NCBI RefSeq assembly: GCF_031312595.1
Contig: NZ_CP133592.1
Span: forward strand, 806,001-870,000
DNA length: 64,000 nucleotides
From: Methanolobus sediminis
GTDB taxonomy: Archaea; Halobacteriota; Methanosarcinia; Methanosarcinales; Methanosarcinaceae
Direction: 5' to 3'
The notes under the pieces were generated by a model that saw only the letters and a list, made by a program, of their open reading frames with translations, was not told where the DNA came from and did no database searches. Made by a program: the position numbers and the translations under genes. Below are positions 1 to 64,000 of this stretch, piece by piece (the stretch's first letter is position 1; every line of letters begins with the position of its first letter).

Positions 1-565
1 TCCTGCTAACGGTCTTGCATGAAGTAGAACTCTGAAGCAGCGTCCATATACCGTTCTTTTCAATAATTGTTCCGTCATGCATGCTGATAAGTTCGATCAT
101 TTCCATTCTTGAACGTGCTTCAAGGAGAAATGCAAAAAGACCTGTGATCCTTTTTGTCCTGATAAAATTCATAGCCTCTTTTTCATATTCCACAAAGCTA
201 TCCCAGGAATCACCATCTACGATTGTGAATTTGTCAACGATCCGCAGGCCATTGTAACCTTCAGCCATTGCAATATTGTAGATCTCTTCCCATTTCAGAA
301 GGTCCATGTCAGAAACAGCACCTTCCCCGGCGATGTAGCATTCATTACACTGCGAAAATATCAACTGTCCGCTTTCAACATACCTGTCAACATCAAGTCC
401 TGAATCCCTGAGAAGGTTTGTCACATTGTCGGTGTCAAGCTGACCTGCCACACCCCAGAAACAGCACTCATTATTCTTTAGTCCGGCATCGAAAAAGGAA
501 GCAACTATATCCACAAGTTGCTCTGTGGTATCATAAAGCAGGGAAAATGAATTACCCTGTATCAT
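1..565 (-). CDS. MEDS-domain sensory protein (partial, C-terminus beyond window)
   Basis: The minus strand is open from an ATG at 565 to the left edge (188 codons) after an in-frame TAG upstream. The translation begins MIQGNSFSLLYDTTEQLVD and contains GYNGLRIVDKF and ECCFWGV segments. This pattern fits the MEDS (methanogen/methylotroph DcmR sensory) domain, which in methanogens often heads histidine kinases or stands alone. The domain is nearly complete here, so the missing part could be a kinase core or just a short tail. The start has only a weak ribosome-binding site. The usual N-terminal lead-in of MEDS proteins (a GDH-type motif) is shortened. Family assignment is from recognition of the fold pattern; the signal sensed is unknown. 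Confidence 0.65.
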   Translation of the reverse strand, partial: MIQGNSFSLLYDTTEQLVDIVASFFDAGLKNNECCFWGVAGQLDTDNVTNLLRDSGLDVDRYVESGQLIFSQCNECYIAGEGAVSDMDLLKWEEIYNIAMAEGYNGLRIVDKFTIVDGDSWDSFVEYEKEAMNFIRTKRITGLFAFLLEARSRMEMIELISMHDGTIIEKNGIWTLLQSSTSCKTVSR

Positions 566-836
566 ATCTTCTGTAAAATTAATGTCTGACCGGATACTCT
601 GTATAGTAATGATGTAACCCCACTAATTTGACTATCAAATACTATGCTGCTATCAGAACAACATAAATTACTTCACTATTAATTTATCCAATTCTTATAT
701 TTAAGTAGTTGCTTTTTTCAGTTGGAAGAGTATATTCTAAATGAAAACTTAAATTAACAAAAAAGCAATTAAAACCAATATACTTCTTTTAATTCTGTTG
801 AAATTCACTCTTAAATTTCCATATGAACTTATCTTC

Positions 837-1169
837 TCAAAGACTCAACCCATAAAGAAGAACTAAACCAGATATAACAGAAGAAAATAAACCCGATATT
901 TGATAAAATTCAGTTGGCAACGATTTTTTTGACATATAGGATAATATACTTAGAATGCCAGCTACAGTTAGAGCATTTACATATAATACCAACCAAAGTG
1001 GTAAAGCTGTAAACGTATAATAAAAAGATGTTAATGCAACAGCATTTGCAAAGATTGCAATTCTACTGACATAATGCGTTTCAACAATAACACCTACAAA
1101 AATAAGTGAAATAGATGGAAGTATATCTAGCGCCTGATTTGGTAAAAAAGAAGTAAGTATAATTTCCAT
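837..1169 (-). CDS. small four-helix membrane protein of TIR locus
   Basis: This 110-residue protein is almost entirely hydrophobic, with about four predicted membrane segments (roughly residues 14-30, 36-54, 56-76 and 90-108) and short polar loops (MSKKSLPTEF near residue 79). A GGGTG ribosome-binding site lies seven bases before the ATG. It is the last gene of a three-gene minus-strand run after the TIR-like gene and a membrane-anchored gene, 34 bp after the latter. I recognise no family. Small multi-pass membrane proteins beside TIR or nucleotide-signalling genes often act as membrane-damaging effectors, so an effector role is a reasonable inference but is not shown by the sequence. Confidence 0.6.
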   Translation of the reverse strand: MEIILTSFLPNQALDILPSISLIFVGVIVETHYVSRIAIFANAVALTSFYYTFTALPLWLVLYVNALTVAGILSILSYMSKKSLPTEFYQISGLFSSVISGLVLLYGLSL

Positions 1170-1203
1170 ATAAAAGCACCCTTATCTTAGCTACCTAGAA
1201 CCC

Positions 1204-1848
1204 TCATTTAGAAGTATCAAGAAATGATTTAAGGTTTTCAGCATATTCGATTAAAAGTTCATTTACCTTTTTCATCGATTCTATCAACTCATTATATTCA
1301 GGATATTTTTTCTGGATTTCCTGTGGAGACTTTCCCTTATTTTCAGCTTTTTCTAGTTCTTCAGAATACCATTTTCTGAATTTTGCCTGATGAGTTGTAA
1401 GGTGAGGTCTCAAACCTTTATTCAAAATGTCTACTGACATTGAAACTAAATTACCACAATGTTCAGTTCTAAGAGATTTACCAGATAATTTTTTAATCTC
1501 TTCTCTTGTAGATTTGAACAAGGCATACCACGAATCATATATTTCTTTGATTACATCATTTTCAGGTTCAATCGGTATAGCTGCTTTTCTTGTAATCAAT
1601 TCAGTATAAATTCGATGAGCTATTTCCAGATTTTCATAATTTCTTTCTAAATGATAACTACATTTTAACAATTTTGCATCGAAATTCAAATCAATAGAAT
1701 CTACACTAAAACGTTTCTGGTAAATTACGTAAATAACCACAATAACAGCAACAACAAACAATAAAATTACTACCAATAAGTGAATCTCCAGTCCCACAGA
1801 ATAATCTGTATGATAAAGATTAATCAACGTTTGATTATTGTTCAACAC
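1204..1848 (-). CDS. membrane-anchored helical protein of TIR locus
   Basis: This 214-residue protein has one strong membrane segment near residues 22-44 and then a charged, mostly helical soluble part with coiled-coil character towards the C-terminus (Glu/Lys-rich, about residues 150-208). Translation likely starts at a GTG preceded by GGGGAAAGCTG. It overlaps the end of the upstream TIR-like gene by 7 bp, so the two are almost surely co-transcribed and perhaps translationally coupled. No family is recognised. Placement between a TIR-like enzyme and a four-helix membrane protein suggests a sensor, scaffold or effector at the membrane, which is inference only. Confidence 0.6.
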   Translation of the reverse strand: MLNNNQTLINLYHTDYSVGLEIHLLVVILLFVVAVIVVIYVIYQKRFSVDSIDLNFDAKLLKCSYHLERNYENLEIAHRIYTELITRKAAIPIEPENDVIKEIYDSWYALFKSTREEIKKLSGKSLRTEHCGNLVSMSVDILNKGLRPHLTTHQAKFRKWYSEELEKAENKGKSPQEIQKKYPEYNELIESMKKVNELLIEYAENLKSFLDTSK

Positions 1849-2384
1849 CAGCTTTCCCCACTGTGATTACGTCTAAAAGATGTGCGAGAATTATCAGGAT
1901 TATTTTGGTTACGTGTTTCAAATGCCGCATGAATCATATTTTTTATTGAAGCTGGATCTGATGTCCAATTGTATATCTTAGCATAATCACACTGGAAGTT
2001 ATCATAAAGTCGAGGAGGTATTAAACCTGAAGTGAATTTTCCTGTATTGTGATCAGGATGACTTGGCAATAGTATTCCTAACAGCCCAGCACGTGGATTT
2101 TTCTCTGTATTTCTTATGCTTGAACCAATTTCCCAGTCTACATGTTTTCTTTTCCATGTTTCAGTACCTATCAACACTATTGTAACAGTTGGATCCCTAA
2201 GGTATTGATCACGAATTATTTGCCTTATTCTTTCATCACTCAAATTTTGATCATCAATATCACCAATTTGCACAGATCTGAGCACAGCAATATCAGAACT
2301 ACTTAAAATATTCTCAAATTCATCCCTATAGTATTGATCATTTTTGTGATGATAGCTAACAAATACTTTATGTTTATCACCCAT
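1842..2384 (-). CDS. TIR-like domain protein (ThsB/MTH538 type, DUF1863)
   Basis: The N-terminus reads VFVSYHHKNDQYYRDEF, followed by a LRSVQIGD segment, VTIVLIGTETWKRKHVDWEI and a GLIPPRLYDN stretch. This order matches the TIR-like family typified by Thoeris ThsB and MTH538 (PF08937), about 130-150 residues, with the conserved W-E pair of beta-D/alpha-D. In Thoeris, ThsB makes NAD-derived signals that activate a partner effector. Here no ThsA-like SIR2 or macro-domain gene is beside it; instead two membrane proteins follow in the same operon. I chose the ATG at 2384 (GTGAT upstream) over a GTG three codons earlier. The C-terminal 30 residues are polar and look disordered. Confidence 0.75.
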   Translation of the reverse strand: MGDKHKVFVSYHHKNDQYYRDEFENILSSSDIAVLRSVQIGDIDDQNLSDERIRQIIRDQYLRDPTVTIVLIGTETWKRKHVDWEIGSSIRNTEKNPRAGLLGILLPSHPDHNTGKFTSGLIPPRLYDNFQCDYAKIYNWTSDPASIKNMIHAAFETRNQNNPDNSRTSFRRNHSGESWC

Positions 2385-2393
2385 TTTTATCAC

Positions 2394-2523
2394 TGATATA
2401 TACCTACATTTACTGATAAATAAATTTTTTGATGATTTTTAAAATTCACACTTATCTACCTAAATAATGAGATTATAGATTTATTTCGTTAAGTAGATAT
2501 ATGAAAAGTTTCAAAAAGAAAGT
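2394..2523. promoter_or_regulatory. divergent promoter region between the two TIR-encoding units
   Basis: About 130 very AT-rich bases separate the divergent starts of the TIR-like gene and the AAA-TIR gene. TATA-like stretches are present on both strands (for example TTTTTTGATGATTTTTAAAA near 2427-2445), but AT-richness makes single boxes uncertain. The shared region would allow joint control of both units. Confidence 0.35.
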
Positions 2524-4824
2524 ATGGAAAGTTGGTGGCAGTATTTCAATTTACATTCCGATCCTTTTTCAACAAGTCCCTTATCATCAAATAATGAGCG
2601 TGAATTATTTTATAAAACGACAGATATCAGACAAGAAATAGATACTGAGATTAGTAACTTTGAAAAGTCTCTACCTTTTATTAGATTAATAGTAGGTGAA
2701 CGTGGTATTGGTAAAACGACTGTAATGCATTATATCAAAAATGAAGCATACAAGTCTCATAATGTAAAACCAATTTATATAGACATTACTTCTGAGAAGG
2801 TTGATAGAGATTCAAATATATCTACAATTATAGGATCAAGCATATTAAACACATTTATACAAGAGGTTTTACGTGATTTTTATATACATAACAAAAAAAT
2901 ATGGAAGCAATATGAACCAACATTCGACAAAATAATCGAAGAAGGTGGCTTTCTTATAGGAACAGATAATTGCCCATCTGACCCCTTTAAAAAAATTCAT
3001 TTTGTTCATCTTAAAAGTATTACTGAGTGGATTTTGACAATACTTGAAACTGAAAAGTTAAAACCGCTCTTATTAATAGACAATATTGATAAAAAGATAG
3101 AGTATGCAGAAGAATTTTTAATAGATGCAACCGCACAATCTCTTTTTGAAATGTTTAGTCATAAAAGCGGAATGATTTACATATCTTGCAAACAAAAATT
3201 AATAGATGAACTTAAACAAAATAATAATGATGCTGAGATAAGTTATTTGATGGATACTATAACTTTGAACTGTTTAAAACCAATTGAAGCTTATCATCTA
3301 ATTGATCATAGGTTTAAATCAGTTGCATATCATGATTTTGAAAACCCTTTTAATTTTGAGGCTGTACACGAAATTGTTCAAAAGCAAAATGGGATAACAC
3401 GCTCAATTATTGCGGAAGTCAAAGATACGTTACAAAAAGCTCAAAGAAAAAATTTAAAACGTATCACAAAAGAGGCATATCTATCAAGAGATTTTTCCAC
3501 AAAAGATTTTAATCATATATACAACAAAATATTAAATGATCCTTCTGCAAAGAAGGGAGCAGAATATGTAGTCAAAATTTATGATTTTGTGAATCATAAC
3601 CCAAATGAATTCAAAAATGCTATTAAATACCTAATAAAATTAAGGGAAGAAAAAAAACTATATAAAAATGAAAGTAAATTTGAGACAGAATTCTATAAAA
3701 AGAAAATTATCTATTCAGATAGGGATGAAAATCGACAAAAGATTCATCCATCAATTGAATCATTGTTTGTGAAAATAGAAGATGAAAATGTAGAAGTATT
3801 ATCGTTTTATAACTGGTTTGTGGACTCAAAAATTGATGAAGTTGAATTAATTCCTTTGGAAGATATTTATGAATTCGAGATTGTAGAGTTAATAAAATGG
3901 ATTCAAGACAAAAACGTACCAAATATCACAAAATCAAAAATTACTAGCCATCAAGATGTTGAAACAAAAAAAGAAATACAAGTATTCTTGAACAAATCAA
4001 TAGAAGAATATGAAAGTTTAGTAACAGAAGATTGGGATGAAATTGAACTTGAAAATATTCTCTCAACAATTTGGCAATCCCTATTCTACTTCTGCAAAGC
4101 ATATGCATATTATCGTGCAGGTTGTCTAAAAGAAGATTTTTGCTATAATGGAATAAAGGACAGGAAATCAGATTGGGATAACATCTATTATTTTATAATA
4201 CATAAGAAAGAATTCTATGTAAAGAGTTGGAAATTTGTCTCGAAGATTAGGCAAATACATATCGGAGTTTGTTTTAAAAACAAAGACTGTCCATCAAAAG
4301 AAGAACTTCAAAATCTATATGATAAAATGCATGAACCCATAAAAGAAATGAGTGAGCATTGGAAAAAAACACAGTGTTCTAGTGTGGCAGCTAATTTAAA
4401 ATCCAAAAATAAGCTAAAGGATCTTTTTGTATCATATGCTAGCGAAGATAAAGAACTATTTGTAAGACCATTGATAGAAACTTTGCATGAAGAAAATTTG
4501 ACAATATGGTGGGATGAGGCAGAAATAAAAATAGGGGATGATACACTCCAATCTATATCTAAAGGACTCTCTGAATCAAAATATGGGTTAATAATTTTAA
4601 GCCCAAATTACATGCGAAAAGATTGGCCTCTAAGAGAACTAAACGCTTTGCTCGCAAAGAAAAAATCAATGATATTACCTGTTTGGCATAATGTCAATAA
4701 AGAAGATGTGGATAACTTTTCTCTTATAATCTCTGGTCTACATTCAATAAAGACTGAATATTGTAGTTATGAAGAGATTGCAAAGAAAGTAAAAGATAAA
4801 ATATTGAATGATGAAATGGAATGA
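2524..4824 (+). CDS. AAA ATPase with C-terminal TIR domain
   Basis: This 766-residue protein has three parts. The N-terminus (WWQYFNLHSDPFSTSPL) resembles ExeA/GspA-like AAA proteins, followed by a Walker A motif GERGIGKT at 58-65 and a Walker B-like LLLIDNID near 180-187. Residues about 310-625 are mostly helical, Lys/Glu-rich and unassigned. Residues about 630-760 form a TIR domain: DLFVSYASEDKELFV, WWDEAEIKIGD, LIILSPNYMRKDWPLREL, with Glu705 at the usual catalytic Glu position of NAD-cleaving TIR domains. Fusions of an NTPase to a TIR domain commonly act in phage defence through NAD+ depletion. The ATG follows AAAAGAAAG. The gene is divergent from the TIR-like operon. Base composition is more AT-rich than nearby core genes, consistent with transfer. 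Confidence 0.8.
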   Translation: MESWWQYFNLHSDPFSTSPLSSNNERELFYKTTDIRQEIDTEISNFEKSLPFIRLIVGERGIGKTTVMHYIKNEAYKSHNVKPIYIDITSEKVDRDSNISTIIGSSILNTFIQEVLRDFYIHNKKIWKQYEPTFDKIIEEGGFLIGTDNCPSDPFKKIHFVHLKSITEWILTILETEKLKPLLLIDNIDKKIEYAEEFLIDATAQSLFEMFSHKSGMIYISCKQKLIDELKQNNNDAEISYLMDTITLNCLKPIEAYHLIDHRFKSVAYHDFENPFNFEAVHEIVQKQNGITRSIIAEVKDTLQKAQRKNLKRITKEAYLSRDFSTKDFNHIYNKILNDPSAKKGAEYVVKIYDFVNHNPNEFKNAIKYLIKLREEKKLYKNESKFETEFYKKKIIYSDRDENRQKIHPSIESLFVKIEDENVEVLSFYNWFVDSKIDEVELIPLEDIYEFEIVELIKWIQDKNVPNITKSKITSHQDVETKKEIQVFLNKSIEEYESLVTEDWDEIELENILSTIWQSLFYFCKAYAYYRAGCLKEDFCYNGIKDRKSDWDNIYYFIIHKKEFYVKSWKFVSKIRQIHIGVCFKNKDCPSKEELQNLYDKMHEPIKEMSEHWKKTQCSSVAANLKSKNKLKDLFVSYASEDKELFVRPLIETLHEENLTIWWDEAEIKIGDDTLQSISKGLSESKYGLIILSPNYMRKDWPLRELNALLAKKKSMILPVWHNVNKEDVDNFSLIISGLHSIKTEYCSYEEIAKKVKDKILNDEME

Positions 4825-4972
4825 TTATCCAATGTTTAATTTGTACACTAAATAACTAAAAGCTCATCATAAAGGATTTTTCTAAAAGTTTTACATTAAT
4901 ACTGTATATTTTCCTTGCTTGAAACTGCACTTCCCTTATTTTTAAAGTACATCTATCACTATAACTTTTGAG

Positions 4973-6154
4973 TTACCCTGCATAGTATATCCTGTATATC
5001 TTCCCTGCATTATCATCACTGACAAAAAGCGAGCCGTCATCTGCAACGATCACATCAACCGGCCTGCCGCTTATTGTTGCAGCCTTGAGCCAGCCGGTTG
5101 CAAAATCATTGACCTGAAGAGTGTCCATATCAATATTGACGATCTTATATCCAGTGGGTTCCTGGCGATTCCATGAGCCGTGGAAGCACACAAACAGGTC
5201 ACCCTGATATTCTTCAGGGAACATATCACCATCGTAGAATGCCAGGCCAAGAGGTGCGGAATGAGCCTGAAGGTCAATCAAACTTGGTATCCTTCCACTA
5301 TCATTACAGGGGTTTCCGATGTATTCACTATTGTTGAAATCGGTGTCAAATATATTTTTTCCATAGCAATCAGGCCATCCATAGTTTCCGCCTTCAACTA
5401 TCAGGTTGATCTCATCTGGCGGTGTGTTGTCTCCAAGCCAGTCCCTTCCGTTCTCAGTTACATACAACTGTCCAGTAACCGGATGGAAAGCCAGACCTAC
5501 AGAATTGCGAAGTCCGCTTGCAAATACTGTAAGGTTGCTCCCGTCAAGGTTGCTCTTTGATATGGCTGCTCTCATTTTATCGGACTCGTCACAGACATTA
5601 CAGGAAGAGCCCATACTCAGGTAAAGTTCATCATCATGAACCTTTACGGTTCTGGTATAATGACCTCCTGTTGGGAGATTATCGATTAACACCTCAATAC
5701 TACCATTATCAGCTACAAGGTCTCCATCATCATCCCTTACACGAATGACCCTGCTCTCCTCTGCTATGTAAAACCAGCCATCATAGTAGTCAATACCATG
5801 TGGATAATCAAGATCCCGGATAAAGATCTGTAATTCGTCAGCAATGTTGTCGTTATTCCTGTCTGGCAAAATGGCAATTATTCCTTTGTTCGGGATTGAG
5901 ACAAAAAGCAGACCATCTTTTATCATCATCATACGAGGGCCGGGTGACGGACCACCGAAAGAAAGCAAAGTGCTTCCAAGATCATCCGCATAGACATCGA
6001 TAACAAAACCTTCAGGCAAAGTGATTCCTTCAACTCCCGAACCTGTAACTGTTGGACGAACACCCAGATAATTGGCAGACAGGACAAGGATTATGATAAT
6101 TGCCAGAAAAACAAAAGATATCCACCATATCTTCTTCTCAGACTTGATTTGCAC
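4973..6154 (-). CDS. membrane-anchored sorbosone/glucose dehydrogenase-like beta-propeller
   Basis: This 393-residue protein has one N-terminal membrane anchor (about residues 9-27) and an extracellular six-bladed propeller domain of the GSDH/L-sorbosone dehydrogenase family. Diagnostic segments are GGHYTRTV, ENGRDWLGDNTPPDEIN, GGNYGWPDCYG, AHSAPLGLAFY, FHGSWNR and GRPVDV. Family enzymes in bacteria oxidise sugars using PQQ, but no PQQ genes are visible here and methanogens are not known to make PQQ, so the substrate and even catalysis are uncertain. Aspartate-rich DRNNDNIAD and DDDGDLVADN loops suggest calcium binding. The start is a GTG with AGGGGGT six bases upstream. It converges with the AAA-TIR gene. 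Confidence 0.8.
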   Translation of the reverse strand: MQIKSEKKIWWISFVFLAIIIILVLSANYLGVRPTVTGSGVEGITLPEGFVIDVYADDLGSTLLSFGGPSPGPRMMMIKDGLLFVSIPNKGIIAILPDRNNDNIADELQIFIRDLDYPHGIDYYDGWFYIAEESRVIRVRDDDGDLVADNGSIEVLIDNLPTGGHYTRTVKVHDDELYLSMGSSCNVCDESDKMRAAISKSNLDGSNLTVFASGLRNSVGLAFHPVTGQLYVTENGRDWLGDNTPPDEINLIVEGGNYGWPDCYGKNIFDTDFNNSEYIGNPCNDSGRIPSLIDLQAHSAPLGLAFYDGDMFPEEYQGDLFVCFHGSWNRQEPTGYKIVNIDMDTLQVNDFATGWLKAATISGRPVDVIVADDGSLFVSDDNAGKIYRIYYAG

Positions 6155-6326
6155 CTGTAAACCCCCTATTTAGGTTTGGAGTGCAGGAGATAAAAGGTTT
6201 TTCCAGTCATTCAAATTTCCCACTGCAATCTAATAACAGCATATTAGTTTCACCCCGCTTACAACACTATTATTAAGCAGGTGGTCAATTATACATTTCT
6301 CTTAAATTAAATGGATGGAATAATTA

Positions 6327-6755
6327 ATGGATGGAAAAAAACAGATATACTTAGCAGGGCCACTTTTTTCACAGGCGGAGAGGGACTTTAACGTACTGCT
6401 CAGGGACAAACTGGTTGAGATGGGGTTCTCTGTTTTCCTGCCACAGGAGGATGGTAATGATACCGAATCAAGCCGTATGGAGGACAGGCAGAAAAACATC
6501 TTTGACAACGACGTCCGGGGAATTGATAACTCAGACATTATACTGGCAGTGCTGGATGGTGGCAGTGATGTGGATTCAGGAACAGCATGGGAAATGGGTT
6601 ATGCCTATGCAAAAGGAATTCCGGTACTTGGACTGAAGACCGACTTCAGGACATTCGGAGACGAAGGCATTGTCAACCTGATGATGGAAATGGCAGTTGA
6701 AGCACTTGAACGGGACGTAGATTCCATACTCAAAGTGCTTAAGAACTACCTTTAG
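6327..6755 (+). CDS. nucleoside 2-deoxyribosyltransferase family protein
   Basis: The 142-residue protein starts KQIYLAGPLFSQAERDF, the P-loop-like GPLF motif of the nucleoside 2-deoxyribosyltransferase superfamily (PF05014). It continues with DNSDIILAVLDGGSDVDSGT and AWEMGYAYAKGIPVLGL, holding the conserved Asp and the catalytic-type Glu of GT-E-G. Length and motifs fit small archaeal members that may hydrolyse nucleoside monophosphates (DNPH1/RCL-like) rather than transfer bases. The chosen ATG is the only one in this frame near the conserved start. It stands alone between a divergent gene and a convergent one. Confidence 0.85.
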   Translation: MDGKKQIYLAGPLFSQAERDFNVLLRDKLVEMGFSVFLPQEDGNDTESSRMEDRQKNIFDNDVRGIDNSDIILAVLDGGSDVDSGTAWEMGYAYAKGIPVLGLKTDFRTFGDEGIVNLMMEMAVEALERDVDSILKVLKNYL

Positions 6756-6794
6756 AATAAGAATAAAATATTACTTCGCAACCAAATTTCATGG

Positions 6795-6818
6795 CAGGTA
6801 AGCGCAATCACTTACCTG
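6795..6818. terminator. stem-loop between convergent genes
   Basis: CAGGTAAG and CTTACCTG form a perfect 8-bp stem with an 8-base loop, overlapping the stop codon of the AMMECR1 gene and lying 40 bp after the deoxyribosyltransferase-like gene. There is no clear T-tract, so the terminator role is tentative. Confidence 0.35.
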
Positions 6819-7443
6819 AACATGACCCTTCTTTAAAATCTTTTTCTGTGACTTCGCCGCGAGGTTCAGTTTCTGTAAAGATCTGACCCTCAAAAGAGTA
6901 AACTTTGGCACCTGTTACCCATGCATCATGAGGAAGACCTGCTTTTATGCATGTGTGATTAAGGAACTCAATCTCATCAAAATCATTTTCAGGAGCTACC
7001 TGTGGTAATAGCAGACCCTGCCTGTAGCCACTTTTCACAATAAGTCCATGCCTGCCGATCTTAATCGATGATGGCAGGTCCTTTGGTGGAACATCAACGA
7101 GTTCGGGTTTTGTGAGTATGGTCACTTCCACTGTGATGTCATCCATCTCCTCTTTTCTCACCGGTGGGAATCTTGGGTCACGGAGAGCTGCTGACAGAGC
7201 TGAATCTGTGATCGCGTGCCTTAATGAGGAATCAGCATACGGATGACCAATACAACCACGCAGGTCATGATTTTTGGTTAAGGTTACAAAAACTCCCCTT
7301 ACTTCATTAAATATAGCAGGGAGCTGGATCTCCGAACCATCCATCATCTCGCCTGTTCTTAAATACAATTCAATGGCATCCCTGGCAAGCTGAACAGCCG
7401 CCTGACCTTCGGTATCTGAAAGCAATTTTAACCCTTCACTCAT
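6808..7443 (-). CDS. AMMECR1 domain protein
   Basis: This 211-residue protein fits the archaeal AMMECR1 family (TIGR00296), typically 195-210 residues. Signature segments are [34 protein letters not shown] and [11 protein letters not shown]. The conserved LRGCIG hexapeptide is intact. The family is nearly universal in archaea and often sits near AMMECR2/MEMO and radical SAM partners, but its biochemical role is unknown; none of these partners is adjacent here. The start is an ATG eight bases after GGAG. It lies 51 bp downstream of pgk on the same strand and may be read through from it. Confidence 0.9.
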
Positions 7444-7494
7444 AAATAAGACTCCTTTTTTGCTGGTATTATCATCAGCAAATTAATTTAGTTC

Positions 7495-8727
7495 TTATCT
7501 GTTAAGTCTGTATCGAGTGGCTGCAACCTTAAGAGCTTCAATTCCCGGCAACTCTACTCCTGCAAGATAATCTATACATGCACCACCGCCAGTACTAAGA
7601 TGAGAGAACTTCTCGTCATAACCAAGGTTTCTCACTTCTGCTGAAATATGACCGCCACCTGCAATAGAATATTCAGACTGCACAGCAGCTTTAATGATCT
7701 CATGTGTACCGAGTGCAAATGGCTCAACTTCTGAGAGACCTGCCGGACCATTTAGAACTACGGTCTTTGCATTCTTTAATTCATCAGAAAAAGAAACAAT
7801 TGTCTCAAGGCCAATATCGTTTATTGGAAGGTTTCCATCGGGCAATTCACTCACATGAACTTCCACCCTTTTTCCACCATCATTAAAAGCAACATCAATC
7901 GGAAGTCCGATCTTGCCATTGAATTTTGCAAGAATACCTTTTCCTCTTTCTATCTGGTCAGTATAACCCTGTGATTCTATGAATTTCAGATTAGTAGAAC
8001 CTATATCTACACCAGATGCTGCAAGCATCACATTTGCAACAACACCGGTAACAAGTACCCTGTCAGCACCGCCATTACTGAGCACGTTGTCAGCAACGGT
8101 CAGTGAATCATCAACCTTTGCGCCACCAAGTACGAAAACGCATGGTCTTTCGCCACCTTTCACACCTCTGTCAAGGGAAGATATCTCTTTCTCCATGACA
8201 CGTCCGGCACCTGTTGGAAGAGTTTCAGTAAAGCCGGTGATAGAAAGATGACTCCTGTGAGAAACAGCAAATGCATCATTAAGGAATATATCGATCAAAG
8301 GAGAGAGCTTTCTTACCATATGTGTGGTTGAGTGTTCACTTGCAGGCCGATTTATACTTTCTTCAGAATAGAATCTGACATTTTCAAGTAAGATCACATC
8401 GCCTTTTTTCATAGAAGCAATGGAAGAACGTGCATATGTTCCAAAAATATCGTCCACATACTTGACTTCCTTGCCAAGATACTGAGACATGCGCTGAGAA
8501 TGCGGTTTCATGGTCGTGAAATCACTTTTACCTGCACGGCTCTGGTGAGCTATAAGTACAACCTTTGCATCCTCAAGATCTTTTATAGTAGGAATGTGGC
8601 TCTTTATTCTCATGTCATCGAGAATATTACCATCCATGTCCATAGGAGTATTCAGATCCACTCTCACAAGTATGGTCTTGCCGTCCACATCAAAATCATC
8701 AATAGTAAGATAGTCCCTGCTAGTCAA
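7495..8727 (-). CDS. pgk: phosphoglycerate kinase
   Basis: This 410-residue enzyme interconverts 1,3-bisphosphoglycerate and 3-phosphoglycerate; in a methanogen it works mainly towards gluconeogenesis. Recognisable segments are ILVRVDLNTPMD at the N-terminus, HQSRAGKSDF, VILLENVRFYSEE, FVLGGAKVDDSL, VVLNGPAGLSEVEPF and the C-terminal GGGHISAEV and STGGGACIDYLAG loops that bind ATP. Length matches archaeal PGKs. The apparent start is a TTG preceded by GGTGATGG; no ATG or GTG lies in a better position. It heads a short minus-strand unit with AMMECR1. Confidence 0.95.
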   Translation of the reverse strand: MTSRDYLTIDDFDVDGKTILVRVDLNTPMDMDGNILDDMRIKSHIPTIKDLEDAKVVLIAHQSRAGKSDFTTMKPHSQRMSQYLGKEVKYVDDIFGTYARSSIASMKKGDVILLENVRFYSEESINRPASEHSTTHMVRKLSPLIDIFLNDAFAVSHRSHLSITGFTETLPTGAGRVMEKEISSLDRGVKGGERPCVFVLGGAKVDDSLTVADNVLSNGGADRVLVTGVVANVMLAASGVDIGSTNLKFIESQGYTDQIERGKGILAKFNGKIGLPIDVAFNDGGKRVEVHVSELPDGNLPINDIGLETIVSFSDELKNAKTVVLNGPAGLSEVEPFALGTHEIIKAAVQSEYSIAGGGHISAEVRNLGYDEKFSHLSTGGGACIDYLAGVELPGIEALKVAATRYRLNR

Positions 8728-8944
8728 AATTCCATCACCGCTTCTTATAACCTGAATGACTAATGATCAATATATATAGAGTAAATAAGTCCACGTAAGT
8801 ATATAAATGACATATATTGTCTAATTTTTGGTCATAATGAACTAATCTTATTATATCTTTTCCATTAAGGGAAAAAGGAAAAGGCAGCCAAAAACTAATA
8901 TTACTTGTATCGTTATTTGTATTTCATTGCAAAATGGTGATCAT

Positions 8945-9508
8945 ATGAAGATACTCGGAATATCAGGAAGCCCAAAAGTTGGCCAGAATAATGACACATT
9001 AATCAAAGAAATTCTAAAGATTGCAGCAGAAAGAGGTTTTGAAACTGACGCTGTATTTCTCTCAGAATCAAAAGTAGCCCCATGTACTGCATGCGGAGTT
9101 TGCGCAAAGGGGGAAAAGTGTGTAATTGACGATGACATGCAGCCAGTCTATGACAAACTTGTGGAAGCAGACGCAATTGTAGTTTCTTCCCCGGTCTACT
9201 TCGGAACCATGACTGCACAGCTTAAAGCACTCTGTGACAGAAGTGTGGTGCACAGAAGACAGGGATTCAAGCTCAGCAACAAACTTGGTGCAGCAATGGC
9301 AATCGGTGGTTCAAGAAACGGCGGTCAGGAGAAGACAATACAGACTATCCACGAGTGGATGCACATCCACGGAATGATAATTGTCGGTGATGGCGGACAC
9401 TTCGGTGGAATTCTCCAGAAACCTGCTGCAGAAGATGAAGAAGGCATGAAAACAGCAGTTGACACCATTAACAAAGTCTGTGATGTCCTTGAAATGATGA
9501 AGAAATGA
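8945..9508 (+). CDS. iron-sulfur flavoprotein (Isf-type NAD(P)H-FMN reductase family)
   Basis: This 187-residue protein starts MKILGISGSPK, the flavodoxin-like FMN fold of the NADPH-dependent FMN reductase family. It carries the compact cluster motif C47-x2-C50-x2-C53-x5-C59, the hallmark of archaeal iron-sulfur flavoproteins such as Methanosarcina thermophila Isf, which binds one [4Fe-4S] cluster plus FMN. VVSSPVYFGTMTAQLKAL and AIGGSRNGGQEKT line the flavin site. Family members take electrons from ferredoxin and can reduce O2 or H2O2. I chose the ATG at 8945 (GGTGATC just upstream) over one six codons earlier. It stands alone ahead of acs. Confidence 0.9.
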   Translation: MKILGISGSPKVGQNNDTLIKEILKIAAERGFETDAVFLSESKVAPCTACGVCAKGEKCVIDDDMQPVYDKLVEADAIVVSSPVYFGTMTAQLKALCDRSVVHRRQGFKLSNKLGAAMAIGGSRNGGQEKTIQTIHEWMHIHGMIIVGDGGHFGGILQKPAAEDEEGMKTAVDTINKVCDVLEMMKK

Positions 9509-9673
9509 AATATTTTCTTCACATATTTATTCAATCTATATTCATTTACTATTTTTCAGTCCAACTCTTTTTGGATGTTTTTACAACAGCCCACAACAAA
9601 CCATATAAACAAATTGAGACAATCTTATCTTAGAGACAAATACAGGGATTTATTTGTCCATGTGGGTGTAACC

Positions 9674-11617
9674 ATGGGAGAAAAATCAGACCAATCTCAA
9701 GAAAGCGGAGCTTTGTTTGAAGCACCAGAAGACTTTGCCTCAAATGCAAATGTCAATGATCCTGATATTTACAGAATAGCTGACGAAGACCCGGAAAAGT
9801 TCTGGGAAAAGAACGCAGAGAACATTGAGTGGTATAACAAATGGGATAAAGTTCTGGAATGGGAACCTCCACACTCAAAATGGTTTGTTGGAGGGAAACT
9901 CAATGCATGTTACAACTGTCTTGATGTGAATCTCAAAGAGCGTGCAGATAAGCATGCACTTATCTGGGAATCCGAAAGCGGTGAGATTCTCAAATATACC
10001 TACAGTGAACTGCTTGAAGAGGTATGTAAGTTTGCAAACGTGCTCAAAGACCTTGGAGTCAAAAAAGGAGATATTGTTACAATATATCTCCCAATGATAC
10101 CTCAGGTCATAATTTCCATGCTTGCATGTGCACGTATTGGAGCACCGCATAGTGTTGTTTTTGCAGCTTTTTCCGGAGAATCCCTTGCAACAAGGATTGA
10201 AAACGCTAATAGTAGAATCCTTGTGACATGTGACGGATACTCACGACGTGGAAATGTGGTCGAACAAAAGAACAAGGTAGACGATGGAATTCGCTCCAGT
10301 GAAATTGTTGACAAAGTCGTTGTTGTCAAGCATCAGGACAACGACGTTCAGATGAAAGAGGGAAGAGATCTCTGGTGGCATGATGTTATGGAAGGAGCAG
10401 ATACTTCATGTGAACCTGAAATTATGGATTCCGAGGATATGCTCTTTTTGATGTACACCAGTGGTACAACTGGAAAACCAAAAGGAATTGTCCACACTAC
10501 AGGTGGATACATGGTTGCAACCCAGACAACAAGCAAATTCATCTTTGACCTGAAGGAAGATGATATCTACTGGTGTACTGCAGATTGCGGATGGATAACA
10601 GGACACTCATATATTGTTTACGGACCACTGGCCAACGGTACTACCCTTATAACTTACGAAGGAGCGCCGGATTATCCTGACAAGGACAGGTACTGGGATA
10701 TTATTGAAAGACACAAGATTACAATACTTTACACAGCGCCAACAGCCATCAGGACATTTATGAAATGGGGACCATCATGGCCTCAGATGCATGACATATC
10801 ATCACTCAGACTTATCGGCTCTGTGGGTGAACCTATAAACCCGGGTGCATGGTTGTGGTATCATGAAAATATAGGACTTGGGAAATGTCCTGTTGTCGAT
10901 ACATGGTGGCAGACCGAGACCGGAATGATAATGATATCTCCACTTCCTGGAATCACTGCTACAAAACCAGGAAGTGCCACAATGCCATTCCCGGGAATAA
11001 AAGCAACTGTCCTGGATGAAAAAGGAAATGAAACCGCACCAGGAGAGAATGGATATCTTGCAATCCTCAATCCGTGGCCAAGTATGGTACGTACTGTGTT
11101 TGGGAATGAAGAGCGGTTCATTGAAACTTACTGGAGCAAATGGGACAATAAGACCTATTTTGCAGGTGACGGAGCAAAGAAAGACAAAGATGGTTACTTC
11201 TGGATAATTGGCCGTGTAGATGATGTTATCAAAGTTTCAGGTCATCGTATCGGAAGTGCAGAGTTTGAAAGCATCATGGTGTCACATCCTTCTGTAGCTG
11301 AAGCAGGTGTTGTGGGAAAGGAAGATGAGGTCAGGGGTGAGGTTATCTACTGTTACATAACTCTCAGAACAGGGGTTGAGGAAAGCGAAGATATAAAGAA
11401 AGAGCTCAGGAATTATGTTGAAAGGAATATTGGTCCCTTTGCACGTCCAAAACAAATAATCTTTGCTGAGGACCTGCCAAAAACAAGAAGTGGTAAGATC
11501 ATGAGAAGAGTGCTTAAAGCAATTGCAAACGAAAAAGACCCAGGGGACCTTACAACACTGCAGGATCCTGATGTTGTTCAGGCACTGAAAGAAAAAACAA
11601 AGTTGCTTGAAGATTAA
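9674..11617 (+). CDS. acs: acetyl-CoA synthetase, AMP-forming
   Basis: This 647-residue enzyme activates acetate with ATP and CoA to acetyl-CoA, AMP and PPi in the cytoplasm. Core motifs of the ANL superfamily are present: YTSGTTGKPKGIVHTTGGY (P-loop, near residue 260), CTADCGWITGHSY, DTWWQTETG, VSGHRIGSAEFES and TRSGKIMRRVLKAI with the catalytic lysine that is acetylated in regulated homologues. Length matches bacterial and archaeal Acs. I prefer the ATG at 9674, with GGTG upstream, because the 33 codons before it are not conserved in character. The acd unit converges from the right. Confidence 0.95.
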   Translation: MGEKSDQSQESGALFEAPEDFASNANVNDPDIYRIADEDPEKFWEKNAENIEWYNKWDKVLEWEPPHSKWFVGGKLNACYNCLDVNLKERADKHALIWESESGEILKYTYSELLEEVCKFANVLKDLGVKKGDIVTIYLPMIPQVIISMLACARIGAPHSVVFAAFSGESLATRIENANSRILVTCDGYSRRGNVVEQKNKVDDGIRSSEIVDKVVVVKHQDNDVQMKEGRDLWWHDVMEGADTSCEPEIMDSEDMLFLMYTSGTTGKPKGIVHTTGGYMVATQTTSKFIFDLKEDDIYWCTADCGWITGHSYIVYGPLANGTTLITYEGAPDYPDKDRYWDIIERHKITILYTAPTAIRTFMKWGPSWPQMHDISSLRLIGSVGEPINPGAWLWYHENIGLGKCPVVDTWWQTETGMIMISPLPGITATKPGSATMPFPGIKATVLDEKGNETAPGENGYLAILNPWPSMVRTVFGNEERFIETYWSKWDNKTYFAGDGAKKDKDGYFWIIGRVDDVIKVSGHRIGSAEFESIMVSHPSVAEAGVVGKEDEVRGEVIYCYITLRTGVEESEDIKKELRNYVERNIGPFARPKQIIFAEDLPKTRSGKIMRRVLKAIANEKDPGDLTTLQDPDVVQALKEKTKLLED

Positions 11618-11673
11618 ATTGCAAAATTAACTATTAGAATTCAAAATTAATATTCAGAATAAATAGTAATGAT

Positions 11674-11696
11674 AAAAGGAGAACAAATCTCCTTTA
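11674..11696. terminator. bidirectional stem-loop between acs and acd unit
   Basis: AAAGGAGA and TCTCCTTT pair perfectly around a five-base loop, with A- and T-rich flanks on both sides. It lies 57 bp after acs and overlaps the stop of the convergent DRTGG gene, so it could end both transcripts. Confidence 0.5.
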
Positions 11697-12773
11697 TTCA
11701 TTTAATTCAATGCCTGTGCTTGCTGCAATAGCATGAATATCAAGATGATTTTTCAGAAGGTCAACTACCCTGTCAAGCTTTACCTGTTGTTTAATATGAG
11801 CATGACCAATCAGGTTTTCCATTCTCTCAATGGTGTTCATGGTATCACCACGTACAAGAATTACAGGAATTCCGGCTTCCTCTGCACTTGCAAGAACAGC
11901 ACCGCTTGGACGCATATTTCCAGTAAGAATCAAACATTTAACTCTTGAATCGATTGCAGCCATCTGTATATCTGCCCTGTCACCGCCGGTGATAACAACA
12001 CTGTTTGGCTGGCGTCTGAAGTATTTGATCGCAGAGCCTACTTCCATTGCTCCTACAAGATAGTTCTCAACAAGCTGGTCCAGTTTATCAGGAGCTACAA
12101 GAACCTCGGCATGCAGATCCTCCACAATCTCTGAAATGAATGCCGAGCGCAAGGTGTGGTCTTCATAGATAACTCCAAACACCTTTATGCCCTTACGCTC
12201 AAGGAAAGGAACAACTATCTCAGTAACCCTGTCTTCCATGTTTTCCGGAACCTCATTGAGTACTACACCTGTAAGAGTTGCTTTATCTCCAACAATACGC
12301 AGGTCAGAAAGTATCCTGTCAACTGCAGAGATAGAATCAAAGCGTGTGACAAGCAACATTGGGATTCCAAGTTTAGATGCTACTTCCGGGTCGGAAAGAC
12401 CGTACATTGAACCGCCACCGATACAACCTGTACCTTCCACGAATACGACATCTTTATCCTTTGAGATAACAGAATATGCATCTGAAAGCCTTTTGTCAAG
12501 GTCTTTCTCAACACCTTTGAGTGCATCGTCTATGAGACTGTCTGTAAGATGGATAGGAGTAACATATTTTGCAGGGTCCTCAATTCCCAGAAGTCTCTTG
12601 ATACCTTCGGAATCTTCATCCGTAAGTGAACCGTCCACATCGATCAGGAGATTTCCAACCGGTTTCATGTAACCGATCTTCAGACCACTTTCCTGGAATA
12701 TTTTCCCCAGACCCATACATATAGAGCTCTTACCCGAGTACTCTTCTGATGAACTAACCAATATTGAAGCCAT
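11694..12773 (-). CDS. P-loop (CobB/BioD-like) plus DRTGG-domain protein
   Basis: The protein (359 residues from the preferred ATG) starts MASILVSSSEEYSGKSSICMGL, a modified P-loop of the dethiobiotin-synthetase/CobQ class, with DVVFVEGTGC further on. A middle domain of about residues 205-320 is a DRTGG domain, as in the N-terminal half of some phosphotransacetylases, with VVITGGDRADIQMAA as its core. The catalytic phosphotransacetylase domain itself is absent. It follows the ADP-forming acetate-CoA ligase gene by 13 bp, so a regulatory or cofactor role in acetyl-CoA conversion is likely but unproven. The ATG at 12773 has GGAG nine bases upstream; an upstream ATG overlaps the acd stop. Confidence 0.85.
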   Translation of the reverse strand: MASILVSSSEEYSGKSSICMGLGKIFQESGLKIGYMKPVGNLLIDVDGSLTDEDSEGIKRLLGIEDPAKYVTPIHLTDSLIDDALKGVEKDLDKRLSDAYSVISKDKDVVFVEGTGCIGGGSMYGLSDPEVASKLGIPMLLVTRFDSISAVDRILSDLRIVGDKATLTGVVLNEVPENMEDRVTEIVVPFLERKGIKVFGVIYEDHTLRSAFISEIVEDLHAEVLVAPDKLDQLVENYLVGAMEVGSAIKYFRRQPNSVVITGGDRADIQMAAIDSRVKCLILTGNMRPSGAVLASAEEAGIPVILVRGDTMNTIERMENLIGHAHIKQQVKLDRVVDLLKNHLDIHAIAASTGIELNE

Positions 12774-12786
12774 AATTACCATCTCC

Positions 12787-14886
12787 TTACTCATTCAGAT
12801 TCAGTGTGAACCTGATATCCATTGCAACACATCCCTGACCTTCAGGCATTACCATTAAAGGATTAATTTCAAATTCTAATATTTCCGGAAAATCCGTAAC
12901 TAACTGTGACACTTTCAGAAGTGTCCGGACTATTGAATCGATATCCGATGCCGCCTCACCTCTTACACCTGCGATTAACGGATATGTCTTAATTGACGAC
13001 ACCATGTGCTTCGCCTCCGCTTCTGCGATAGGAGCAACTGCAAACGAAACGTCTTTCAGGAACTCTACGTAAGTTCCTCCAAGTCCGAACATCAACAGTG
13101 GACCAAATTGTGGGTCCCTGTCCATTCCAATGATGACCTCTTTTCCTCCACTTATCATCTTCTGGAGCTGGACACCTGTGATTGCGGCATCAGGCATGTA
13201 GTGTCTTACATCTGACATCATGGAATTGTAAGCACGCTCCACGTCATCCGCATGCTTGAGATTTAAGCGGATACCTCCCACATCACTCTTATGTGAAATG
13301 TCGGGTGACAGAATCTTCATGACAATGGGATAGCCCATGTCTTCTGCTGCTTTGACCGCATCGGGAAGGTTTTTTGCTATCCTTGCATCAACAACCGGAA
13401 TATCATACGCTTTCAGTATATCCATAGATTCAAGGCCATGCATCCTTCTTTTATTTTTAGAAGCAGAATCTATAAAAGATTGAGCATACTCTTTGTCCGC
13501 TTTGATCTCAGCGGGAGCGCCACGTTTGTGATTCCTTATGGTGTAATAGTTACAGAGAGCATTCATACTTGCAACTGCTCTTTCTGAAGAGGAGTAATTG
13601 GGAATTCCATATTTGTTGAGGATTTCCTCACCTGCCGCAATCCTGCTTCCACCTGCAAAGTTACAGAGTATCGGTTTTTTAGAATCCTTAATCTTTGCTG
13701 CAACCTTTTCAGCAATTCCCGGAACATCTGTCATTGACTGGGGAGATACGAGAACTATGATTCCGTTTACGTTAATATCATCCAGAACTACATCAAGAGC
13801 ATGTTCGTAAAGGTCTGCACCTGCATCTCCTAAAACGTCAACCGGGTCGTAGAAATTAGCAGCAGGTGGCAATTTTTCCCTCAATCTTTCAACGGTCTTC
13901 TCTTCAAATGAAGCTATTGACAAGCCTGAATTATAACAGGCATCTGCTGTCAGGATACCAAGACCGCCTGCATTGGTGATTATGGCAATATTCCTGCCTT
14001 CCGGCAGAGGACAGACCGAGAAAGCACGGCTGTAATCGAGCATTTCCTCAAGAGAATCTGCACGCAGAACACCACCCTGCTTGAAAGCTGCGTTATAGGC
14101 GGCGTCCGAACCTGCCAGTGTACCGGTATGTGATGACACGGCTTTAGATCCGACTGAGGTTCTTCCTGATTTTACAATAACAACTGGTTTTGAACGCGAT
14201 ACCCGCTCTGCAATCTTAATGAATTCAGGACCGTCTTTTACACCTTCAAGATAAGCTGCAATAACTGCCGTTGACGGATCTTGTTCAAACAATTGTAAAA
14301 AATCATTTTCCGCAAGTACTGCTTTGTTTCCAAGGCTTATGAATTTGGAGAAACCAACTCCGATCCTTTCAGCCCAGTCCAGGGTCACGGTACATATCGC
14401 ACCTGACTGGGACATCATGGCTATGTTTCCCTCATATGCCATATTAGCAGCAAAAGATGCGTTAAGTCCTGAAGCAGTATCAATTATACCCAGACAATTC
14501 GGACCTATCAGTTTTATTCCATATTTTTCACATAATGCTATACATTCGCGTTCAAGACGTGCACCTTCTATACCGGCTTCCTTAAAACCGGCAGATATGA
14601 CAATGACATTTCCAACGCCGGCCCTGCCGCATTCATCAATGGAACCGGGAACAAACTTTGCCGGAACCACGATTATTGCAAGGTCGACCTTTGTTTCAGG
14701 TGGGACTTCCAGTATGTTATGATAACACGGAAGTCCTAATATTTCATCAACATTCGGATTAATAGGTATGATAGTGAGCTCACTGTTCTGCATCAGATTT
14801 TCAAGTACAGCTCGCCCTACCTTTCCTTCTGTTCTGGATGCACCGATAACGGCTACAGAATCAGGATTGAACATTTTCTCGAGCAT
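12787..14886 (-). CDS. acd: acetate-CoA ligase (ADP-forming), fused alpha-beta subunits
   Basis: This 699-residue enzyme converts acetyl-CoA (or another acyl-CoA), ADP and Pi to the acid, ATP and CoA. Domains run in order: CoA-binding Rossmann (residues 1-130, NPDSVAVIGASRTEGKVG), flavodoxin-like ligase domains (about 140-450) with the phospho-His segment VSSHTGTLAGSDAAYNAAF near 254, and an ATP-grasp domain (about 480-699) with ISPDISHKSDVGGIRL holding the second conserved His. Fused forms occur in many archaea, while hyperthermophiles often split the subunits. It is the first gene of a two-gene unit with the DRTGG protein. The ATG lacks a strong ribosome site but the N-terminus aligns well with the family. 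Confidence 0.92.
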   Translation of the reverse strand: MLEKMFNPDSVAVIGASRTEGKVGRAVLENLMQNSELTIIPINPNVDEILGLPCYHNILEVPPETKVDLAIIVVPAKFVPGSIDECGRAGVGNVIVISAGFKEAGIEGARLERECIALCEKYGIKLIGPNCLGIIDTASGLNASFAANMAYEGNIAMMSQSGAICTVTLDWAERIGVGFSKFISLGNKAVLAENDFLQLFEQDPSTAVIAAYLEGVKDGPEFIKIAERVSRSKPVVIVKSGRTSVGSKAVSSHTGTLAGSDAAYNAAFKQGGVLRADSLEEMLDYSRAFSVCPLPEGRNIAIITNAGGLGILTADACYNSGLSIASFEEKTVERLREKLPPAANFYDPVDVLGDAGADLYEHALDVVLDDINVNGIIVLVSPQSMTDVPGIAEKVAAKIKDSKKPILCNFAGGSRIAAGEEILNKYGIPNYSSSERAVASMNALCNYYTIRNHKRGAPAEIKADKEYAQSFIDSASKNKRRMHGLESMDILKAYDIPVVDARIAKNLPDAVKAAEDMGYPIVMKILSPDISHKSDVGGIRLNLKHADDVERAYNSMMSDVRHYMPDAAITGVQLQKMISGGKEVIIGMDRDPQFGPLLMFGLGGTYVEFLKDVSFAVAPIAEAEAKHMVSSIKTYPLIAGVRGEAASDIDSIVRTLLKVSQLVTDFPEILEFEINPLMVMPEGQGCVAMDIRFTLNLNE

Positions 14887-15032
14887 GATTTCTCCCTGAG
14901 ATTATTCCCTTTTTATTAATACTGTTCAATGATAGATAAAATTAAGGGAAAAAGTAAAAAGAAAAGAAATTCCCTCAACTCAAAGAGAATTCCTCTAATG
15001 TTACTGATTTATTTATGATACAAACTACATAA

Positions 15033-17532
15033 TCATTTTTTCAGACGTCTGTACCTCTTCCCGTCAGGATTGCTGATCTGGAGATACAATTGCTCATAGT
15101 GTCCTCTGTATTTATATCCTACAAATCCTATCGCACCGATCATACCTACAAGCAATAGTAGCAGAATTCCCTTGTTACTTTTCTTATCCTGGGGCACCTC
15201 TGTTCCAACAGGAACTATCTCATCACCAATAGACATAGCAGATTGGTTTTCAGCAGAGCTGCTCTCTATCAGAGTTGTGACTCCTGGAACAAGAATCGCA
15301 AATGGTGAAAAGCCCGGAGTTTCGGCTGAATAATACAGATAATCTTCATCTTCACTTTCAAAGGTGGTTTCCAGAAGAGTCCACTCTCCACCAGAGTAAC
15401 GGGAAAGTACTATTGAATCCTGTTCAACATCATTGAAATATACCCATGATTTTTCAACTTTGAACCTGATAATCACGTCAGAGATCACATCTGATGAGAA
15501 CTTTGAATCGCCTACCCAGATGTTAAGGTTCTTGTAAACTGTCCCTGGTGCCTTACTGTCAACAAGAGTGGAAGTTCCCTTTAATATTTCAACCATTGCT
15601 TTGATCTGACCTGCATTGAGCTTTGATGTAAAGCTAATTGAAGTTATGCTGTTCTCATCCTCGTTGAATGAGAATACTGTTTCAGTATCCCTCATTACAG
15701 ACCTCAGAACATAGTCTTTGAGTTCAATATTCTCATATGGCTCTCCGGTATTCTGAGAACCTCCACCACCACTGCTTGAGCTGGACGTTGTACTAGAAGA
15801 AGAGGATGAAGATGAGGTTTCAGTAACAGTTATGGAAACTGTCTCATAGTCTTCCTGAGAGCTATCACTTACATAAAAACTAACCGAATAATCACCGATA
15901 TCCTCACTGGATGGCGTCCATTCAAAGACACCTGTTGACTCATCGAATGATGCGGTTGAAGGTAGATCCAATGCTTTATAGGAGAATGTTTCACCTTCGT
16001 CATCATCAGAAACCGAAAGAGAGAAATCCAATGTATTATTTACCGCTACCTCCTGAGCACTGATAGAGTTGAGCTTGGGAGGCATGTTAGAATCTGTGAC
16101 AGTGATTGTTGCCATTGTACTGTTTTTCAGATTTCCATCTGATACAGTATATTGCACATCGTATACATCTGCATCATTGTAATCCGGCGTACATATGAAA
16201 GTGTTACCTCGCACAATACCAAGGCTGCTATCTGTTGAATATGTAAGAGTGTCTCCGTCAGGATCGGTAGCACTCAAATTAACGTAAAGAAGACCATTTT
16301 CACTAACGGTATAATCATCAACAGCATCTATTACAGGAGCACGGTTCACATCATTGACCACGATGTCAACTACCTGATATGTGGCATACCTATCCTTAGT
16401 GTTGGTTTCTGAAACTTTGAACTCCACTTTATAGATACCAGATAGATCATAATTGGGAAGCCATGTAAATGTAACTGGAGGAACACTGCCAGTTAAATAT
16501 GAACCTGATGGAGAAGATGAAAGTACAATATCAATCTTATCATTATCATTATCGTATGCCGTGATATCAAAAGACAACTCTGAATTTTCATCAATTGATT
16601 GGGAATCTACCATATTGAACTCAGGAGGAGAATTTGAATCACCAATAACAATCTGTGGATATTTTGTATCTGAAAGGAAACCATCACTTACGCTAAAGGT
16701 CAGAACACGACTACTTGTAGTAGGATTCGGCCATTGGAACAATCCTATTTCCGAATCAAAAGATGCACCTGTTGGCAAACTACTCACCATTGTGTAAGTA
16801 AGCTCATCACCATCAGCATCAAAAGCGTCTAGTTGAATTGTAACAGGTGTAGTTTCATTAACTGAAACATCACTAATGGAAAATAGAATAGGGTCACGGT
16901 TCACATTTGAAACTGTTATTAAAGCAGTCTGACTCACTGAGGAAGAACCGTCAGTTACACTGAAAATAATATCATGTTCACCCTGGTCATCATAGTCAGG
17001 TGTCCAGGTGAAAATATTGCCTTCAAGGGTTCCGAATGAGACATCCTTTGAAAAAGCAAGTATATCTGAGTCCTCATCTGTTGCCGCAAGTGTTAATTGG
17101 ATCTCTTCGCCCTCATTTTTGGAAGAATCAGCAATAGCGGAAAAAATCGGTGCACGGTTTGTGTTTTTCACTGTAATAGTGATATACTCAGAATCGAGGT
17201 GTGAACCATCAGAGACCACAAACTGAACCAGATAATCACCAGCCTGTTCATAAGTAGGGGGTCCATTCAAAAAGACCAGAAGAAGCATCAAGAGTTGCAC
17301 CAGCAATAGAATCAATATCCGGACAGGAAAACGTAAGAGTATCGTTCTCGGGGTCATCCGCAGATAATGTGAAAGTCAGCAAACTGTTCTCATTGACCGA
17401 GCGGTCACCTATCACATCAAGAATTGGAGTATCTGTTACAGCTGCGATTGCTGTCGTTTGTAATAAGATGAAAAGTGTGAGAATAAGCAGAAATTTTATA
17501 AATAACCGCTGAATGAGTAAATTACGATCCAT
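15033..17532 (-). pseudogene. surface protein with cadherin-like repeats and PGF-pre-PGF domain, frameshifted
   Basis: A signal peptide (MDRNLLIQRLFIKFLLILTL) and the first repeat are read in one frame from 17532. The frame then shifts at a five-base C run (G on the plus strand, 17257-17261), after which the rest continues in the next frame. Removing one C would restore TGG-ACC-CCT-ACT and an 832-residue protein. It has six cadherin/He_PIG-like repeats (NEN-type starts, DPDGD and DEDSD calcium-type loops), a serine-rich linker, a PGF-pre-PGF domain ending ETPGFSPFAI, a membrane segment, and a basic tail NPDGKRYRRLKK. GGAGGGG precedes the ATG. It may be a real null allele, a phase-variable gene or a sequencing error. 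Its C-terminal third is paralogous to the next gene. Confidence 0.8.
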
Positions 17533-17730
17533 TTTTCCCCTCCAACTAAATGAGAAGGTATGTTCTGTTTGCTATCAAACCCCTCTATAGTCTACTCTAT
17601 TTTATCTCGTATTGAGATAAAGCTATTTGAATATAATAATCCACATATATTTTCAGATTGGTGTTTAATAGTTACATGAAGAAAAATAGGACAGCAGGAA
17701 TAAAACCATCTGCTGTCAAATACATGTTAT

Positions 17731-19956
17731 TTATTTTTTGGTACGTCTGTAACGCTTTCCATCAGGATTTCCTAGCTGCAACTTCACCTTCTCGTAGTAA
17801 TCTCTGTTCCTGTAACCAACTACTCCGATAGCTACCAAACCGATAAGCCCAATGATTAGCAGGAATGGGAATGATGAACTTTCCTTTTGTGGGAGAGCAG
17901 CTCCTGAGTCCAATGGAGATGCGTCATTATCTTCTGTAGACTTCAATTGTTCTATATCCACTGAAGTTGCTTCAATCTTCTCAGCTGAAGCCTCTGTGGT
18001 AAGTGTGGATGGATCTACACTTGATATTGCAAACGGAGAGAATCCGGGTGTTGTGGAAGTGAAGTAGTAGTAGTATTCATCCTCTCCTGTTGCTTCTGTT
18101 GAAAGTGTATCCCATTCACCACTGTTGTACCTACAGAGTGTGATGAACGATACATCGATATTATTCTCTTCTACCCAGATCTTTTCAACCTTAAAGTTGA
18201 TGACACGGTCACCTATTACATCGTCTCCCAGATTAGAATCGATGTAAATGTTCATGTTCTGGTAAACATCACCTGGTGCTGCAGACTTTACCTGAGAGGA
18301 AGTATCCTTCAATACTTCGATAACTGCCTTGACCTGTCCACCATTGAGCTCAGATGTAAAGCTCAGGGAAACTATGTTGTTGTTCTCCTCGTAGAAGGAG
18401 AATACCGTTTCAACATCCCTTACTACAGACTTCAGGGTATAGTCCTTGAAATCGATGTTATCAAAGTCTTCACCGGAGGTCAAAGCTCCGCCTCCGCCTC
18501 CTCCGCCACCACTGCTGCTGCTTGAGCTAGAAGTTGTCTCGACTGAACTAACTACAACTTCTACTGTTGCTGTGTAACCACCAGTGTTTGCATAGCCTTC
18601 TGGAATATCACTCAATGTAGCAGTGAAAGTATAGGTTCCTGCAGTATCAGGATCATAAATGTCAGTATCAACCCAGTCACTTACATTTACGGTTACAGCA
18701 CCAGAGTTAGCTGTGACATTTGCTGGCAAGACTACTGCTACTTCTGCTGCATCGGCATAGGTTGCTGAACCTGCTGTACCTGCACTAACATCACTTATTG
18801 AATCAAATGAGGTGATCTCTACAAGTGCTGCAACCACGAAGGTTACATCAAATGATCCACTGACACTTTGATCAGCTGTCACTGTAACGGTTGCAGTATA
18901 ACTTCCAACAGCCAATCCGTCATTAGGTACAACTGTGAACGTTGTAAAGGTTGTGGAATCGTCCAGTGTTGTAGCTACGGGTTGTGTTACTGTGAAATCA
19001 GAAGAATTGACGCCGCTAAGTGCAACAACAAGGCTTGTAATGTCACCGGTTCCGGTCCTTGTAATATTGACAGTAGTTGGAGTCTCTGATGCATAACCGG
19101 CAGTAACTGAACCAAGATCTACAGTACCACTTGCATTCAAGTTTATAGTGTAGGTTGGTGCTGCTGCTGCAACCACGAAGGTTACATCAAATGATCCACT
19201 GACACTTTGATCAGCTGTCACTGTAACGGTTGCAGTATAACTTCCAACAGCCAATCCGTCATTAGGTACAACTGTGAACGTTGTAAAGGTTGTGGAATCG
19301 TCCAGTGTTGTAGCTACGGGTTGTGTTACTGTGAAATCAGAAGAATTGACGCCGCTAAGTGCAACAACAAGGCTTGTAATGTCACCGGTTCCGGTCCTTG
19401 TAATATTGACAGTAGTTGGAGTCTCTGATGCATAACCGGCAGTAACTGAACCAAGATCTACAGTACCACTTGCATTCAAGTTTATAGTGTAGGTTGGTGC
19501 TGCTGCTGCAACCACGAAGGTTACATCAAATGATCCACTGACACTTTGATCAGCTGTCACTGTAACGGTTGCAGTATAACTTCCAACAGCCAATCCGTCA
19601 TTAGGTACAACTGTGAACGTTGTAAAGGTTGTGGAATCGTCCAGTGTTGTAGCTACGGGTTGTGTTACTGTGAAATCAGAAGAATTGACGCCGCTAAGTG
19701 CAACAACAAGGCTTGTAATGTCACCGGTTCCGGTCCTTGTAATATTGACAGTAGTTGGAGTCTCTGATGCATAACCGGCAGTAACTGAACCAAGATCTAC
19801 AGTACCACTTGCATTCAAGTTTATAGTGTAGGTTGGTGCTGCTGCACTTGCTACTAGCACTGGGTTAAATATCGATAAAACTATGGAGATCGACAAAAGT
19901 ACCCTTATATAATTCAATACCCCGTTTTCCTTACTGTTTTTAATAAAGGGATGCAT
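17731..19956 (-). CDS. surface protein with three identical Ig-like repeats and PGF-pre-PGF domain
   Basis: This 741-residue protein has a signal peptide (residues about 13-38), three copies of a 113-residue beta-rich repeat (starting AAAPTYTINLNASGTVDLGS), a bacterial Ig-like domain (PF07532-type, VEITSFDSISDVSAGTAG), a Ser/Gly-rich linker, a PGF-pre-PGF domain ending STTPGFSPFAI, one membrane segment and a basic tail NPDGKRYRRTKK. It is likely a cell-surface or S-layer-associated protein anchored by its C-terminal helix. I chose the ATG at 19956, which follows GGGTGAG, over one 27 codons upstream. The tail and PGF-pre-PGF region match those of the downstream frameshifted gene, so the pair arose by duplication. 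Confidence 0.88.
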   Translation of the reverse strand: MHPFIKNSKENGVLNYIRVLLSISIVLSIFNPVLVASAAAPTYTINLNASGTVDLGSVTAGYASETPTTVNITRTGTGDITSLVVALSGVNSSDFTVTQPVATTLDDSTTFTTFTVVPNDGLAVGSYTATVTVTADQSVSGSFDVTFVVAAAAPTYTINLNASGTVDLGSVTAGYASETPTTVNITRTGTGDITSLVVALSGVNSSDFTVTQPVATTLDDSTTFTTFTVVPNDGLAVGSYTATVTVTADQSVSGSFDVTFVVAAAAPTYTINLNASGTVDLGSVTAGYASETPTTVNITRTGTGDITSLVVALSGVNSSDFTVTQPVATTLDDSTTFTTFTVVPNDGLAVGSYTATVTVTADQSVSGSFDVTFVVAALVEITSFDSISDVSAGTAGSATYADAAEVAVVLPANVTANSGAVTVNVSDWVDTDIYDPDTAGTYTFTATLSDIPEGYANTGGYTATVEVVVSSVETTSSSSSSSGGGGGGGGALTSGEDFDNIDFKDYTLKSVVRDVETVFSFYEENNNIVSLSFTSELNGGQVKAVIEVLKDTSSQVKSAAPGDVYQNMNIYIDSNLGDDVIGDRVINFKVEKIWVEENNIDVSFITLCRYNSGEWDTLSTEATGEDEYYYYFTSTTPGFSPFAISSVDPSTLTTEASAEKIEATSVDIEQLKSTEDNDASPLDSGAALPQKESSSFPFLLIIGLIGLVAIGVVGYRNRDYYEKVKLQLGNPDGKRYRRTKK
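18827..19845. repeat. three tandem 339-bp repeats within surface protein gene
   Basis: Three consecutive 339-bp units (about 18827-19165, 19166-19504 and 19505-19843) look identical at the nucleotide level, including an antisense open frame that recurs unchanged three times. Each unit encodes 113 residues. Identity at silent positions points to very recent amplification or ongoing gene conversion; copy number may vary between isolates or be mis-assembled. Confidence 0.95.
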
Positions 19957-20324
19957 ACTCTCACCCTTGAATATATCTGCGATCTGAGTCCGATATATCA
20001 TATATTTATTTTGAGCTGCATACAACCACAAATACAACTACGTCTATTGCTTTTACGGACATACAGTTGTATCACTGATGCCCCACATTACTCCACGTTT
20101 ATCAATATATCCTGATATATTATAAAAGTATTCAATATCTGCGTTTTTATAAATAAAACCATATTATTATACTATATAATTATATACTAGTATTTTATAG
20201 AATTGAATACATCAGTGACGTATTGACAACTATGACATAATCAATGTAATGATAGATAAGAATGGTGATTCAAAAAATATATCTATAATGTACATGTTAC
20301 ACCAGCCACCTATTATTAATAGAG

Positions 20325-22085
20325 ATGAAATATTTGGATGAAAAAACAGCCTTCCAAAAATTCAAGCAGAATATAGTTCAGTGGTTGCATACAGAGTCAC
20401 TGATATCTAACACGCTTGCGATGATCATAGGAATCCTGACAGGGCTTGCAATTGTTTTCTATGATACACTGCTGGAGATCGGTCACACCGCCTTCTTTGG
20501 AACAGTTTCATCCTCACCGCGATATTTCATTATTCTTTTGCCTGCAATCGGAGGACTCATTGTAGGGCTTATTGCCCATTATACTATCAATACCAGAAGA
20601 TACGACATAGAAGAGATCATTGAGGCAACTGCCCTGCGTGGCGGCAGAATGTCAGTTCGTAATGCTTTTCTTGAAGTATTGGCATCCATCATATCCATCG
20701 GGTCAGGCGGATCAGCCGGAAAAGAAGCACCCGTTGTTCTTGCAGGTTCAGGAATAGGATCTGCTCTTGCCGAAACACTGCATATCCACGGAAACAGAGT
20801 AAAGATACTCATCGGATGTGGTGCCGCAAGTAGTATTGCCGCAGCATATAATGCCCCTCTTGCAGGTGTTGTCTTTGTCGTAGAAGTGATTCTTGGTGAA
20901 CTGGAAGCAAGCAGTTTCATACCAATTGTGGTATCAGCAGTATTTGCTACAATCGTTTCAAGTCTTGTTTTTGGTGCCGAGAATATAGGGGTTGCAACAT
21001 ACGAATTCGTTGATCCTTCCCATGAATTTGTACTCTATCTCCTGCTTGGAATTTTAGCAGGCCTTACATCCGCACTGCTGATGCGTACCCTTTTCAGCAT
21101 ACATCAAATATTTGACTCCCTGCAGATGCATCCGGTGATTAAACCCGCATTTGGCGGACTACTGGTAGGATTTATCGGGTTTTTCTATCCACAGGTGTTC
21201 GGTGTCGGATATGATGTGATCACAGATGCCCTCAATGGTAATCTCGCATTACAAGTAATGTTCCTGCTGATATTTTTAAAGATAATTGCTTTTTCATTCA
21301 CCATGGGCTCCGGCGGATCAGGAGGATCCATTGTACCTGCTCTTTTTGTAGGAGCAATGATGGGAGGAAGCTATGGATCAATAGTTCATGGATTATTCCC
21401 GCAAGTCACGGCAGAATCCGGAGCATACGCACTTGTTGGAATGGGAGCTGTCTTTGCAGGAACCAGTAGAGCACCGCTAACCTCCATTCTTATCCTCTTC
21501 GAACTTACAAGGGACTATAATATGATACTGCCAATCATGCTGGCATGTGTCGTCAGTAATGTCATATCCAGTTCCATTAATTCAGAATCCATATTTACAG
21601 AAGGACTCCGTCGTAGAGGATTTACCATCAGGAAAGGAAGAGAAGTTGACATTATGGAAGCACTGCTTGTTAAGGATGCAATGAAACATAACGTACAGAC
21701 TGTGTCCGAGAACAAGAATGTAGGTGCGCTCATCGCACTTATGCAGTCAAGCAGACATGCGGGCTTCCCTGTACTTGACTCCAATGGACAACTTTCCGGA
21801 ATTGTAACTCTTAAGGATGTCAGAGATAAAGTCGGCCATGACGAACTGGAAAAAACTATCACAGAAATATGCACCAAAGATGTTGCAATAGCTTATCAGG
21901 ACGAAACACTGAATACTGTACTAAAACGACTTGCTGCAAAAGATATAGGCAGACTCCCGGTGGTATCAAGATCAGATAGCACTAAATTGCTGGGAATCAT
22001 CACCCGCAGTGACATAGTCAAACTATATGACAAAAAGATACTGGACAAAGTCCAGAGAATTCAGAAAATGAACCCGGATCAGTAA
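20325..22085 (+). CDS. ClC-family chloride channel/antiporter with CBS domains
   Basis: This 586-residue protein has a ClC membrane domain (residues about 25-420) and a C-terminal CBS pair (about 445-570). Filter motifs are GSGGSAGKEAPVV, with Glu134 at the gating-glutamate position, and GSGGSGGSIVPALFVGAMMG. The canonical GREGP is GKEAP here. The CBS region (VKDAMKHNVQTV, AGFPVLDSNGQLSGIVTLKDV, LGIITRSDIVKLYD) probably binds adenine nucleotides and regulates gating. Whether it is a channel or a Cl-/H+ antiporter cannot be told. The ATG at 20325 follows a long AT-rich region and only a short AGAG motif. It is divergent from the surface-protein genes. Confidence 0.93.
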   Translation: MKYLDEKTAFQKFKQNIVQWLHTESLISNTLAMIIGILTGLAIVFYDTLLEIGHTAFFGTVSSSPRYFIILLPAIGGLIVGLIAHYTINTRRYDIEEIIEATALRGGRMSVRNAFLEVLASIISIGSGGSAGKEAPVVLAGSGIGSALAETLHIHGNRVKILIGCGAASSIAAAYNAPLAGVVFVVEVILGELEASSFIPIVVSAVFATIVSSLVFGAENIGVATYEFVDPSHEFVLYLLLGILAGLTSALLMRTLFSIHQIFDSLQMHPVIKPAFGGLLVGFIGFFYPQVFGVGYDVITDALNGNLALQVMFLLIFLKIIAFSFTMGSGGSGGSIVPALFVGAMMGGSYGSIVHGLFPQVTAESGAYALVGMGAVFAGTSRAPLTSILILFELTRDYNMILPIMLACVVSNVISSSINSESIFTEGLRRRGFTIRKGREVDIMEALLVKDAMKHNVQTVSENKNVGALIALMQSSRHAGFPVLDSNGQLSGIVTLKDVRDKVGHDELEKTITEICTKDVAIAYQDETLNTVLKRLAAKDIGRLPVVSRSDSTKLLGIITRSDIVKLYDKKILDKVQRIQKMNPDQ

Positions 22086-22103
22086 ATCATTTGCTGAAGA
22101 AAA

Positions 22104-22128
22104 AATCCAGGAATGGATTCCGCTTTTT
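22104..22128 (+). terminator. stem-loop terminator after the ClC gene
   Basis: AATCCA-GGAA-TGGATT forms a 6-bp hairpin followed by CCGCTTTTT, 18 bp past the stop codon. Confidence 0.5.
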
Positions 22129-22142
22129 AAACGGATGCATAT

Positions 22143-23435
22143 TTAATTGTCATCAACAATGCGACCCAGGAAATAACCAGGTGTCGCATCATAGATAAGC
22201 ACACGACATGTAATTCCGGGCTGCAAATCGCATTCAGGAATTACAACAGGTTTGTATGACGCAGTTCTTGCCATCATACCTTTCTGCTTTGCAGGTTTAG
22301 ACAGGAAAACTTCCACCTCTTTTCCAATCATTCCTTCGCGGGTAGAAAGCTTCACAGCCTCACACACCTCATGAAGCTCATTGGACCTGTTCACAACAAC
22401 ACGTGAATCTATTTTGCGCATGTCCCATGCCTTTGTATGCGGCCTTGGAGTAAAACGGGAAATATTAACCTTTTCCGGCTTCCATTCTTTTACCCATTCC
22501 ACTGTCTTTTGGAAATCTTCATCCGTCTCACCGGGGTAACCTGCAATAATATCTGTGAAAATAGTCATATCAGAGAATCGTTCCCTGAAAGCCTCGATGA
22601 TAGCATTAGCTTCTGAAATTGAGTGATACCTGTTCATATTCTTCAAAACATCATCTGAAGCAGATTGTATTGGCAGGTGGAGGAATTTGTATATCCTTTC
22701 ATCCTCAAATGCGTCAAGCAGGTCATCAAGAATAGGAATAACTGAGAATGGATTCATCATTCCCACTCGTATCCTGTAGTTACCCGGAATCCTGCATATC
22801 ATTTTCAACAATTGTGGCAATAGAACTTCTTTGTCTGTTCCGTACTGCCCGTTATCCTGTGAAGTCAGCCAGATCTCCCGGCAACCTTCGTCAACTGCTC
22901 TCTGGATATCATCAACGATATCTTCCGGTTCAAATGAAGATAACTTTCCGCGTGCAATGGTCACTATGCAATAAGCACATGCATAATTGCAACCCTGGGA
23001 AAGCTGGCAGATATGAATATTAGGATTGTAACGAATCCTCGGGACACTCTGGAAACCCTCCGGTTCTTCAAGGAAGAGTTTCACGCTGCCGCCTGTCAGT
23101 TCATTGCGTGAAAGGGAATCAAGTACCTGACCTAATCTGGATATCGAATTTACACCCAGTATATGAGCATCAGGGTTCTGGTGCATTATGTCGTCAAGCT
23201 GTACTTCAGGCATGCACCCTGTTACAATGACAGATATTCCTTTTTCACCATATTCCCGAATTTGATGGAGAATTTTCTGCTCTGTACTGTACTTCACAGT
23301 ACATGTGTTGATAACCACCACATCGGCATTGTTCTCAGGGACAAGTTCATGTCCACCGTCCCTGACACTTGCCTTCATAATTTCGGCTGATGCCTGACTG
23401 GCAGAGCAGCCGTATGTAGAAATATGTACTTTCAT
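22143..23435 (-). CDS. tRNA threonylcarbamoyladenosine methylthiotransferase (archaeal MiaB/MtaB-like)
   Basis: This 430-residue radical SAM enzyme most likely adds a methylthio group to t6A37 of tRNA (archaeal/eukaryotic CDKAL1-like branch). The N-terminal domain MKVHISTYGCSASQASAE carries three cluster cysteines (Cys10, then INTCTVK and VTGCMPEV). The radical SAM motif is CNYACAYCIVTIARGK (C-x3-C-x2-C), and a TRAM domain closes the protein (VFLSKPAKQKGMMARTASYKPV). Length is typical. It ends 60 bp from the ClC gene and follows glpX by 21 bp, so the two may be co-transcribed. Two other genes acting on t6A-type modifications (Cgi121 and TrmO) lie within 10 kb. Confidence 0.92.
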   Translation of the reverse strand: MKVHISTYGCSASQASAEIMKASVRDGGHELVPENNADVVVINTCTVKYSTEQKILHQIREYGEKGISVIVTGCMPEVQLDDIMHQNPDAHILGVNSISRLGQVLDSLSRNELTGGSVKLFLEEPEGFQSVPRIRYNPNIHICQLSQGCNYACAYCIVTIARGKLSSFEPEDIVDDIQRAVDEGCREIWLTSQDNGQYGTDKEVLLPQLLKMICRIPGNYRIRVGMMNPFSVIPILDDLLDAFEDERIYKFLHLPIQSASDDVLKNMNRYHSISEANAIIEAFRERFSDMTIFTDIIAGYPGETDEDFQKTVEWVKEWKPEKVNISRFTPRPHTKAWDMRKIDSRVVVNRSNELHEVCEAVKLSTREGMIGKEVEVFLSKPAKQKGMMARTASYKPVVIPECDLQPGITCRVLIYDATPGYFLGRIVDDN

Positions 23436-23456
23436 TTTAAGTTAGTTCAAACCTTA

Positions 23457-24548
23457 TCAGGCCATTCTGAGAGGGTTCTTCTCTTTGTCATGGATATAGA
23501 TAGTGTCGGTAAACTTCACAACACCGGAACTTCCCATAGTAATACTGTGAACCCTGGCATCACCTTCACCAAAAAGACTTACGCCATTGAGCAGAATTCC
23601 CGGAGTTACACCGGTTGCTGAGAATATGATATCTTTTCCAGGAGCCAGTTTCTCAATATCAAGGACATTATTGAGGTTTTCCTCGGTAATTCCCATAGTT
23701 GCAAGCCTTGGCATTTTTTCAGCCTTCTCCTTTTCAATCTCTTCAGGTGTGCCACCATTTGCAACAGTTGGAAGAACAAGTCTTGCAAGCATCTTACCAC
23801 CAAGGATCTTCATTGCTGCAGCAGTCAGGACTGCTTCGCCTGAGCCTCCTGCACCAAGAACCATGTGAATTCCTGAACCACGGATTGCAGTTGCAATTCC
23901 AGGCATAAGGTCACCGTCACTGATAAGATTCACTCTGGCACCGGTCTCTCTAATCTCTTTTATCTTATCCTTGTGTCTTTGCCTGTCAAGGATAACAACA
24001 ACAAGCTCGTCAATATTCCTGTTTAAGGCTTTTGCAACGATCTCAAGATTGCGGATAACAGGTGCATCCAGATCGATCTTTTCATCAGGATGTGTTTTCT
24101 CATATTTGACAACTTCAGGACCGACAACGATCTTATCCATATAGATATCCGGTCCGTGGAAAAGTCCTTCCCTCTCTGCCATAGCCATTACAGCTATTGC
24201 ACCTGGAATACCATCGGCTGCAAGATTTGTTCCTTCGAGTGGATCTACTGCTATATCTACTTCAAGATCACCAACACCTGTACCTACTTCCTCACCGATG
24301 AAAAGCATAGGTGCTTCATCGCGCTCTCCTTCACCGATCTTGATGACACCTTTCATATCGAGACAGTTCAGCATCCTGCGCATGGCTTCAACTGAAACCT
24401 GGTCTGCGTAGTTCTTGTCACCACGGCCCATCTGGTAAGAAGCTGCAATTGCGGCTGCTTCTGTGACATGTAAAAGTCTGGGTAAAAGGGAACTTTCGAT
24501 TGGTCCTGCACATTTTATCAAAGCTTCGGCGGTTTTTGGATGAGGCAT
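23457..24548 (-). CDS. glpX: fructose-1,6-bisphosphatase class II
   Basis: This 363-residue enzyme dephosphorylates fructose 1,6-bisphosphate in gluconeogenesis. GlpX signatures are GVIKIGEGERDEAPML, DIAVDPLEGTNLAADG (metal-binding Asp/Glu), RHKDKIKEIRETGARVNLISDGD and GAGGSGEAVLTAAA. The family is common in bacteria; most archaea rely instead on a bifunctional FBP aldolase/phosphatase, so this gene may have come by transfer. It pairs functionally with the class I aldolase at 39 kb and pgk at 8 kb. The ATG follows GGAAAAGATAATT. Some GlpX proteins also hydrolyse sedoheptulose bisphosphate, so that activity cannot be excluded. Confidence 0.92.
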   Translation of the reverse strand: MPHPKTAEALIKCAGPIESSLLPRLLHVTEAAAIAASYQMGRGDKNYADQVSVEAMRRMLNCLDMKGVIKIGEGERDEAPMLFIGEEVGTGVGDLEVDIAVDPLEGTNLAADGIPGAIAVMAMAEREGLFHGPDIYMDKIVVGPEVVKYEKTHPDEKIDLDAPVIRNLEIVAKALNRNIDELVVVILDRQRHKDKIKEIRETGARVNLISDGDLMPGIATAIRGSGIHMVLGAGGSGEAVLTAAAMKILGGKMLARLVLPTVANGGTPEEIEKEKAEKMPRLATMGITEENLNNVLDIEKLAPGKDIIFSATGVTPGILLNGVSLFGEGDARVHSITMGSSGVVKFTDTIYIHDKEKNPLRMA

Positions 24549-24665
24549 AATTATCTTTTCCTAATCGGTTTCTTTCATGAATGATTGTGTGGCACATGTA
24601 TTAATGTTTACTATATTAGAGTTGCGAGGGCTTCAATACGTTGTCATGATCCGTTTAGAACTCAC

Positions 24666-25175
24666 TTATTTTAAGATATCAACAAGAGCAACCCGTTCCA
24701 GTACTAACAATGGAATACTATCTTTTCCTGTTGCCTTAATTTCCTGTTCAGTAATAGAGAACTGACTTGCAAGAGTTTCATTTTTGCTTTTAGAATAAGC
24801 TACCACATGCTTTTCGTCTACAATCATCCTTAGATCTTGAAGAGTATTTTCGATATTTTCCAGATCACCGAGAACTACAAAGACCACATTCATCTCACCT
24901 TCACGAACACCCATGGAAAATGCTTCTTCTATCTGTCTTTTCCCTGAAGCATACCTCATGATCTCCACGCCAATGTCCCTGGCAACATTTGAACCATTCT
25001 CAACAGCTCTTAAAGCTTTTTCAACTGCAAAAGCGATATGTTCATCACCAGCAACTTTGTCCGCATCCATTGCCTGTACAACAGTGTCATGTGAAGAAGA
25101 AACAGATGCCAGCTCTTTCAAAAAGGCAGGTACATTCCGGATAGATACAGAACCACCAATCGTCTTGAATTCCAT
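24666..25175 (-). CDS. cgi121: KEOPS complex subunit Cgi121
   Basis: This 169-residue protein matches the Cgi121/TPRKB family (PF08617). The central segment VQAMDADKVAGDEHIAFAVE and the helix EIMRYASGKRQIEEAFSMG are characteristic. Cgi121 is a KEOPS subunit that binds the tRNA 3' end and helps deliver tRNA to Kae1 for t6A37 synthesis. The other KEOPS genes are not in this window. No strong ribosome-binding site precedes the ATG, so the transcript may be leaderless. Length is normal for archaeal members. Confidence 0.88.
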   Translation of the reverse strand: MEFKTIGGSVSIRNVPAFLKELASVSSSHDTVVQAMDADKVAGDEHIAFAVEKALRAVENGSNVARDIGVEIMRYASGKRQIEEAFSMGVREGEMNVVFVVLGDLENIENTLQDLRMIVDEKHVVAYSKSKNETLASQFSITEQEIKATGKDSIPLLVLERVALVDILK

Positions 25176-25312
25176 ATTACTGAATACACAGGTAACCGAG
25201 AATAAGCATAACGGTCTGAAAAAAAGAAAAATATTGATTTATATCATATTTTTTGTGCAACTAGTTAACTTTATCACATGTCAGAACTAATAGCAAGGAA
25301 GAGAGGGTATTC

Positions 25313-25459
25313 ATGTACGAACAATTTGTAAATTCCATTGGAGAACGTTTTCGATGCCTTAACTGTGGATACATAATGGAAATCCAAAATTCCTGTCATT
25401 GTTGTGATGATGGAGGAGTAAAGTGTTCTTTTTGTGGAGAACACATGTCTAAACAATAG
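25313..25459 (+). CDS. 48-residue zinc-ribbon protein
   Basis: ATG at 25313 follows a strong GAGAGGG site and opens a 48-codon frame to a TAG. The product has paired cysteines C15-x2-C18 and C38-x2-C41 with an extra C28-x-CC cluster between them, which looks like a zinc ribbon with a second metal site. It lacks any further domain. The ribosome-binding site and cysteine spacing argue that it is real despite its size. Its role is unknown; small zinc ribbons in methanogens are commonly expressed and may bind nucleic acid or partner proteins. Confidence 0.7.
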   Translation: MYEQFVNSIGERFRCLNCGYIMEIQNSCHCCDDGGVKCSFCGEHMSKQ

Positions 25460-25785
25460 TAAATTGATGAGATAAAACCATTATTTTATGTTCAGAAATA
25501 ATCCGGCCGACCTTTGAAAGCACTCTTAAGAGCAGCATAGATTGTCTTTTCCGTGTGTTTTATGTAGGTTGTTATTTATTACCACATCAAACACTACTGA
25601 TAATAAACAATTGAATTTCACCCTGAACTATTATCCAATATCCCGGCACGATTAAAACCCGGAATCCATGGATGCAACTAAGATTTATAGTTTACAGGAT
25701 GAATACAGAAAGTTAATATTTAACCTAATAGAGTAAATATGCTAACTCTTTTGGTTAATTACACCCGGTGTGAGAGGTGCTGACA
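25460..25785. other. intergenic region before leuS
   Basis: No gene is evident. A short minus-strand stretch at about 25507-25570 reads like the tail of a protein (TIYAALKSAFKGRPDYF then stop) but has no intact frame before it. The region presumably holds the leuS promoter; TTAATATTTAACCTAATAGAG near 25713-25735 is AT-rich enough for a TATA box. Confidence 0.4.
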
Positions 25786-28674
25786 ATGGAACAGGATTAT
25801 GATCCACATAGAATAGAAGACAAATGGCAAAGCCGTTGGAATGAAAGCAGGATATTCGAGCCAGAACCTGATGAAAGAGAGAAATTCTTTATCACTATCC
25901 CTTACCCATACTTAAACGGCAATTTACACGCCGGGCACACAAGAACATTCACCATAGGTGACGTTATTGCCAGGCACAAAAGAATGCTTGGTTACAACGT
26001 GCTTTATCCAATGGGATTCCACGTTACTGGAACACCTATTGTAGGTCTTGCTGAACTTATTGCGAACAAAGACCCGCAGACAATGGATGTTTACTCACGC
26101 CTGCATGGGATTCCTGATGATATCCTTGAAACGCTAACAACACCTGAAAGCATAGTTGACTATTTCAAGGTAGAAGCTGAAAAAGCAATGCGTGCAATTG
26201 GTTACTCTATTGACTGGAGACGCAAGTTCACAACAACAGACCCTACTTACAAAAAGTTCATCGAATGGCAGTTCAATCTTCTTCATGACAAAGGGCTGAT
26301 CGTCAAAGGAGCACACCCTGTTAAATGGTGCCCTAACGACAACAATCCAGTCGAAGACCACGATATCCTTCATGGGGAAGAAGCCACAATTGTTGACTTT
26401 ACACTTGTAAAATTCACTTATGACGGCATGGTACTTCCATGCGCCACTCTCAGGCCTGAAACCATTTTCGGTGTTACAAATCTCTGGATCAACCCTGATA
26501 TAGAACACGCAAAGATCAAGGTTACCAAAGATGGACGCGAAGAGATATGGGTAGTCAGCCAGGAAGCATATCATAAACTCACTTTTACAGACAGGACAGT
26601 TGAATTCATAGAGAATGTCCCTGGAAAAGAGCTTGTGGGTCTCAAAGTAAAGAACCCGCTTTCAGGAAATGAGGTCATCACACTCCCGGCTTCATTTGTC
26701 AAACCAGGAAACGGCAGTGGTATTGTCATGAGTGTGCCTGCACATGCACCTTATGATTATCTTGCACTCAAAGATCTTTACGACAAAGACCTTTCTGAAT
26801 ACGGAATTACAGAAGACCTGAAAGAGATAAAACTAATATCACTTATCCAGGCCAAGGAATTCGGGGAATATCCGGCAGTTGAAGCTGTTGAACAGCTTGG
26901 TGTTAAAGACCAGAACGATCCGAAAGCCGAGGAAGCAACAAAAATGGTTTACCGCCGTGAGTTCCATGGTGGTGTCCTGAAAGAGAACACCGGTAAATAT
27001 GCAGGTGTTGCTGTTTCCAAGATAAAGGACATTCTTACACGTGACCTGATCGATGAAGGCATCGGAGAAGTGTTCTATGAATTCAGTGAACCTGTAGTAT
27101 GCCGCTGCGGTACAAAATGTGTAGTGAATATGGTAAAAGGACAATGGTTCCTCAATTATTCAGACCCGCAGTGGAAAGCAAAGGTCTACAAATGTATTGA
27201 GAATATGGAGATCATCCCTGAAGAGATCAGGGTCGAGTTCAACAACAAAGTAGACTGGCTCAAGGATAAGGCATGTGCCAGAAAGAAAGGTCTTGGAACA
27301 AAACTTCCATTTGACACAAACTGGCTTATTGAGTCACTTGGTGATTCTACAATCTACATGTCATATTATATTACTAACAAATTCTTTGCGCAGGGCGTTG
27401 ATGTCGAGCAACTAAAGCCTTCACTCTTTGATTATGTGCTTCTTGGAAAAGGTTCAGTCCAGCAGACAGCCATTGACACCGGACTTTCAGAGCAGCTCAT
27501 TGCTAACATCAAATCTGACTTTGATTACTGGTACCCTGTTGACCTGAGATCCTCAGGAAAGGATCTTGTACCAAATCACCTGTTGTTCTTCCTTTTCCAC
27601 CATGTTGCGATATTCGAGGAGGATAAATGGCCACGCTGCCTTGCAGTCAATGGATTCGTATCCCTTGAAGGCCAGAAGATGAGCAAATCCAAGGGACCTA
27701 TACTTACCCTAATGGAAGCTGTTGGAACCTATGGAGCAGACATCTCCCGTATGTATATCCTGTCAAGTGCCGAACAGACACAGGATGCGGACTGGAGAAA
27801 TGTAGGCGTTGAAAGTGCAAAGAAACAGGTTGAAAGATTCTACAAACTTGCAATGGAAATAATTGATTCCGGTGCTACATCAGGAATTGATGATGAACTG
27901 AAGCTTATCGACCGCTGGATGCTCAGCAGACTACAGCAGTGTGTCAGGGAAACAAACAATGATATGACATCCATCAGGACAAGGAGCGCACTCCAGAATG
28001 CATTCTTCCTGCTCTACAACGATATAAAATGGTACCAGAGAAGAGGTGGAAGTACACTGCTTTACGATGTTCTTGATACATGGGTGCGCCTAATGGCTCC
28101 GTTTACACCGCATATCTGTGAAGAGCTCTGGAGTGCAATGGGTCACGGTGAAGGAGACTTCGTATCCCAGGCGGCATATCCTATATTCTGCCCAAGGTTC
28201 ATTGATAACGATGCAGAACTTGCCGAAGAACTCATGTGCAGCACACTTTCAGATATTGAAGAGATCATCAAGGTCACAAAGATAACACCAAAGATGGTAG
28301 CTCTTTACACCGCACCTGAGTGGAAGATCAAAGCATTCAAGATGGCTCTTGAGATGAAGAATGAAGGAGACCTTAATCCTGGAAAGCTTATCAAAACATT
28401 GATGGCAGATCCTGAAAACCGCAAGTACGGCAAAGACATACCAAAATATGTCCAGAAGCTTGTACCTGACCTGAGCAGCATGAAGACCGAAAGATTTGAG
28501 ATGCTGTTGGGAATGAGTCTTGATGAGATGACAATACTCAAAGAGAACATCGGTTGCCTTGCAAACGAGATCGGTTGTACCATACAGGTATACAATGCCG
28601 ATGAGCCGGAGTATGACCCGGAGAATAAATCCAAGTTTGCAGCACCACTCAGACCTGCAATATATCTTGAATAA
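25786..28674 (+). CDS. leuS: leucyl-tRNA synthetase
   Basis: This 962-residue class I enzyme charges tRNA-Leu. It has the HIGH-type motif HAGH in PYLNGNLHAGHTRTFT, the archaeal/eukaryotic-type CP1 editing domain (about residues 180-480, with the TLRPETIFGVTNLWINPD signature), and the KMSKS loop in LEGQKMSKSKGPI. The C-terminal domain is the long archaeal form. I chose the ATG at 25786, six bases after AGGTG, over an in-frame GTG three codons earlier. The gene is monocistronic, with a clear terminator downstream. Confidence 0.96.
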   Translation: MEQDYDPHRIEDKWQSRWNESRIFEPEPDEREKFFITIPYPYLNGNLHAGHTRTFTIGDVIARHKRMLGYNVLYPMGFHVTGTPIVGLAELIANKDPQTMDVYSRLHGIPDDILETLTTPESIVDYFKVEAEKAMRAIGYSIDWRRKFTTTDPTYKKFIEWQFNLLHDKGLIVKGAHPVKWCPNDNNPVEDHDILHGEEATIVDFTLVKFTYDGMVLPCATLRPETIFGVTNLWINPDIEHAKIKVTKDGREEIWVVSQEAYHKLTFTDRTVEFIENVPGKELVGLKVKNPLSGNEVITLPASFVKPGNGSGIVMSVPAHAPYDYLALKDLYDKDLSEYGITEDLKEIKLISLIQAKEFGEYPAVEAVEQLGVKDQNDPKAEEATKMVYRREFHGGVLKENTGKYAGVAVSKIKDILTRDLIDEGIGEVFYEFSEPVVCRCGTKCVVNMVKGQWFLNYSDPQWKAKVYKCIENMEIIPEEIRVEFNNKVDWLKDKACARKKGLGTKLPFDTNWLIESLGDSTIYMSYYITNKFFAQGVDVEQLKPSLFDYVLLGKGSVQQTAIDTGLSEQLIANIKSDFDYWYPVDLRSSGKDLVPNHLLFFLFHHVAIFEEDKWPRCLAVNGFVSLEGQKMSKSKGPILTLMEAVGTYGADISRMYILSSAEQTQDADWRNVGVESAKKQVERFYKLAMEIIDSGATSGIDDELKLIDRWMLSRLQQCVRETNNDMTSIRTRSALQNAFFLLYNDIKWYQRRGGSTLLYDVLDTWVRLMAPFTPHICEELWSAMGHGEGDFVSQAAYPIFCPRFIDNDAELAEELMCSTLSDIEEIIKVTKITPKMVALYTAPEWKIKAFKMALEMKNEGDLNPGKLIKTLMADPENRKYGKDIPKYVQKLVPDLSSMKTERFEMLLGMSLDEMTILKENIGCLANEIGCTIQVYNADEPEYDPENKSKFAAPLRPAIYLE

Positions 28675-28716
28675 AACACTGGTTTTTAACTGGTGTTTTT
28701 CACTTTTCTTTTTTTG
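28673..28716 (+). terminator. strong hairpin plus T-tract after leuS
   Basis: AAAACACTGGTT-TTT-AACTGGTGTTTTT gives a 12-bp stem with two G-U pairs and a three-base loop, starting at the leuS stop codon, followed by CACTTTTCTTTTTTT. Confidence 0.65.
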
Positions 28717-28805
28717 CAATTCTTATTCTATGTTGCCATAAAGGTAAAAAGATAGATAAATATAAATTTGAAGCCAATAAAATAGAACTAATTATTGTGC
28801 ATCAA

Positions 28806-30497
28806 ATGAACGAGAGAGATCTGACCCCAGATGAAAGCAATAAAATCAAAGTAAGGCTTGCAGCCAGAACATTACTTGTTTTCATAACACTCTGTTTCCT
28901 GCTGGTTACATGTGCTGGTGCTAATTCTACCATGGAACTCAAAGTAGGGGTTTATCCGAATGAGCCGCTAATATCACAGGATCAGAACGGAACAGCCATC
29001 GGGCTTTATGCAGAGATACTGGAAAGTGTGGCCTCAAAAGAAGGCTGGGACTTAAATTATGTCCCTGGTACGCTCGAACAATGTTATCAAATGCTTGATA
29101 ATGATAGTATAGATATCATTCCTGCAGTTCCTTACATTCAAACAGAGCAACATTATATTTTGACATCAGAAGCTCCATACACAGACTGGGGAATAGTTTA
29201 TACATACAAGGGTTCAGGAATCAGTTCCATGAATGACCTTAGCGGAAAGAGAATAGCCCATGTGAATGACATATTCTATGAAAACTTCAATGCAAGCCCG
29301 GGAAACTCGAACATAAGTTATTCATTCATAAGTGCCGGCAGCTATATTGAGATATTCGAACTTCTTGAAAACAAAGAGACTGATGCAGGAATAGTATCAA
29401 GATCATATGGAGAGGTTTACGAAAATCAATTTGATCTTGAAAAGATACCGTTTGTAATATCCCCTACTGACATGGTTTTTGCATTATCGGAGAACACTGA
29501 CCCCGAAATTGCGAAGCAGATAGATGCAGATATAGCCCTGATGATTAGGGAAAACGGGACTATCCACTATATGCAGGAGAATATTGATACAAGTAAAAAT
29601 GAAGAAAGTCTTTCTACATGGGAAAGTCCTTCATGGCTTAAGTTCTCGGTTGGAATTGGCGGTGGCCTTCTTCTGATTTTTGTCATCTTGAGTATTACTC
29701 TCAAAAATAAAGTTGAAGAGAAAACATATGAACTAAATTCAAAGAACAGAGAACTTGAAGTTGAGATTAGAGAGAGGAAGATTGTAGAGGAAAAATTGAA
29801 GCAATACTCTCTTGAGCTGAAGGATTCAAATGAACTGAAGGATCTTTTTACAGACATACTTAGGCATGATCTCATAAACCCTGCAACTGTTATCAAAGGT
29901 TATGTAGAATTCCTTATTGAAGTTGAAAATGAACCCCGAAAAAAAGAGGCAATGGAAGCTATTGAAAGGAATAACAACAAGCTTATAGAACTCATAGAGA
30001 ATGCAGCACATCTGGCCAAACTTGATAACATGGATGATATGACGTTTGAGACTCTGGATTTGAAAGAGATAATAGAAGAAGTAATAAATCATCTCATGCC
30101 AAAGTTTGAAGAAAAAAATATGACTATAAATTTCAATCCATCAGGCAATTATCCTGCAGATGTGAATACAACAATAGAAGATGTTTTTTCTAATCTGATA
30201 AGCAACGCCATCAAATATAGCCCATCTGGAACCAGTATCAATATCGATATCAAAGATATTGATGACACTTGGGAGATAACTATCTCTGATGAAGGAGAGG
30301 GAATTCCTGATAAAGATAAGCCATTTGTTTTTGACCGCTTTAAAAGAGTACATAAGGTCAACATAAAAGGAACAGGTCTTGGCCTTGCTATTGTCAAGCG
30401 TATAGTTGACCTTCATGAAGGATCAGTTGAAGTCTTTGACAGAACTGACAGAGAGGGAACAACGTTTAAAGTAACGTTGCAAAAAACAAAAGTATGA
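28806..30497 (+). CDS. sensor histidine kinase with periplasmic solute-binding domain
   Basis: This 563-residue protein has an N-terminal membrane segment (about residues 19-40), an extracellular bacterial SBP3-type domain (about 45-265, starting LKVGVYPNEPLISQDQNGTAIGLYAEIL), a second membrane helix (about 280-300), a coiled coil, and a kinase core. The core has the H-box LRHDLINPATVIKGYVE, the N-box NLISNAIKYSPSG, and G-boxes DEGEGIPD and GTGLGLAIVKRI. It probably senses a small solute such as an amino acid or sugar derivative. No response regulator is adjacent, as is common in methanogens. The start may be the ATG at 28806 or a GTG three codons before; neither has a clear ribosome-binding site. 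Confidence 0.88.
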   Translation: MNERDLTPDESNKIKVRLAARTLLVFITLCFLLVTCAGANSTMELKVGVYPNEPLISQDQNGTAIGLYAEILESVASKEGWDLNYVPGTLEQCYQMLDNDSIDIIPAVPYIQTEQHYILTSEAPYTDWGIVYTYKGSGISSMNDLSGKRIAHVNDIFYENFNASPGNSNISYSFISAGSYIEIFELLENKETDAGIVSRSYGEVYENQFDLEKIPFVISPTDMVFALSENTDPEIAKQIDADIALMIRENGTIHYMQENIDTSKNEESLSTWESPSWLKFSVGIGGGLLLIFVILSITLKNKVEEKTYELNSKNRELEVEIRERKIVEEKLKQYSLELKDSNELKDLFTDILRHDLINPATVIKGYVEFLIEVENEPRKKEAMEAIERNNNKLIELIENAAHLAKLDNMDDMTFETLDLKEIIEEVINHLMPKFEEKNMTINFNPSGNYPADVNTTIEDVFSNLISNAIKYSPSGTSINIDIKDIDDTWEITISDEGEGIPDKDKPFVFDRFKRVHKVNIKGTGLGLAIVKRIVDLHEGSVEVFDRTDREGTTFKVTLQKTKV

Positions 30498-30521
30498 AAT
30501 TACAAATATCTGCTTCTTTTT

Positions 30522-31331
30522 CTAATAAAGGTCAGTCCTACGGTCATCAAGTACTGGTATTTCATCTCTTGTTTTAATCGTTCTTTCAAGATCAACTGTG
30601 CCTGAGATTACTGATTCATCATCTCCAGCTTCTTCCATTATATCACCTAGTTGATCCACGATTATAGAACCTCCAAAGAATAACGAGTCTGAACCTTCAC
30701 CTACTCTATTACATGCGATGTGAGGAATCTGGTTCTCAATAGCCCTTGCAATTGCAAGTGAACGCCATATATGCCCTCTTGGAATTGGGAACTCGGCTAT
30801 TGTTACAAGAATATCAGATCCCAATAAAGTAAGTTTTCTGGAAACTTCCGGAAAACGTATCTCATAGCAAATCTGAAGACCAATTGTTAATTTCCTTCTT
30901 GGAAGCCTGACAGGGTAAATCGAATATCCAGCTGAAAAATACTGTTTTTCCCGTTTGAAAGGATGTGTCTTTCGATAAGTACCTGCAACATGTCCGTCTT
31001 CTACACAAACTCCCAGATTGTAATATTCTAATTCCGTATAGGATGTATTTTTTTCCTTTTTTTCAATAATAGAAAATACCATTACACATTCATGTGCCTT
31101 TGAAAAAGCACACATTTCCCTGATTGTTTCCCCATTTTCATATTCAGCCGCATTTTCAATATTGTCATAACAGAAACCTGTGGAAAAAACTTCAGGAAAT
31201 ACCAGAAGTTCCGCACCTGCAGAAACAGCATATTTTGCCATAGCTAATGCTTTTTGAATATTAAGCTGCTTATTGCAATCTATTATGCTCATCTGAATAC
31301 AGGCCACTTTAATGCTGCTTTTTCCAGACAT
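30522..31331 (-). CDS. carbon-nitrogen hydrolase (nitrilase superfamily)
   Basis: This 269-residue protein carries the nitrilase-superfamily Glu-Lys-Cys triad: Glu in LLVFPEVFSTGF, Lys in AGTYRKTHPF and Cys in GLQICYEIRFPE. Such enzymes hydrolyse amides or nitriles, and the short archaeal form is closest in outline to omega-amidase or N-carbamoylputrescine-type hydrolases. The substrate cannot be named. I chose the ATG at 31331, nine bases after GGAG, because it places the conserved IKVACIQM strand right at the start. It follows the TrmO-like gene by 58 bp on the same strand. Confidence 0.88.
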   Translation of the reverse strand: MSGKSSIKVACIQMSIIDCNKQLNIQKALAMAKYAVSAGAELLVFPEVFSTGFCYDNIENAAEYENGETIREMCAFSKAHECVMVFSIIEKKEKNTSYTELEYYNLGVCVEDGHVAGTYRKTHPFKREKQYFSAGYSIYPVRLPRRKLTIGLQICYEIRFPEVSRKLTLLGSDILVTIAEFPIPRGHIWRSLAIARAIENQIPHIACNRVGEGSDSLFFGGSIIVDQLGDIMEEAGDDESVISGTVDLERTIKTRDEIPVLDDRRTDLY

Positions 31332-31389
31332 AGATAATATCTCCTTGGTCATATTACCGGCAAATAAGAGAAGCTTTTCTGAAAATATC

Positions 31390-31791
31390 TCATTCAGAGA
31401 TATAGGGTTTGATATCAAGAACCGGAGTACCGTTTATTGCATCAAGCCCTTTTACGTGAAGGACATTATTTTCCACTTTAAGAAGGTCTACAACAGTAAC
31501 ACCAATTCCATTTGGCCTTCTTGGGCTTCTTGAAGCAAATACACCGGCCACTTTCCCATCATATCTGCGTTTCTGTATCATGGAAAAACCTTCTGAAAGG
31601 TGGAAATAGAAGAAGACCTGTATTTTATTGAAGTCTGTAATATTATCCAATCCTTCAGCATATTCACTTTTTAGAACTATCAGGGATTCAGTATCCTTTT
31701 TTTCTCTTGCGGAAGCAGGGTTGGAGATACTATTAGTTACAAATCCAATTGGATGCATTACAATAGAAATATCATTGTTATTTTCAGACAT
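31390..31791 (-). CDS. TrmO/TsaA-family tRNA methyltransferase
   Basis: This 133-residue protein belongs to the TsaA/UPF0066 family (PF01980): HPIGFVTNS near the N-terminus, a beta-barrel core with VFFYFHLSEGF, and the signature VFASRSPRRPNGIGVTVVDLL. Escherichia coli TrmO uses SAM to N6-methylate t6A37 in tRNA-Thr; archaeal single-domain members are presumed to act on tRNA similarly. It is shorter than TrmO because it lacks the C-terminal domain. The ATG at 31791 is preferred to a GTG three codons upstream. It lies 48 bp after the next gene on the same strand, so the three may form one operon with the nitrilase-like gene. Confidence 0.88.
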   Translation of the reverse strand: MSENNNDISIVMHPIGFVTNSISNPASAREKKDTESLIVLKSEYAEGLDNITDFNKIQVFFYFHLSEGFSMIQKRRYDGKVAGVFASRSPRRPNGIGVTVVDLLKVENNVLHVKGLDAINGTPVLDIKPYISE

Positions 31792-31839
31792 GGATATCAC
31801 ATACCATAACAGTGACTATTCTTACTGGAAATTGAATAA

Positions 31840-32451
31840 TCAACTAAAATCCTCTAATGAAGTAGACTTCGTTTTGGGAATCAGCCCAGTGAGGTCAACA
31901 GAGTTTCTGAGAATCTTAAGAAGTATGCAATTTGAATTCTTGAGAATGCCTTCATTTATTTTTTCCAGCTCGTAGGCCGGTTCTGTGGAACTAATCTTCA
32001 GCTTGGTTATCCCGGCTGCATATTCTTTAGGACTCTTTTCCGCAGGTTTTAGAACACAATCGGATGAAGCAAGATAATCGGCCAGGCTTTTTGGACCAAT
32101 ACCCATACGTGCAAATTCTTCCTTAAAAACCGGCCTTTCAACCGTCTTTGAAAGCACATAGGCTGCCACCGGAACCATGTAAGCTGAATCCACAGACCTT
32201 ATATGTTCAGCTATAAGAGAATATATATCTTCAGTATCTACATGCTCTGTTTCTACAAGACTGTAGACTTTTGAAGGTGGGATCTCAACTTCATTCAGCT
32301 TTCTCAGGTCCTTAAGAGCACGCAGGTAACCTGTCATTACAAGGCGATGTTCATCAACACCTTTGTCCTTAAGTTCCCTTGTGACACCGCTAATAGAAAG
32401 CTGCCGGCCTTTCAGGATATCGTTTATGAGTAAATAGATGCTATCGGACAT
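31840..32451 (-). CDS. conserved hypothetical archaeal protein
   Basis: This 203-residue protein (from the ATG at 32451) is soluble and mostly helical, with SDSIYLLINDILKGRQLSIS at the N-terminus and a helix-turn-helix-like region about residues 18-60 (ISGVTRELKDKGVDEHRLVMTGYLR). A second helical domain spans about 85-150. I recognise no named family. A winged-helix or protein-interaction role is possible. An upstream TTG would add 18 residues, but the ATG looks more natural. It is the first gene of the unit running into the TrmO-like and nitrilase-like genes. Confidence 0.6.
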   Translation of the reverse strand: MSDSIYLLINDILKGRQLSISGVTRELKDKGVDEHRLVMTGYLRALKDLRKLNEVEIPPSKVYSLVETEHVDTEDIYSLIAEHIRSVDSAYMVPVAAYVLSKTVERPVFKEEFARMGIGPKSLADYLASSDCVLKPAEKSPKEYAAGITKLKISSTEPAYELEKINEGILKNSNCILLKILRNSVDLTGLIPKTKSTSLEDFS

Positions 32452-33073
32452 AATGACTGTATCATAATTGATAACAAACCTGATATATTTGCCGGTCTCT
32501 TCCAAAGATAATTAAGCAGAAAATAGGTACCTTTAATAAGAATAATGACGTTATTAGAGTCCCTGTGATGAGGAAGTAAATAGATAGTTATACGGCAGCA
32601 GTATATGCGGCTTTTATCGACATGAAAAGACGGTTATCTCCTGTAATCTGTATGTAACAGTACATAAGAGATATTTCAATGTTCCTATTCAATTAACAGG
32701 AATATATGAGATTTTACCGGGCTTTTGAAAGCCATTAATACAACGAATCATACAATTATGGTGCAGGAAATGCTGAATAGAACATTATTTCATCATTTAT
32801 GTATATTTCGGAGGATAGTGGATTTGAACCAATGCACTTCTCGAAAATAGAAAAGAACATGTTCGAAAGAAGCCTTCATTAAAATTGAACGGTTGAAAGA
32901 CCAGTATCTATCTTAGAACATTATGAAATCACAACACATTTATTAAGTTTAACCTCCATATGATAGGTACTAAAAATAGACAACATATAGGCAATATTTT
33001 TCGCATTCCAAGGCTTTATGTGCCATAATGTGTCTGTTTTGTACCTGGTCCGTTGGCTATACGGGGTAATTAG
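32452..33073. other. intergenic region of about 620 bp with a tRNA-like 3' end
   Basis: No protein gene is supported. On the minus strand, 32810-32835 reads like the T-arm and acceptor 3' strand of a tRNA (ATTGG-TTCAAAT-CCACT-ATCCTCCG), but no matching 5' half lies within 120 bp, so it is at most a remnant. The rest is AT-rich and holds the promoters of the flanking genes. Confidence 0.35.
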
Positions 33074-33589
33074 ATGAGTAAACGAACAAGAATTATCAAT
33101 GATCCTTCTGAACTCGTACCTCTACTTCAGGTTTTTGGATCCCAGAGACACAAAAAAGTATTTGATGCACTTCTGAACCTTTGGATGACAAAGGAAGATC
33201 TTGAAGATCTTTTAGGAACAGATGTAACAAAAAGTATTAACATACTCAAAAAAAGCGGTCTGATAGAAAGTCAGTGGCACATGCCGGAACCTGGGAAGAC
33301 ACCTGAGAAAGAGTATCGTACATCTTATTCTAAAGTCCAGACAAATTTCCAGTGTTCTTTTGAGGATATGAGCGACATCATTATGCTTACTTTTATGCCA
33401 TATGAAGAAGTAAAGGATGCCATTGAAGAACTTGAACAACTGGTAGAACAGGGTAATGACTCTATGAGCAGTCTTACCAGAGCGATGAATAAAAGTCCTT
33501 TGTATATTCGCGCTGTTGCCCGCAGATCTGATAAGCTTTCCGTTATGGGACAGAGGCTCAAGGTACTTCTGAGCGGAGAGACAGAATGA
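33074..33589 (+). CDS. winged-helix (ArsR-like) regulatory protein
   Basis: This 171-residue protein contains a helix-turn-helix/winged-helix region at about residues 10-65 (LLQVFGSQRHKKVFDALLN, then WMTKEDLEDLLG and SINILKKSGLIESQW), followed by a helical C-terminal part. The layout resembles ArsR-type archaeal regulators. The regulated genes are not evident, although it overlaps by 4 bp (ATGA) the next regulator gene and must be co-expressed with it. The ATG follows an AT-rich leader with ACGGGGTAATTAG upstream. Confidence 0.75.
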   Translation: MSKRTRIINDPSELVPLLQVFGSQRHKKVFDALLNLWMTKEDLEDLLGTDVTKSINILKKSGLIESQWHMPEPGKTPEKEYRTSYSKVQTNFQCSFEDMSDIIMLTFMPYEEVKDAIEELEQLVEQGNDSMSSLTRAMNKSPLYIRAVARRSDKLSVMGQRLKVLLSGETE

Positions 33590-34374
33590 TAGAACTCCTT
33601 CATAGTAAGAGCGGAATTACTAAATTTCAGATCCTGATAGAAGTAGCTGCACACCAGCCTAATGTAAGACAAAAAGAAATTGCTGAAAAAATTGGGGTTA
33701 CACCCCAGGCAGTTTCTGAATACATCAAAGAACTGGTTGCAGAGGGCCTTATCTATTCCGAAGGAAGGGTTCGCTACAGAATCACAAAGCAAGGTGTTGA
33801 ATGGGTACTTGAAAATGCGGCAGACATGAAGCGGTATGCCCGCTACGTGATGAGCGATATCATAAGCCATGTATCTACCTGGACTGCAATTGCAAGGGAA
33901 GATCTTGAGGAAGGTAAGGAAGTCTACCTGAAAATGGAAAGTGGCCTGCTCTATGTAAGCACCACTGATGTGACAAATGCAACCGGAACAACAATTTCCG
34001 CTGCAAAGCAGGGTGAGGATGTAGGTGTTACGGACCTGATGGGACTTATTGACCTTGAGAATGCCAGCATAACTGTTTGCAGGATTCCCAGAGTTGAAAG
34101 AGGCGGTTCACGTAATGTCGATGTTGAGAGACTCAGGGCACTTGCTAAGTCAAAAGCATATATTGCCACAATTGGTGTGGAATCCCTGATAGCTCTCAGA
34201 AGAATAGACATGGAACCACATGTGATGTTCGGTGCAAAGGAATCTGTAATCGAAGCAGCATATCACGGTCTTTCATCACTTGTACTTGCCATTGACGAAG
34301 AAGTTCCAACCATACTCAGCAGACTTGAGACTGAGAATCTGGAATACGAGCTTGTTGATCTCAGCATACAATAA
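33586..34374 (+). CDS. MarR-like winged-helix regulator with C-terminal ligand-type domain
   Basis: This 262-residue protein starts with a winged helix (ITKFQILIEVAAHQPNVRQK, then EIAEKIGVTPQAVSEYIKELVAEGLI), a clear recognition-helix pattern. Residues about 95-262 form an alpha/beta domain (VYLKMESGLLYVS, ITVCRIPRVERGG, YIATIGVESLIALRR) that recurs in methanogen regulators and may bind a ligand. Its ATGA overlap with the preceding winged-helix gene implies translational coupling and perhaps a heteromeric regulator. It is 15 bp upstream of the phosphoesterase gene. Confidence 0.8.
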   Translation: MIELLHSKSGITKFQILIEVAAHQPNVRQKEIAEKIGVTPQAVSEYIKELVAEGLIYSEGRVRYRITKQGVEWVLENAADMKRYARYVMSDIISHVSTWTAIAREDLEEGKEVYLKMESGLLYVSTTDVTNATGTTISAAKQGEDVGVTDLMGLIDLENASITVCRIPRVERGGSRNVDVERLRALAKSKAYIATIGVESLIALRRIDMEPHVMFGAKESVIEAAYHGLSSLVLAIDEEVPTILSRLETENLEYELVDLSIQ

Positions 34375-34389
34375 TCAAATCGAGGAAAC

Positions 34390-34923
34390 ATGAAAATCAT
34401 TATCATATCAGATACACATTTAAGTAGTGATACTGTTCCTGCTTACCTGTCCGAACTTTTTGACAACTATGAAATGATCATTCATGCAGGAGATTTTGAC
34501 ACTCTTCCTTTTTACAGGGCACTTGAAGCTACAGGAAAGCTGAAAGCTGTTCACGGCAACTCAGATGAACCTGCTGTAAAGGAGATCCTTCCGGAGAAGC
34601 TTGTGTTTGAAGTTGAAGGAGTTAAGATAGGAGTGATTCACGAAGCATCACTTTCTATTGTTGATACTACAGCAACAAGATACATGGCCCTTGAAATGGG
34701 AGTTGATGTTCTTATATTCGGACACCTTCACAGACCAATTATAGAAAAAAGTGATGTGATTCTGATATGTCCAGGGTCACCAACAAAACCACGTATGTCA
34801 GATCCATGTGCAGTTGAACTGGAAATCAAGGACGGGGCTGTGACAACAAACATTATTCCTATAACCGGACAATCCTGCAGCTATATTGAGTTTTCCCGTA
34901 AGCTTGGGGAAAATGATAATTAA
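34390..34923 (+). CDS. YfcE/MJ0936-type metallophosphoesterase
   Basis: This 177-residue protein has the calcineurin-like metal motifs in order: IIISDTHLS (DxH), IIHAGDFD (GD), VHGNSDEP (GNxD), GVIHEAS and IFGHLHRP (GHxH). Small archaeal members such as MJ0936 hydrolyse phosphodiesters with Ni2+ or Mn2+. The usual HG of the fourth motif is HE here, a change worth noting because this His contributes to the metal site while the following residue is variable. The physiological substrate is unknown. It is the third gene of a plus-strand unit with the two regulators. Confidence 0.9.
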   Translation: MKIIIISDTHLSSDTVPAYLSELFDNYEMIIHAGDFDTLPFYRALEATGKLKAVHGNSDEPAVKEILPEKLVFEVEGVKIGVIHEASLSIVDTTATRYMALEMGVDVLIFGHLHRPIIEKSDVILICPGSPTKPRMSDPCAVELEIKDGAVTTNIIPITGQSCSYIEFSRKLGENDN

Positions 34924-34930
34924 TTTTCTT

Positions 34931-35164
34931 TTATAACTGACCGTTTACAGTTTCGGTTTTAAACATTACACCGCTGCCCTGTAATGTCATCTGGATCTTG
35001 TCGGTAAAACGAAGTATATCATCCAGATTTACATTATCGCCCCAATCATAGACATAATCAAAATTTCCCTGAACAGCCTTGAATCCAAGGGACATAAGAC
35101 TCCTGTCCACTTCTGAAGGCAGAGCACCGTTACTGTTGAACCAGAGTACTAAATAAGTCTTCAT
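34931..35164 (-). CDS. small conserved hypothetical protein (77 aa)
   Basis: The protein starts MKTYLVLWFNSNGALPSEVD and shows an alternating beta/alpha pattern typical of a small ferredoxin-like fold (strand 1-9, helix 17-29, strand 31-43, helix 50-61, strand 66-74). No family is recognised. I prefer the ATG at 35164 over a GTG three codons upstream. It stands alone, convergent with the phosphoesterase gene. The fold guess comes from the hydrophobic pattern only. Confidence 0.6.
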   Translation of the reverse strand: MKTYLVLWFNSNGALPSEVDRSLMSLGFKAVQGNFDYVYDWGDNVNLDDILRFTDKIQMTLQGSGVMFKTETVNGQL

Positions 35165-35297
35165 AACACCCACTATTTAATCAATGCTAATGTTACTTAT
35201 GGGGGTTTTGGTTGAAACTACCCAAAAACTCTCAAGTAATCAATAAACACCAATTACCCCAAAAAATGGATAATCAGGGATTTATACCCCGATAATT

Positions 35298-35864
35298 TCA
35301 ATATGTTTCCTTCAGGGACTTCAATGCCTGGGAAACCATTGAAGAATAATGTTTTGCATCAGGATCATAATACTCCTTTGCTCTCTGGGAATTTGGAGAT
35401 GAACCATTCAGTTCTTTTATCCTGTCAAGAGTACGTTTTGCGGTTTCGATCACCCACATATCTCTTGTCTGACCATCAACTATGTGAAGTGACTCTGGTC
35501 TTACTGATGTAAGTACATCACCTTCATTGGTGGTATAAGTGCTTGGTTTTCCTACAACCGCTACAAATGCTGGAGTCTCACATTCTGCAAGCACCTGTGC
35601 AGCTTCAGGCTGATACTGACCTGCATATATGAGGAAGGAACCGGTTGGATCGCTTACTCTTCCACGCCAGTACTCTGAATCAGTACCTATGTCTTCTTTT
35701 TCAATGAGGGTCCCTACTATGAAAATCCTGTTAACTTTAGCACCGGTTGGTGTGAGAAGATATTGTGGAGCATACTGGTCATCACCATCCTTGAAACTCA
35801 GGTTGGATTCCCTGAACTCCTGTGCAAATACCCTCCTGGCAACTTCCCTTGTGTATCCTGCCAT
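35298..35864 (-). CDS. RPA-associated protein (COG3390 family)
   Basis: This 188-residue protein has the COG3390 signature: TREVARRVFAQEFRESNLSF, QYLLTPTGAKVNRIFIVGTL and WRGRVSDPTGSFLIYAG, an OB-fold-like core. These proteins are nearly always encoded just after an archaeal RPA gene and bind it, and in Haloferax they are needed for RPA function. The gene begins two bases after the upstream RPA stop. A longer paralogue lies at 42 kb next to a second RPA gene. Confidence 0.88.
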   Translation of the reverse strand: MAGYTREVARRVFAQEFRESNLSFKDGDDQYAPQYLLTPTGAKVNRIFIVGTLIEKEDIGTDSEYWRGRVSDPTGSFLIYAGQYQPEAAQVLAECETPAFVAVVGKPSTYTTNEGDVLTSVRPESLHIVDGQTRDMWVIETAKRTLDRIKELNGSSPNSQRAKEYYDPDAKHYSSMVSQALKSLKETY

Positions 35865-35865
35865 T

Positions 35866-36792
35866 TCAGATCACCTCTGCAGCTGCAATAAGCTCATCCA
35901 GCTCGGATGGATCATATGCGAATATCGGAGAAATGGATTCAACAATAAGATACCTGTCAACCCTTGATCCTTTTACGCTATAATATCTTCCTACCAGTGA
36001 ATCTTTCATTTTCTCAAGGACAACTCCCTGGTCCAGAGCATCAGCAGCAAGGGATATTGCACTTTCCAGAGTCATGCCTGTAATCTCTTCCACAAGGTCC
36101 CTTTTAAGAATTGCATCCTGTATTGAGCTGCCATCATCCATGACTGCCTTGATGCGAAGATCATAAACTCCATCCACTTTACCGTGTTCCATACATGCCC
36201 CCTTAGTAAGAGCACGGTTACATTCAGGACATCTCTTGATTAGACCGGAACCGGATTGAATATCCACCATTGCTCCCCTGAACTCTACAGTGGAATTACC
36301 AACTTCTATCTCTTCATCAAGAGATTCAATAGAACTGCTTTTATTAACATTAAGCTGGAACTTACCATTCCACTCGTTCACAACCACATTCTTCAGAAGG
36401 TAGCTTTTTCCTTCTTCTACAGGAGAAACTCCTGCACTTTCCCAAATTGTGAATTTGATAGTCCCTGTTTCATCACCTATTAGACCTACCTGGGATATGG
36501 ATTCATGTGTATTATCCCACAACTGGACGATCTTTCCTCTGATGTTTGCCCACTTGCCATCATCAACATCGGAAATGTTGATAAGAGGAGATTCAGACTG
36601 TCCTGTATAGAACTCGTTCCTCTTAATGTTGTATGATTTTAAAAAGTAGTTAACAACGCTTCTGCGTGCTTCTTCCCTTGGCACCTTGAACTTATTGATC
36701 ATCTTGTCAAGACGCTCTTCAATTTCCCCGATTGGGATCTCCACTCCAAGTTCGCTGAACCTGGCACTAATTTCCTGTGCTAATTGTTTCAT
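35866..36792 (-). CDS. single-stranded DNA-binding protein RPA (zinc-finger type, one OB fold)
   Basis: This 308-residue protein has an N-terminal helical part, one clear OB fold (about residues 70-165, WANIRGKIVQLWDNTHE and GDETGTIKFTIW) and a C-terminal zinc finger CPEC-x7-CMEH (about residues 201-215). It coats ssDNA in replication and repair. The architecture resembles the smaller RPA subunits of Methanosarcina acetivorans (RPA2/RPA3). It forms a two-gene operon with the COG3390 partner. The second RPA in this window has two OB folds, so the cell carries at least two distinct RPAs. Confidence 0.9.
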   Translation of the reverse strand: MKQLAQEISARFSELGVEIPIGEIEERLDKMINKFKVPREEARRSVVNYFLKSYNIKRNEFYTGQSESPLINISDVDDGKWANIRGKIVQLWDNTHESISQVGLIGDETGTIKFTIWESAGVSPVEEGKSYLLKNVVVNEWNGKFQLNVNKSSSIESLDEEIEVGNSTVEFRGAMVDIQSGSGLIKRCPECNRALTKGACMEHGKVDGVYDLRIKAVMDDGSSIQDAILKRDLVEEITGMTLESAISLAADALDQGVVLEKMKDSLVGRYYSVKGSRVDRYLIVESISPIFAYDPSELDELIAAAEVI

Positions 36793-36973
36793 TTCAAATC
36801 CTCAAGCCTCTTGTTTGTTTCATCTTATGGAGAGGCAATACTTAGTATTGTGTCCGGCCTATATAACCTGACTCCAAGCTATATGAAAGTAATATATAAA
36901 GGAATATTTGCGGATAAAAATAAAATGAATGTAAAAAAACAGATTCAAAAAAGGAAATTAAAGAGATTAGAAA

Positions 36974-36991
36974 ACAGAATAATTCTGTAAT
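36974..36991 (-). terminator. short hairpin after the antiporter gene
   Basis: ACAGAATAATTCTGT is a perfect palindrome beginning six bases beyond the antiporter stop on the minus strand, followed by TTTCTAATCTCTTTAATTT. The T-tract is interrupted, so support is moderate. Confidence 0.4.
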
Positions 36992-36993
36992 CC

Positions 36994-38829
36994 TCATCTG
37001 TAAAGTATGTCCGCAACTTCTCTTGCAGCGTCATCCTCGCCAATGACCGTTACAAGATCATCGTATTCAAGGACAAGATTACCATTGGCAATATAGGATT
37101 TATCACCCCTCCTGATCATGAGCAGAAGACTGTTTTCAGGGAGCGTGAGCTCCTTTATGGCCTTGCCTGCAACCTTTGGATTGGTGACCCTTACCTCAAG
37201 AATCTCACCTTCTTCTCCAACCTCACACATTGAAAACATAGACGGCTTACCAACCATATTATCAAGTACAAGTGCTGTGGTCATCTGGGGGCTCATGGAA
37301 CGGATCGACAGATCCCAGAATGCATGGAGATTCTCTACATTGTTGACCCTTGCAACTATCTGATCTTCCTTAAGGTTGAACTTGCTTTTTGCAATCTGTG
37401 AAACCAGCAAATTGGTATTATCCTGATCAGTTGTGGCAACCACATACTTTGCCTTCTCGATACCTGCTTCTTTCAGGATACTGATGTCTTCGGCATCACC
37501 GTGAACAACACGGATTCCCTGCTTTAACAGGCGTTGGCATTTTTCCTCGGAATTATCAACTACAACAACATTCTCTCCTCGTTTCTCAAATCTCTCGGCC
37601 AGAATTCTTCCGACCTCTCCTCCTCCGATAATAAGGATCTCCATGGGTATTACTCCTAAAAGATTAGCTACTCTTCTTGCCAAAGTCCCGGTCATTATGA
37701 CTGTTATAATCACTGTAAGGAAAACAAGTCCTACAAGCATCTGGCCACCCATTATGTTCAGAGCATCAAGCTTGATAGCAAAGTAGGTTGCAATGGATGC
37801 CGGGACAACACCCCTTGGCCCGATAAATGATATGAACAACTTTTCGTTTGTCCTCAGGCGCGAATTCGCAGTTGATCCGAAAACTGCCAATGGACGAACC
37901 AGGAATATAAGCAATAATACTACTATGATTCCTTTGATACCTATACCAATTATGTACTCGAACTTCAGCATAGCTGCCAGCAAAATGAAAATTATCGACA
38001 GCATCATCATCACAAGATCTGATTTGAACTCCTTGAGTGCATTCTTATGAGGGATATTAGAAGTTCCTGTAATGATGCCAAAAACGGCAACTGCAAGTAT
38101 ACCGGATTCGTTACCCAGAAGTTCTGAAAGCACATAAGAGAATACAACAAGTGTCAGAGTGAAGAATCTGGCAGTCTGGTCTGTTACCAGGGAACCACTG
38201 GACAAAAAGCGCTTGAGAATATTGCCACTAACAAGACCAATGGCAATACCGATGGCAAGTCTTTGTAAGATGAAAGACGCTGCACTAAAACCATCAAGCT
38301 GGGAAACTATCCACTCAAACATGAATGCAGCAAGAATTACACTGGCCGCATCGTTGAAAACACCTTCTATCTCAAGGATCTTTCCAACCTTATGATTTAC
38401 ATGTATGTTCCTGACAAGTGGAGTTATCACAGTAGGACCGGTTGCTGCCACAAGTGCACCGAACAGTGCTGCAAGTTTTACATCTACACCGAGTATGATA
38501 TGTGTAATCAGTGTGGTACATGTAAAGGTAATAAGTACACCAATAGTTGTAAGTTTGAAAGCAGTTTTCTGTATTGTACGGATATTTTTTATGTCAATAT
38601 GCAGACCGCCATCAAATACTATTATAGCAACTGAAAGAGATACAATAGCTGTAAGCCCGTCACCAAAGGTAGAAGGGTCAATAAAGTTCAAAACCTCTGG
38701 ACCAACAAGTATGCCCTCCAGCAGGAGAAACATGATTATTGGTACTTTAAAATGCTTGCTGAGGGTCTGCGCGACCATACTCATGAAAAGGACAGAAACA
38801 ACTATCTCAAGTAAAAATATTGAGGCCAC
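36994..38829 (-). CDS. CPA1-type cation/H+ antiporter with RCK (TrkA-N/TrkA-C) domains
   Basis: This 611-residue protein has about 12 membrane helices (residues 1-400) of the NhaP/CPA1 class, with FNDAASV (ND motif) and GPRGVVPASIATYF. A cytoplasmic RCK Rossmann domain follows (ILIIGGGEVGRILAERFEKRGENVVVVDN, about 410-525) and then a TrkA-C domain (about 535-611). It exchanges Na+ or K+ for H+. TrkA-C domains of bacterial homologues bind c-di-AMP, and a diadenylate cyclase gene is present at 56 kb, so c-di-AMP control is plausible but inferred. The gene is monocistronic. Confidence 0.92.
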   Translation of the reverse strand: MASIFLLEIVVSVLFMSMVAQTLSKHFKVPIIMFLLLEGILVGPEVLNFIDPSTFGDGLTAIVSLSVAIIVFDGGLHIDIKNIRTIQKTAFKLTTIGVLITFTCTTLITHIILGVDVKLAALFGALVAATGPTVITPLVRNIHVNHKVGKILEIEGVFNDAASVILAAFMFEWIVSQLDGFSAASFILQRLAIGIAIGLVSGNILKRFLSSGSLVTDQTARFFTLTLVVFSYVLSELLGNESGILAVAVFGIITGTSNIPHKNALKEFKSDLVMMMLSIIFILLAAMLKFEYIIGIGIKGIIVVLLLIFLVRPLAVFGSTANSRLRTNEKLFISFIGPRGVVPASIATYFAIKLDALNIMGGQMLVGLVFLTVIITVIMTGTLARRVANLLGVIPMEILIIGGGEVGRILAERFEKRGENVVVVDNSEEKCQRLLKQGIRVVHGDAEDISILKEAGIEKAKYVVATTDQDNTNLLVSQIAKSKFNLKEDQIVARVNNVENLHAFWDLSIRSMSPQMTTALVLDNMVGKPSMFSMCEVGEEGEILEVRVTNPKVAGKAIKELTLPENSLLLMIRRGDKSYIANGNLVLEYDDLVTVIGEDDAAREVADILYR

Positions 38830-39227
38830 ACTTACGCTCCGGGAATATACAAAATATTAAATTGTGTTTGATGATGCATTAATTATTATGCATGTAATAA
38901 TTATCTGATAGGGCTGTAAATATAAAATACTAATGAATGCAGAACTCTAAAATAAGAACTTAAAAACCCATATATATAGGCATATGAGTATTCTTAAATT
39001 ATAGAAGAAAAAAAAGAAGAATGCACAGAGAGAATTAATCCCTGCTAATTGATGGATGAGCAATGCGGGAAAATAATTATACTAAATAAATCAATTTATT
39101 AGTTAGTTCGATTCCAACTTATTAAAGTAAATTTTCATATTTGTGTAAGTCACGCAACAATTAAAATAGAAAAACGTGATTAAGGGTACTAGAAAACAAG
39201 ACCAATTAAGAAAGCGGAGTGATTTAA
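38830..39227. other. intergenic region holding the aldolase promoter and long leader
   Basis: No gene is seen. A TATA box (CATATATATAGG) at 38970-38980 would start an mRNA with about 220 bases of leader before the aldolase ATG. The remainder is AT-rich, without obvious hairpins or repeats. Confidence 0.45.
38970..38980 (+). promoter_or_regulatory. TATA box upstream of FBP aldolase gene
   Basis: CATATATATAGG is preceded by the A-rich AACTTAAAAACC that fits a BRE plus TATA arrangement. It lies 248-258 bp before the aldolase ATG; a nearer promoter cannot be excluded in this AT-rich region. Confidence 0.4.
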
Positions 39228-40151
39228 ATGGCCTTAATAAAAGAAGAAGATATTAAAGTTCCACTGGATGTACCACAGGATGCACGTGAAACATATATTA
39301 ACAATTATATGAAGATCACATCAAACAGCGGAAATATGATGCTCTTTGCAGGTGACCAGAAAGTTGAACACCTCAACGATGACTTTTTCGGAGAGGGTAT
39401 CCCTGCAGATGACAATGATCCTGAGCACCTTTTCAAAATAGCTGCAAACTCAAAGATCGGTGTTTTTGCAACACAGCTTGGACTTATTGCAAGATATGGA
39501 ATGGACTATGCAGATGTACCATATCTCGTCAAAGTCAACTCCAAATCACACCTTGTGAAAACAAAGCAGGATGACCCATACAGTGGTCAGTGGTATGATA
39601 TGGAGCAGGTTGCACAGTTCCGTGACAACAGTGGTCTCAATATTCTTGGTATTGGTTACACCATATACCTTGGAAGCAAATATGAAGCTGAAATGTTCCA
39701 TCAGGCTGCACAGTTAATCTACGAAGCACATCAGTACGGAATGGTAACTGTTCTCTGGATATACCCAAGAGGAGAAGCAGTTGCTAATGAGAAAGACCCA
39801 CACCTTATTGCAGGTGCAACTGGTGTCGGTGCATGTCTTAACGCAGACTTCGTAAAGGTGAACTATCCTAAAGCTGAAGGCATGCCAACCGAAGAAGCAT
39901 TCAAGGAAGCTGTACTGGCAGCCGGCAGGACAAAGGTCGTTTGTGCGGGCGGTTCCAGCGACGATCCAAAAGCATTCCTTGAAAAGCTCTATGCACAAAT
40001 CCACGTCAGTGGTGCATGTGGCAATGCAACAGGAAGGAACGTACACCAGAAATCCCTCGAGGAAGCAGTCAGAATGTGTAACGCAATTTATGCTATTACT
40101 GTCGAGGATGCATCTGTTGACGATGCTCTCAAGATCTACAACGGAGAATAA
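39228..40151 (+). CDS. fructose-bisphosphate aldolase class I (DhnA/FbaB type)
   Basis: This 307-residue enzyme cleaves or forms fructose 1,6-bisphosphate through a Schiff-base lysine. DhnA-family marks are MLFAGDQKVEHLN near the N-terminus, TVLWIYPRGEAV and the lysine strand ADFVKVNYPKAEG, followed by VVCAGGSSDDPKAFLEKLYAQ. It likely serves gluconeogenesis together with GlpX. Codon use looks optimised (many frequent codons), consistent with high expression. GGAGTGATT lies before the ATG. The similar archaeal enzyme ADH synthase (AroA') is about 270 residues and is a possible confusion, but this length and the phosphate-site motifs fit FBP aldolase better. Confidence 0.88.
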   Translation: MALIKEEDIKVPLDVPQDARETYINNYMKITSNSGNMMLFAGDQKVEHLNDDFFGEGIPADDNDPEHLFKIAANSKIGVFATQLGLIARYGMDYADVPYLVKVNSKSHLVKTKQDDPYSGQWYDMEQVAQFRDNSGLNILGIGYTIYLGSKYEAEMFHQAAQLIYEAHQYGMVTVLWIYPRGEAVANEKDPHLIAGATGVGACLNADFVKVNYPKAEGMPTEEAFKEAVLAAGRTKVVCAGGSSDDPKAFLEKLYAQIHVSGACGNATGRNVHQKSLEEAVRMCNAIYAITVEDASVDDALKIYNGE

Positions 40152-40161
40152 TTCTTTTTTC

Positions 40162-40194
40162 TGCATGGTTTTAACCGTGCACCCTTTTTATTTT
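40162..40194 (+). terminator. hairpin and T-tract after the aldolase gene
   Basis: TGCATGGTT-TT-AACCGTGCA pairs over nine bases with one G-U pair, followed by CCCTTTTTATTTT, 10 bp after the stop codon. Confidence 0.6.
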
Positions 40195-40309
40195 GATTGA
40201 CTAATTAGCTTGTACTATTTTTTGATTGGCCCTAATATAAACTATACAGAGTTCTTACAAAAATAAAAATTAAATAATATTAGAATAATTATATATAGAT
40301 TAAAAGGAA

Positions 40310-41335
40310 ATGGATTTCCTAATTAAAAAAAACGGGCCCATTATGGATGAAAGATCAATAAACCTAAGAAAAGAAAAATACTCTAAAAGGATTGTCACTG
40401 ACACAATCCTTCTTGTTACAGGTATAATCGGTATAATATTTCTTTCATTGGTAATGAACCTTTCAGACATTTTTCCAAATATTCCATTTCCACTTGAAGA
40501 TTGGACAATGGGTCAGATACTGATAACTATCACAATAATCATGGTAGCATCCTTGATATTTGCCTACAGACGATACCATGATACAAAGGATGCAATAAAA
40601 GAATTCAATTCCATTAATGCTATTAAAGAGGAATTTATTGCAAACCTTCGGCATGAACTAAAAACTCCACTTGTACCAATCAGAGGTTATTCTGAAATCC
40701 TGTATGATGGAAGCCTTGGTGAGATTAACCAGAAACAAAAAGAAGCACTTAAAAAGATGATAGATTCATCTGAAAAGCTGGAGAGGCGCATAGACTCCCT
40801 TATCTTTATCAGTGTTGCTAAGTCCGGTGATATCGAATACACATATACAACACTCAATATTAATGATATTGCAACGGGAGCTGTTGCGGATATAGCTGAT
40901 CAGCTCAACCAGAGAGAGCAGGAAGTTGCCATTGATATCAGACCTAATCTCCCATATATTGAAGGTGATAGAAAATATCTAAATGAAGCATTGATCCAGA
41001 TACTTGAAAATGCAAGTAAATTCAGTTCGAACGGACAGAATATACAATTGATAATCCATGAAGGTTACAAAAGTCTTCACATAAAGGTAATCGACAAAGG
41101 AATTGGAATACCTGAAGAAGAGCTGGAAAACATATTTGCAAGATTCTACCAGATAGACGGTTCAAAAACAAGGCGTTATGGAGGCAACGGGCTTGGACTG
41201 CACATTGCAAAGACCATAGTGGAAGCTCACAAAGGAGACATATGGATCGAAAGTGAACCCAAAATTGGTACAACTGTCCATGTGAGACTGCCCACTCCGG
41301 ATCACGGAATAAAAATACAGAAAAAATATAGATAA
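40310..41335 (+). CDS. membrane sensor histidine kinase
   Basis: This 341-residue kinase has two membrane helices (about residues 25-48 and 62-82) with a short extracellular loop, then a HisKA domain with the H-box FIANLRHELKTPLVPIRGYSE, and an HATPase domain with LIQILENASKFSSNG, DKGIGIPEEE and NGLGLHIAKTIVE. No PAS or HAMP domain is present, so sensing is probably within the membrane or loop. No response regulator is next to it. The ATG at 40310 has AAAGG very close; an ATG 11 codons later is possible. Confidence 0.88.
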   Translation: MDFLIKKNGPIMDERSINLRKEKYSKRIVTDTILLVTGIIGIIFLSLVMNLSDIFPNIPFPLEDWTMGQILITITIIMVASLIFAYRRYHDTKDAIKEFNSINAIKEEFIANLRHELKTPLVPIRGYSEILYDGSLGEINQKQKEALKKMIDSSEKLERRIDSLIFISVAKSGDIEYTYTTLNINDIATGAVADIADQLNQREQEVAIDIRPNLPYIEGDRKYLNEALIQILENASKFSSNGQNIQLIIHEGYKSLHIKVIDKGIGIPEEELENIFARFYQIDGSKTRRYGGNGLGLHIAKTIVEAHKGDIWIESEPKIGTTVHVRLPTPDHGIKIQKKYR

Positions 41336-41362
41336 ATAGCTGTCAATGCAGCTATTCAGAAA

Positions 41363-41950
41363 TTAATTACAGGAACAATCAAAATCGAATCCCAGCAGGA
41401 ATGTACCTGTGCCGTGGAGATTCTCAAGTCCCATTTTCTCTTTAAGGTATTCATCGCTTGGTGGGGAAGGGGAAGCAAGTACTACATTGCAAACCTTATC
41501 AACTGCCTCTACGTCTGCACATGGTTTTGGAGGCAATACTACGATAAGAGGATTGTTCTTGACATCCATCTTTTTGAGGACACTGGTGTCATATATCACA
41601 ATATTACCGATAACAAGTTTATCCTTACATGTTTTAACTTCTTCAAGTTTAGCCTCATCATCTACATCCTGACCAACAACACAACCATCGTGCATAAGAA
41701 TGACATTCGGACCTTCGGGCCAGCAGAAATTCATGTTAGTGGTAAAAGCGAATATCACATCGTTCTTCAGAACTGCTTTTACACCTTTATTGTCACCTCT
41801 GCCAAGTCCCATGAGAGTCATTTCATCAGCTTTCTTCTCAAGCTCTCTGATAATCTCTCTGTCCTCTTCGTTAAGCAGGAGAGTGTTTCCTACACCCTGC
41901 ATCTGGATTATACTGTTTTTCACATTCTCTATGATCTCATCGTGTTCCAT
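41363..41950 (-). CDS. conserved hypothetical archaeal protein
   Basis: This 195-residue soluble protein has an N-terminal helical region (residues 1-45), then an alpha/beta core with VIFAFTTNMNFCWPEGPNV and VIGNIVIYDTSVLKKM, and ends with a cysteine-containing DFDCSCN tail. I do not recognise the family. Cysteines at FCWP, MHDGC, KTCKDK, PPKPCAD and DKVC are spread along the chain and could bind metal or form no site at all. The ATG is not preceded by a clear ribosome-binding site. It converges with the sensor kinase gene. Confidence 0.55.
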   Translation of the reverse strand: MEHDEIIENVKNSIIQMQGVGNTLLLNEEDREIIRELEKKADEMTLMGLGRGDNKGVKAVLKNDVIFAFTTNMNFCWPEGPNVILMHDGCVVGQDVDDEAKLEEVKTCKDKLVIGNIVIYDTSVLKKMDVKNNPLIVVLPPKPCADVEAVDKVCNVVLASPSPPSDEYLKEKMGLENLHGTGTFLLGFDFDCSCN

Positions 41951-42078
41951 AAGTACCCCTTCATTATATGAGTAAGCAAAGCAGATGTATCAATAACTCT
42001 TCTGGAGTAATATTCCGCCATATTTAAGCATATCGCATTAAAGCTCTAACTCCTATAGTAGAGATATAGTCCGAAATG

Positions 42079-42948
42079 CTAATGTATCACTTTAAAAATT
42101 CCGGCTCTGGGTTCATAAAGATGACCTTTTGAAAGAAGTATCTTTAATTTGGAATCTGCAAGCTTTTCCGGAATATTCATGGATATTGCTTTGTTAATAA
42201 AAGCAATATACTCAAATCCGTTGCCGTCATCAAGTTCCTCGGCAATCGACTGGACCTCGGCTTCATAATCGATATCTTCAGTCGTACCAACGGACTTCCT
42301 TATTGAACAGAGAGCTTTCCTTACATCATCCCTCAATGAATCATAATATTCTGCATCATTGCGGTAGTAATCAAGTGAGAGACACATACCTCCTGCAGAT
42401 GAATCTGGCACACCGCTGGTCCGGATCCTGTCCATAAGTTTTCCTTCACCGGTATCACCTGAAAAGAACTTATCAAATTCATCAAGACGATTAAGCGTTA
42501 TTTCAGCAGTGTCCACAATCCACCTGTCACGGATGGATTCATCAACATAATTCATTTCCTCAGGACGCAGGGAAACAAATACAGAACCATCTCCCGGCTC
42601 GTATGAACGAACCTTTCCAAGTACCATCACATACGATGGAACCTGTATCGTTGACAGAAAAACAGATGCTTCAGACTGGTAGCTTCCGGCATAGATAGTG
42701 AATGCTCCGGTCGGATCAGAGATGCGTGCTCTCCACAAATCCCTTTCACTGCCTTTTTGCTCAGAGAGACGGTCAACTTCCGTAACAACACCCACAATAA
42801 GTACCCTGTTTACTTTAACCCCTGTGGGACTTATGAGGAAATTAGGTGAATAGATATCCTGATCGGATGGTGATGACGAATATAGATGGAAACGGGAATC
42901 ATTGAACTCCCTGGCAAACATCCTGTATGCAACTTCTCTCTCAACCAT
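42079..42948 (-). CDS. RPA-associated protein (COG3390 family), long form
   Basis: This 289-residue protein shares the COG3390 core with the 35 kb gene: VAYRMFAREFNDSRFHLYSS, NFLISPTGVKVNRVLIVGVV and WRARISDPTGAFTIYAGSYQ. It adds about 90 residues at the C-terminus that end with a small winged-helix-like stretch (KLADSKLKILLSKGHLYEP). The start codon overlaps the RPA stop (TAATG), so the two are translationally coupled. It should bind its cognate two-OB RPA. Confidence 0.88.
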   Translation of the reverse strand: MVEREVAYRMFAREFNDSRFHLYSSSPSDQDIYSPNFLISPTGVKVNRVLIVGVVTEVDRLSEQKGSERDLWRARISDPTGAFTIYAGSYQSEASVFLSTIQVPSYVMVLGKVRSYEPGDGSVFVSLRPEEMNYVDESIRDRWIVDTAEITLNRLDEFDKFFSGDTGEGKLMDRIRTSGVPDSSAGGMCLSLDYYRNDAEYYDSLRDDVRKALCSIRKSVGTTEDIDYEAEVQSIAEELDDGNGFEYIAFINKAISMNIPEKLADSKLKILLSKGHLYEPRAGIFKVIH

Positions 42949-44255
42949 TACTTATCACATCCTGCATCCATTCGTTCCAGAAGTTCTTCAATACGCTTCT
43001 CAACATTATTTTCAGGAACCCATACAGACCTGGCAACAAGTGAAACTCCGAATTCATTTCTGGATGAGTTCCCCCTGGCTGCAAGATATTTTCCGGTAAG
43101 CACTTTTTTCATATCTTCAAACACAGCTTCATTGGAAAGTGAACTCTGTGCCATTTTCTCAGCATCGTGCATGCTTTTACCGTAAACGGTCTCAGAAAGT
43201 TCCCTGTTAAGCATCAGGTGAACTGCACCTGTGCCGTCATCAAGAATGGCTTTTATGCGCATGTCCGTAATACATTCCACTTCCCCATGGGAACGACAGG
43301 AAGATTTCTGTGTTACACGATTGCATTGTGGACAGCGCTCAATAAGTCCTGAGCCTGATCTGACAGATATTATATTACCACTGACTGTCACATCAAACAT
43401 TCCTTCTTTCTCAAGGAGTTTTTCAATGGGAATAGAAGAACTTGCCTTATTTACCGATTCCATTGTAAATGGAAGTCCTGCTGCATCTGAGATTTTTTCA
43501 ATGGAAGTTGTCTCTGTGAAATTAATGGATGGAAGACCCCTGAATATCCTCACAGATGCGCCTTCAAAACGAATGTAATCACCAATGTCAGGCCCGCCCA
43601 GAGGAGTCCATGAAGTGAACGGCAGTTTACCAGTCTCGTCTGCCAGGACACCTTCAACAACAGTTACTTCCTCACCTTTGAGCATTATCTCACGATGATA
43701 CATCTCCACGATCAATACTACTGAGCTTACAAGTACATCTGCAGGAACAATGTCACCCAGTTTTTTGAGATTTGAATGGGACATCTCTTCCGATTCCGGA
43801 AGCTCATCATCCTGAAGGTATATTATCGTTGATCTTTTTCCAAAATAGAGTTCAGGCCGGTTGTTCCAGAGGCGTGTATAAGCGTTCTTAATGCGTATCG
43901 CATCACCTGACTTTAAGGACATGTCATCCCAGCATGTAAAAGAACAGATGCCAGTCCCATCACCAAGAGTTCCTGAAAATATGGTTTTCTGTTCACCCTG
44001 TATTGATACGGTTTTTTCAACAATATCAATTATACGTCCGCTTATTTCAATGCCATTTAATCCCGGGGAAAGGTCTTTGACACTTACAATATTAGATGAA
44101 ACTGGAAGATATTTGCTTTTTATCATTCGTTTAGCTTCATCCAGAGGAACCCGATATTTCAAAAGTTTGTCAAGCTCTCTGCTGATCTCTTCCCTGCTAA
44201 TGTTTCCAAGCGCCATGGTTAATTCGTCTATATGTGGCGCGATTTTCTCTTCCAT
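42948..44255 (-). CDS. single-stranded DNA-binding protein RPA (two OB folds and zinc finger)
   Basis: This 435-residue protein has two OB folds (about residues 65-165, IEISGRIIDIVEKTV and GTGICSFTCWDDM; and about 170-265, VEGVLADETGKLPFTSW) and a zinc finger CPQC-x8-CRSH near residues 321-336. It matches the RPA2/RPA3 architecture described in Methanosarcina acetivorans and should act in replication and repair. The N-terminal helical segment (residues 1-50) resembles that of the 36 kb RPA, indicating common descent. The ATG follows AAGGAGAATCCCT. Confidence 0.9.
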   Translation of the reverse strand: MEEKIAPHIDELTMALGNISREEISRELDKLLKYRVPLDEAKRMIKSKYLPVSSNIVSVKDLSPGLNGIEISGRIIDIVEKTVSIQGEQKTIFSGTLGDGTGICSFTCWDDMSLKSGDAIRIKNAYTRLWNNRPELYFGKRSTIIYLQDDELPESEEMSHSNLKKLGDIVPADVLVSSVVLIVEMYHREIMLKGEEVTVVEGVLADETGKLPFTSWTPLGGPDIGDYIRFEGASVRIFRGLPSINFTETTSIEKISDAAGLPFTMESVNKASSSIPIEKLLEKEGMFDVTVSGNIISVRSGSGLIERCPQCNRVTQKSSCRSHGEVECITDMRIKAILDDGTGAVHLMLNRELSETVYGKSMHDAEKMAQSSLSNEAVFEDMKKVLTGKYLAARGNSSRNEFGVSLVARSVWVPENNVEKRIEELLERMDAGCDK

Positions 44256-44351
44256 AGGGATTCTCCTTTAATTGAAGTTTCCATAATTGTATTCCCTGAT
44301 TGGCAATAAAGATAACTAGCTGTATACAGAAGAGAAAATAAGAAACAAGAT

Positions 44352-44702
44352 TCAATCTTTTACTACCGTGTACAAGAGACAATAAAATGATTCAAGGATA
44401 TCCAATACAATAATCAGGAATGGTATTATTATCAGTAGATAACCAAATATCGGCAAAAATAGTCCAATTGTATATGCAAAACCTGCATGAGGAACAATAT
44501 CCCCGTAGCCTATAGTAAAAGCTGTGGAAAAAGACCAGTAAACTGCGATCAACAAAGATGAAAATCCATATTCTTTGCCACCTATGAAGTAAACTAATAT
44601 TCCGGATAAAACTATCAAAACTAACATAAAAAATACAAAAAGAAAGATCTTACGACAACTTTTTAGTATTATATTCTTAAAGATAGAACAGCTCACATTC
44701 AA
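44352..44702 (-). CDS. two-helix potassium channel
   Basis: This 116-residue protein has an outer helix (about residues 19-40), a pore loop with the selectivity filter TIGYGDIVP (about residues 62-70) and an inner helix (about 76-98). It is a minimal tetrameric K+ channel without cytoplasmic RCK or cyclic-nucleotide domains. The gene stands alone; a start further downstream at an in-frame Met is possible, but the given ATG allows a complete outer helix with a basic N-terminus. It may take part in osmotic balance with the antiporter at 37 kb. Confidence 0.88.
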   Translation of the reverse strand: MNVSCSIFKNIILKSCRKIFLFVFFMLVLIVLSGILVYFIGGKEYGFSSLLIAVYWSFSTAFTIGYGDIVPHAGFAYTIGLFLPIFGYLLIIIPFLIIVLDILESFYCLLYTVVKD

Positions 44703-44858
44703 TAATGTATCTGTTATCCTATAAAATATTTTTGTTTCCCTTCAAATTTATGATTTGTGAGAAATATTTATCAATATCATGCGAACATACAATAATTGTA
44801 CAGGAAACACTTAGCCAACTTTAAAAATTGTTTTCTGCTATTTTATGGGGGTCAATAA

Positions 44859-45296
44859 ATGCCAAGACTAGCTATAGTATACCTTAGCACCCAGGGAAGT
44901 ACAAAAATGATGGCAGAAGCCATTGCTGAAGGTGCACGTGAAAAACATGTAGACGTTGATGTCAATAGTTTTTATGAATGGGACCCGGCAGAAGTTGCAA
45001 AATACGATGCCATATGCATAGGTTCGTCCACATTCTATTACACAATGCTTGAACCCATAGCTAAATTTCTGGACAAATTAATTGAGATAGGGATTGAAGG
45101 TAAATTGGGTGCAGCTTTCGGGTCTTACGGATGGAGCGGGGAAGCACCTGTATTAATTGCTGAAAAACTCAGAAAGGCTGGTGTAGAAGTAATTGACCCG
45201 GTATTAAGAATCCAGTACATACCAAATGAAAAAGATCTGGCTGAATGTATCAGACTTGGAAAAGACCTGGCTAAGAAAATGAAAAAGAAAGAGTGA
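44859..45296 (+). CDS. flavodoxin-like protein
   Basis: This 145-residue protein has the short-chain flavodoxin fold: phosphate loop LSTQGSTKMMAEA, ICIGSSTFYYTMLEP for the first isoalloxazine loop and AAFGSYGWSGEAP for the second. The sequence resembles the C-terminal flavodoxin domain of F420H2 oxidase (FprA) without the metallo-beta-lactamase part. It may carry electrons in place of ferredoxin. The ATG follows GGGGGTCAATAA. It is monocistronic between AT-rich spacers. Confidence 0.88.
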   Translation: MPRLAIVYLSTQGSTKMMAEAIAEGAREKHVDVDVNSFYEWDPAEVAKYDAICIGSSTFYYTMLEPIAKFLDKLIEIGIEGKLGAAFGSYGWSGEAPVLIAEKLRKAGVEVIDPVLRIQYIPNEKDLAECIRLGKDLAKKMKKKE

Positions 45297-45384
45297 TTTT
45301 ATCTAAGTCGTAAATGAGAGAAATATCCAAATAACCCTGAAAAGACAAATAGGCTTGATTTGATTTGGAATTTTCTTTAAAAAA

Positions 45385-45393
45385 CTATATATA
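45385..45393 (+). promoter_or_regulatory. TATA box of the histone gene
   Basis: CTATATATA, preceded by the A-rich TTTAAAAAA (BRE-like), lies 69-77 bp before the histone ATG and would give a leader of about 45-50 bases. Confidence 0.55.
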
Positions 45394-45461
45394 GGTTATT
45401 TTGCTAGTTGTTAGAGAATACTAAACCAGATTCAAAATATAATTCATATAAGAGGATATTT

Positions 45462-45674
45462 ATGACAATAATTCCGTTTGCACCTATTGAGAGAGTTATA
45501 AGAAATGCCGGAGCACAGAGAGTAAGCGAATCCGCAGGAATGGCACTCACCGACATACTTGAAGAATACGGTCTTGAGATCTCCAGGGAAGCTATCAAGC
45601 TCGCAGAACACGCTGGCAGAAAGACAGTGAAAGCTGAAGATATCAACCTTGCAAAAGATATGCTGGGAAAATAA
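45462..45674 (+). CDS. archaeal histone (HMf family)
   Basis: This 70-residue protein is a single histone fold: IPFAPIERVIRNAGAQRVSE, EEYGLEISREAIKLAEHAGR and KTVKAEDINLAKDML, with the RKTVKAEDI loop typical of archaeal histones that wrap DNA as dimers and larger stacks. The ATG at 45462 follows AGAGGAT and gives the normal 67-70-residue length; an upstream start in the same frame would add an implausible basic extension. It has its own promoter. Confidence 0.96.
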   Translation: MTIIPFAPIERVIRNAGAQRVSESAGMALTDILEEYGLEISREAIKLAEHAGRKTVKAEDINLAKDMLGK

Positions 45675-45756
45675 TCCCAGATATCCTACTTTTTAGTATC
45701 CATTATATTCTGGAATTCACCATTTTATTTTCATGGAAATCAGCATTGAGCATAGT

Positions 45757-46263
45757 TCAGCTGATGAGGTCTAACAGACCTATTCCGCCTAATGTAACAC
45801 TACTTACTATTACTCCTGCTATTAGTACTCCTGCAAGTATTGCCGGAAATGCATGACGGAACTTGATACCAAAAACAAATGCTGCAGCGCATCCGGTCCA
45901 CGCACCTGTAACAGGCAGCGGAACTGCAACAAAGAGCGTCAGGGCAAGTGTACCATATTTCTCAAATCTTTCCGAATGGTTACGTTGTGTTCTTCCGAAA
46001 AGCCATGAAAAGAATTTATCAAATAGGGAATAGCGGCGAAGATAAGTGGAAACCGGATCGAGGAACAGGAGTAAAGGAACAACAGGAAGCATGTTACCCA
46101 ATACTGCAAAAATGAATGCAGAAGCAGGACTCATATGGAACTCAAACAAAGCAATAGGAATTGCTCCCCTCAATTCAAATACCGGCAATGCACCGATTAC
46201 CATGGTTGCAAGCCAATGAGGAAAAGAGGAAAGTAAGCCTAGTACTGTTGCTTCAAGACTCAA
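45757..46263 (-). CDS. small multidrug-export family membrane protein (COG2426)
   Basis: This 168-residue protein fits PF06695: a motif VFELRGAIPIAL near residue 29, VPLLLFLDPVSTYLRR, a cytoplasmic loop, and LFVAVPLPVTGAWTGCAAAF. It has about four membrane segments. The transport role in the family name has little direct support; the proteins are related to DedA-like families. The start is a TTG that overlaps the rfcS stop (ATTGAG) and has AAGGA six bases upstream, so it is coupled to rfcS. Confidence 0.82.
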   Translation of the reverse strand: MSLEATVLGLLSSFPHWLATMVIGALPVFELRGAIPIALFEFHMSPASAFIFAVLGNMLPVVPLLLFLDPVSTYLRRYSLFDKFFSWLFGRTQRNHSERFEKYGTLALTLFVAVPLPVTGAWTGCAAAFVFGIKFRHAFPAILAGVLIAGVIVSSVTLGGIGLLDLIS

Positions 46264-47222
46264 TTACATTCCTTTCCTGATAATGCAAAGTGTGCCAGCA
46301 GACATTCAAGCTGTATTCTTTCATTGGCACCTTCTGTAAGCCTGAAATCAATCTCACCGATGACATCAATCAGTTCAACCATCTTCTTTTCAGGAATATC
46401 AACGTCAAACATAGCCCTGTATATCTGGCCCACAACGTCCTCTCCGGAAAGACCTTGCTCAAGCAAAAGACTGTCCAGGTGTTTTCTTGCAGCACTGAAG
46501 CTTCCTTCCAGAGCAGTCGTGATCAGTTCTTTCACCTGTTCCGGACGTGCTGTTGCAGTAATCTTGTATATTGCATCCTTGTGGATCGTATCAGCAATCA
46601 GAGCTGCTGCCTGGAGAGCATTGATAGCTTTTCGCATATCGCCCTGTGCAACATATTTGATAGCGTCCACACCATCGTCTGCAATATCCAGATTCTCATT
46701 ATTAGCCACAAATCTTACACGTTCTGCCACAGCTTCATCAGACAACGGACGGAACCTGTAGACTGCACATCTTGACTGGATAGGCTCAATAATCTTGGAT
46801 GAGTAATTGCATGACAGAATGAAACGACAGTTGTTTGTGTAACGTTCCATGGTACGCCTGAGCGCAGACTGCGCATCAGATGTTAAAGCATCTGCCTCAT
46901 CAAGGAAAATTATCTTGAAATCTGCACCGCCAATAGGTGTTGTTTTTGCAAAGTTCTTTATCTTTGTCCTGACAACATCAATTCCACGTTCATCAGAAGC
47001 ATTAAGCTCGGTGAAATTCTCACGCCATGATTCACCGAAAAGCTCACGTGCAATTGACACGGAAGTTGCGGTTTTTCCAACTCCGGGAGGACCTGAGAAC
47101 AAAAGATGTGGAAGGTTTCTCGTTTTGATGTACGATTTGAGCCTTTCTACAGTCTCTTTCTGGCCGACCACATCGTCAAGCTTAAAGGGCCTATACTTTT
47201 CAATCCATATCTCTTCTTTAAT
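46260..47222 (-). CDS. rfcS: replication factor C small subunit
   Basis: This protein of about 320 residues is the AAA+ clamp-loader small subunit that loads PCNA. It contains EEIWIEKYRPFKLDDVVGQ, Walker A GPPGVGKT, Walker B IIFLDEADALT, the SRC motif QSRCAVYRF and the sensor-1 LSCNYSSKI. No intein interrupts it. Start choice is odd: GGAGGG (47229-47234) lies six bases before an ATT codon at 47222, while the only longer option is a TTG at 47258 with no ribosome-binding site. I give the ATT start; the reading frame is certain and the first residue is not. Confidence 0.9.
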   Translation of the reverse strand: MKEEIWIEKYRPFKLDDVVGQKETVERLKSYIKTRNLPHLLFSGPPGVGKTATSVSIARELFGESWRENFTELNASDERGIDVVRTKIKNFAKTTPIGGADFKIIFLDEADALTSDAQSALRRTMERYTNNCRFILSCNYSSKIIEPIQSRCAVYRFRPLSDEAVAERVRFVANNENLDIADDGVDAIKYVAQGDMRKAINALQAAALIADTIHKDAIYKITATARPEQVKELITTALEGSFSAARKHLDSLLLEQGLSGEDVVGQIYRAMFDVDIPEKKMVELIDVIGEIDFRLTEGANERIQLECLLAHFALSGKECN

Positions 47223-47292
47223 TTCAAACCCTCCGCATAAAAGTGTACATTCCTGCAATAATAGGAAGATGTAGTTTTTTAAGTTTTCGTAA

Positions 47293-47334
47293 TAAAAAAA
47301 AGATGAGCAGGATTATGCCGGATAGCATCCTGCT
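47293..47334 (-). terminator. rho-independent-like terminator of the rnf operon
   Basis: On the minus strand AGCAGGATGC and its near-perfect partner GCATAATCCTGCT form a long stem, followed by CATCTTTTTTTTATT. It lies 18 bp past the DUF4870 gene and should end the rnf transcript. Confidence 0.65.
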
Positions 47335-47351
47335 AATTCGTATTTCTGATT

Positions 47352-47684
47352 TTACTGGTAAATAAGCTTGTAAGCGTAACTGCCCACAACAGGGATCTTG
47401 AGCATTGTACCCTTAAGTGCCATTATAACAAGCACCAGTATGAAGAACAATGAACCGAATCCAAGGAAATCGGCTATGATCCAGCCAACATATGGTATCC
47501 ATCCCACTATAAAGATGATAAGTGAAAGTGGGAGGAATATCAGCAGTGACTGCATTGCATGGAACCTGACAAACTTGTTGTCCGGCTCAATGAGCAGGAA
47601 GATTATCCCTGTGATCCAGAATCCTACATAACTAAGGGCTGCTACGATATTTTCGTTCAGACCAACCTTTGTCTTATATGTCAT
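47352..47684 (-). CDS. DUF4870 family membrane protein at end of rnf operon
   Basis: This 110-residue protein has three to four membrane segments and the DUF4870/Tic20-like marks LSYVGFWITGIIFLLIEPDN and FVRFHAMQSLLIF. In Methanosarcina acetivorans a small membrane protein gene also ends the rnf cluster, so this may be its counterpart. It begins 4 bp after the rnfB stop, so it is part of the operon. Its function is unknown; a role in assembly of the complex is only a guess from position. Confidence 0.8.
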   Translation of the reverse strand: MTYKTKVGLNENIVAALSYVGFWITGIIFLLIEPDNKFVRFHAMQSLLIFLPLSLIIFIVGWIPYVGWIIADFLGFGSLFFILVLVIMALKGTMLKIPVVGSYAYKLIYQ

Positions 47685-47688
47685 ATGA

Positions 47689-48489
47689 TCACCTGATTGA
47701 AATTGTGTTCTGTGGACATTTCTCTACACACAATCCACATGCAGTACATTTCTCCTGATCGATCTCCGCAAGGAAATTAGTTACCTTGATGGCTTCCTCA
47801 GGACAGCTCTTCTCACATATCTTACATCCGATACAACCAACGGTACAGGATTCCTTTACTGCCTTTCCTTTGTCGTGTGACATACAGAGTACATGTACCT
47901 TTTCAGATTCCTTTGCAAACACAAGTATGTCATTCGGACATGATGCGATACAGAGTCCACAGCTTGTACAGAGGTTCTTGTTTACATGTGGCAGGCGGTC
48001 CTCACCAATGGAAAGAGCACTGAAAGGACATGCACGTACACAGGTACCTCTGCCCATACATCCGTAATTACAGCCTTTTTCACCGTCTGACAGCATCATA
48101 ACTGCCTTACAGTCTTCAAAGCCAACATACTCGAAACGATCTACACAATTAAGGCCACCGTTACATCTGACGAATGGATACTGTTCCTCACCTTCTGCAA
48201 CTTCCTGTCCAACAATGCCACCAATTTCCTTGGCAACATCAAAACCACCTACTGGACAACCGTTGATTGGCGCACCTTCATTGACAACACGTTCTGCAAA
48301 GTCTGCACAACCTGCATAACCACAGGCACCACAGTTAGCCCCAGGAAGAACTTCAACAATCTCATCAACCAGAGGATTTGTCTCTACCTTGAATTTCTTA
48401 GATGCCACTACAAGCATGACACCAACAGCCAGTCCAAGACCTCCAAGGATGGCTGTGGCCTTTACAAGTAAAGTTACCAGTTCGCTCAT
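47689..48489 (-). CDS. rnfB: Rnf complex subunit RnfB
   Basis: This 266-residue subunit has one N-terminal membrane helix (about residues 5-25), a four-cysteine domain (GANCGACGYAGCADF, residues about 48-62, plus a later Cys) and a ferredoxin part with four [4Fe-4S] motifs: CNYGCMGRGTCVRACP, CTSCGLCIASCP, CIGCKICEKSCP and CTACGLCVEKCP. It accepts electrons from reduced ferredoxin and passes them into the complex. It overlaps rnfA by 4 bp. The order rnfC-D-G-E-A-B matches that of M. acetivorans. Confidence 0.95.
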   Translation of the reverse strand: MSELVTLLVKATAILGGLGLAVGVMLVVASKKFKVETNPLVDEIVEVLPGANCGACGYAGCADFAERVVNEGAPINGCPVGGFDVAKEIGGIVGQEVAEGEEQYPFVRCNGGLNCVDRFEYVGFEDCKAVMMLSDGEKGCNYGCMGRGTCVRACPFSALSIGEDRLPHVNKNLCTSCGLCIASCPNDILVFAKESEKVHVLCMSHDKGKAVKESCTVGCIGCKICEKSCPEEAIKVTNFLAEIDQEKCTACGLCVEKCPQNTISIR

Positions 48490-49082
48490 ATTGGAATCAC
48501 CCAGAAGTAGTTAACAAAAGCCATAGAAAGCATCAGTGCTATGAAAAATGCCTGTGGAAGTCCTCTAATTGCTGAAGGTACGTTCACAAATGTAGAACGT
48601 TCCCTAATACCGGCCATCATTAGCATAACAATAGTGTATCCAAGACCTGCTGAGGTACCGAATACGACACTCTGTGCAAAGTTGTAACCTGCATTCTCAT
48701 TCAGGATTACAGCACCCAGCACCGCACAGTTTGTAGTAATGAGCGGGAGATAGATACCAAGTGACCTGTATAGAGAAGGTATATTTTTCCTTACAACGAA
48801 CTCTACCAGCTGTACTAGTGCTGCAATAACAACAATGAAACTGATAAGGTCAAGGAATTCCATCTTTGTCGGAACCAGAATATAAGTGTAGAGCAGATAC
48901 GACACAGTTGATGCCATTGCCATGACGAAAACGACAGCTCCTGACATTCCTGCAGCACTTTTAATATCTTTGGTCACACCCACAAAGGAGCATAATCCAA
49001 GGAACTGGATCAACAGGAAGTTCTTAATGAACAGACCATCCATAAAGATTGAGAATAATGCATCTTCTGCCATTTTAACCAC
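48486..49082 (-). CDS. rnfA: Rnf complex subunit RnfA
   Basis: This 198-residue integral membrane subunit has six predicted helices. The segments NFLLIQFLGLCSFVGVTKDI and ITTNCAVLGAVILNENAGYN are characteristic of RnfA/NqrE, including the cysteines (SLCSF-type and TNCAVLG) that hold the membrane [2Fe-2S] cluster shared with RnfE. It forms the ion/electron path with RnfE. It overlaps rnfE by 8 bp and rnfB by 4 bp. Confidence 0.94.
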   Translation of the reverse strand: MVKMAEDALFSIFMDGLFIKNFLLIQFLGLCSFVGVTKDIKSAAGMSGAVVFVMAMASTVSYLLYTYILVPTKMEFLDLISFIVVIAALVQLVEFVVRKNIPSLYRSLGIYLPLITTNCAVLGAVILNENAGYNFAQSVVFGTSAGLGYTIVMLMMAGIRERSTFVNVPSAIRGLPQAFFIALMLSMAFVNYFWVIPI

Positions 49083-49689
49083 CCTTTGCCATCTTCTTTT
49101 CTTTCTGATAGTTCACAATTCCCATCAATGCTCCGATGGTCAGGAAAGCACCCGGTGCCAATATCATTGTGGTTATTGAAGGATTGACCGGCAAGTTGAT
49201 CAGAGTATAACCAAAGGTCACTATCTGACCAGTACCAAGAAGTTCCCTTATGCCACCGATTAGCATTAGTACAAGCAGGAAACCTGTTGATGTACCAAGA
49301 CCATCTATGAATGAGTAGAAGACATTATTCTTATTTGCATAAGCTTCTGCACGTCCGATAATGATACAGTTTACGACGATGAGAGGTATGAAAACACCTA
49401 ACGCCGCATACATCGACGGCGAATACGCTTCCATTATCATATCTACTATAGACACGAAAGTCGCAATGATTATGATGAATATTGGAAGTCTCACTGTCGC
49501 AGGAATCAGTTTCCTCAGGGATGAGACCAGCATATTCGAACATACAAGTACAAATGCAGTACCTGCAGCCATACCTATGGCGTTTTCCACCGATGTGGTT
49601 ACTGCCAGTGTAGGACAAAGACCCAGGACAAGGCCGAAGGTCGGGTTGTCCCTTGTAATACCACGTATAAATTCACTTAAAGGATCCAT
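49075..49689 (-). CDS. rnfE: Rnf complex subunit RnfE
   Basis: This 204-residue membrane subunit is homologous to RnfA (inverted topology). Key segments are NPTFGLVLGLCPTLAVTTSV and PLIVVNCIIIGRAEAYA, which carry the paired cysteines for the shared [2Fe-2S] cluster. I chose the ATG at 49689, with GAGGAGTG upstream, over one eight codons earlier, because it matches the family N-terminus (MDPLSEFIRGI). It lies four bases after rnfG. Confidence 0.94.
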   Translation of the reverse strand: MDPLSEFIRGITRDNPTFGLVLGLCPTLAVTTSVENAIGMAAGTAFVLVCSNMLVSSLRKLIPATVRLPIFIIIIATFVSIVDMIMEAYSPSMYAALGVFIPLIVVNCIIIGRAEAYANKNNVFYSFIDGLGTSTGFLLVLMLIGGIRELLGTGQIVTFGYTLINLPVNPSITTMILAPGAFLTIGALMGIVNYQKEKKMAKGG

Positions 49690-49693
49690 AATA

Positions 49694-50263
49694 TCACTCC
49701 TCTGCCCCTTCAATTTCAGTTATTTTTGTATTCAAGGCATCTACTACCGCTCTTGAAGATATCGTTGCACCAGTTATTGCATCAATTGCTCCACCATCTT
49801 TGGAGAGACTTAGTGAAGCTAGAGGAACATCAATGAACTGAGACTGGAAATCGTCATTCACGATCTTAGCACCCAGTCCTGGAGTCTCTGAATGGCTTAG
49901 AACGTCCATTCCAAATACATAGGAGAACGTGGAGTCTACAGCTCCTGCAACAACTATCATTCCCTGTGCTCCGGTCTGAGTCTGGAAGAATGCATATCCA
50001 ATTATACTACCCGAAGAATCAAGCGCACGGTAATAGAGAATGACAGGATTACCCTCTTCATCAAGTGCATCACTATAGACAGGATCAAAACTGGCGGCAT
50101 CAGAAATAAGTCCTGCCAATATCTCGGTTTTGGCATTGGCCTCATTGATCTTGAGCTGAGCACTTGTTGGCATATAAGTAAGACCTAACAAAAGAGCTGC
50201 TACAACAGATATTATCACAATTTTTGCGATTATTATAGCGGTTTCTTTATTGGATTCACTCAT
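49694..50263 (-). CDS. rnfG: Rnf complex subunit RnfG (covalent FMN)
   Basis: This 189-residue subunit has one N-terminal membrane helix (residues 9-29) and an extracytoplasmic FMN-binding domain. The flavinylation motif DAITGATISS places the acceptor threonine at Thr167; it corresponds to the SGAT site modified by ApbE, whose gene is divergent at 54.6 kb. It passes electrons between RnfD and MmcA outside the membrane. It overlaps rnfD by 8 bp. Confidence 0.94.
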   Translation of the reverse strand: MSESNKETAIIIAKIVIISVVAALLLGLTYMPTSAQLKINEANAKTEILAGLISDAASFDPVYSDALDEEGNPVILYYRALDSSGSIIGYAFFQTQTGAQGMIVVAGAVDSTFSYVFGMDVLSHSETPGLGAKIVNDDFQSQFIDVPLASLSLSKDGGAIDAITGATISSRAVVDALNTKITEIEGAEE

Positions 50264-51272
50264 TGTTGACCACCTCGAACTTCAAAGATGATGGGATCTT
50301 ATCCATTACACGCCTGTATGCTTTTTCTGCACATGACATTGTACCGAATGATGCAGGCATTGTGTTCATTTCAATAAATGATGCAACACAGTTTGCAAGG
50401 AATATACCATATATCAATCCATCAACGTAGTTAGCGAAGTAACCATAGATGAAGACAAGTAAACCACATGTAATTCCGTAAACAATACGTCCTTTCTTGG
50501 TCACAGGAGATGTTGCAGTGTCCGTTGCCAGGAAGAGTATTCCGAAGAAGACGATTCCTATCATTGAATATGAAAGCTCAGGACTTGGACTGAGCAGTGC
50601 AAACATCTGTGACATGTACATCAATGGATTCAGACTACCTTCATGAACAAGAGCCATTACACCTGATACGAAAAGCAGTGTCTGTGGCAATATTATCATT
50701 GTTGCAAAAAATGCAAGCGGAACTCTCCAGTCAATATATCTCTTGTAGATAAGATAGACACCACCAATAAGCAGTATTGGGGAAACGCCCACCATAAGAC
50801 CTGCACCATGCTCAAGTATAAGATCAGAGAACTGACCGATATGAGGAATAGATGCAGGAGTCATATAAGATGCCCAGGCACTCCTTGTAAAGATCCATGC
50901 AACAAGAACCGGATTGAATATGTAAGAACCAATGCCTCCGAACACGTGTTTACCAATGGTTATTGCAAAGAATGCTGCAAAAATTGGTATCCATATAGGA
51001 GCTTCCGGCGGGATAAGTAATGCCAGCATGAGTCCCAGCATGGCAGCATGGCCATCGCCAATTGTTATTTTTTGCTTGAAAATTGTCTGTATGGCAAACT
51101 CAGTAACCACAGCAGTCACCACTGAAGCAACAATAATACCAAGGGCAGGAATGCCAAAGAAGTATATTGCTGCAAGACAAAGCGGAAGCAGAGCAATTAT
51201 CTTGCTAAAGTTTAATGTCTTGAAATCTAATTTTGTTTTCTTATGAGGAGGAGCTGAAATTGTATATGTCAT
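50256..51272 (-). CDS. rnfD: Rnf complex subunit RnfD (covalent FMN)
   Basis: This 338-residue membrane subunit has about ten helices and the second ApbE target motif, FLATDTATSPV, with acceptor Thr254. GDGHAAMLGLMLALLIPP and GGIGSYIFNPVLVAW are also typical of RnfD/NqrB. It helps build the ion-translocating channel. It begins 2 bp after rnfC. Confidence 0.94.
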   Translation of the reverse strand: MTYTISAPPHKKTKLDFKTLNFSKIIALLPLCLAAIYFFGIPALGIIVASVVTAVVTEFAIQTIFKQKITIGDGHAAMLGLMLALLIPPEAPIWIPIFAAFFAITIGKHVFGGIGSYIFNPVLVAWIFTRSAWASYMTPASIPHIGQFSDLILEHGAGLMVGVSPILLIGGVYLIYKRYIDWRVPLAFFATMIILPQTLLFVSGVMALVHEGSLNPLMYMSQMFALLSPSPELSYSMIGIVFFGILFLATDTATSPVTKKGRIVYGITCGLLVFIYGYFANYVDGLIYGIFLANCVASFIEMNTMPASFGTMSCAEKAYRRVMDKIPSSLKFEVVNNE

Positions 51273-51274
51273 TT

Positions 51275-52624
51275 TTACTCACCTCCACAGCCACATCCAA
51301 CTTTAAGATTGGATGACTCTTTTTCAGGTAAGTCTTCGTATGCCATCTCAATTGCATCCTTTGCATACCTGATAAGCTGTAATATTGGAATCTTGGAAGG
51401 ACAGACTGCTGCACAGTCACCACATTCAATGCAGTTCTCAACGTGTATCTGTCTGCTTTCGTCAAAGCGACCCTGGTCTGCCATTACAGCAAGGCGGCTT
51501 GGTATAAGTTCTACAGGACAGACATCCACACAGCGTGCGCAGTGGATACATTCTATTGCTTCATCCCTGATAACCTCTTCTGGTTTCTGGATGGTTATTC
51601 TGGTAGTTCCTTTTGTTACAGGAACCTGATCAGTATATTGTGCCACACCAGTCCTTACTCCATTGGCAATGATCTTACCAATTGCGCCAGTGTAACCGTA
51701 TGAATCAATAACATCCTTGAATGGTGTTCCGATTCTTACAAGAATATATTCCATCTTGTTAGAAACACCTTCAACTGAAACAACAGTATCATAGAATGGA
51801 ACACCGGTTTGAACTGCATCATAAAGTGCTTTTGCAGATTTGATTCCACAAACAGCAACTCCTACATCTGTTGGATCACAGCCGATTTTGACCTTTCTTC
51901 CTGTTACTCTGTAAGTGAAGAAATTAAGGATCTTTTTACCAAAGATACGCTCCTGGGAAACAATAACAATGTCTGAATTCTGCTCATTGAAATAGTAGCC
52001 TACATTGCGGCTTCCGATAAGAGGAGCTACTTTTAGCTTCTTTTTGTTAACTTCAATTCCTTCAAATGCATCGATTGATTCCTTATCATCAGTCCTCAAT
52101 ACGATAGCACCTTTCTTAGCGCCTGCTGCCTTCATAAGAAGTTTTAAGGCATCTAGCATCTGGGAAGCATAATCTCCAGGAGTCTTGAAAGTACCACCGA
52201 TCCATTCGGATGATGTTGCATTGATAAGTACAGTATCGATCTTCTTACCCTTTGGTCTTAGGACTGTGTGGGTTGGTATTCCGTAGTGTTCTACTATACC
52301 TGATTCCTTAATGAACTTTGCAAGCTGATCCGGCTTTACATCCTTGCATGCTGAAAATGCAACACTTTCATTGCTGTCTTCAGGCTGGATGATAACACTC
52401 ATCACCTTGTTGCCATCCGGATGAGCTGCCTCTTCTATGGCAATGACCTCACCACAGACACTTGAGTGAACTGCAGAAGATTGATATTCAGCACTTTCAC
52501 CTATTTTCTGTCCAATGAGAACCCTGTCACCTTTCTTCACAAGGGGTTCACAGACAGCACCCCTGTGCTGCCTGAGCGGAATAATGATCTTTTCCGGTAA
52601 TGTATCTAATTTCTTGATTTCCAC
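51275..52624 (-). CDS. rnfC: Rnf complex subunit RnfC
   Basis: This 449-residue peripheral subunit starts with an RnfC barrel-sandwich hybrid (IPLRQHRGAVCEPLVKKGDRV), continues with an alpha/beta middle, a SLBB segment and two [4Fe-4S] motifs near the C-terminus (CIHCARCVDVCP and CIECGDCAAVCP). A terminal GCGCGGE tail adds two more cysteines. Bacterial RnfC has a flavin- and NADH-binding Rossmann site; the methanogen version lacks the clear GxGGAGFP loop, in keeping with ferredoxin rather than NADH as donor. It follows mmcA by 12 bp. Confidence 0.92.
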   Translation of the reverse strand: MEIKKLDTLPEKIIIPLRQHRGAVCEPLVKKGDRVLIGQKIGESAEYQSSAVHSSVCGEVIAIEEAAHPDGNKVMSVIIQPEDSNESVAFSACKDVKPDQLAKFIKESGIVEHYGIPTHTVLRPKGKKIDTVLINATSSEWIGGTFKTPGDYASQMLDALKLLMKAAGAKKGAIVLRTDDKESIDAFEGIEVNKKKLKVAPLIGSRNVGYYFNEQNSDIVIVSQERIFGKKILNFFTYRVTGRKVKIGCDPTDVGVAVCGIKSAKALYDAVQTGVPFYDTVVSVEGVSNKMEYILVRIGTPFKDVIDSYGYTGAIGKIIANGVRTGVAQYTDQVPVTKGTTRITIQKPEEVIRDEAIECIHCARCVDVCPVELIPSRLAVMADQGRFDESRQIHVENCIECGDCAAVCPSKIPILQLIRYAKDAIEMAYEDLPEKESSNLKVGCGCGGE

Positions 52625-52636
52625 ATTATCAACTCC

Positions 52637-54124
52637 TTAGAATGCAGGCTCCCTTTCGACTTCTGTTGGTTTTGCATTTGCAATAGTTACCTCAATAGTC
52701 TTTGTGGTGAAATCTTCCTCAGGATCACTTACTGCCGGATCCTTTTCATATCCGAGAGATGTCCAGTCAATAGCTGTTGCAGTGCTACCGTGACAATCTG
52801 CACATACAAGCGGGTCCTCAAGACCTACACTTGAACTTACAATATTGTGGCTGACCTGATAATACAACTCAACATGCCTGATGACCGCATTTGGATAATC
52901 TGCGTTTCCATCTGCATTTCCGTCATATGAGCGGATCTCTTCTTCTGTAACATTACCATTACCATCTGCATCTGCCTTCAGGACTTCTGCCGGAGCTATC
53001 GGATTGCCAATGGATGAACTGTTATTCGGATCTGCAACAACTGCTGCATCAATTCCTTCGTCCCACCAGGTACCTGTGATCACATTAAATGGTTTGAGCA
53101 TGGAACCGTCGGTCTGCTCCTGAGCTGTTGGCAATGCATCATAATTTACACCTGATGACCATGAGATTGTCGGAGTGAACTCGGAATCATATGTGACATC
53201 TTCACGGACACCGTTCTGCCAGCTGAATGACTTCAGTACCGGAGTACCGGTAGCATCTGAGCCTGGTAATGCCGGGATGTGACATGTCTCACAGCTTACT
53301 GTTTCAAGGTGACCATCAGCTATTGTACCGTGTGAGATACCTTCGTGACATCCTGATGAGTCACATTCCAATACACCAACTTCAGATTCCATATGTGCAC
53401 CTTCAGATGTGAACAGATATTCACGGCTGCCGATGTTATGATCTTCTGTCACGTGACATTCCTGACAGTCTACTGAATCGTGAACATCATAAGAAGCTGA
53501 ATCTTCAAGAGTCCATGCAACAGCAGTTGTCTCAATGTCAGCAGTGTGACAGTTGCTACCACAAAGTGCCTTGCTTGGAGCACCGTTTACCTCATCATGA
53601 ACTTCAGTTACAAGTGGGAGTGGTGCCAGAACATCAAGCATGTAACTTGCCATGTAAAGTGTATCACTCTTTATCTCTTCACTTGATTCTTCGATTGCTG
53701 CTTCGTTTGCATTCTCGAAGTCACCTGAAGCTATGCTTTCTGCACGTGCCTCAAAGTCATAACCAACCTGGTTGTGACAGGCCATACAGTCAATGTCAAC
53801 ACCATAATCTGACATGTATCCACCACCGGGGTGAACCTGTCCGTATGTTACTGCCATTGTATCTTCATCAATGCTGTCAACATCAACACCATAATCCATG
53901 ATAGAGGTCCACTTTTTCAGGTCCTGCTCAACATGAGATGATGTTGATACTTCCTCGTATACTCCTGCGTGACAACCACTGCATGAACTGTCAGACCATG
54001 TCTGTTCAGTCATGTAATGAGCAGACATAGCTTCATTGCCGGTGCTGCCTACATACGCATACACACCAGCTGCAGCGAACATCACAACGAGGATACCTAT
54101 AAGAATTACATTTAATTTAGCCAT
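52637..54124 (-). CDS. mmcA: multiheme c-type cytochrome MmcA
   Basis: This 495-residue secreted or anchored cytochrome has an N-terminal signal/anchor helix (residues 5-24). Five canonical CXXCH sites lie at Cys48, 113, 220, 278 and 441, plus two atypical sites: CX3CH at 188-193 and CX4CH at 254-260. Seven hemes are therefore likely, as in the heptaheme MmcA of Methanosarcina acetivorans, which links Rnf to methanophenazine or external acceptors. An EF-hand-like loop (Asp385-x-Asp387-x-Asn389 to Glu396) sits between the sixth and seventh sites. The ATG follows GAGGT. It is encoded directly before rnfC. Confidence 0.94.
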   Translation of the reverse strand: MAKLNVILIGILVVMFAAAGVYAYVGSTGNEAMSAHYMTEQTWSDSSCSGCHAGVYEEVSTSSHVEQDLKKWTSIMDYGVDVDSIDEDTMAVTYGQVHPGGGYMSDYGVDIDCMACHNQVGYDFEARAESIASGDFENANEAAIEESSEEIKSDTLYMASYMLDVLAPLPLVTEVHDEVNGAPSKALCGSNCHTADIETTAVAWTLEDSASYDVHDSVDCQECHVTEDHNIGSREYLFTSEGAHMESEVGVLECDSSGCHEGISHGTIADGHLETVSCETCHIPALPGSDATGTPVLKSFSWQNGVREDVTYDSEFTPTISWSSGVNYDALPTAQEQTDGSMLKPFNVITGTWWDEGIDAAVVADPNNSSSIGNPIAPAEVLKADADGNGNVTEEEIRSYDGNADGNADYPNAVIRHVELYYQVSHNIVSSSVGLEDPLVCADCHGSTATAIDWTSLGYEKDPAVSDPEEDFTTKTIEVTIANAKPTEVEREPAF

Positions 54125-54137
54125 AATTTACCTCGTG

Positions 54138-54542
54138 TCATTTCTCTGCGACTTCTTCAAGCTGTTTGATTACAACAACAACGGTGTTTCTCAAATCCTG
54201 CTCATTGGTTATTTTCATGTCATTTGAAACGTATTTGCTTATTTCGAATGACTTTCGCACTACTCTGACATTAAAGTCAAAAACCTTATCAAGAAGACCT
54301 TTTTGAGGAGTTACTCCTAAAAAGTCCACATCCATATGATTGCCAAGTACATTGGCTTTAAGTTCAATTTTATCCAGAGGAGAACCTGGTTTTATGTAAA
54401 TAATATGATGTTTTACAGAACCAAAGTGCTTCTCTATACCTCTCCAGCCGTATTCTTCCACTAATTCATGAAGAGCGACAACAAGGTACTTATCCTTGCT
54501 TGAACTTGTTCCCGTACCTGATCCTGTGCTGGGATTGCTCAT
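54138..54542 (-). CDS. small conserved protein upstream of mmcA
   Basis: This 134-residue soluble protein has a Ser/Gly/Thr-rich N-terminus (residues 1-16) and an alpha/beta body (KDKYLVVALHELVEEYGWRG, MDVDFLGVTPQKGLLDKVFD). No signal peptide or cysteine is present, so it is cytoplasmic and not a heme protein. It has a good site (AAGGAAG) seven bases before the ATG and ends 13 bp before mmcA, so it is the first gene of the mmcA-rnf transcript. I recognise no named family. A regulatory or maturation role for the cytochrome/Rnf unit is suggested by position only. Confidence 0.7.
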   Translation of the reverse strand: MSNPSTGSGTGTSSSKDKYLVVALHELVEEYGWRGIEKHFGSVKHHIIYIKPGSPLDKIELKANVLGNHMDVDFLGVTPQKGLLDKVFDFNVRVVRKSFEISKYVSNDMKITNEQDLRNTVVVVIKQLEEVAEK

Positions 54543-54615
54543 TCTATTACTTCCTTTGGATGAATATAATAAATATAATAGAAGGAAATTTGCTTCCTTC
54601 CTATCCGCGGTACAT

Positions 54616-54650
54616 AGGTTTAATATTTAGTTATATCTTTTCATATTACA
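54616..54650 (+). promoter_or_regulatory. TATA box of a probably leaderless apbE transcript
   Basis: GGTTTAATATTTAG lies about 20-34 bp before the ATG at 54650, the usual TATA-to-start distance, and no Shine-Dalgarno motif precedes the ATG. This points to a leaderless mRNA. Confidence 0.5.
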
Positions 54651-55669
54651 TGAGGTATAAAACTGTTGCCATTGTACTGATTGCGGTTTTCACAGGATTA
54701 TTAATGATAAATTATGTTCAGGACCTGAATTCACAGAGTTTTCCTGAACAACAGATTTACTCACAAACCAGAAGCCTGATGGATACTACTGTAACTATCA
54801 CAGTCGTAAGTTCCAATGAAACATCTGCTACTGAGACAATCGATAATGCTTTTGAAAAAATAAAATATGTTGACGAATTAATGAACAACTACGACAATAA
54901 TAGTGAGATCAGCATTCTCAACAAAGAGGACGAAGTAACTAATGCAGATCCAGAACTTGTCAATGTGATCAATCGTTCCAAATATTATTCTGAAAAAAGC
55001 AATGGAGCCTTTGACATCTCAATTCAGCCAATACTGGATCTATGGGCCAGCAAATATGCACCCGGTGGAACTAACCAGCCACCTACGCCAGATGAGATCA
55101 ATGAAACATTGAAACTTGTTAACTATTCAGCAATAATAGTAGAAGGAAACAATGTTTCTATGAAAGAAGGAATGAAAATAACCCTTGGTGGCGTTGCAAA
55201 AGGATATGCAGTTGATGCTGCTATAGAATCACTGAAAAGTGACGGAATTACTTCAGGATTTGTAAATGCAGGTGGTGACGGAAGATACATCGGTACAAAG
55301 CCTGATGGAACTCAGTGGAGAGTAGGTTTGCAGAATCCTGATAAAAGTGAAGATGCAGTAACCATAATGAACATCCAGGATGTTGCTGTAGCAACCAGCG
55401 GAAATTATGAGAGGTATTTCAGTGATGAAGCAAAGGTCTCACACATAGCAGACCCGAGAACAGGATACCCGTCAAGTAACATGATAAGCAGCACTGTTAT
55501 TGGTGGAACAGCAATGGATGCAGATGCTCTTGCAACTTCCGTATTCATACTTGGAGAAAAGGATGGACTTGCAATGATTGAGAAACTGGACGGTGTGGAA
55601 TGTCTTATCATAACTAATGATAAGGAGATTATAAAGTCTTCAGGATTCTCTACCTATGAAAGCAATTAA
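54650..55669 (+). CDS. apbE: FAD:protein FMN transferase (ApbE)
   Basis: This 339-residue enzyme transfers FMN from FAD to threonines of RnfG and RnfD. It has an N-terminal membrane anchor (about residues 5-22) that places it outside the cytoplasm, and ApbE motifs: ITLGGVAKGYAVDAAI, SGFVNAGGDGRYIGTKPDG, ADPRTGYPSSNMISSTV and GTAMDADALATSVFILG (metal-binding Asp). It is divergent from the mmcA-rnf operon, which encodes its two substrates. The ATG at 54650 gives the anchor right at the N-terminus; the reading frame is open 50 codons further upstream without signs of coding. Confidence 0.93.
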   Translation: MRYKTVAIVLIAVFTGLLMINYVQDLNSQSFPEQQIYSQTRSLMDTTVTITVVSSNETSATETIDNAFEKIKYVDELMNNYDNNSEISILNKEDEVTNADPELVNVINRSKYYSEKSNGAFDISIQPILDLWASKYAPGGTNQPPTPDEINETLKLVNYSAIIVEGNNVSMKEGMKITLGGVAKGYAVDAAIESLKSDGITSGFVNAGGDGRYIGTKPDGTQWRVGLQNPDKSEDAVTIMNIQDVAVATSGNYERYFSDEAKVSHIADPRTGYPSSNMISSTVIGGTAMDADALATSVFILGEKDGLAMIEKLDGVECLIITNDKEIIKSSGFSTYESN

Positions 55670-55692
55670 AAAATAAGTAAGATTTGCCTGTA

Positions 55693-56235
55693 TTATTGCA
55701 GGCTGACCTCATGAAGGGTCTCATAAATAGGCCCTTTTGGGGTCAATGTACTCTTTTTCAATTTGATGGAACTCACATCCATTGAACCGATTTCAAAATC
55801 CTTCAGCTCATCAAGCAGTTCAAGGAATTCTGTTTTTTTCTTTTTAGGAAGATATTTCACCCTGGCCAGAGTGGCATGGGCACTAAACCGATGAAGAGTA
55901 GGCTCAAATTCAAAAGATGAAAGACAATTTTCAATCTGCTCATTAAGCACATCAAAGTTACCTTCACATCCAAGCCAGATGACCTTGGCAAATTTAGGTT
56001 TTGGGAAAACTCCAATACCTTTTACCCGGGAAGTGAATGGTTCACATTTCACACTGTCGAGTGCCTTTGAGATATCAGGGATCTGATTTTCCGGTACTTC
56101 ACCAAGGAATTTCATGGTAACATGCACCAGATCAGGATCGACAAACTTGAATTTGAATTCATTGAACTTCAATTGAATTTCGGTAATCTTTTCATGCAAC
56201 TCCACAGGGAGGTCTACCGCAACAAAAGCTCTCAC
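55693..56235 (-). CDS. thpR: RNA 2',3'-cyclic phosphodiesterase (ThpR)
   Basis: This 180-residue protein has the paired 2H motifs HVTMKFLGEVP and HATLARVKYLP, which define the 2H phosphoesterase/LigT family that opens 2',3'-cyclic phosphates to 2'-phosphates. The length is typical. I start at the GTG at 56235 (reading RAFVAVDLPVEL), seven bases after GGTGAT; upstream GTG and TTG codons are in frame but less well placed. It converges with apbE. Confidence 0.88.
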   Translation of the reverse strand: MRAFVAVDLPVELHEKITEIQLKFNEFKFKFVDPDLVHVTMKFLGEVPENQIPDISKALDSVKCEPFTSRVKGIGVFPKPKFAKVIWLGCEGNFDVLNEQIENCLSSFEFEPTLHRFSAHATLARVKYLPKKKKTEFLELLDELKDFEIGSMDVSSIKLKKSTLTPKGPIYETLHEVSLQ

Positions 56236-56374
56236 CACACATATCACCAATTATCATTTATACTGAGGACATAAATTTATATCGCTGCTAAACATGTGTT
56301 ATTTATAAAATGAGCATATATAATATCTTATGTTTTAGTAGTTTTATTGTTGATACAAAAACAGAGGGGATAAT

Positions 56375-57247
56375 TTGGACAGTGCACAGGTAGTTGTCAA
56401 CACTGCTGTCAAGCTTGCAGAAGAGCTGAAGTCAACGGCAATAATAATATCAGGAGAAGCAAATTTTGAGAAGCCTGAGACTAGAATTCCTGTATACTTT
56501 GCAAGTAGCAAACAAAAGAATATAATTGATCACCTTGTAGCAAGCAGCAAAACCAAGGAAGAGAAAACAAAAGAGATTCTGGATAAAATAGGTCAGCAGG
56601 CTGCCGGAAAAATCGAACATGTGGAAAATATCTCTGCAATCGAACTCATAATGGAAGAGATCAGCGAAGGAACCATTATAGGCATAATCGAAAGCAAGGA
56701 CTCATATGCAATCGTTGTCCACAACCTTGAAGATAATGTTATTGTGAAGAAAATGAAGGAATGTGAGGAGAGGGTTGCCCCGGAGGTCCTGCGTGCCGTT
56801 CTGAAAATTGCTTTTGATATTTCTAACACTGGACGTGAAGGTAAACAGATAGGCACTGCTTTTATTGTCGGTGATGTAGAAGAGGTCATGATGCGCTCAC
56901 ACCAGATGATCTTAAATCCCTATGCAGGCCAGGAAGAATCCGATTGTGATCTGAAAGACAGGAAGAACTGGGAATCTGTAAAAGAGTTTGCCCAGCTTGA
57001 CGGCGTTTTTGTCATATCGGAAGAAGGCATTGTCGAAGCTGCCGGAAGATATCTGGATGTGGACGCAAGAGAAATTGCCGTTGAAAAAGGTCTTGGAGGA
57101 CGTCATGTATCCGCAGCAGCGATCACAAGAGATACCGTATCCATTGCAATCACAGTTTCACAATCAGGCGGAGTCATCCACATCTACATGGATGGGAAAG
57201 AGCTTATGTATATCGAATCAACTGAGAGAGCTGTACGCTTTCTCTAA
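56375..57247 (+). CDS. dacZ: archaeal diadenylate cyclase (DacZ)
   Basis: This 290-residue protein makes c-di-AMP from ATP. The N-terminal part (1-150) resembles a PK-type alpha/beta domain, and the DAC domain spans about 150-285 with LDGVFVISEEGIVEAAGRYL (DGA-type motif as Asp209-Gly-Val) and GLGGRHVSAAAIT (Arg243-His244). DacZ occurs in euryarchaea such as Haloferax, where it is essential. The start is a TTG well placed after GAGGGGAT. Possible targets in this window are the RCK-containing antiporter and the K+ channel. Confidence 0.88.
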   Translation: MDSAQVVVNTAVKLAEELKSTAIIISGEANFEKPETRIPVYFASSKQKNIIDHLVASSKTKEEKTKEILDKIGQQAAGKIEHVENISAIELIMEEISEGTIIGIIESKDSYAIVVHNLEDNVIVKKMKECEERVAPEVLRAVLKIAFDISNTGREGKQIGTAFIVGDVEEVMMRSHQMILNPYAGQEESDCDLKDRKNWESVKEFAQLDGVFVISEEGIVEAAGRYLDVDAREIAVEKGLGGRHVSAAAITRDTVSIAITVSQSGGVIHIYMDGKELMYIESTERAVRFL

Positions 57248-57356
57248 TAGCTTAGTAACAGATTACAAAGTAAATAATATGGATCGTTTACTTTCAAAAT
57301 CTATTTTAATTACTGTTCCTGAATACGAGAACGACACGTCTGAAAGATATGTTGAA

Positions 57357-57402
57357 TTTTAAAAAAAAAAAGAAATTAATTGACCGGTAGAAGCTACCGA
57401 TC
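57357..57402 (-). terminator. terminator of the SatP-like gene
   Basis: On the minus strand CGGTAG-CTT-CTACCG forms a 6-bp hairpin, followed by a long run ending in about 12 T residues (57359-57371 on the plus strand are all A). Confidence 0.55.
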
Positions 57403-57441
57403 ATTTGCTTTAGTCTTGTTTATTATTATTCAAACTTACAC

Positions 57442-58014
57442 TTAAATTGGCAACTTAAGTCCAACTGAGTCAAATACAAGTGCAGTTGCAAGATAAAGTG
57501 CTGCAATGCCTGTGAGCAGGGTAATAATTCCTGCAATTGCCAATGGAAGCATTCCGAAGAACACAAGTGCAAGACTGAAGAATGTGAGGTCAAGCACTAT
57601 GAAGACCACAGTGATCATCTTCACACCTATCTTGAGTGTGCAAATTGTGAGTGATGTTGCGATGAGACCCCATACGAGTGTGAAGAATCCCATTGATGCG
57701 GAACTTGCTGCATCTACTGGTGCACCCCAAAGTCCTGCTGGTGCAAGGTTGATGTATGAGAATGCAAACCACCAGAGACCAAATATTGTGAATGCTGTTG
57801 CAGCAAAGGTATCACCTTTCTGCCAGAGCTGCCATCCTGCTAATACTTCTGCGACGCCACCAAGTGTTATTGCCATTGCAATAACCATAAGAGCATCTGA
57901 GAACATGCCTGAGTTCAATAATCCTGCGAATGTTGCTGCAAAACCAAGACCGTAAAAACCTACTGCTGCCGGACTTGCTGCAGACAAATCTTTAATTGTA
58001 ATTTCTCCTTCCAT
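57442..58014 (-). CDS. GPR1/FUN34/YaaH-family acetate transporter (SatP-like)
   Basis: This 190-residue protein has six predicted membrane helices and the family's N-terminal signature in altered form (SPAAVGFYGLGFAATF in place of NPAPLGL), with GLWWFAFSYINLAP and FGMLPLAIAGIITLL later. Bacterial SatP is a hexameric acetate/succinate channel or symporter. Presence with Acs and Acd suggests acetate uptake or release. The ATG is preceded by AGGGAAGTGATAAACT. Its leader contains a pair of hairpin-forming direct repeats (58136-58199). Confidence 0.9.
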   Translation of the reverse strand: MEGEITIKDLSAASPAAVGFYGLGFAATFAGLLNSGMFSDALMVIAMAITLGGVAEVLAGWQLWQKGDTFAATAFTIFGLWWFAFSYINLAPAGLWGAPVDAASSASMGFFTLVWGLIATSLTICTLKIGVKMITVVFIVLDLTFFSLALVFFGMLPLAIAGIITLLTGIAALYLATALVFDSVGLKLPI

Positions 58015-58540
58015 AGTTTATCACTTCCCTAAGATAAATTGGATAAATATCATATAATATTCAAATTTGTATAATTGTTCATACTGACCATAAAATTAAA
58101 CGCCAGAAATTCTCTACCATCAAATAGTGTAATACGTAACTGCTTGCTACCTCCATCAAGTGTTACTTGTAACTGCTTGCTACCTCCATCAAGTGTTACC
58201 TATTTCACCTCCTGCTAATGACTTTAAAATAGAAGTATATATCATTTTTGATTATGATAAAATAGAATATTAAAGATTAAGCTATCTTTCCGATAACAAC
58301 GAAGAAATAAAGACTTAAAATTAATATAAGAACCAAATACAGCTTTTTTAGCAATAATACACTCAAAAAAACCTACAAAATACAAATTAAATATAAAATA
58401 TAATAGATATATTTCCAGAGAGTCTGCTATTTGTATGTTATGCACATTTCTTACAAAATCAAGACGGAAACTTTATATACCAAAATCGTACATATTTTCT
58501 GCTTTTTCAAAGAAGAAAGAAGACTGTAAATTCAAAAATA
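58015..58540. other. AT-rich intergenic region before the SatP-like gene
   Basis: No protein gene is supported; the only open frame (58242-58445, minus) is phenylalanine/isoleucine-rich noise. The region holds the direct repeats at 58136-58199, and a TATA-like GGTATATAAAG at about 58471-58482 read on the minus strand (also readable as TTTATATA on the plus strand). Confidence 0.45.
58136..58199. repeat. two 31-bp direct repeats, each an imperfect hairpin
   Basis: The 31-bp unit beginning GTAACTGCTTGCTACCTCCA occurs twice (58136-58166 and 58169-58199, period 33 bp), with a degraded third copy to the left (about 58111-58135). Each unit pairs GTAAC with GTTAC and CTTG with CAAG. They sit 122-185 bp upstream of the SatP-like start. 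Confidence 0.8.
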
Positions 58541-59584
58541 CTAAATTTTAAAACGCAGCAAAGCAGCAATTCCACCAAGCGCAAGCAACTTCTGACCGGG
58601 CTCAAATATCGTACTAAAAACAACGATTTTCCCCTGCGAGTGCTCTACTGCTTGCAAAAATGAATCAATATCGCCTTTTTCACGTTCCATTCTCAGCATT
58701 TCATCTGCAACCAGAAGAGTATCAATGGAACCATAATCCAGAGCCATCTTTACTTCCTCAAGTCCGTAGGCAACTTTGCCGTCCACAGAAATCTCCTTTA
58801 ACAGGTCATCCATTAAGCGGGACTCGCGGGCAATACGGGACTCCTCCATGATCCGGTCCACAGCACCACGCTTCAACACTTCCTGGAAACCGGACATTCC
58901 GATGGAAGAAGTATCCTCTGTAACAACACGGGAAGAAAACTCAGCTTCTTTTGATCTCAGGTACTTCATGAAGTCATCTTTTATGAATCCCGGACCCGCA
59001 ACAACAACAGCCTCTGATTCTGATGCTGCATGCAGCAACTGGTCGATAATTTCCTGGAAAAAGACTTCCCTTAAAGTGCCTTCACTTCTTTTTCCGGAAG
59101 ACTGACTAATGTGAGAATATAATTCGATACCATAATGACGCACCAGACCTATATCCGCATCTCCTTCCTCAATAGCAAGAATTACAACTTTTGGTCGCTT
59201 GGAAGAAGCCTCAGCTTCATCAATACGTTCTATCTGGTCCTTTTTCCAGGTTTTGATTATTGAAAGGTCAAGTCCTTCCTCAACATTAAAAGTGTGATAG
59301 TGGCCTGCATCCATACCATGCTCAATAAGACCATGAATTCTCAGACGATTGGAGAACTTATGGAATTGAATGTCTTCCACACGAATACCCAGTCTTACTG
59401 TTTTTTTTTCAACTTTTTCAGGTCGCAGTTTATCAGCCGAAGTGTCGGCTTTTCTTTTTGTAAGAGCAAATATGAGGTCACCTTTCTCTATAATATACTT
59501 CAGGTGCCAGAGATCATCCAGAGTTTCAGGTACTATGGTAATCTCACCATCTCTGCCTTTCAGATTTCTCTTTACGACTCTCAT
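58541..59584 (-). CDS. pelA: mRNA surveillance protein Pelota
   Basis: This 347-residue protein is the eRF1-like ribosome rescue factor that, with aEF1A and ABCE1, splits stalled ribosomes. Three domains are seen: an Sm-fold N-domain (residues 1-130, MRVVKRNLKGRDGEITIVPE), a central eRF1-like domain lacking GGQ (about 135-255) and a C-terminal L7Ae-like domain (about 260-345, MALDYGSIDTLLVADEML). I chose the ATG at 59584, five bases after AAGGTG. It follows directly on the RqcH/NFACT gene, so the two form a rescue operon. Confidence 0.95.
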   Translation of the reverse strand: MRVVKRNLKGRDGEITIVPETLDDLWHLKYIIEKGDLIFALTKRKADTSADKLRPEKVEKKTVRLGIRVEDIQFHKFSNRLRIHGLIEHGMDAGHYHTFNVEEGLDLSIIKTWKKDQIERIDEAEASSKRPKVVILAIEEGDADIGLVRHYGIELYSHISQSSGKRSEGTLREVFFQEIIDQLLHAASESEAVVVAGPGFIKDDFMKYLRSKEAEFSSRVVTEDTSSIGMSGFQEVLKRGAVDRIMEESRIARESRLMDDLLKEISVDGKVAYGLEEVKMALDYGSIDTLLVADEMLRMEREKGDIDSFLQAVEHSQGKIVVFSTIFEPGQKLLALGGIAALLRFKI

Positions 59585-59586
59585 GT

Positions 59587-61578
59587 TCACACCTTAATAT
59601 CAGATTCACCTGGTGGCAACATCATTGCGATCTTATCAGGTGATGCTATCTGCTTGACGAAATTTGGCTCTTTTAATTTCTCCACATATATCTTGTATAT
59701 CTTTTTGGCAACATCATTCTGGTTATATTTACCCGGAACAACTTCCACCACATGCTGACCATATTTGCGGACAGCAGATGTCGGACCGCCAATGACCCTT
59801 GTGCTTCCTTCAAGTTCAAGGCCAATAGCTGCAGCAACCTGGACATCCCTGAAATAGTTCCTTTCACCACGTATTACGAAAGAACCTTTCTTAAGATATT
59901 CTCCGGTTTCCGGTGTCTTGGATACCTGTTCAGGCTTTATCCAGTAACAATCACCGCTGAACTGGCCTGATTTCCATACACTTGAATAGGAAACCACAAA
60001 CTGTGCAGTCTCCTGCAGAGTCTCCTCAGGCACATCTTCGCCCATAGTCTTGATAACTGTAATAGGAGCTCCGGGATCCTGAGTGTGGAATACGATATCA
60101 CGCTTTTCCATGTATTTTTTAACGATCTCCTCATTAGTATCGGCATCCCTGCCTGCAACCACGAGGAATCCATCGGAGGACATGAACCATCTGAAGCGCT
60201 CATACCAGTACTTTTTATTACTGACCTTGCGTTTGTTAGAAACTTTCTTTTCGCGTTTCTGCATGGCAAGTTTAGTATCTTCTATGGCTTTAAGGGCACC
60301 ATCTTTCTTTTTGGTGAGCTTCTTAGCCTTATCATAATAGACCTGTGCATTCTGAGGAATTGTAAGTTTAATATCTATAGTGGCTCTTGTACCATCGAGA
60401 TTCAGAACAATATTCCCTTCTGCTGAATTGATATTCTCTATCCACTTTGCAGCAGGAACAGTATCCTTTGCCTTTTTCAAGATGGATTTAATCTCATCCC
60501 ATGAGTAACCCTTGTCACGAGCCTGTTTCAGTACATTGATTATCTGTTCTATATCAATATAATTTGCATAGATGACTTCTGCAATACGGGTTTGCTTGTC
60601 TGCATCCGTTCCGAACTTTTCAATGGCATCTTCCTGTTTTTGCAGACGACGGGCAAATACGTCAACCTTTTCTTTCTTGACAGCTGTGACCGCTTCCTGC
60701 ACAGATTCTGCAGCAGCTTTTCCGAAGAACTCATCAAGAGCAGCATTAAATGTAGGGAATGATTCCTTTTCAGAATCACTGTAAATAGATAACTCAAACG
60801 GAAGCACATCAAATGGCTTCACCTTACCCTTGTCATCCTTTTTCACAAGACAGGGTTTTAGGTCACCTGACAACAGTGGCTTAAAAACATCCTGTAGAGC
60901 AGAAATGATTGCCTGAATTCCATCTGAACTTATTTCCTTTGCAGGTTCGGATTTGTTAACTCCTGACCTGGCACATACCTCTTCCGCAAGCACTCCACCA
61001 AGGTTGAACCTTGTTGCAATGGTCCTTACAACATCAGCATCCGACCCTGCAAATACAGCTTCAAGATCGCTGGCCTTGGCATCAACAGGGCTGATCTGGG
61101 CTTCCGGATATTGGTATACTTCACCGCTACGTATTCTTCTTCCCTTGAACGTTACCGGTTTCATCGGAAGGATGATCTTTCGCTCGGAATCAAGAAGGAC
61201 AATGTTTCCCGGAGAGAACAGTTCAACAACAAGAACTGTTTCCACACCGCCACGTACAACACCGATCTCAAGTATCCTGTCAAAGTCGTACTGTTTGACA
61301 AATGTGATTCGCCCTGCCATGATGTGCTTTCTGAGCATCATGGGGAATGACTGTGGAATCTTGGGACTTGGACGGATATGCTGGCTCATATGAGCACGTT
61401 TCCCTGCCTCGATCACAAGGTTATCCCTGCCTTTTTCATAGACAAAGAGATTTATTCTTATCTCGTCGGGTGCAGGCTGGTAAATCTTAGCTATTTTAGC
61501 ATCTATTATAGATGTCTCACCTGAGCTTAACTCAAGGGCAAGGGCAGCTACATCAGCACTCGTCATTTCCTTCTTCAT
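59587..61578 (-). CDS. rqcH: RqcH/NEMF-family (NFACT) ribosome quality control protein
   Basis: This 663-residue protein has the NFACT-N domain (residues 1-about 195, MTSADVAALALELSSG, and the fpg-like core), a helix-hairpin-helix region, a long coiled coil (about 380-450, charged) and the NFACT-R domain near residues 470-585 (YWYERFRWFMSSDGFLVVAG and HTQDPGAPITVI). Homologues bind the 60S/50S subunit carrying peptidyl-tRNA; RqcH in bacteria adds Ala tails and Rqc2 in yeast adds CAT tails. The ATG at 61578 is preferred. It is directly upstream of Pelota. Confidence 0.93.
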   Translation of the reverse strand: MKKEMTSADVAALALELSSGETSIIDAKIAKIYQPAPDEIRINLFVYEKGRDNLVIEAGKRAHMSQHIRPSPKIPQSFPMMLRKHIMAGRITFVKQYDFDRILEIGVVRGGVETVLVVELFSPGNIVLLDSERKIILPMKPVTFKGRRIRSGEVYQYPEAQISPVDAKASDLEAVFAGSDADVVRTIATRFNLGGVLAEEVCARSGVNKSEPAKEISSDGIQAIISALQDVFKPLLSGDLKPCLVKKDDKGKVKPFDVLPFELSIYSDSEKESFPTFNAALDEFFGKAAAESVQEAVTAVKKEKVDVFARRLQKQEDAIEKFGTDADKQTRIAEVIYANYIDIEQIINVLKQARDKGYSWDEIKSILKKAKDTVPAAKWIENINSAEGNIVLNLDGTRATIDIKLTIPQNAQVYYDKAKKLTKKKDGALKAIEDTKLAMQKREKKVSNKRKVSNKKYWYERFRWFMSSDGFLVVAGRDADTNEEIVKKYMEKRDIVFHTQDPGAPITVIKTMGEDVPEETLQETAQFVVSYSSVWKSGQFSGDCYWIKPEQVSKTPETGEYLKKGSFVIRGERNYFRDVQVAAAIGLELEGSTRVIGGPTSAVRKYGQHVVEVVPGKYNQNDVAKKIYKIYVEKLKEPNFVKQIASPDKIAMMLPPGESDIKV

Positions 61579-61676
61579 GCGTGGACTATAATGTAGACGG
61601 TGACTATAAGGTTTATGACGCATAAAGCAGATTTAATATCAAAGCACGATTACAAAATAGGAGCTACAGGCATAAG

Positions 61677-62849
61677 ATGGATGAAAGGACAAGACAGTTC
61701 GTGGTATCTGCATTTCAGAACTATTATTCTACGGCAGACATAAAGTTGCCACCCGATTTTACTTCAAGAGAATGGGGTTTCATTGAGTTTACCAGCGGAC
61801 AGGATACTTTCATGAAAAGACATCGTGCTTTTGGTTCAGAGGGAGAGCTTCATGATTACCTGCGCGGGATCGGACCTGCGCATGCCTATTATTCTGTTGC
61901 GTATTATGAGTATCCTGGCGCTCCTAAAATGAAGGAAAAGAACTGGCTTAAAGCCGATCTTATTTTTGATATTGATTCAGACCACCTGCCCGGAGGAATA
62001 AATTCCTACGCTGACATGCTTGAAAAAGGAAAGAAAGAAACGCTGAAACTCCTTGAGTTCCTGATGGATGATTTCGGGTTCAGGGAAGAACAGGTTCATG
62101 CTGTGTTCTCAGGAGGAAGAGGTTATCACTTCCACATCAGCGAAGAGTCTGTACTTTCACTTGGAAGTGCGGAGAGAAGAGAAATTGTTGATTATGTCAG
62201 TTCAAAGGGACTGAACCTTGACAGAATATTTTCCAAGAAAGATATTTCCGGTGACGCAGGTGCTGAATCTGCCAAGATAGCAGTTTTCCCATCAGAAGAT
62301 GACGGGGGTTGGGGCGGACGGATCAACCGGTATCTTATCACATACCTTAGTTCAATTGCAAAGGATGAAGATGCAGTAAAGATATTAAGTGGGTTCAAAG
62401 GAATTGGAAAGACCACTGCAGAAAAGCTTGTGGATAATTTTCAGGATGAATCCAGGGTTGCTGCTTTGAAGAAAGGGAAAATGGATGCCCTTGGTGGCAT
62501 CAAGAAAGAGATTCTAATGACCATTGTCAATAAGGGTGTTGAGCAGATGGCAGCATGTGTGGACGAACCTGTAACTGCAGATATTAAGAGACTGATCAGG
62601 CTTCCGGGTTCGCTTCATGGAAAATCAGGGATGAAAGTAACTGCACTTTCAATTGATGAACTTGAAACTTTTGAACCGCTTAATGATGCGGTTGTCTTTG
62701 GTGACAAGTCGGTAAGAATAAAAGTAATAAAACCGTTTGCTGTGCAGATGAAAGGTAATGACCTGATGGTCGAGGAAGGTGTACAGGAAGTTCCTGAATA
62801 TGCCGCAATTTACCTTATGTGCAGAGGTGTTGCAGAATATGGACGGTAA
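61677..62849 (+). CDS. priS: DNA primase small (catalytic) subunit
   Basis: This 390-residue enzyme synthesises RNA/DNA primers with PriL. The AEP catalytic motif DLIFDIDSDHLPGG holds the metal-binding Asp pair, and FSGGRGYHFHISEESV is the SGRG-H motif; the third conserved Asp lies near residue 300 (IRLPGSLHGKSGMKV). The zinc-binding region seen in many PriS proteins is degenerate here. The ATG follows ACAGGCATAAG. It overlaps the GINS gene by 11 bp, an arrangement conserved in many euryarchaea. Confidence 0.94.
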   Translation: MDERTRQFVVSAFQNYYSTADIKLPPDFTSREWGFIEFTSGQDTFMKRHRAFGSEGELHDYLRGIGPAHAYYSVAYYEYPGAPKMKEKNWLKADLIFDIDSDHLPGGINSYADMLEKGKKETLKLLEFLMDDFGFREEQVHAVFSGGRGYHFHISEESVLSLGSAERREIVDYVSSKGLNLDRIFSKKDISGDAGAESAKIAVFPSEDDGGWGGRINRYLITYLSSIAKDEDAVKILSGFKGIGKTTAEKLVDNFQDESRVAALKKGKMDALGGIKKEILMTIVNKGVEQMAACVDEPVTADIKRLIRLPGSLHGKSGMKVTALSIDELETFEPLNDAVVFGDKSVRIKVIKPFAVQMKGNDLMVEEGVQEVPEYAAIYLMCRGVAEYGR

Positions 62850-63537
62850 TGAGCTAAAGAACGTACTGAGAGATGAAGGTAGTTCCACACTCAAATCTCT
62901 GCACCCGGGCTTTTACAGGGATGTTGAGAAATACCTCAAAGAACTGGAAGAGGAGCTAACTAAAATAGATAATCCCCGCTCTGTCGAGTTTAAAATGCTT
63001 GACAATGAGTTACAAAGTGCTATTACCGACATTGAGATTATTTTCATGCGTCGCATACGTAAAATAATAGACTATGCAAGAACGAATGCCTTTTCCAGCA
63101 TGCCGCCTACCCAGGACATGAGCAAATTACTTCCGGAAGAGAAAAAAGTATATGATTCGGTACTCACAGCAATAAATTCAGCGCGCTCAGAGTTGCTGAT
63201 ACCAATACTTGATCCACAGGCAGCAAGCAACAAGGATAAAAAAGAGGCATCAAGAAATATTAAAGATGATGCTACTGTAAAAATACCAGACGCATTCAAT
63301 GCCGAAAGTTCAGAACATATGAATGCGGACATGCCATCTGAGACCAGCAATAAAGATGAAATAGGCAAAAGTAATATAAATAAAGAATTCGTTGTTGTGC
63401 GAATACTGGAGGACCTGCCTACTTTCAAGGCTATGGATAATCGCAATTACACATTACATGCCGAAGATGTTGTCGTTTTACCGACCCTGAATGCAAAGGG
63501 ACTGATCAAACGCAACGTGGCACAAATAATCCTGTAA
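62839..63537 (+). CDS. GINS complex subunit (Gins51-type)
   Basis: This 232-residue protein has an N-terminal GINS A-domain (residues 1-130, helical, MDGNELKNVLRDEGSSTLKSL, YLKELEEELTKI and KIIDYARTNAF) and a small C-terminal B-domain (FVVVRILEDLPTFKAMDNRN then YTLHAEDVVVLP), joined by a polar linker of about 60 residues. The A-B order is that of archaeal Gins51. GINS joins MCM to make the CMG-like helicase. I chose the ATG at 62839 (GAGGTG upstream); longer frames run into priS. Confidence 0.9.
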   Translation: MDGNELKNVLRDEGSSTLKSLHPGFYRDVEKYLKELEEELTKIDNPRSVEFKMLDNELQSAITDIEIIFMRRIRKIIDYARTNAFSSMPPTQDMSKLLPEEKKVYDSVLTAINSARSELLIPILDPQAASNKDKKEASRNIKDDATVKIPDAFNAESSEHMNADMPSETSNKDEIGKSNINKEFVVVRILEDLPTFKAMDNRNYTLHAEDVVVLPTLNAKGLIKRNVAQIIL

Positions 63538-63564
63538 AATTAATAACATATTTAGGTGAAGATA

Positions 63565-64000
<436 letters not shown>

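Follow-up and report, generated by a model that had tools for sequence, protein, structure and literature searches.

In Methanolobus sediminis, one gene for a predicted surface protein (gene A) carries a run of repeats that do not differ from one another at a single base, which raises the question of where the repeated domain came from, how recently it was multiplied, and what part the repeats play in the protein. We analyzed a window of 64,000 nucleotides around this gene (G000:C1:806001-870000), and all positions without a locus number refer to it. TRF reports three tandem copies of period 339 on the minus strand (100% match, no indels, score 2040), so that the array amounts to 3.009 base-identical copies of a 339-bp unit, and a repeat search likewise gave a spacing of 339 with three copies, each at 100%. 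The original observation that the identity extends to silent sites holds: the three 113-codon copies are mutually equal base for base, including 77 fourfold-degenerate codons per copy. The span first given for them, 18827 to 19845, does contain the array, though its start is one base off (18826). The array is in frame with the gene A open reading frame (ORF) on the minus strand, and chance is ruled out for an exact tandem match of 1,020 bp. The junctions between copies 1 and 2 and between copies 2 and 3 read GTTGCAGCAGCAGCACCAACC, the 5′ edge of the array reads AGTGCAGCAGCACCAACC and its 3′ edge GTTGCAGCACTT, and GCAGCA is common to the array junctions. In the rest of the genome the unit has no further match at E ≤ 0.01. 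The copy number is that of a single assembly, in which the window lies on a 2.79-Mb contig. Elsewhere in the window, 33-bp tandem repeats occur at 58117-58199 (1.9 to 2.4 copies, some at 100%), and positions 2001-4000 have the lowest G+C content (0.285) among the 2-kb blocks.

Read from a TTG, the gene A ORF extends over 17731-20037 (768 amino acids [aa]); translation more probably begins at the ATG at 19956, giving 741 aa, because several congener ORFs begin at a methionine that matches it. The predicted protein consists, in order, of a signal peptide, the three copies, a single Big_4-like domain, a Ser/Gly linker, a PGF-pre-PGF domain, a hydrophobic segment, and a tail that ends in GNPDGKRYRRTKK (Table 1). 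The signal-peptide end is identical at 50 of 55 positions in congener G001, and the tail GNPDGKRYRR recurs exactly in 20 of 24 congener ORFs, is varied in two (G007 and G017), and is absent from two (G014 and G018). The match to the PGF-pre-PGF model TIGR04213 (153.9 bits) is well above its curated cutoff of 28, and the NCBIfam matches of gene A at E ≤ 1 include no model for PGF-CTERM, the archaeosortase substrate signal. Surface location, as originally proposed, is what the signal peptide and hydrophobic tail (both by reading) and the TIGR04213 match predict. The proposal of an exposed stalk is not borne out in the sense of a stalk beneath a head: no distal or adhesive domain precedes copy 1, and the array begins at the predicted mature N terminus. 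The best explanation of the gene A product is a membrane-anchored surface stalk protein, predicted to have constant ends and an exchangeable middle.

Table 1. Features of gene A and its repeat array, in window coordinates
Feature	Position	Strand	Basis or remark
Gene A, predicted surface protein, 741 aa	17731..19956	(-)	congener ORF starts
N-terminal signal peptide (by reading), beginning MHPFIKNSKENGVLNYIRVLLSI	19846..19956	(-)	congener conservation
Array: three 339-bp copies plus 3 nt	18826..19845	(-)	
Copy 1, 113 aa, Ig-like beta-sandwich	19507..19845	(-)	
Copy 2, identical	19168..19506	(-)	
Copy 3, identical	18829..19167	(-)	folded in silico with next domain, mean pLDDT 96.7
Single Big_4-like domain, 97 aa as queried	18544..18834	(-)	Pfam Big_4 E 0.018, below cutoff
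Replaced cassette: array plus Big_4-like domain	18538..19844	(-)	no congener alignment covers 18538-19833 (n = 8)
Ser/Gly-rich linker	18484..18543	(-)	by reading
PGF-pre-PGF domain (TIGR04213)	18022..18471	(-)	E 3.2e-45
Hydrophobic C-terminal segment (by reading) plus tail GNPDGKRYRR	17734..17880	(-)	tail kept in congeners

Among Pfam models, gene A matches that of the beta-sandwich domain PITM1-3 best (E 0.00032, short of the cutoff); Big_4 (PF07532) reaches 15 bits against a gathering cutoff of 22.1; and choice-of-anchor D (NF012200) reaches 30 bits for the whole protein, below the curated cutoff of 45, with no match at E ≤ 0.01 for a single unit. Copy 3 and the domain that follows it were predicted as beta-sandwich domains in a two-domain model (mean pLDDT 96.7). 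With this model, VIA-align matched the unit to the SPD-2 (ASH) domain of CEP192 (Z 11.3 over 102 residues, rmsd 2.1) and to PapD-like chaperones at Z of about 10, while Foldseek placed the S-layer protein SbsB first (E 1.8e-6) but at a TM-score of 0.35; a sequence search of solved structures returned two matches, both at E 0.35. The repeated domain is Ig-like, nearest the choice-of-anchor-D model, with an ASH/PapD-like fold. The matches to the predicted model are to common beta-sandwiches and name a fold rather than a function. A model of all three copies was too poor (mean pLDDT 59.9) to show a rod shape for the array. Compatible with the stalk explanation is the idea that the array is itself the functional binding part, as a multivalent adhesin or a matrix protein that associates with itself, and not a spacer whose length matters, for which we would give a little less than even odds. 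The copies do sit at the predicted mature N terminus with nothing more distal, and congeners carry other sequences at that place; against this, no ligand or binding motif was found, recombination yields exact identity whatever the function, and Ig-like arrays frequently serve as spacers only.

The edges of the variable middle are sharp. Of the 26 other Methanolobus genomes, 24 (all but G013 and G020) each supplied a stretch surrounding a TIGR04213 gene, and we aligned window positions 12787-23435 to eight of these stretches by blastn. The gene had been described as otherwise diverged, and its middle proved to be so: the interval from 18538 to 19833 is covered by no alignment in any of the eight. 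At the 5′ side (relative to the gene), alignments in these congeners end between 19834 and 19850, within 11 bases of the array edge. In G025, the congener whose flanking genes are closest, the alignment (87.5% identity) extends from 23435 and breaks off at 19844, two bases inside the array; in G022, homology runs to 19837 and resumes at 18536-18537 (82 to 87%). Third-position G+C content (GC3) is 0.274 in the unit and 0.196 in the Big_4-like part, compared with 0.332 to 0.439 in the gene A anchor, the adjoining gene B, and five neighboring genes, and 0.405 in the short signal-peptide stretch; this lends weak support to a foreign origin of the cassette, and amino-acid makeup may contribute to it.

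We searched for relatives of the two domains with a sensitive domain search that covered Methanolobus, its class and phylum, and Bacillota. The unit was found in none of the 26 other Methanolobus genomes at E ≤ 0.001 (1 of 27 with this one), none of 236 other genomes of the class, and none of 391 others in an even sample of the phylum (both E ≤ 1e-4; the genus, class, and phylum sets overlap). Its best match, at 67% identity, is in a metagenome-assembled genome of Anaerovorax odorimutans (locus L027), and it occurs in 20 of 393 genomes of the Bacillota order to which that genome belongs (E ≤ 1e-5) and in 8 of 391 genomes of an overlapping Bacillota class sample (E ≤ 1e-10). The Big_4-like domain has no match in the 26 congeners (1 of 27 with this genome) and matches in 12 of the 393 genomes of that order (best identity, 66%). 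A whole-protein pattern scan of 84,980 species genomes, able to detect close relatives only, returned L027 and three Methanolobus loci. The search for a donor found none: identity peaked at 67% for the unit and at 66% for the Big_4-like domain, the two best matches being in different bacteria. Both domain types adjoin in the same order as in gene A at loci L130 and L131, where Big_4 scores 31.8 bits (passing) and 21.9 bits (just missing 22.1), respectively, but these proteins are not the donor because the adjacent unit is only 35% identical in L130 and 27% in L131; the Big_4-like domain of L027 is 35% identical. L130 has an LPXTG anchor above the cutoff, L131 an LPXTG match below it (13.3 versus 15.9 bits), and L027 and L124 have SLH domains; from these signals, all four are predicted to be bacterial surface proteins. 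In a further bacterial relative, L127, three copies together score 77.2 bits for choice-of-anchor D, over the cutoff. A tree of 21 domain rows places the unit beside L027 (85/76, not starred) and within a starred set of six whose other members are bacterial (96/92); all the other rows in the tree are bacterial, and it therefore cannot test the direction of transfer. We considered a viral, phage, or plasmid origin of the unit and rejected it, having found no relative in viral contigs, plasmids, or phages. Among the Bacillota loci, L138 carries 8.0 copies of a 600-bp repeat at 91% (6983-11784) beside its relative of the unit, and the protein at L131 640-5718, which has both domain types, has a legume-lectin-like domain near its N terminus.

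The middle of gene A is best read from these distributions as foreign to the genus and of bacterial type. A contrary view holds that the unit is an old archaeal stalk domain, lost, or changed past recognition, in the other Methanolobus species, so that the amplification alone is new and no transfer from bacteria took place. Ig-like domains are abundant in the surface genes of these genomes, the choice-of-anchor D match is weak enough (30 bits against 45) that distant archaeal members could escape notice, and the L027 protein also has Big_9 and He_PIG domains, types found in the archaeal arrays, which shows a repertoire largely common to both domains of life. Yet the unit is missing from all 236 class and 391 phylum genomes at E ≤ 1e-4 while reaching 67% in Bacillota, and both domains would have to have been lost in 26 congeners; we consider this history unlikely.

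Capture of a bacterial-type module would then have been followed by multiplication of one of its domains, and the copies bear on when. Two independent comparisons among them give 0 differences at 678 sites, or a divergence of at most about 0.44% by the rule of three, and 0 differences at 154 fourfold sites, for a bound of 1.9%. Between the window and G025, fourfold sites differ by 29.5% in the ClcA gene and by 38.3% in the MiaB gene. Because the copies show no differences against this divergence of the flanking genes, the amplification or last homogenization appears to be recent, as had been suggested, and by these estimates far younger than the species split; the case of relatives whose own copies carry silent changes does not arise, the unit being absent from the congeners searched. 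Zero differences are compatible with one recent amplification and with ongoing homogenization alike. We assign a probability of roughly 0.72 to the reading that gene A encodes a mosaic stalk protein whose ends are constant and whose middle derives from the capture of a bacterial-type module and the later triplication of one of its domains. Recombination near the Ala-rich end of the signal peptide would have brought the module into the locus. Unequal crossing-over or slippage, for which the GCAGCA runs at the unit edges may have been the seed, would then have produced three copies of one domain, and these may stay identical through further exchange. The product would likely be a short row of beta-sandwiches at the cell surface, its length changeable in steps of 113 aa.

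The same site varies throughout the genus. At least one of the same neighbor genes is present in 23 of the 24 congener stretches, the exception being L036, a 7.3-kb contig (the neighbor names ClcA, MiaB, ACS, AcsM, and LeuRS are labels read from ORFs). A start of the HP-x-x-KN type occurs in 16 of the 24 loci; among the other eight, G014, G015, and G016 have runs read as N, G008, G017, and G018 run off their contigs, and the ORF used for G003 and for G007 lacks such a start. The G018 ORF, cut by the contig end, may be another paralog. The mature part that follows the signal peptide varies from species to species, one type of congener sequence beginning near SISSDKV. Pfam, run on gene A of 6 of the 24 congeners, identified Big_9/He_PIG Ig domains in G022, G009, G019, and G002 and Big_3 in G004, with no match in G011. 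Near-identical tandem arrays (at least 95%, period at least 60) are present in five of the 24 stretches (L030, L032, L036, L043, and L044) and inside gene A itself in two congeners, G024 and G004. Gene A of G024 (L030 3715-8557) has 17.9 copies of 270 bp at 99%, more extreme than the array in the window; its 17 whole copies are 0 to 1 base apart and fall into two variants, arranged as ABAAABAABAABBBAAA, a pattern that favors repeated exchange between copies. G004 has 3.0 copies of 261 bp at 96%, gene A repeats in G022 and G025 are at 77 to 83%, and the remaining congeners of the 24 have none. These copy-number differences are between species, and the species of the window is represented by one genome.

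The conserved anchor end of gene A adds a history of its own. In a tree of ClcA-like plus MiaB-like proteins (20 rows), the window groups with G025 (SH-aLRT 100). The C-terminal anchor of gene A, in a tree of 20 of the 58 anchor rows, groups the window with G022, G009, G024, and G016 (100/100), apart from G025, G019, G001, and G006. Constraining the anchor to group with G025 was rejected (p-AU 6e-42), as was keeping the seven-species flank clade together (p-AU 5e-5), the constraint groups being taken from the flank tree and both trees having been seen before testing. The anchor thus appears to have a different history from the flanks. In G022, the anchor of a second gene (L028 12671-13458) is 86.6% identical in DNA to the gene A anchor of the window and clusters with A anchors, which suggests conversion between neighboring genes.

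The genome of M. sediminis has ten TIGR04213 matches, two of which are genes A and B. Gene B (15033-17357), which adjoins gene A, is a paralog with cadherin-like Ig domains. It is broken near its 5′ end (17200-17540, minus strand), where the frame switches at about 17258, at a C run: before the break, the signal peptide and first Ig domain share one frame, and the remainder is in another, so that the break may be either a true frameshift or a sequencing error. In the other eight genes, on seven stretches, near-identical arrays are lacking, and L120 has just a 69/138-bp repeat at 73 to 74%; one of the eight, which extends past its stretch, showed no repeat of period 30 or more when scanned over its whole length. 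The second contig, L123 (G000:C2, 3506 bases), encodes a phage-type integrase, has a 452-aa ORF with no Pfam match, and is perhaps a small plasmid. That the array in gene A is an assembly artifact, its true copy number other than three or unequal copies merged into one consensus, is very improbable: assemblies often misjudge tandem arrays, and the frame break in gene B hints at possible sequence errors, but the 2.79-Mb contig crosses the array unbroken, the collapse of a longer array could yield three copies but not a triplication from one, and G024, also on one contig, has its long array in the same gene.

Capture and triplication in gene A may be one instance of something wider. We tentatively suggest, as a conjecture that we think has clearly less than an even chance of being right, that Methanolobus keeps a permanent display site between its ClcA-like and AcsM-like genes, at which the conserved signal-peptide and anchor ends serve as homology arms while unrelated stalk or adhesive modules, some from bacteria sharing the habitat, are swapped in and then tandemly amplified or shrunk. 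If true, this would give archaea a counterpart to cassette-exchanged bacterial adhesins. For gene A itself, the interest lies in an apparent capture of domains across the divide between bacteria and archaea in one gene, with sharp edges and then triplication without silent change; genus-wide, a locus with conserved ends, different middles, and arrays of up to 17.9 near-identical copies offers a handle on archaeal surface diversification.

Neither mosaic formation nor similar repeat arrays are new to surface proteins; the apparent novelty lies in the sharp anatomy seen across a genus and in the combination of bacterial-type domains with a recent triplication. Among the matches listed from open-licence papers (supplements aside), none is on the Methanolobus locus. 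The passages matched in Makarova et al. (2021, PMC8416519) describe archaeal VARTIG and other mosaic Ig proteins varied by recombination, including mosaic proteins in Methanosarcinales, with C-terminal Ig domains conserved or homogenized; they name Methanolobus once, for a different protein. VARTIG proteins have a variable C terminus and are described there from Thermococcales, whereas in gene A, from Methanolobus, both ends are conserved and the middle, with domains of bacterial type, varies. Tandem-repeat surface proteins and coding satellites are reported from Methanosarcina, one group having units of 246 to 264 bp (excerpts of PMC2447325 and PMC6749651). There too, in related methanogens, repeats encode surface protein domains; gene A differs in its 339-bp unit, its other domain family, its absolute identity, and the genus-wide locus comparison. 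Adhesin-like proteins of Methanobrevibacter and Methanosphaera contain repeated Ig-like "archaeal Big" domains, which are possibly unique to archaea according to the portion of PMC11532034 consulted, whereas the domains of gene A have bacterial relatives. The nearest working likeness is found in the Periscope Proteins, which the sections matched in Whelan et al. (2021, PMC8201768) and a review (PMC9704523) characterize as having tandem, highly identical, individually foldable surface domains (of about 50 to 165 residues according to PMC9704523), with recombination expected to alter copy number. Periscope Proteins are single chains attached to the surface, with a rod-like array whose copy number varies within populations. 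Gene A resembles them in that its copies are 100% identical in DNA and its domain is predicted to fold (pLDDT 96.7), and differs in being archaeal and in a predicted membrane anchor that replaces the sortase signal. An N-terminal adhesive domain projected by the stalk is typical of the Gram-positive members, and the gene A array is without one. The Methanolobus locus lets one ask whether changes of stalk length, known in bacteria, also occur in archaea.
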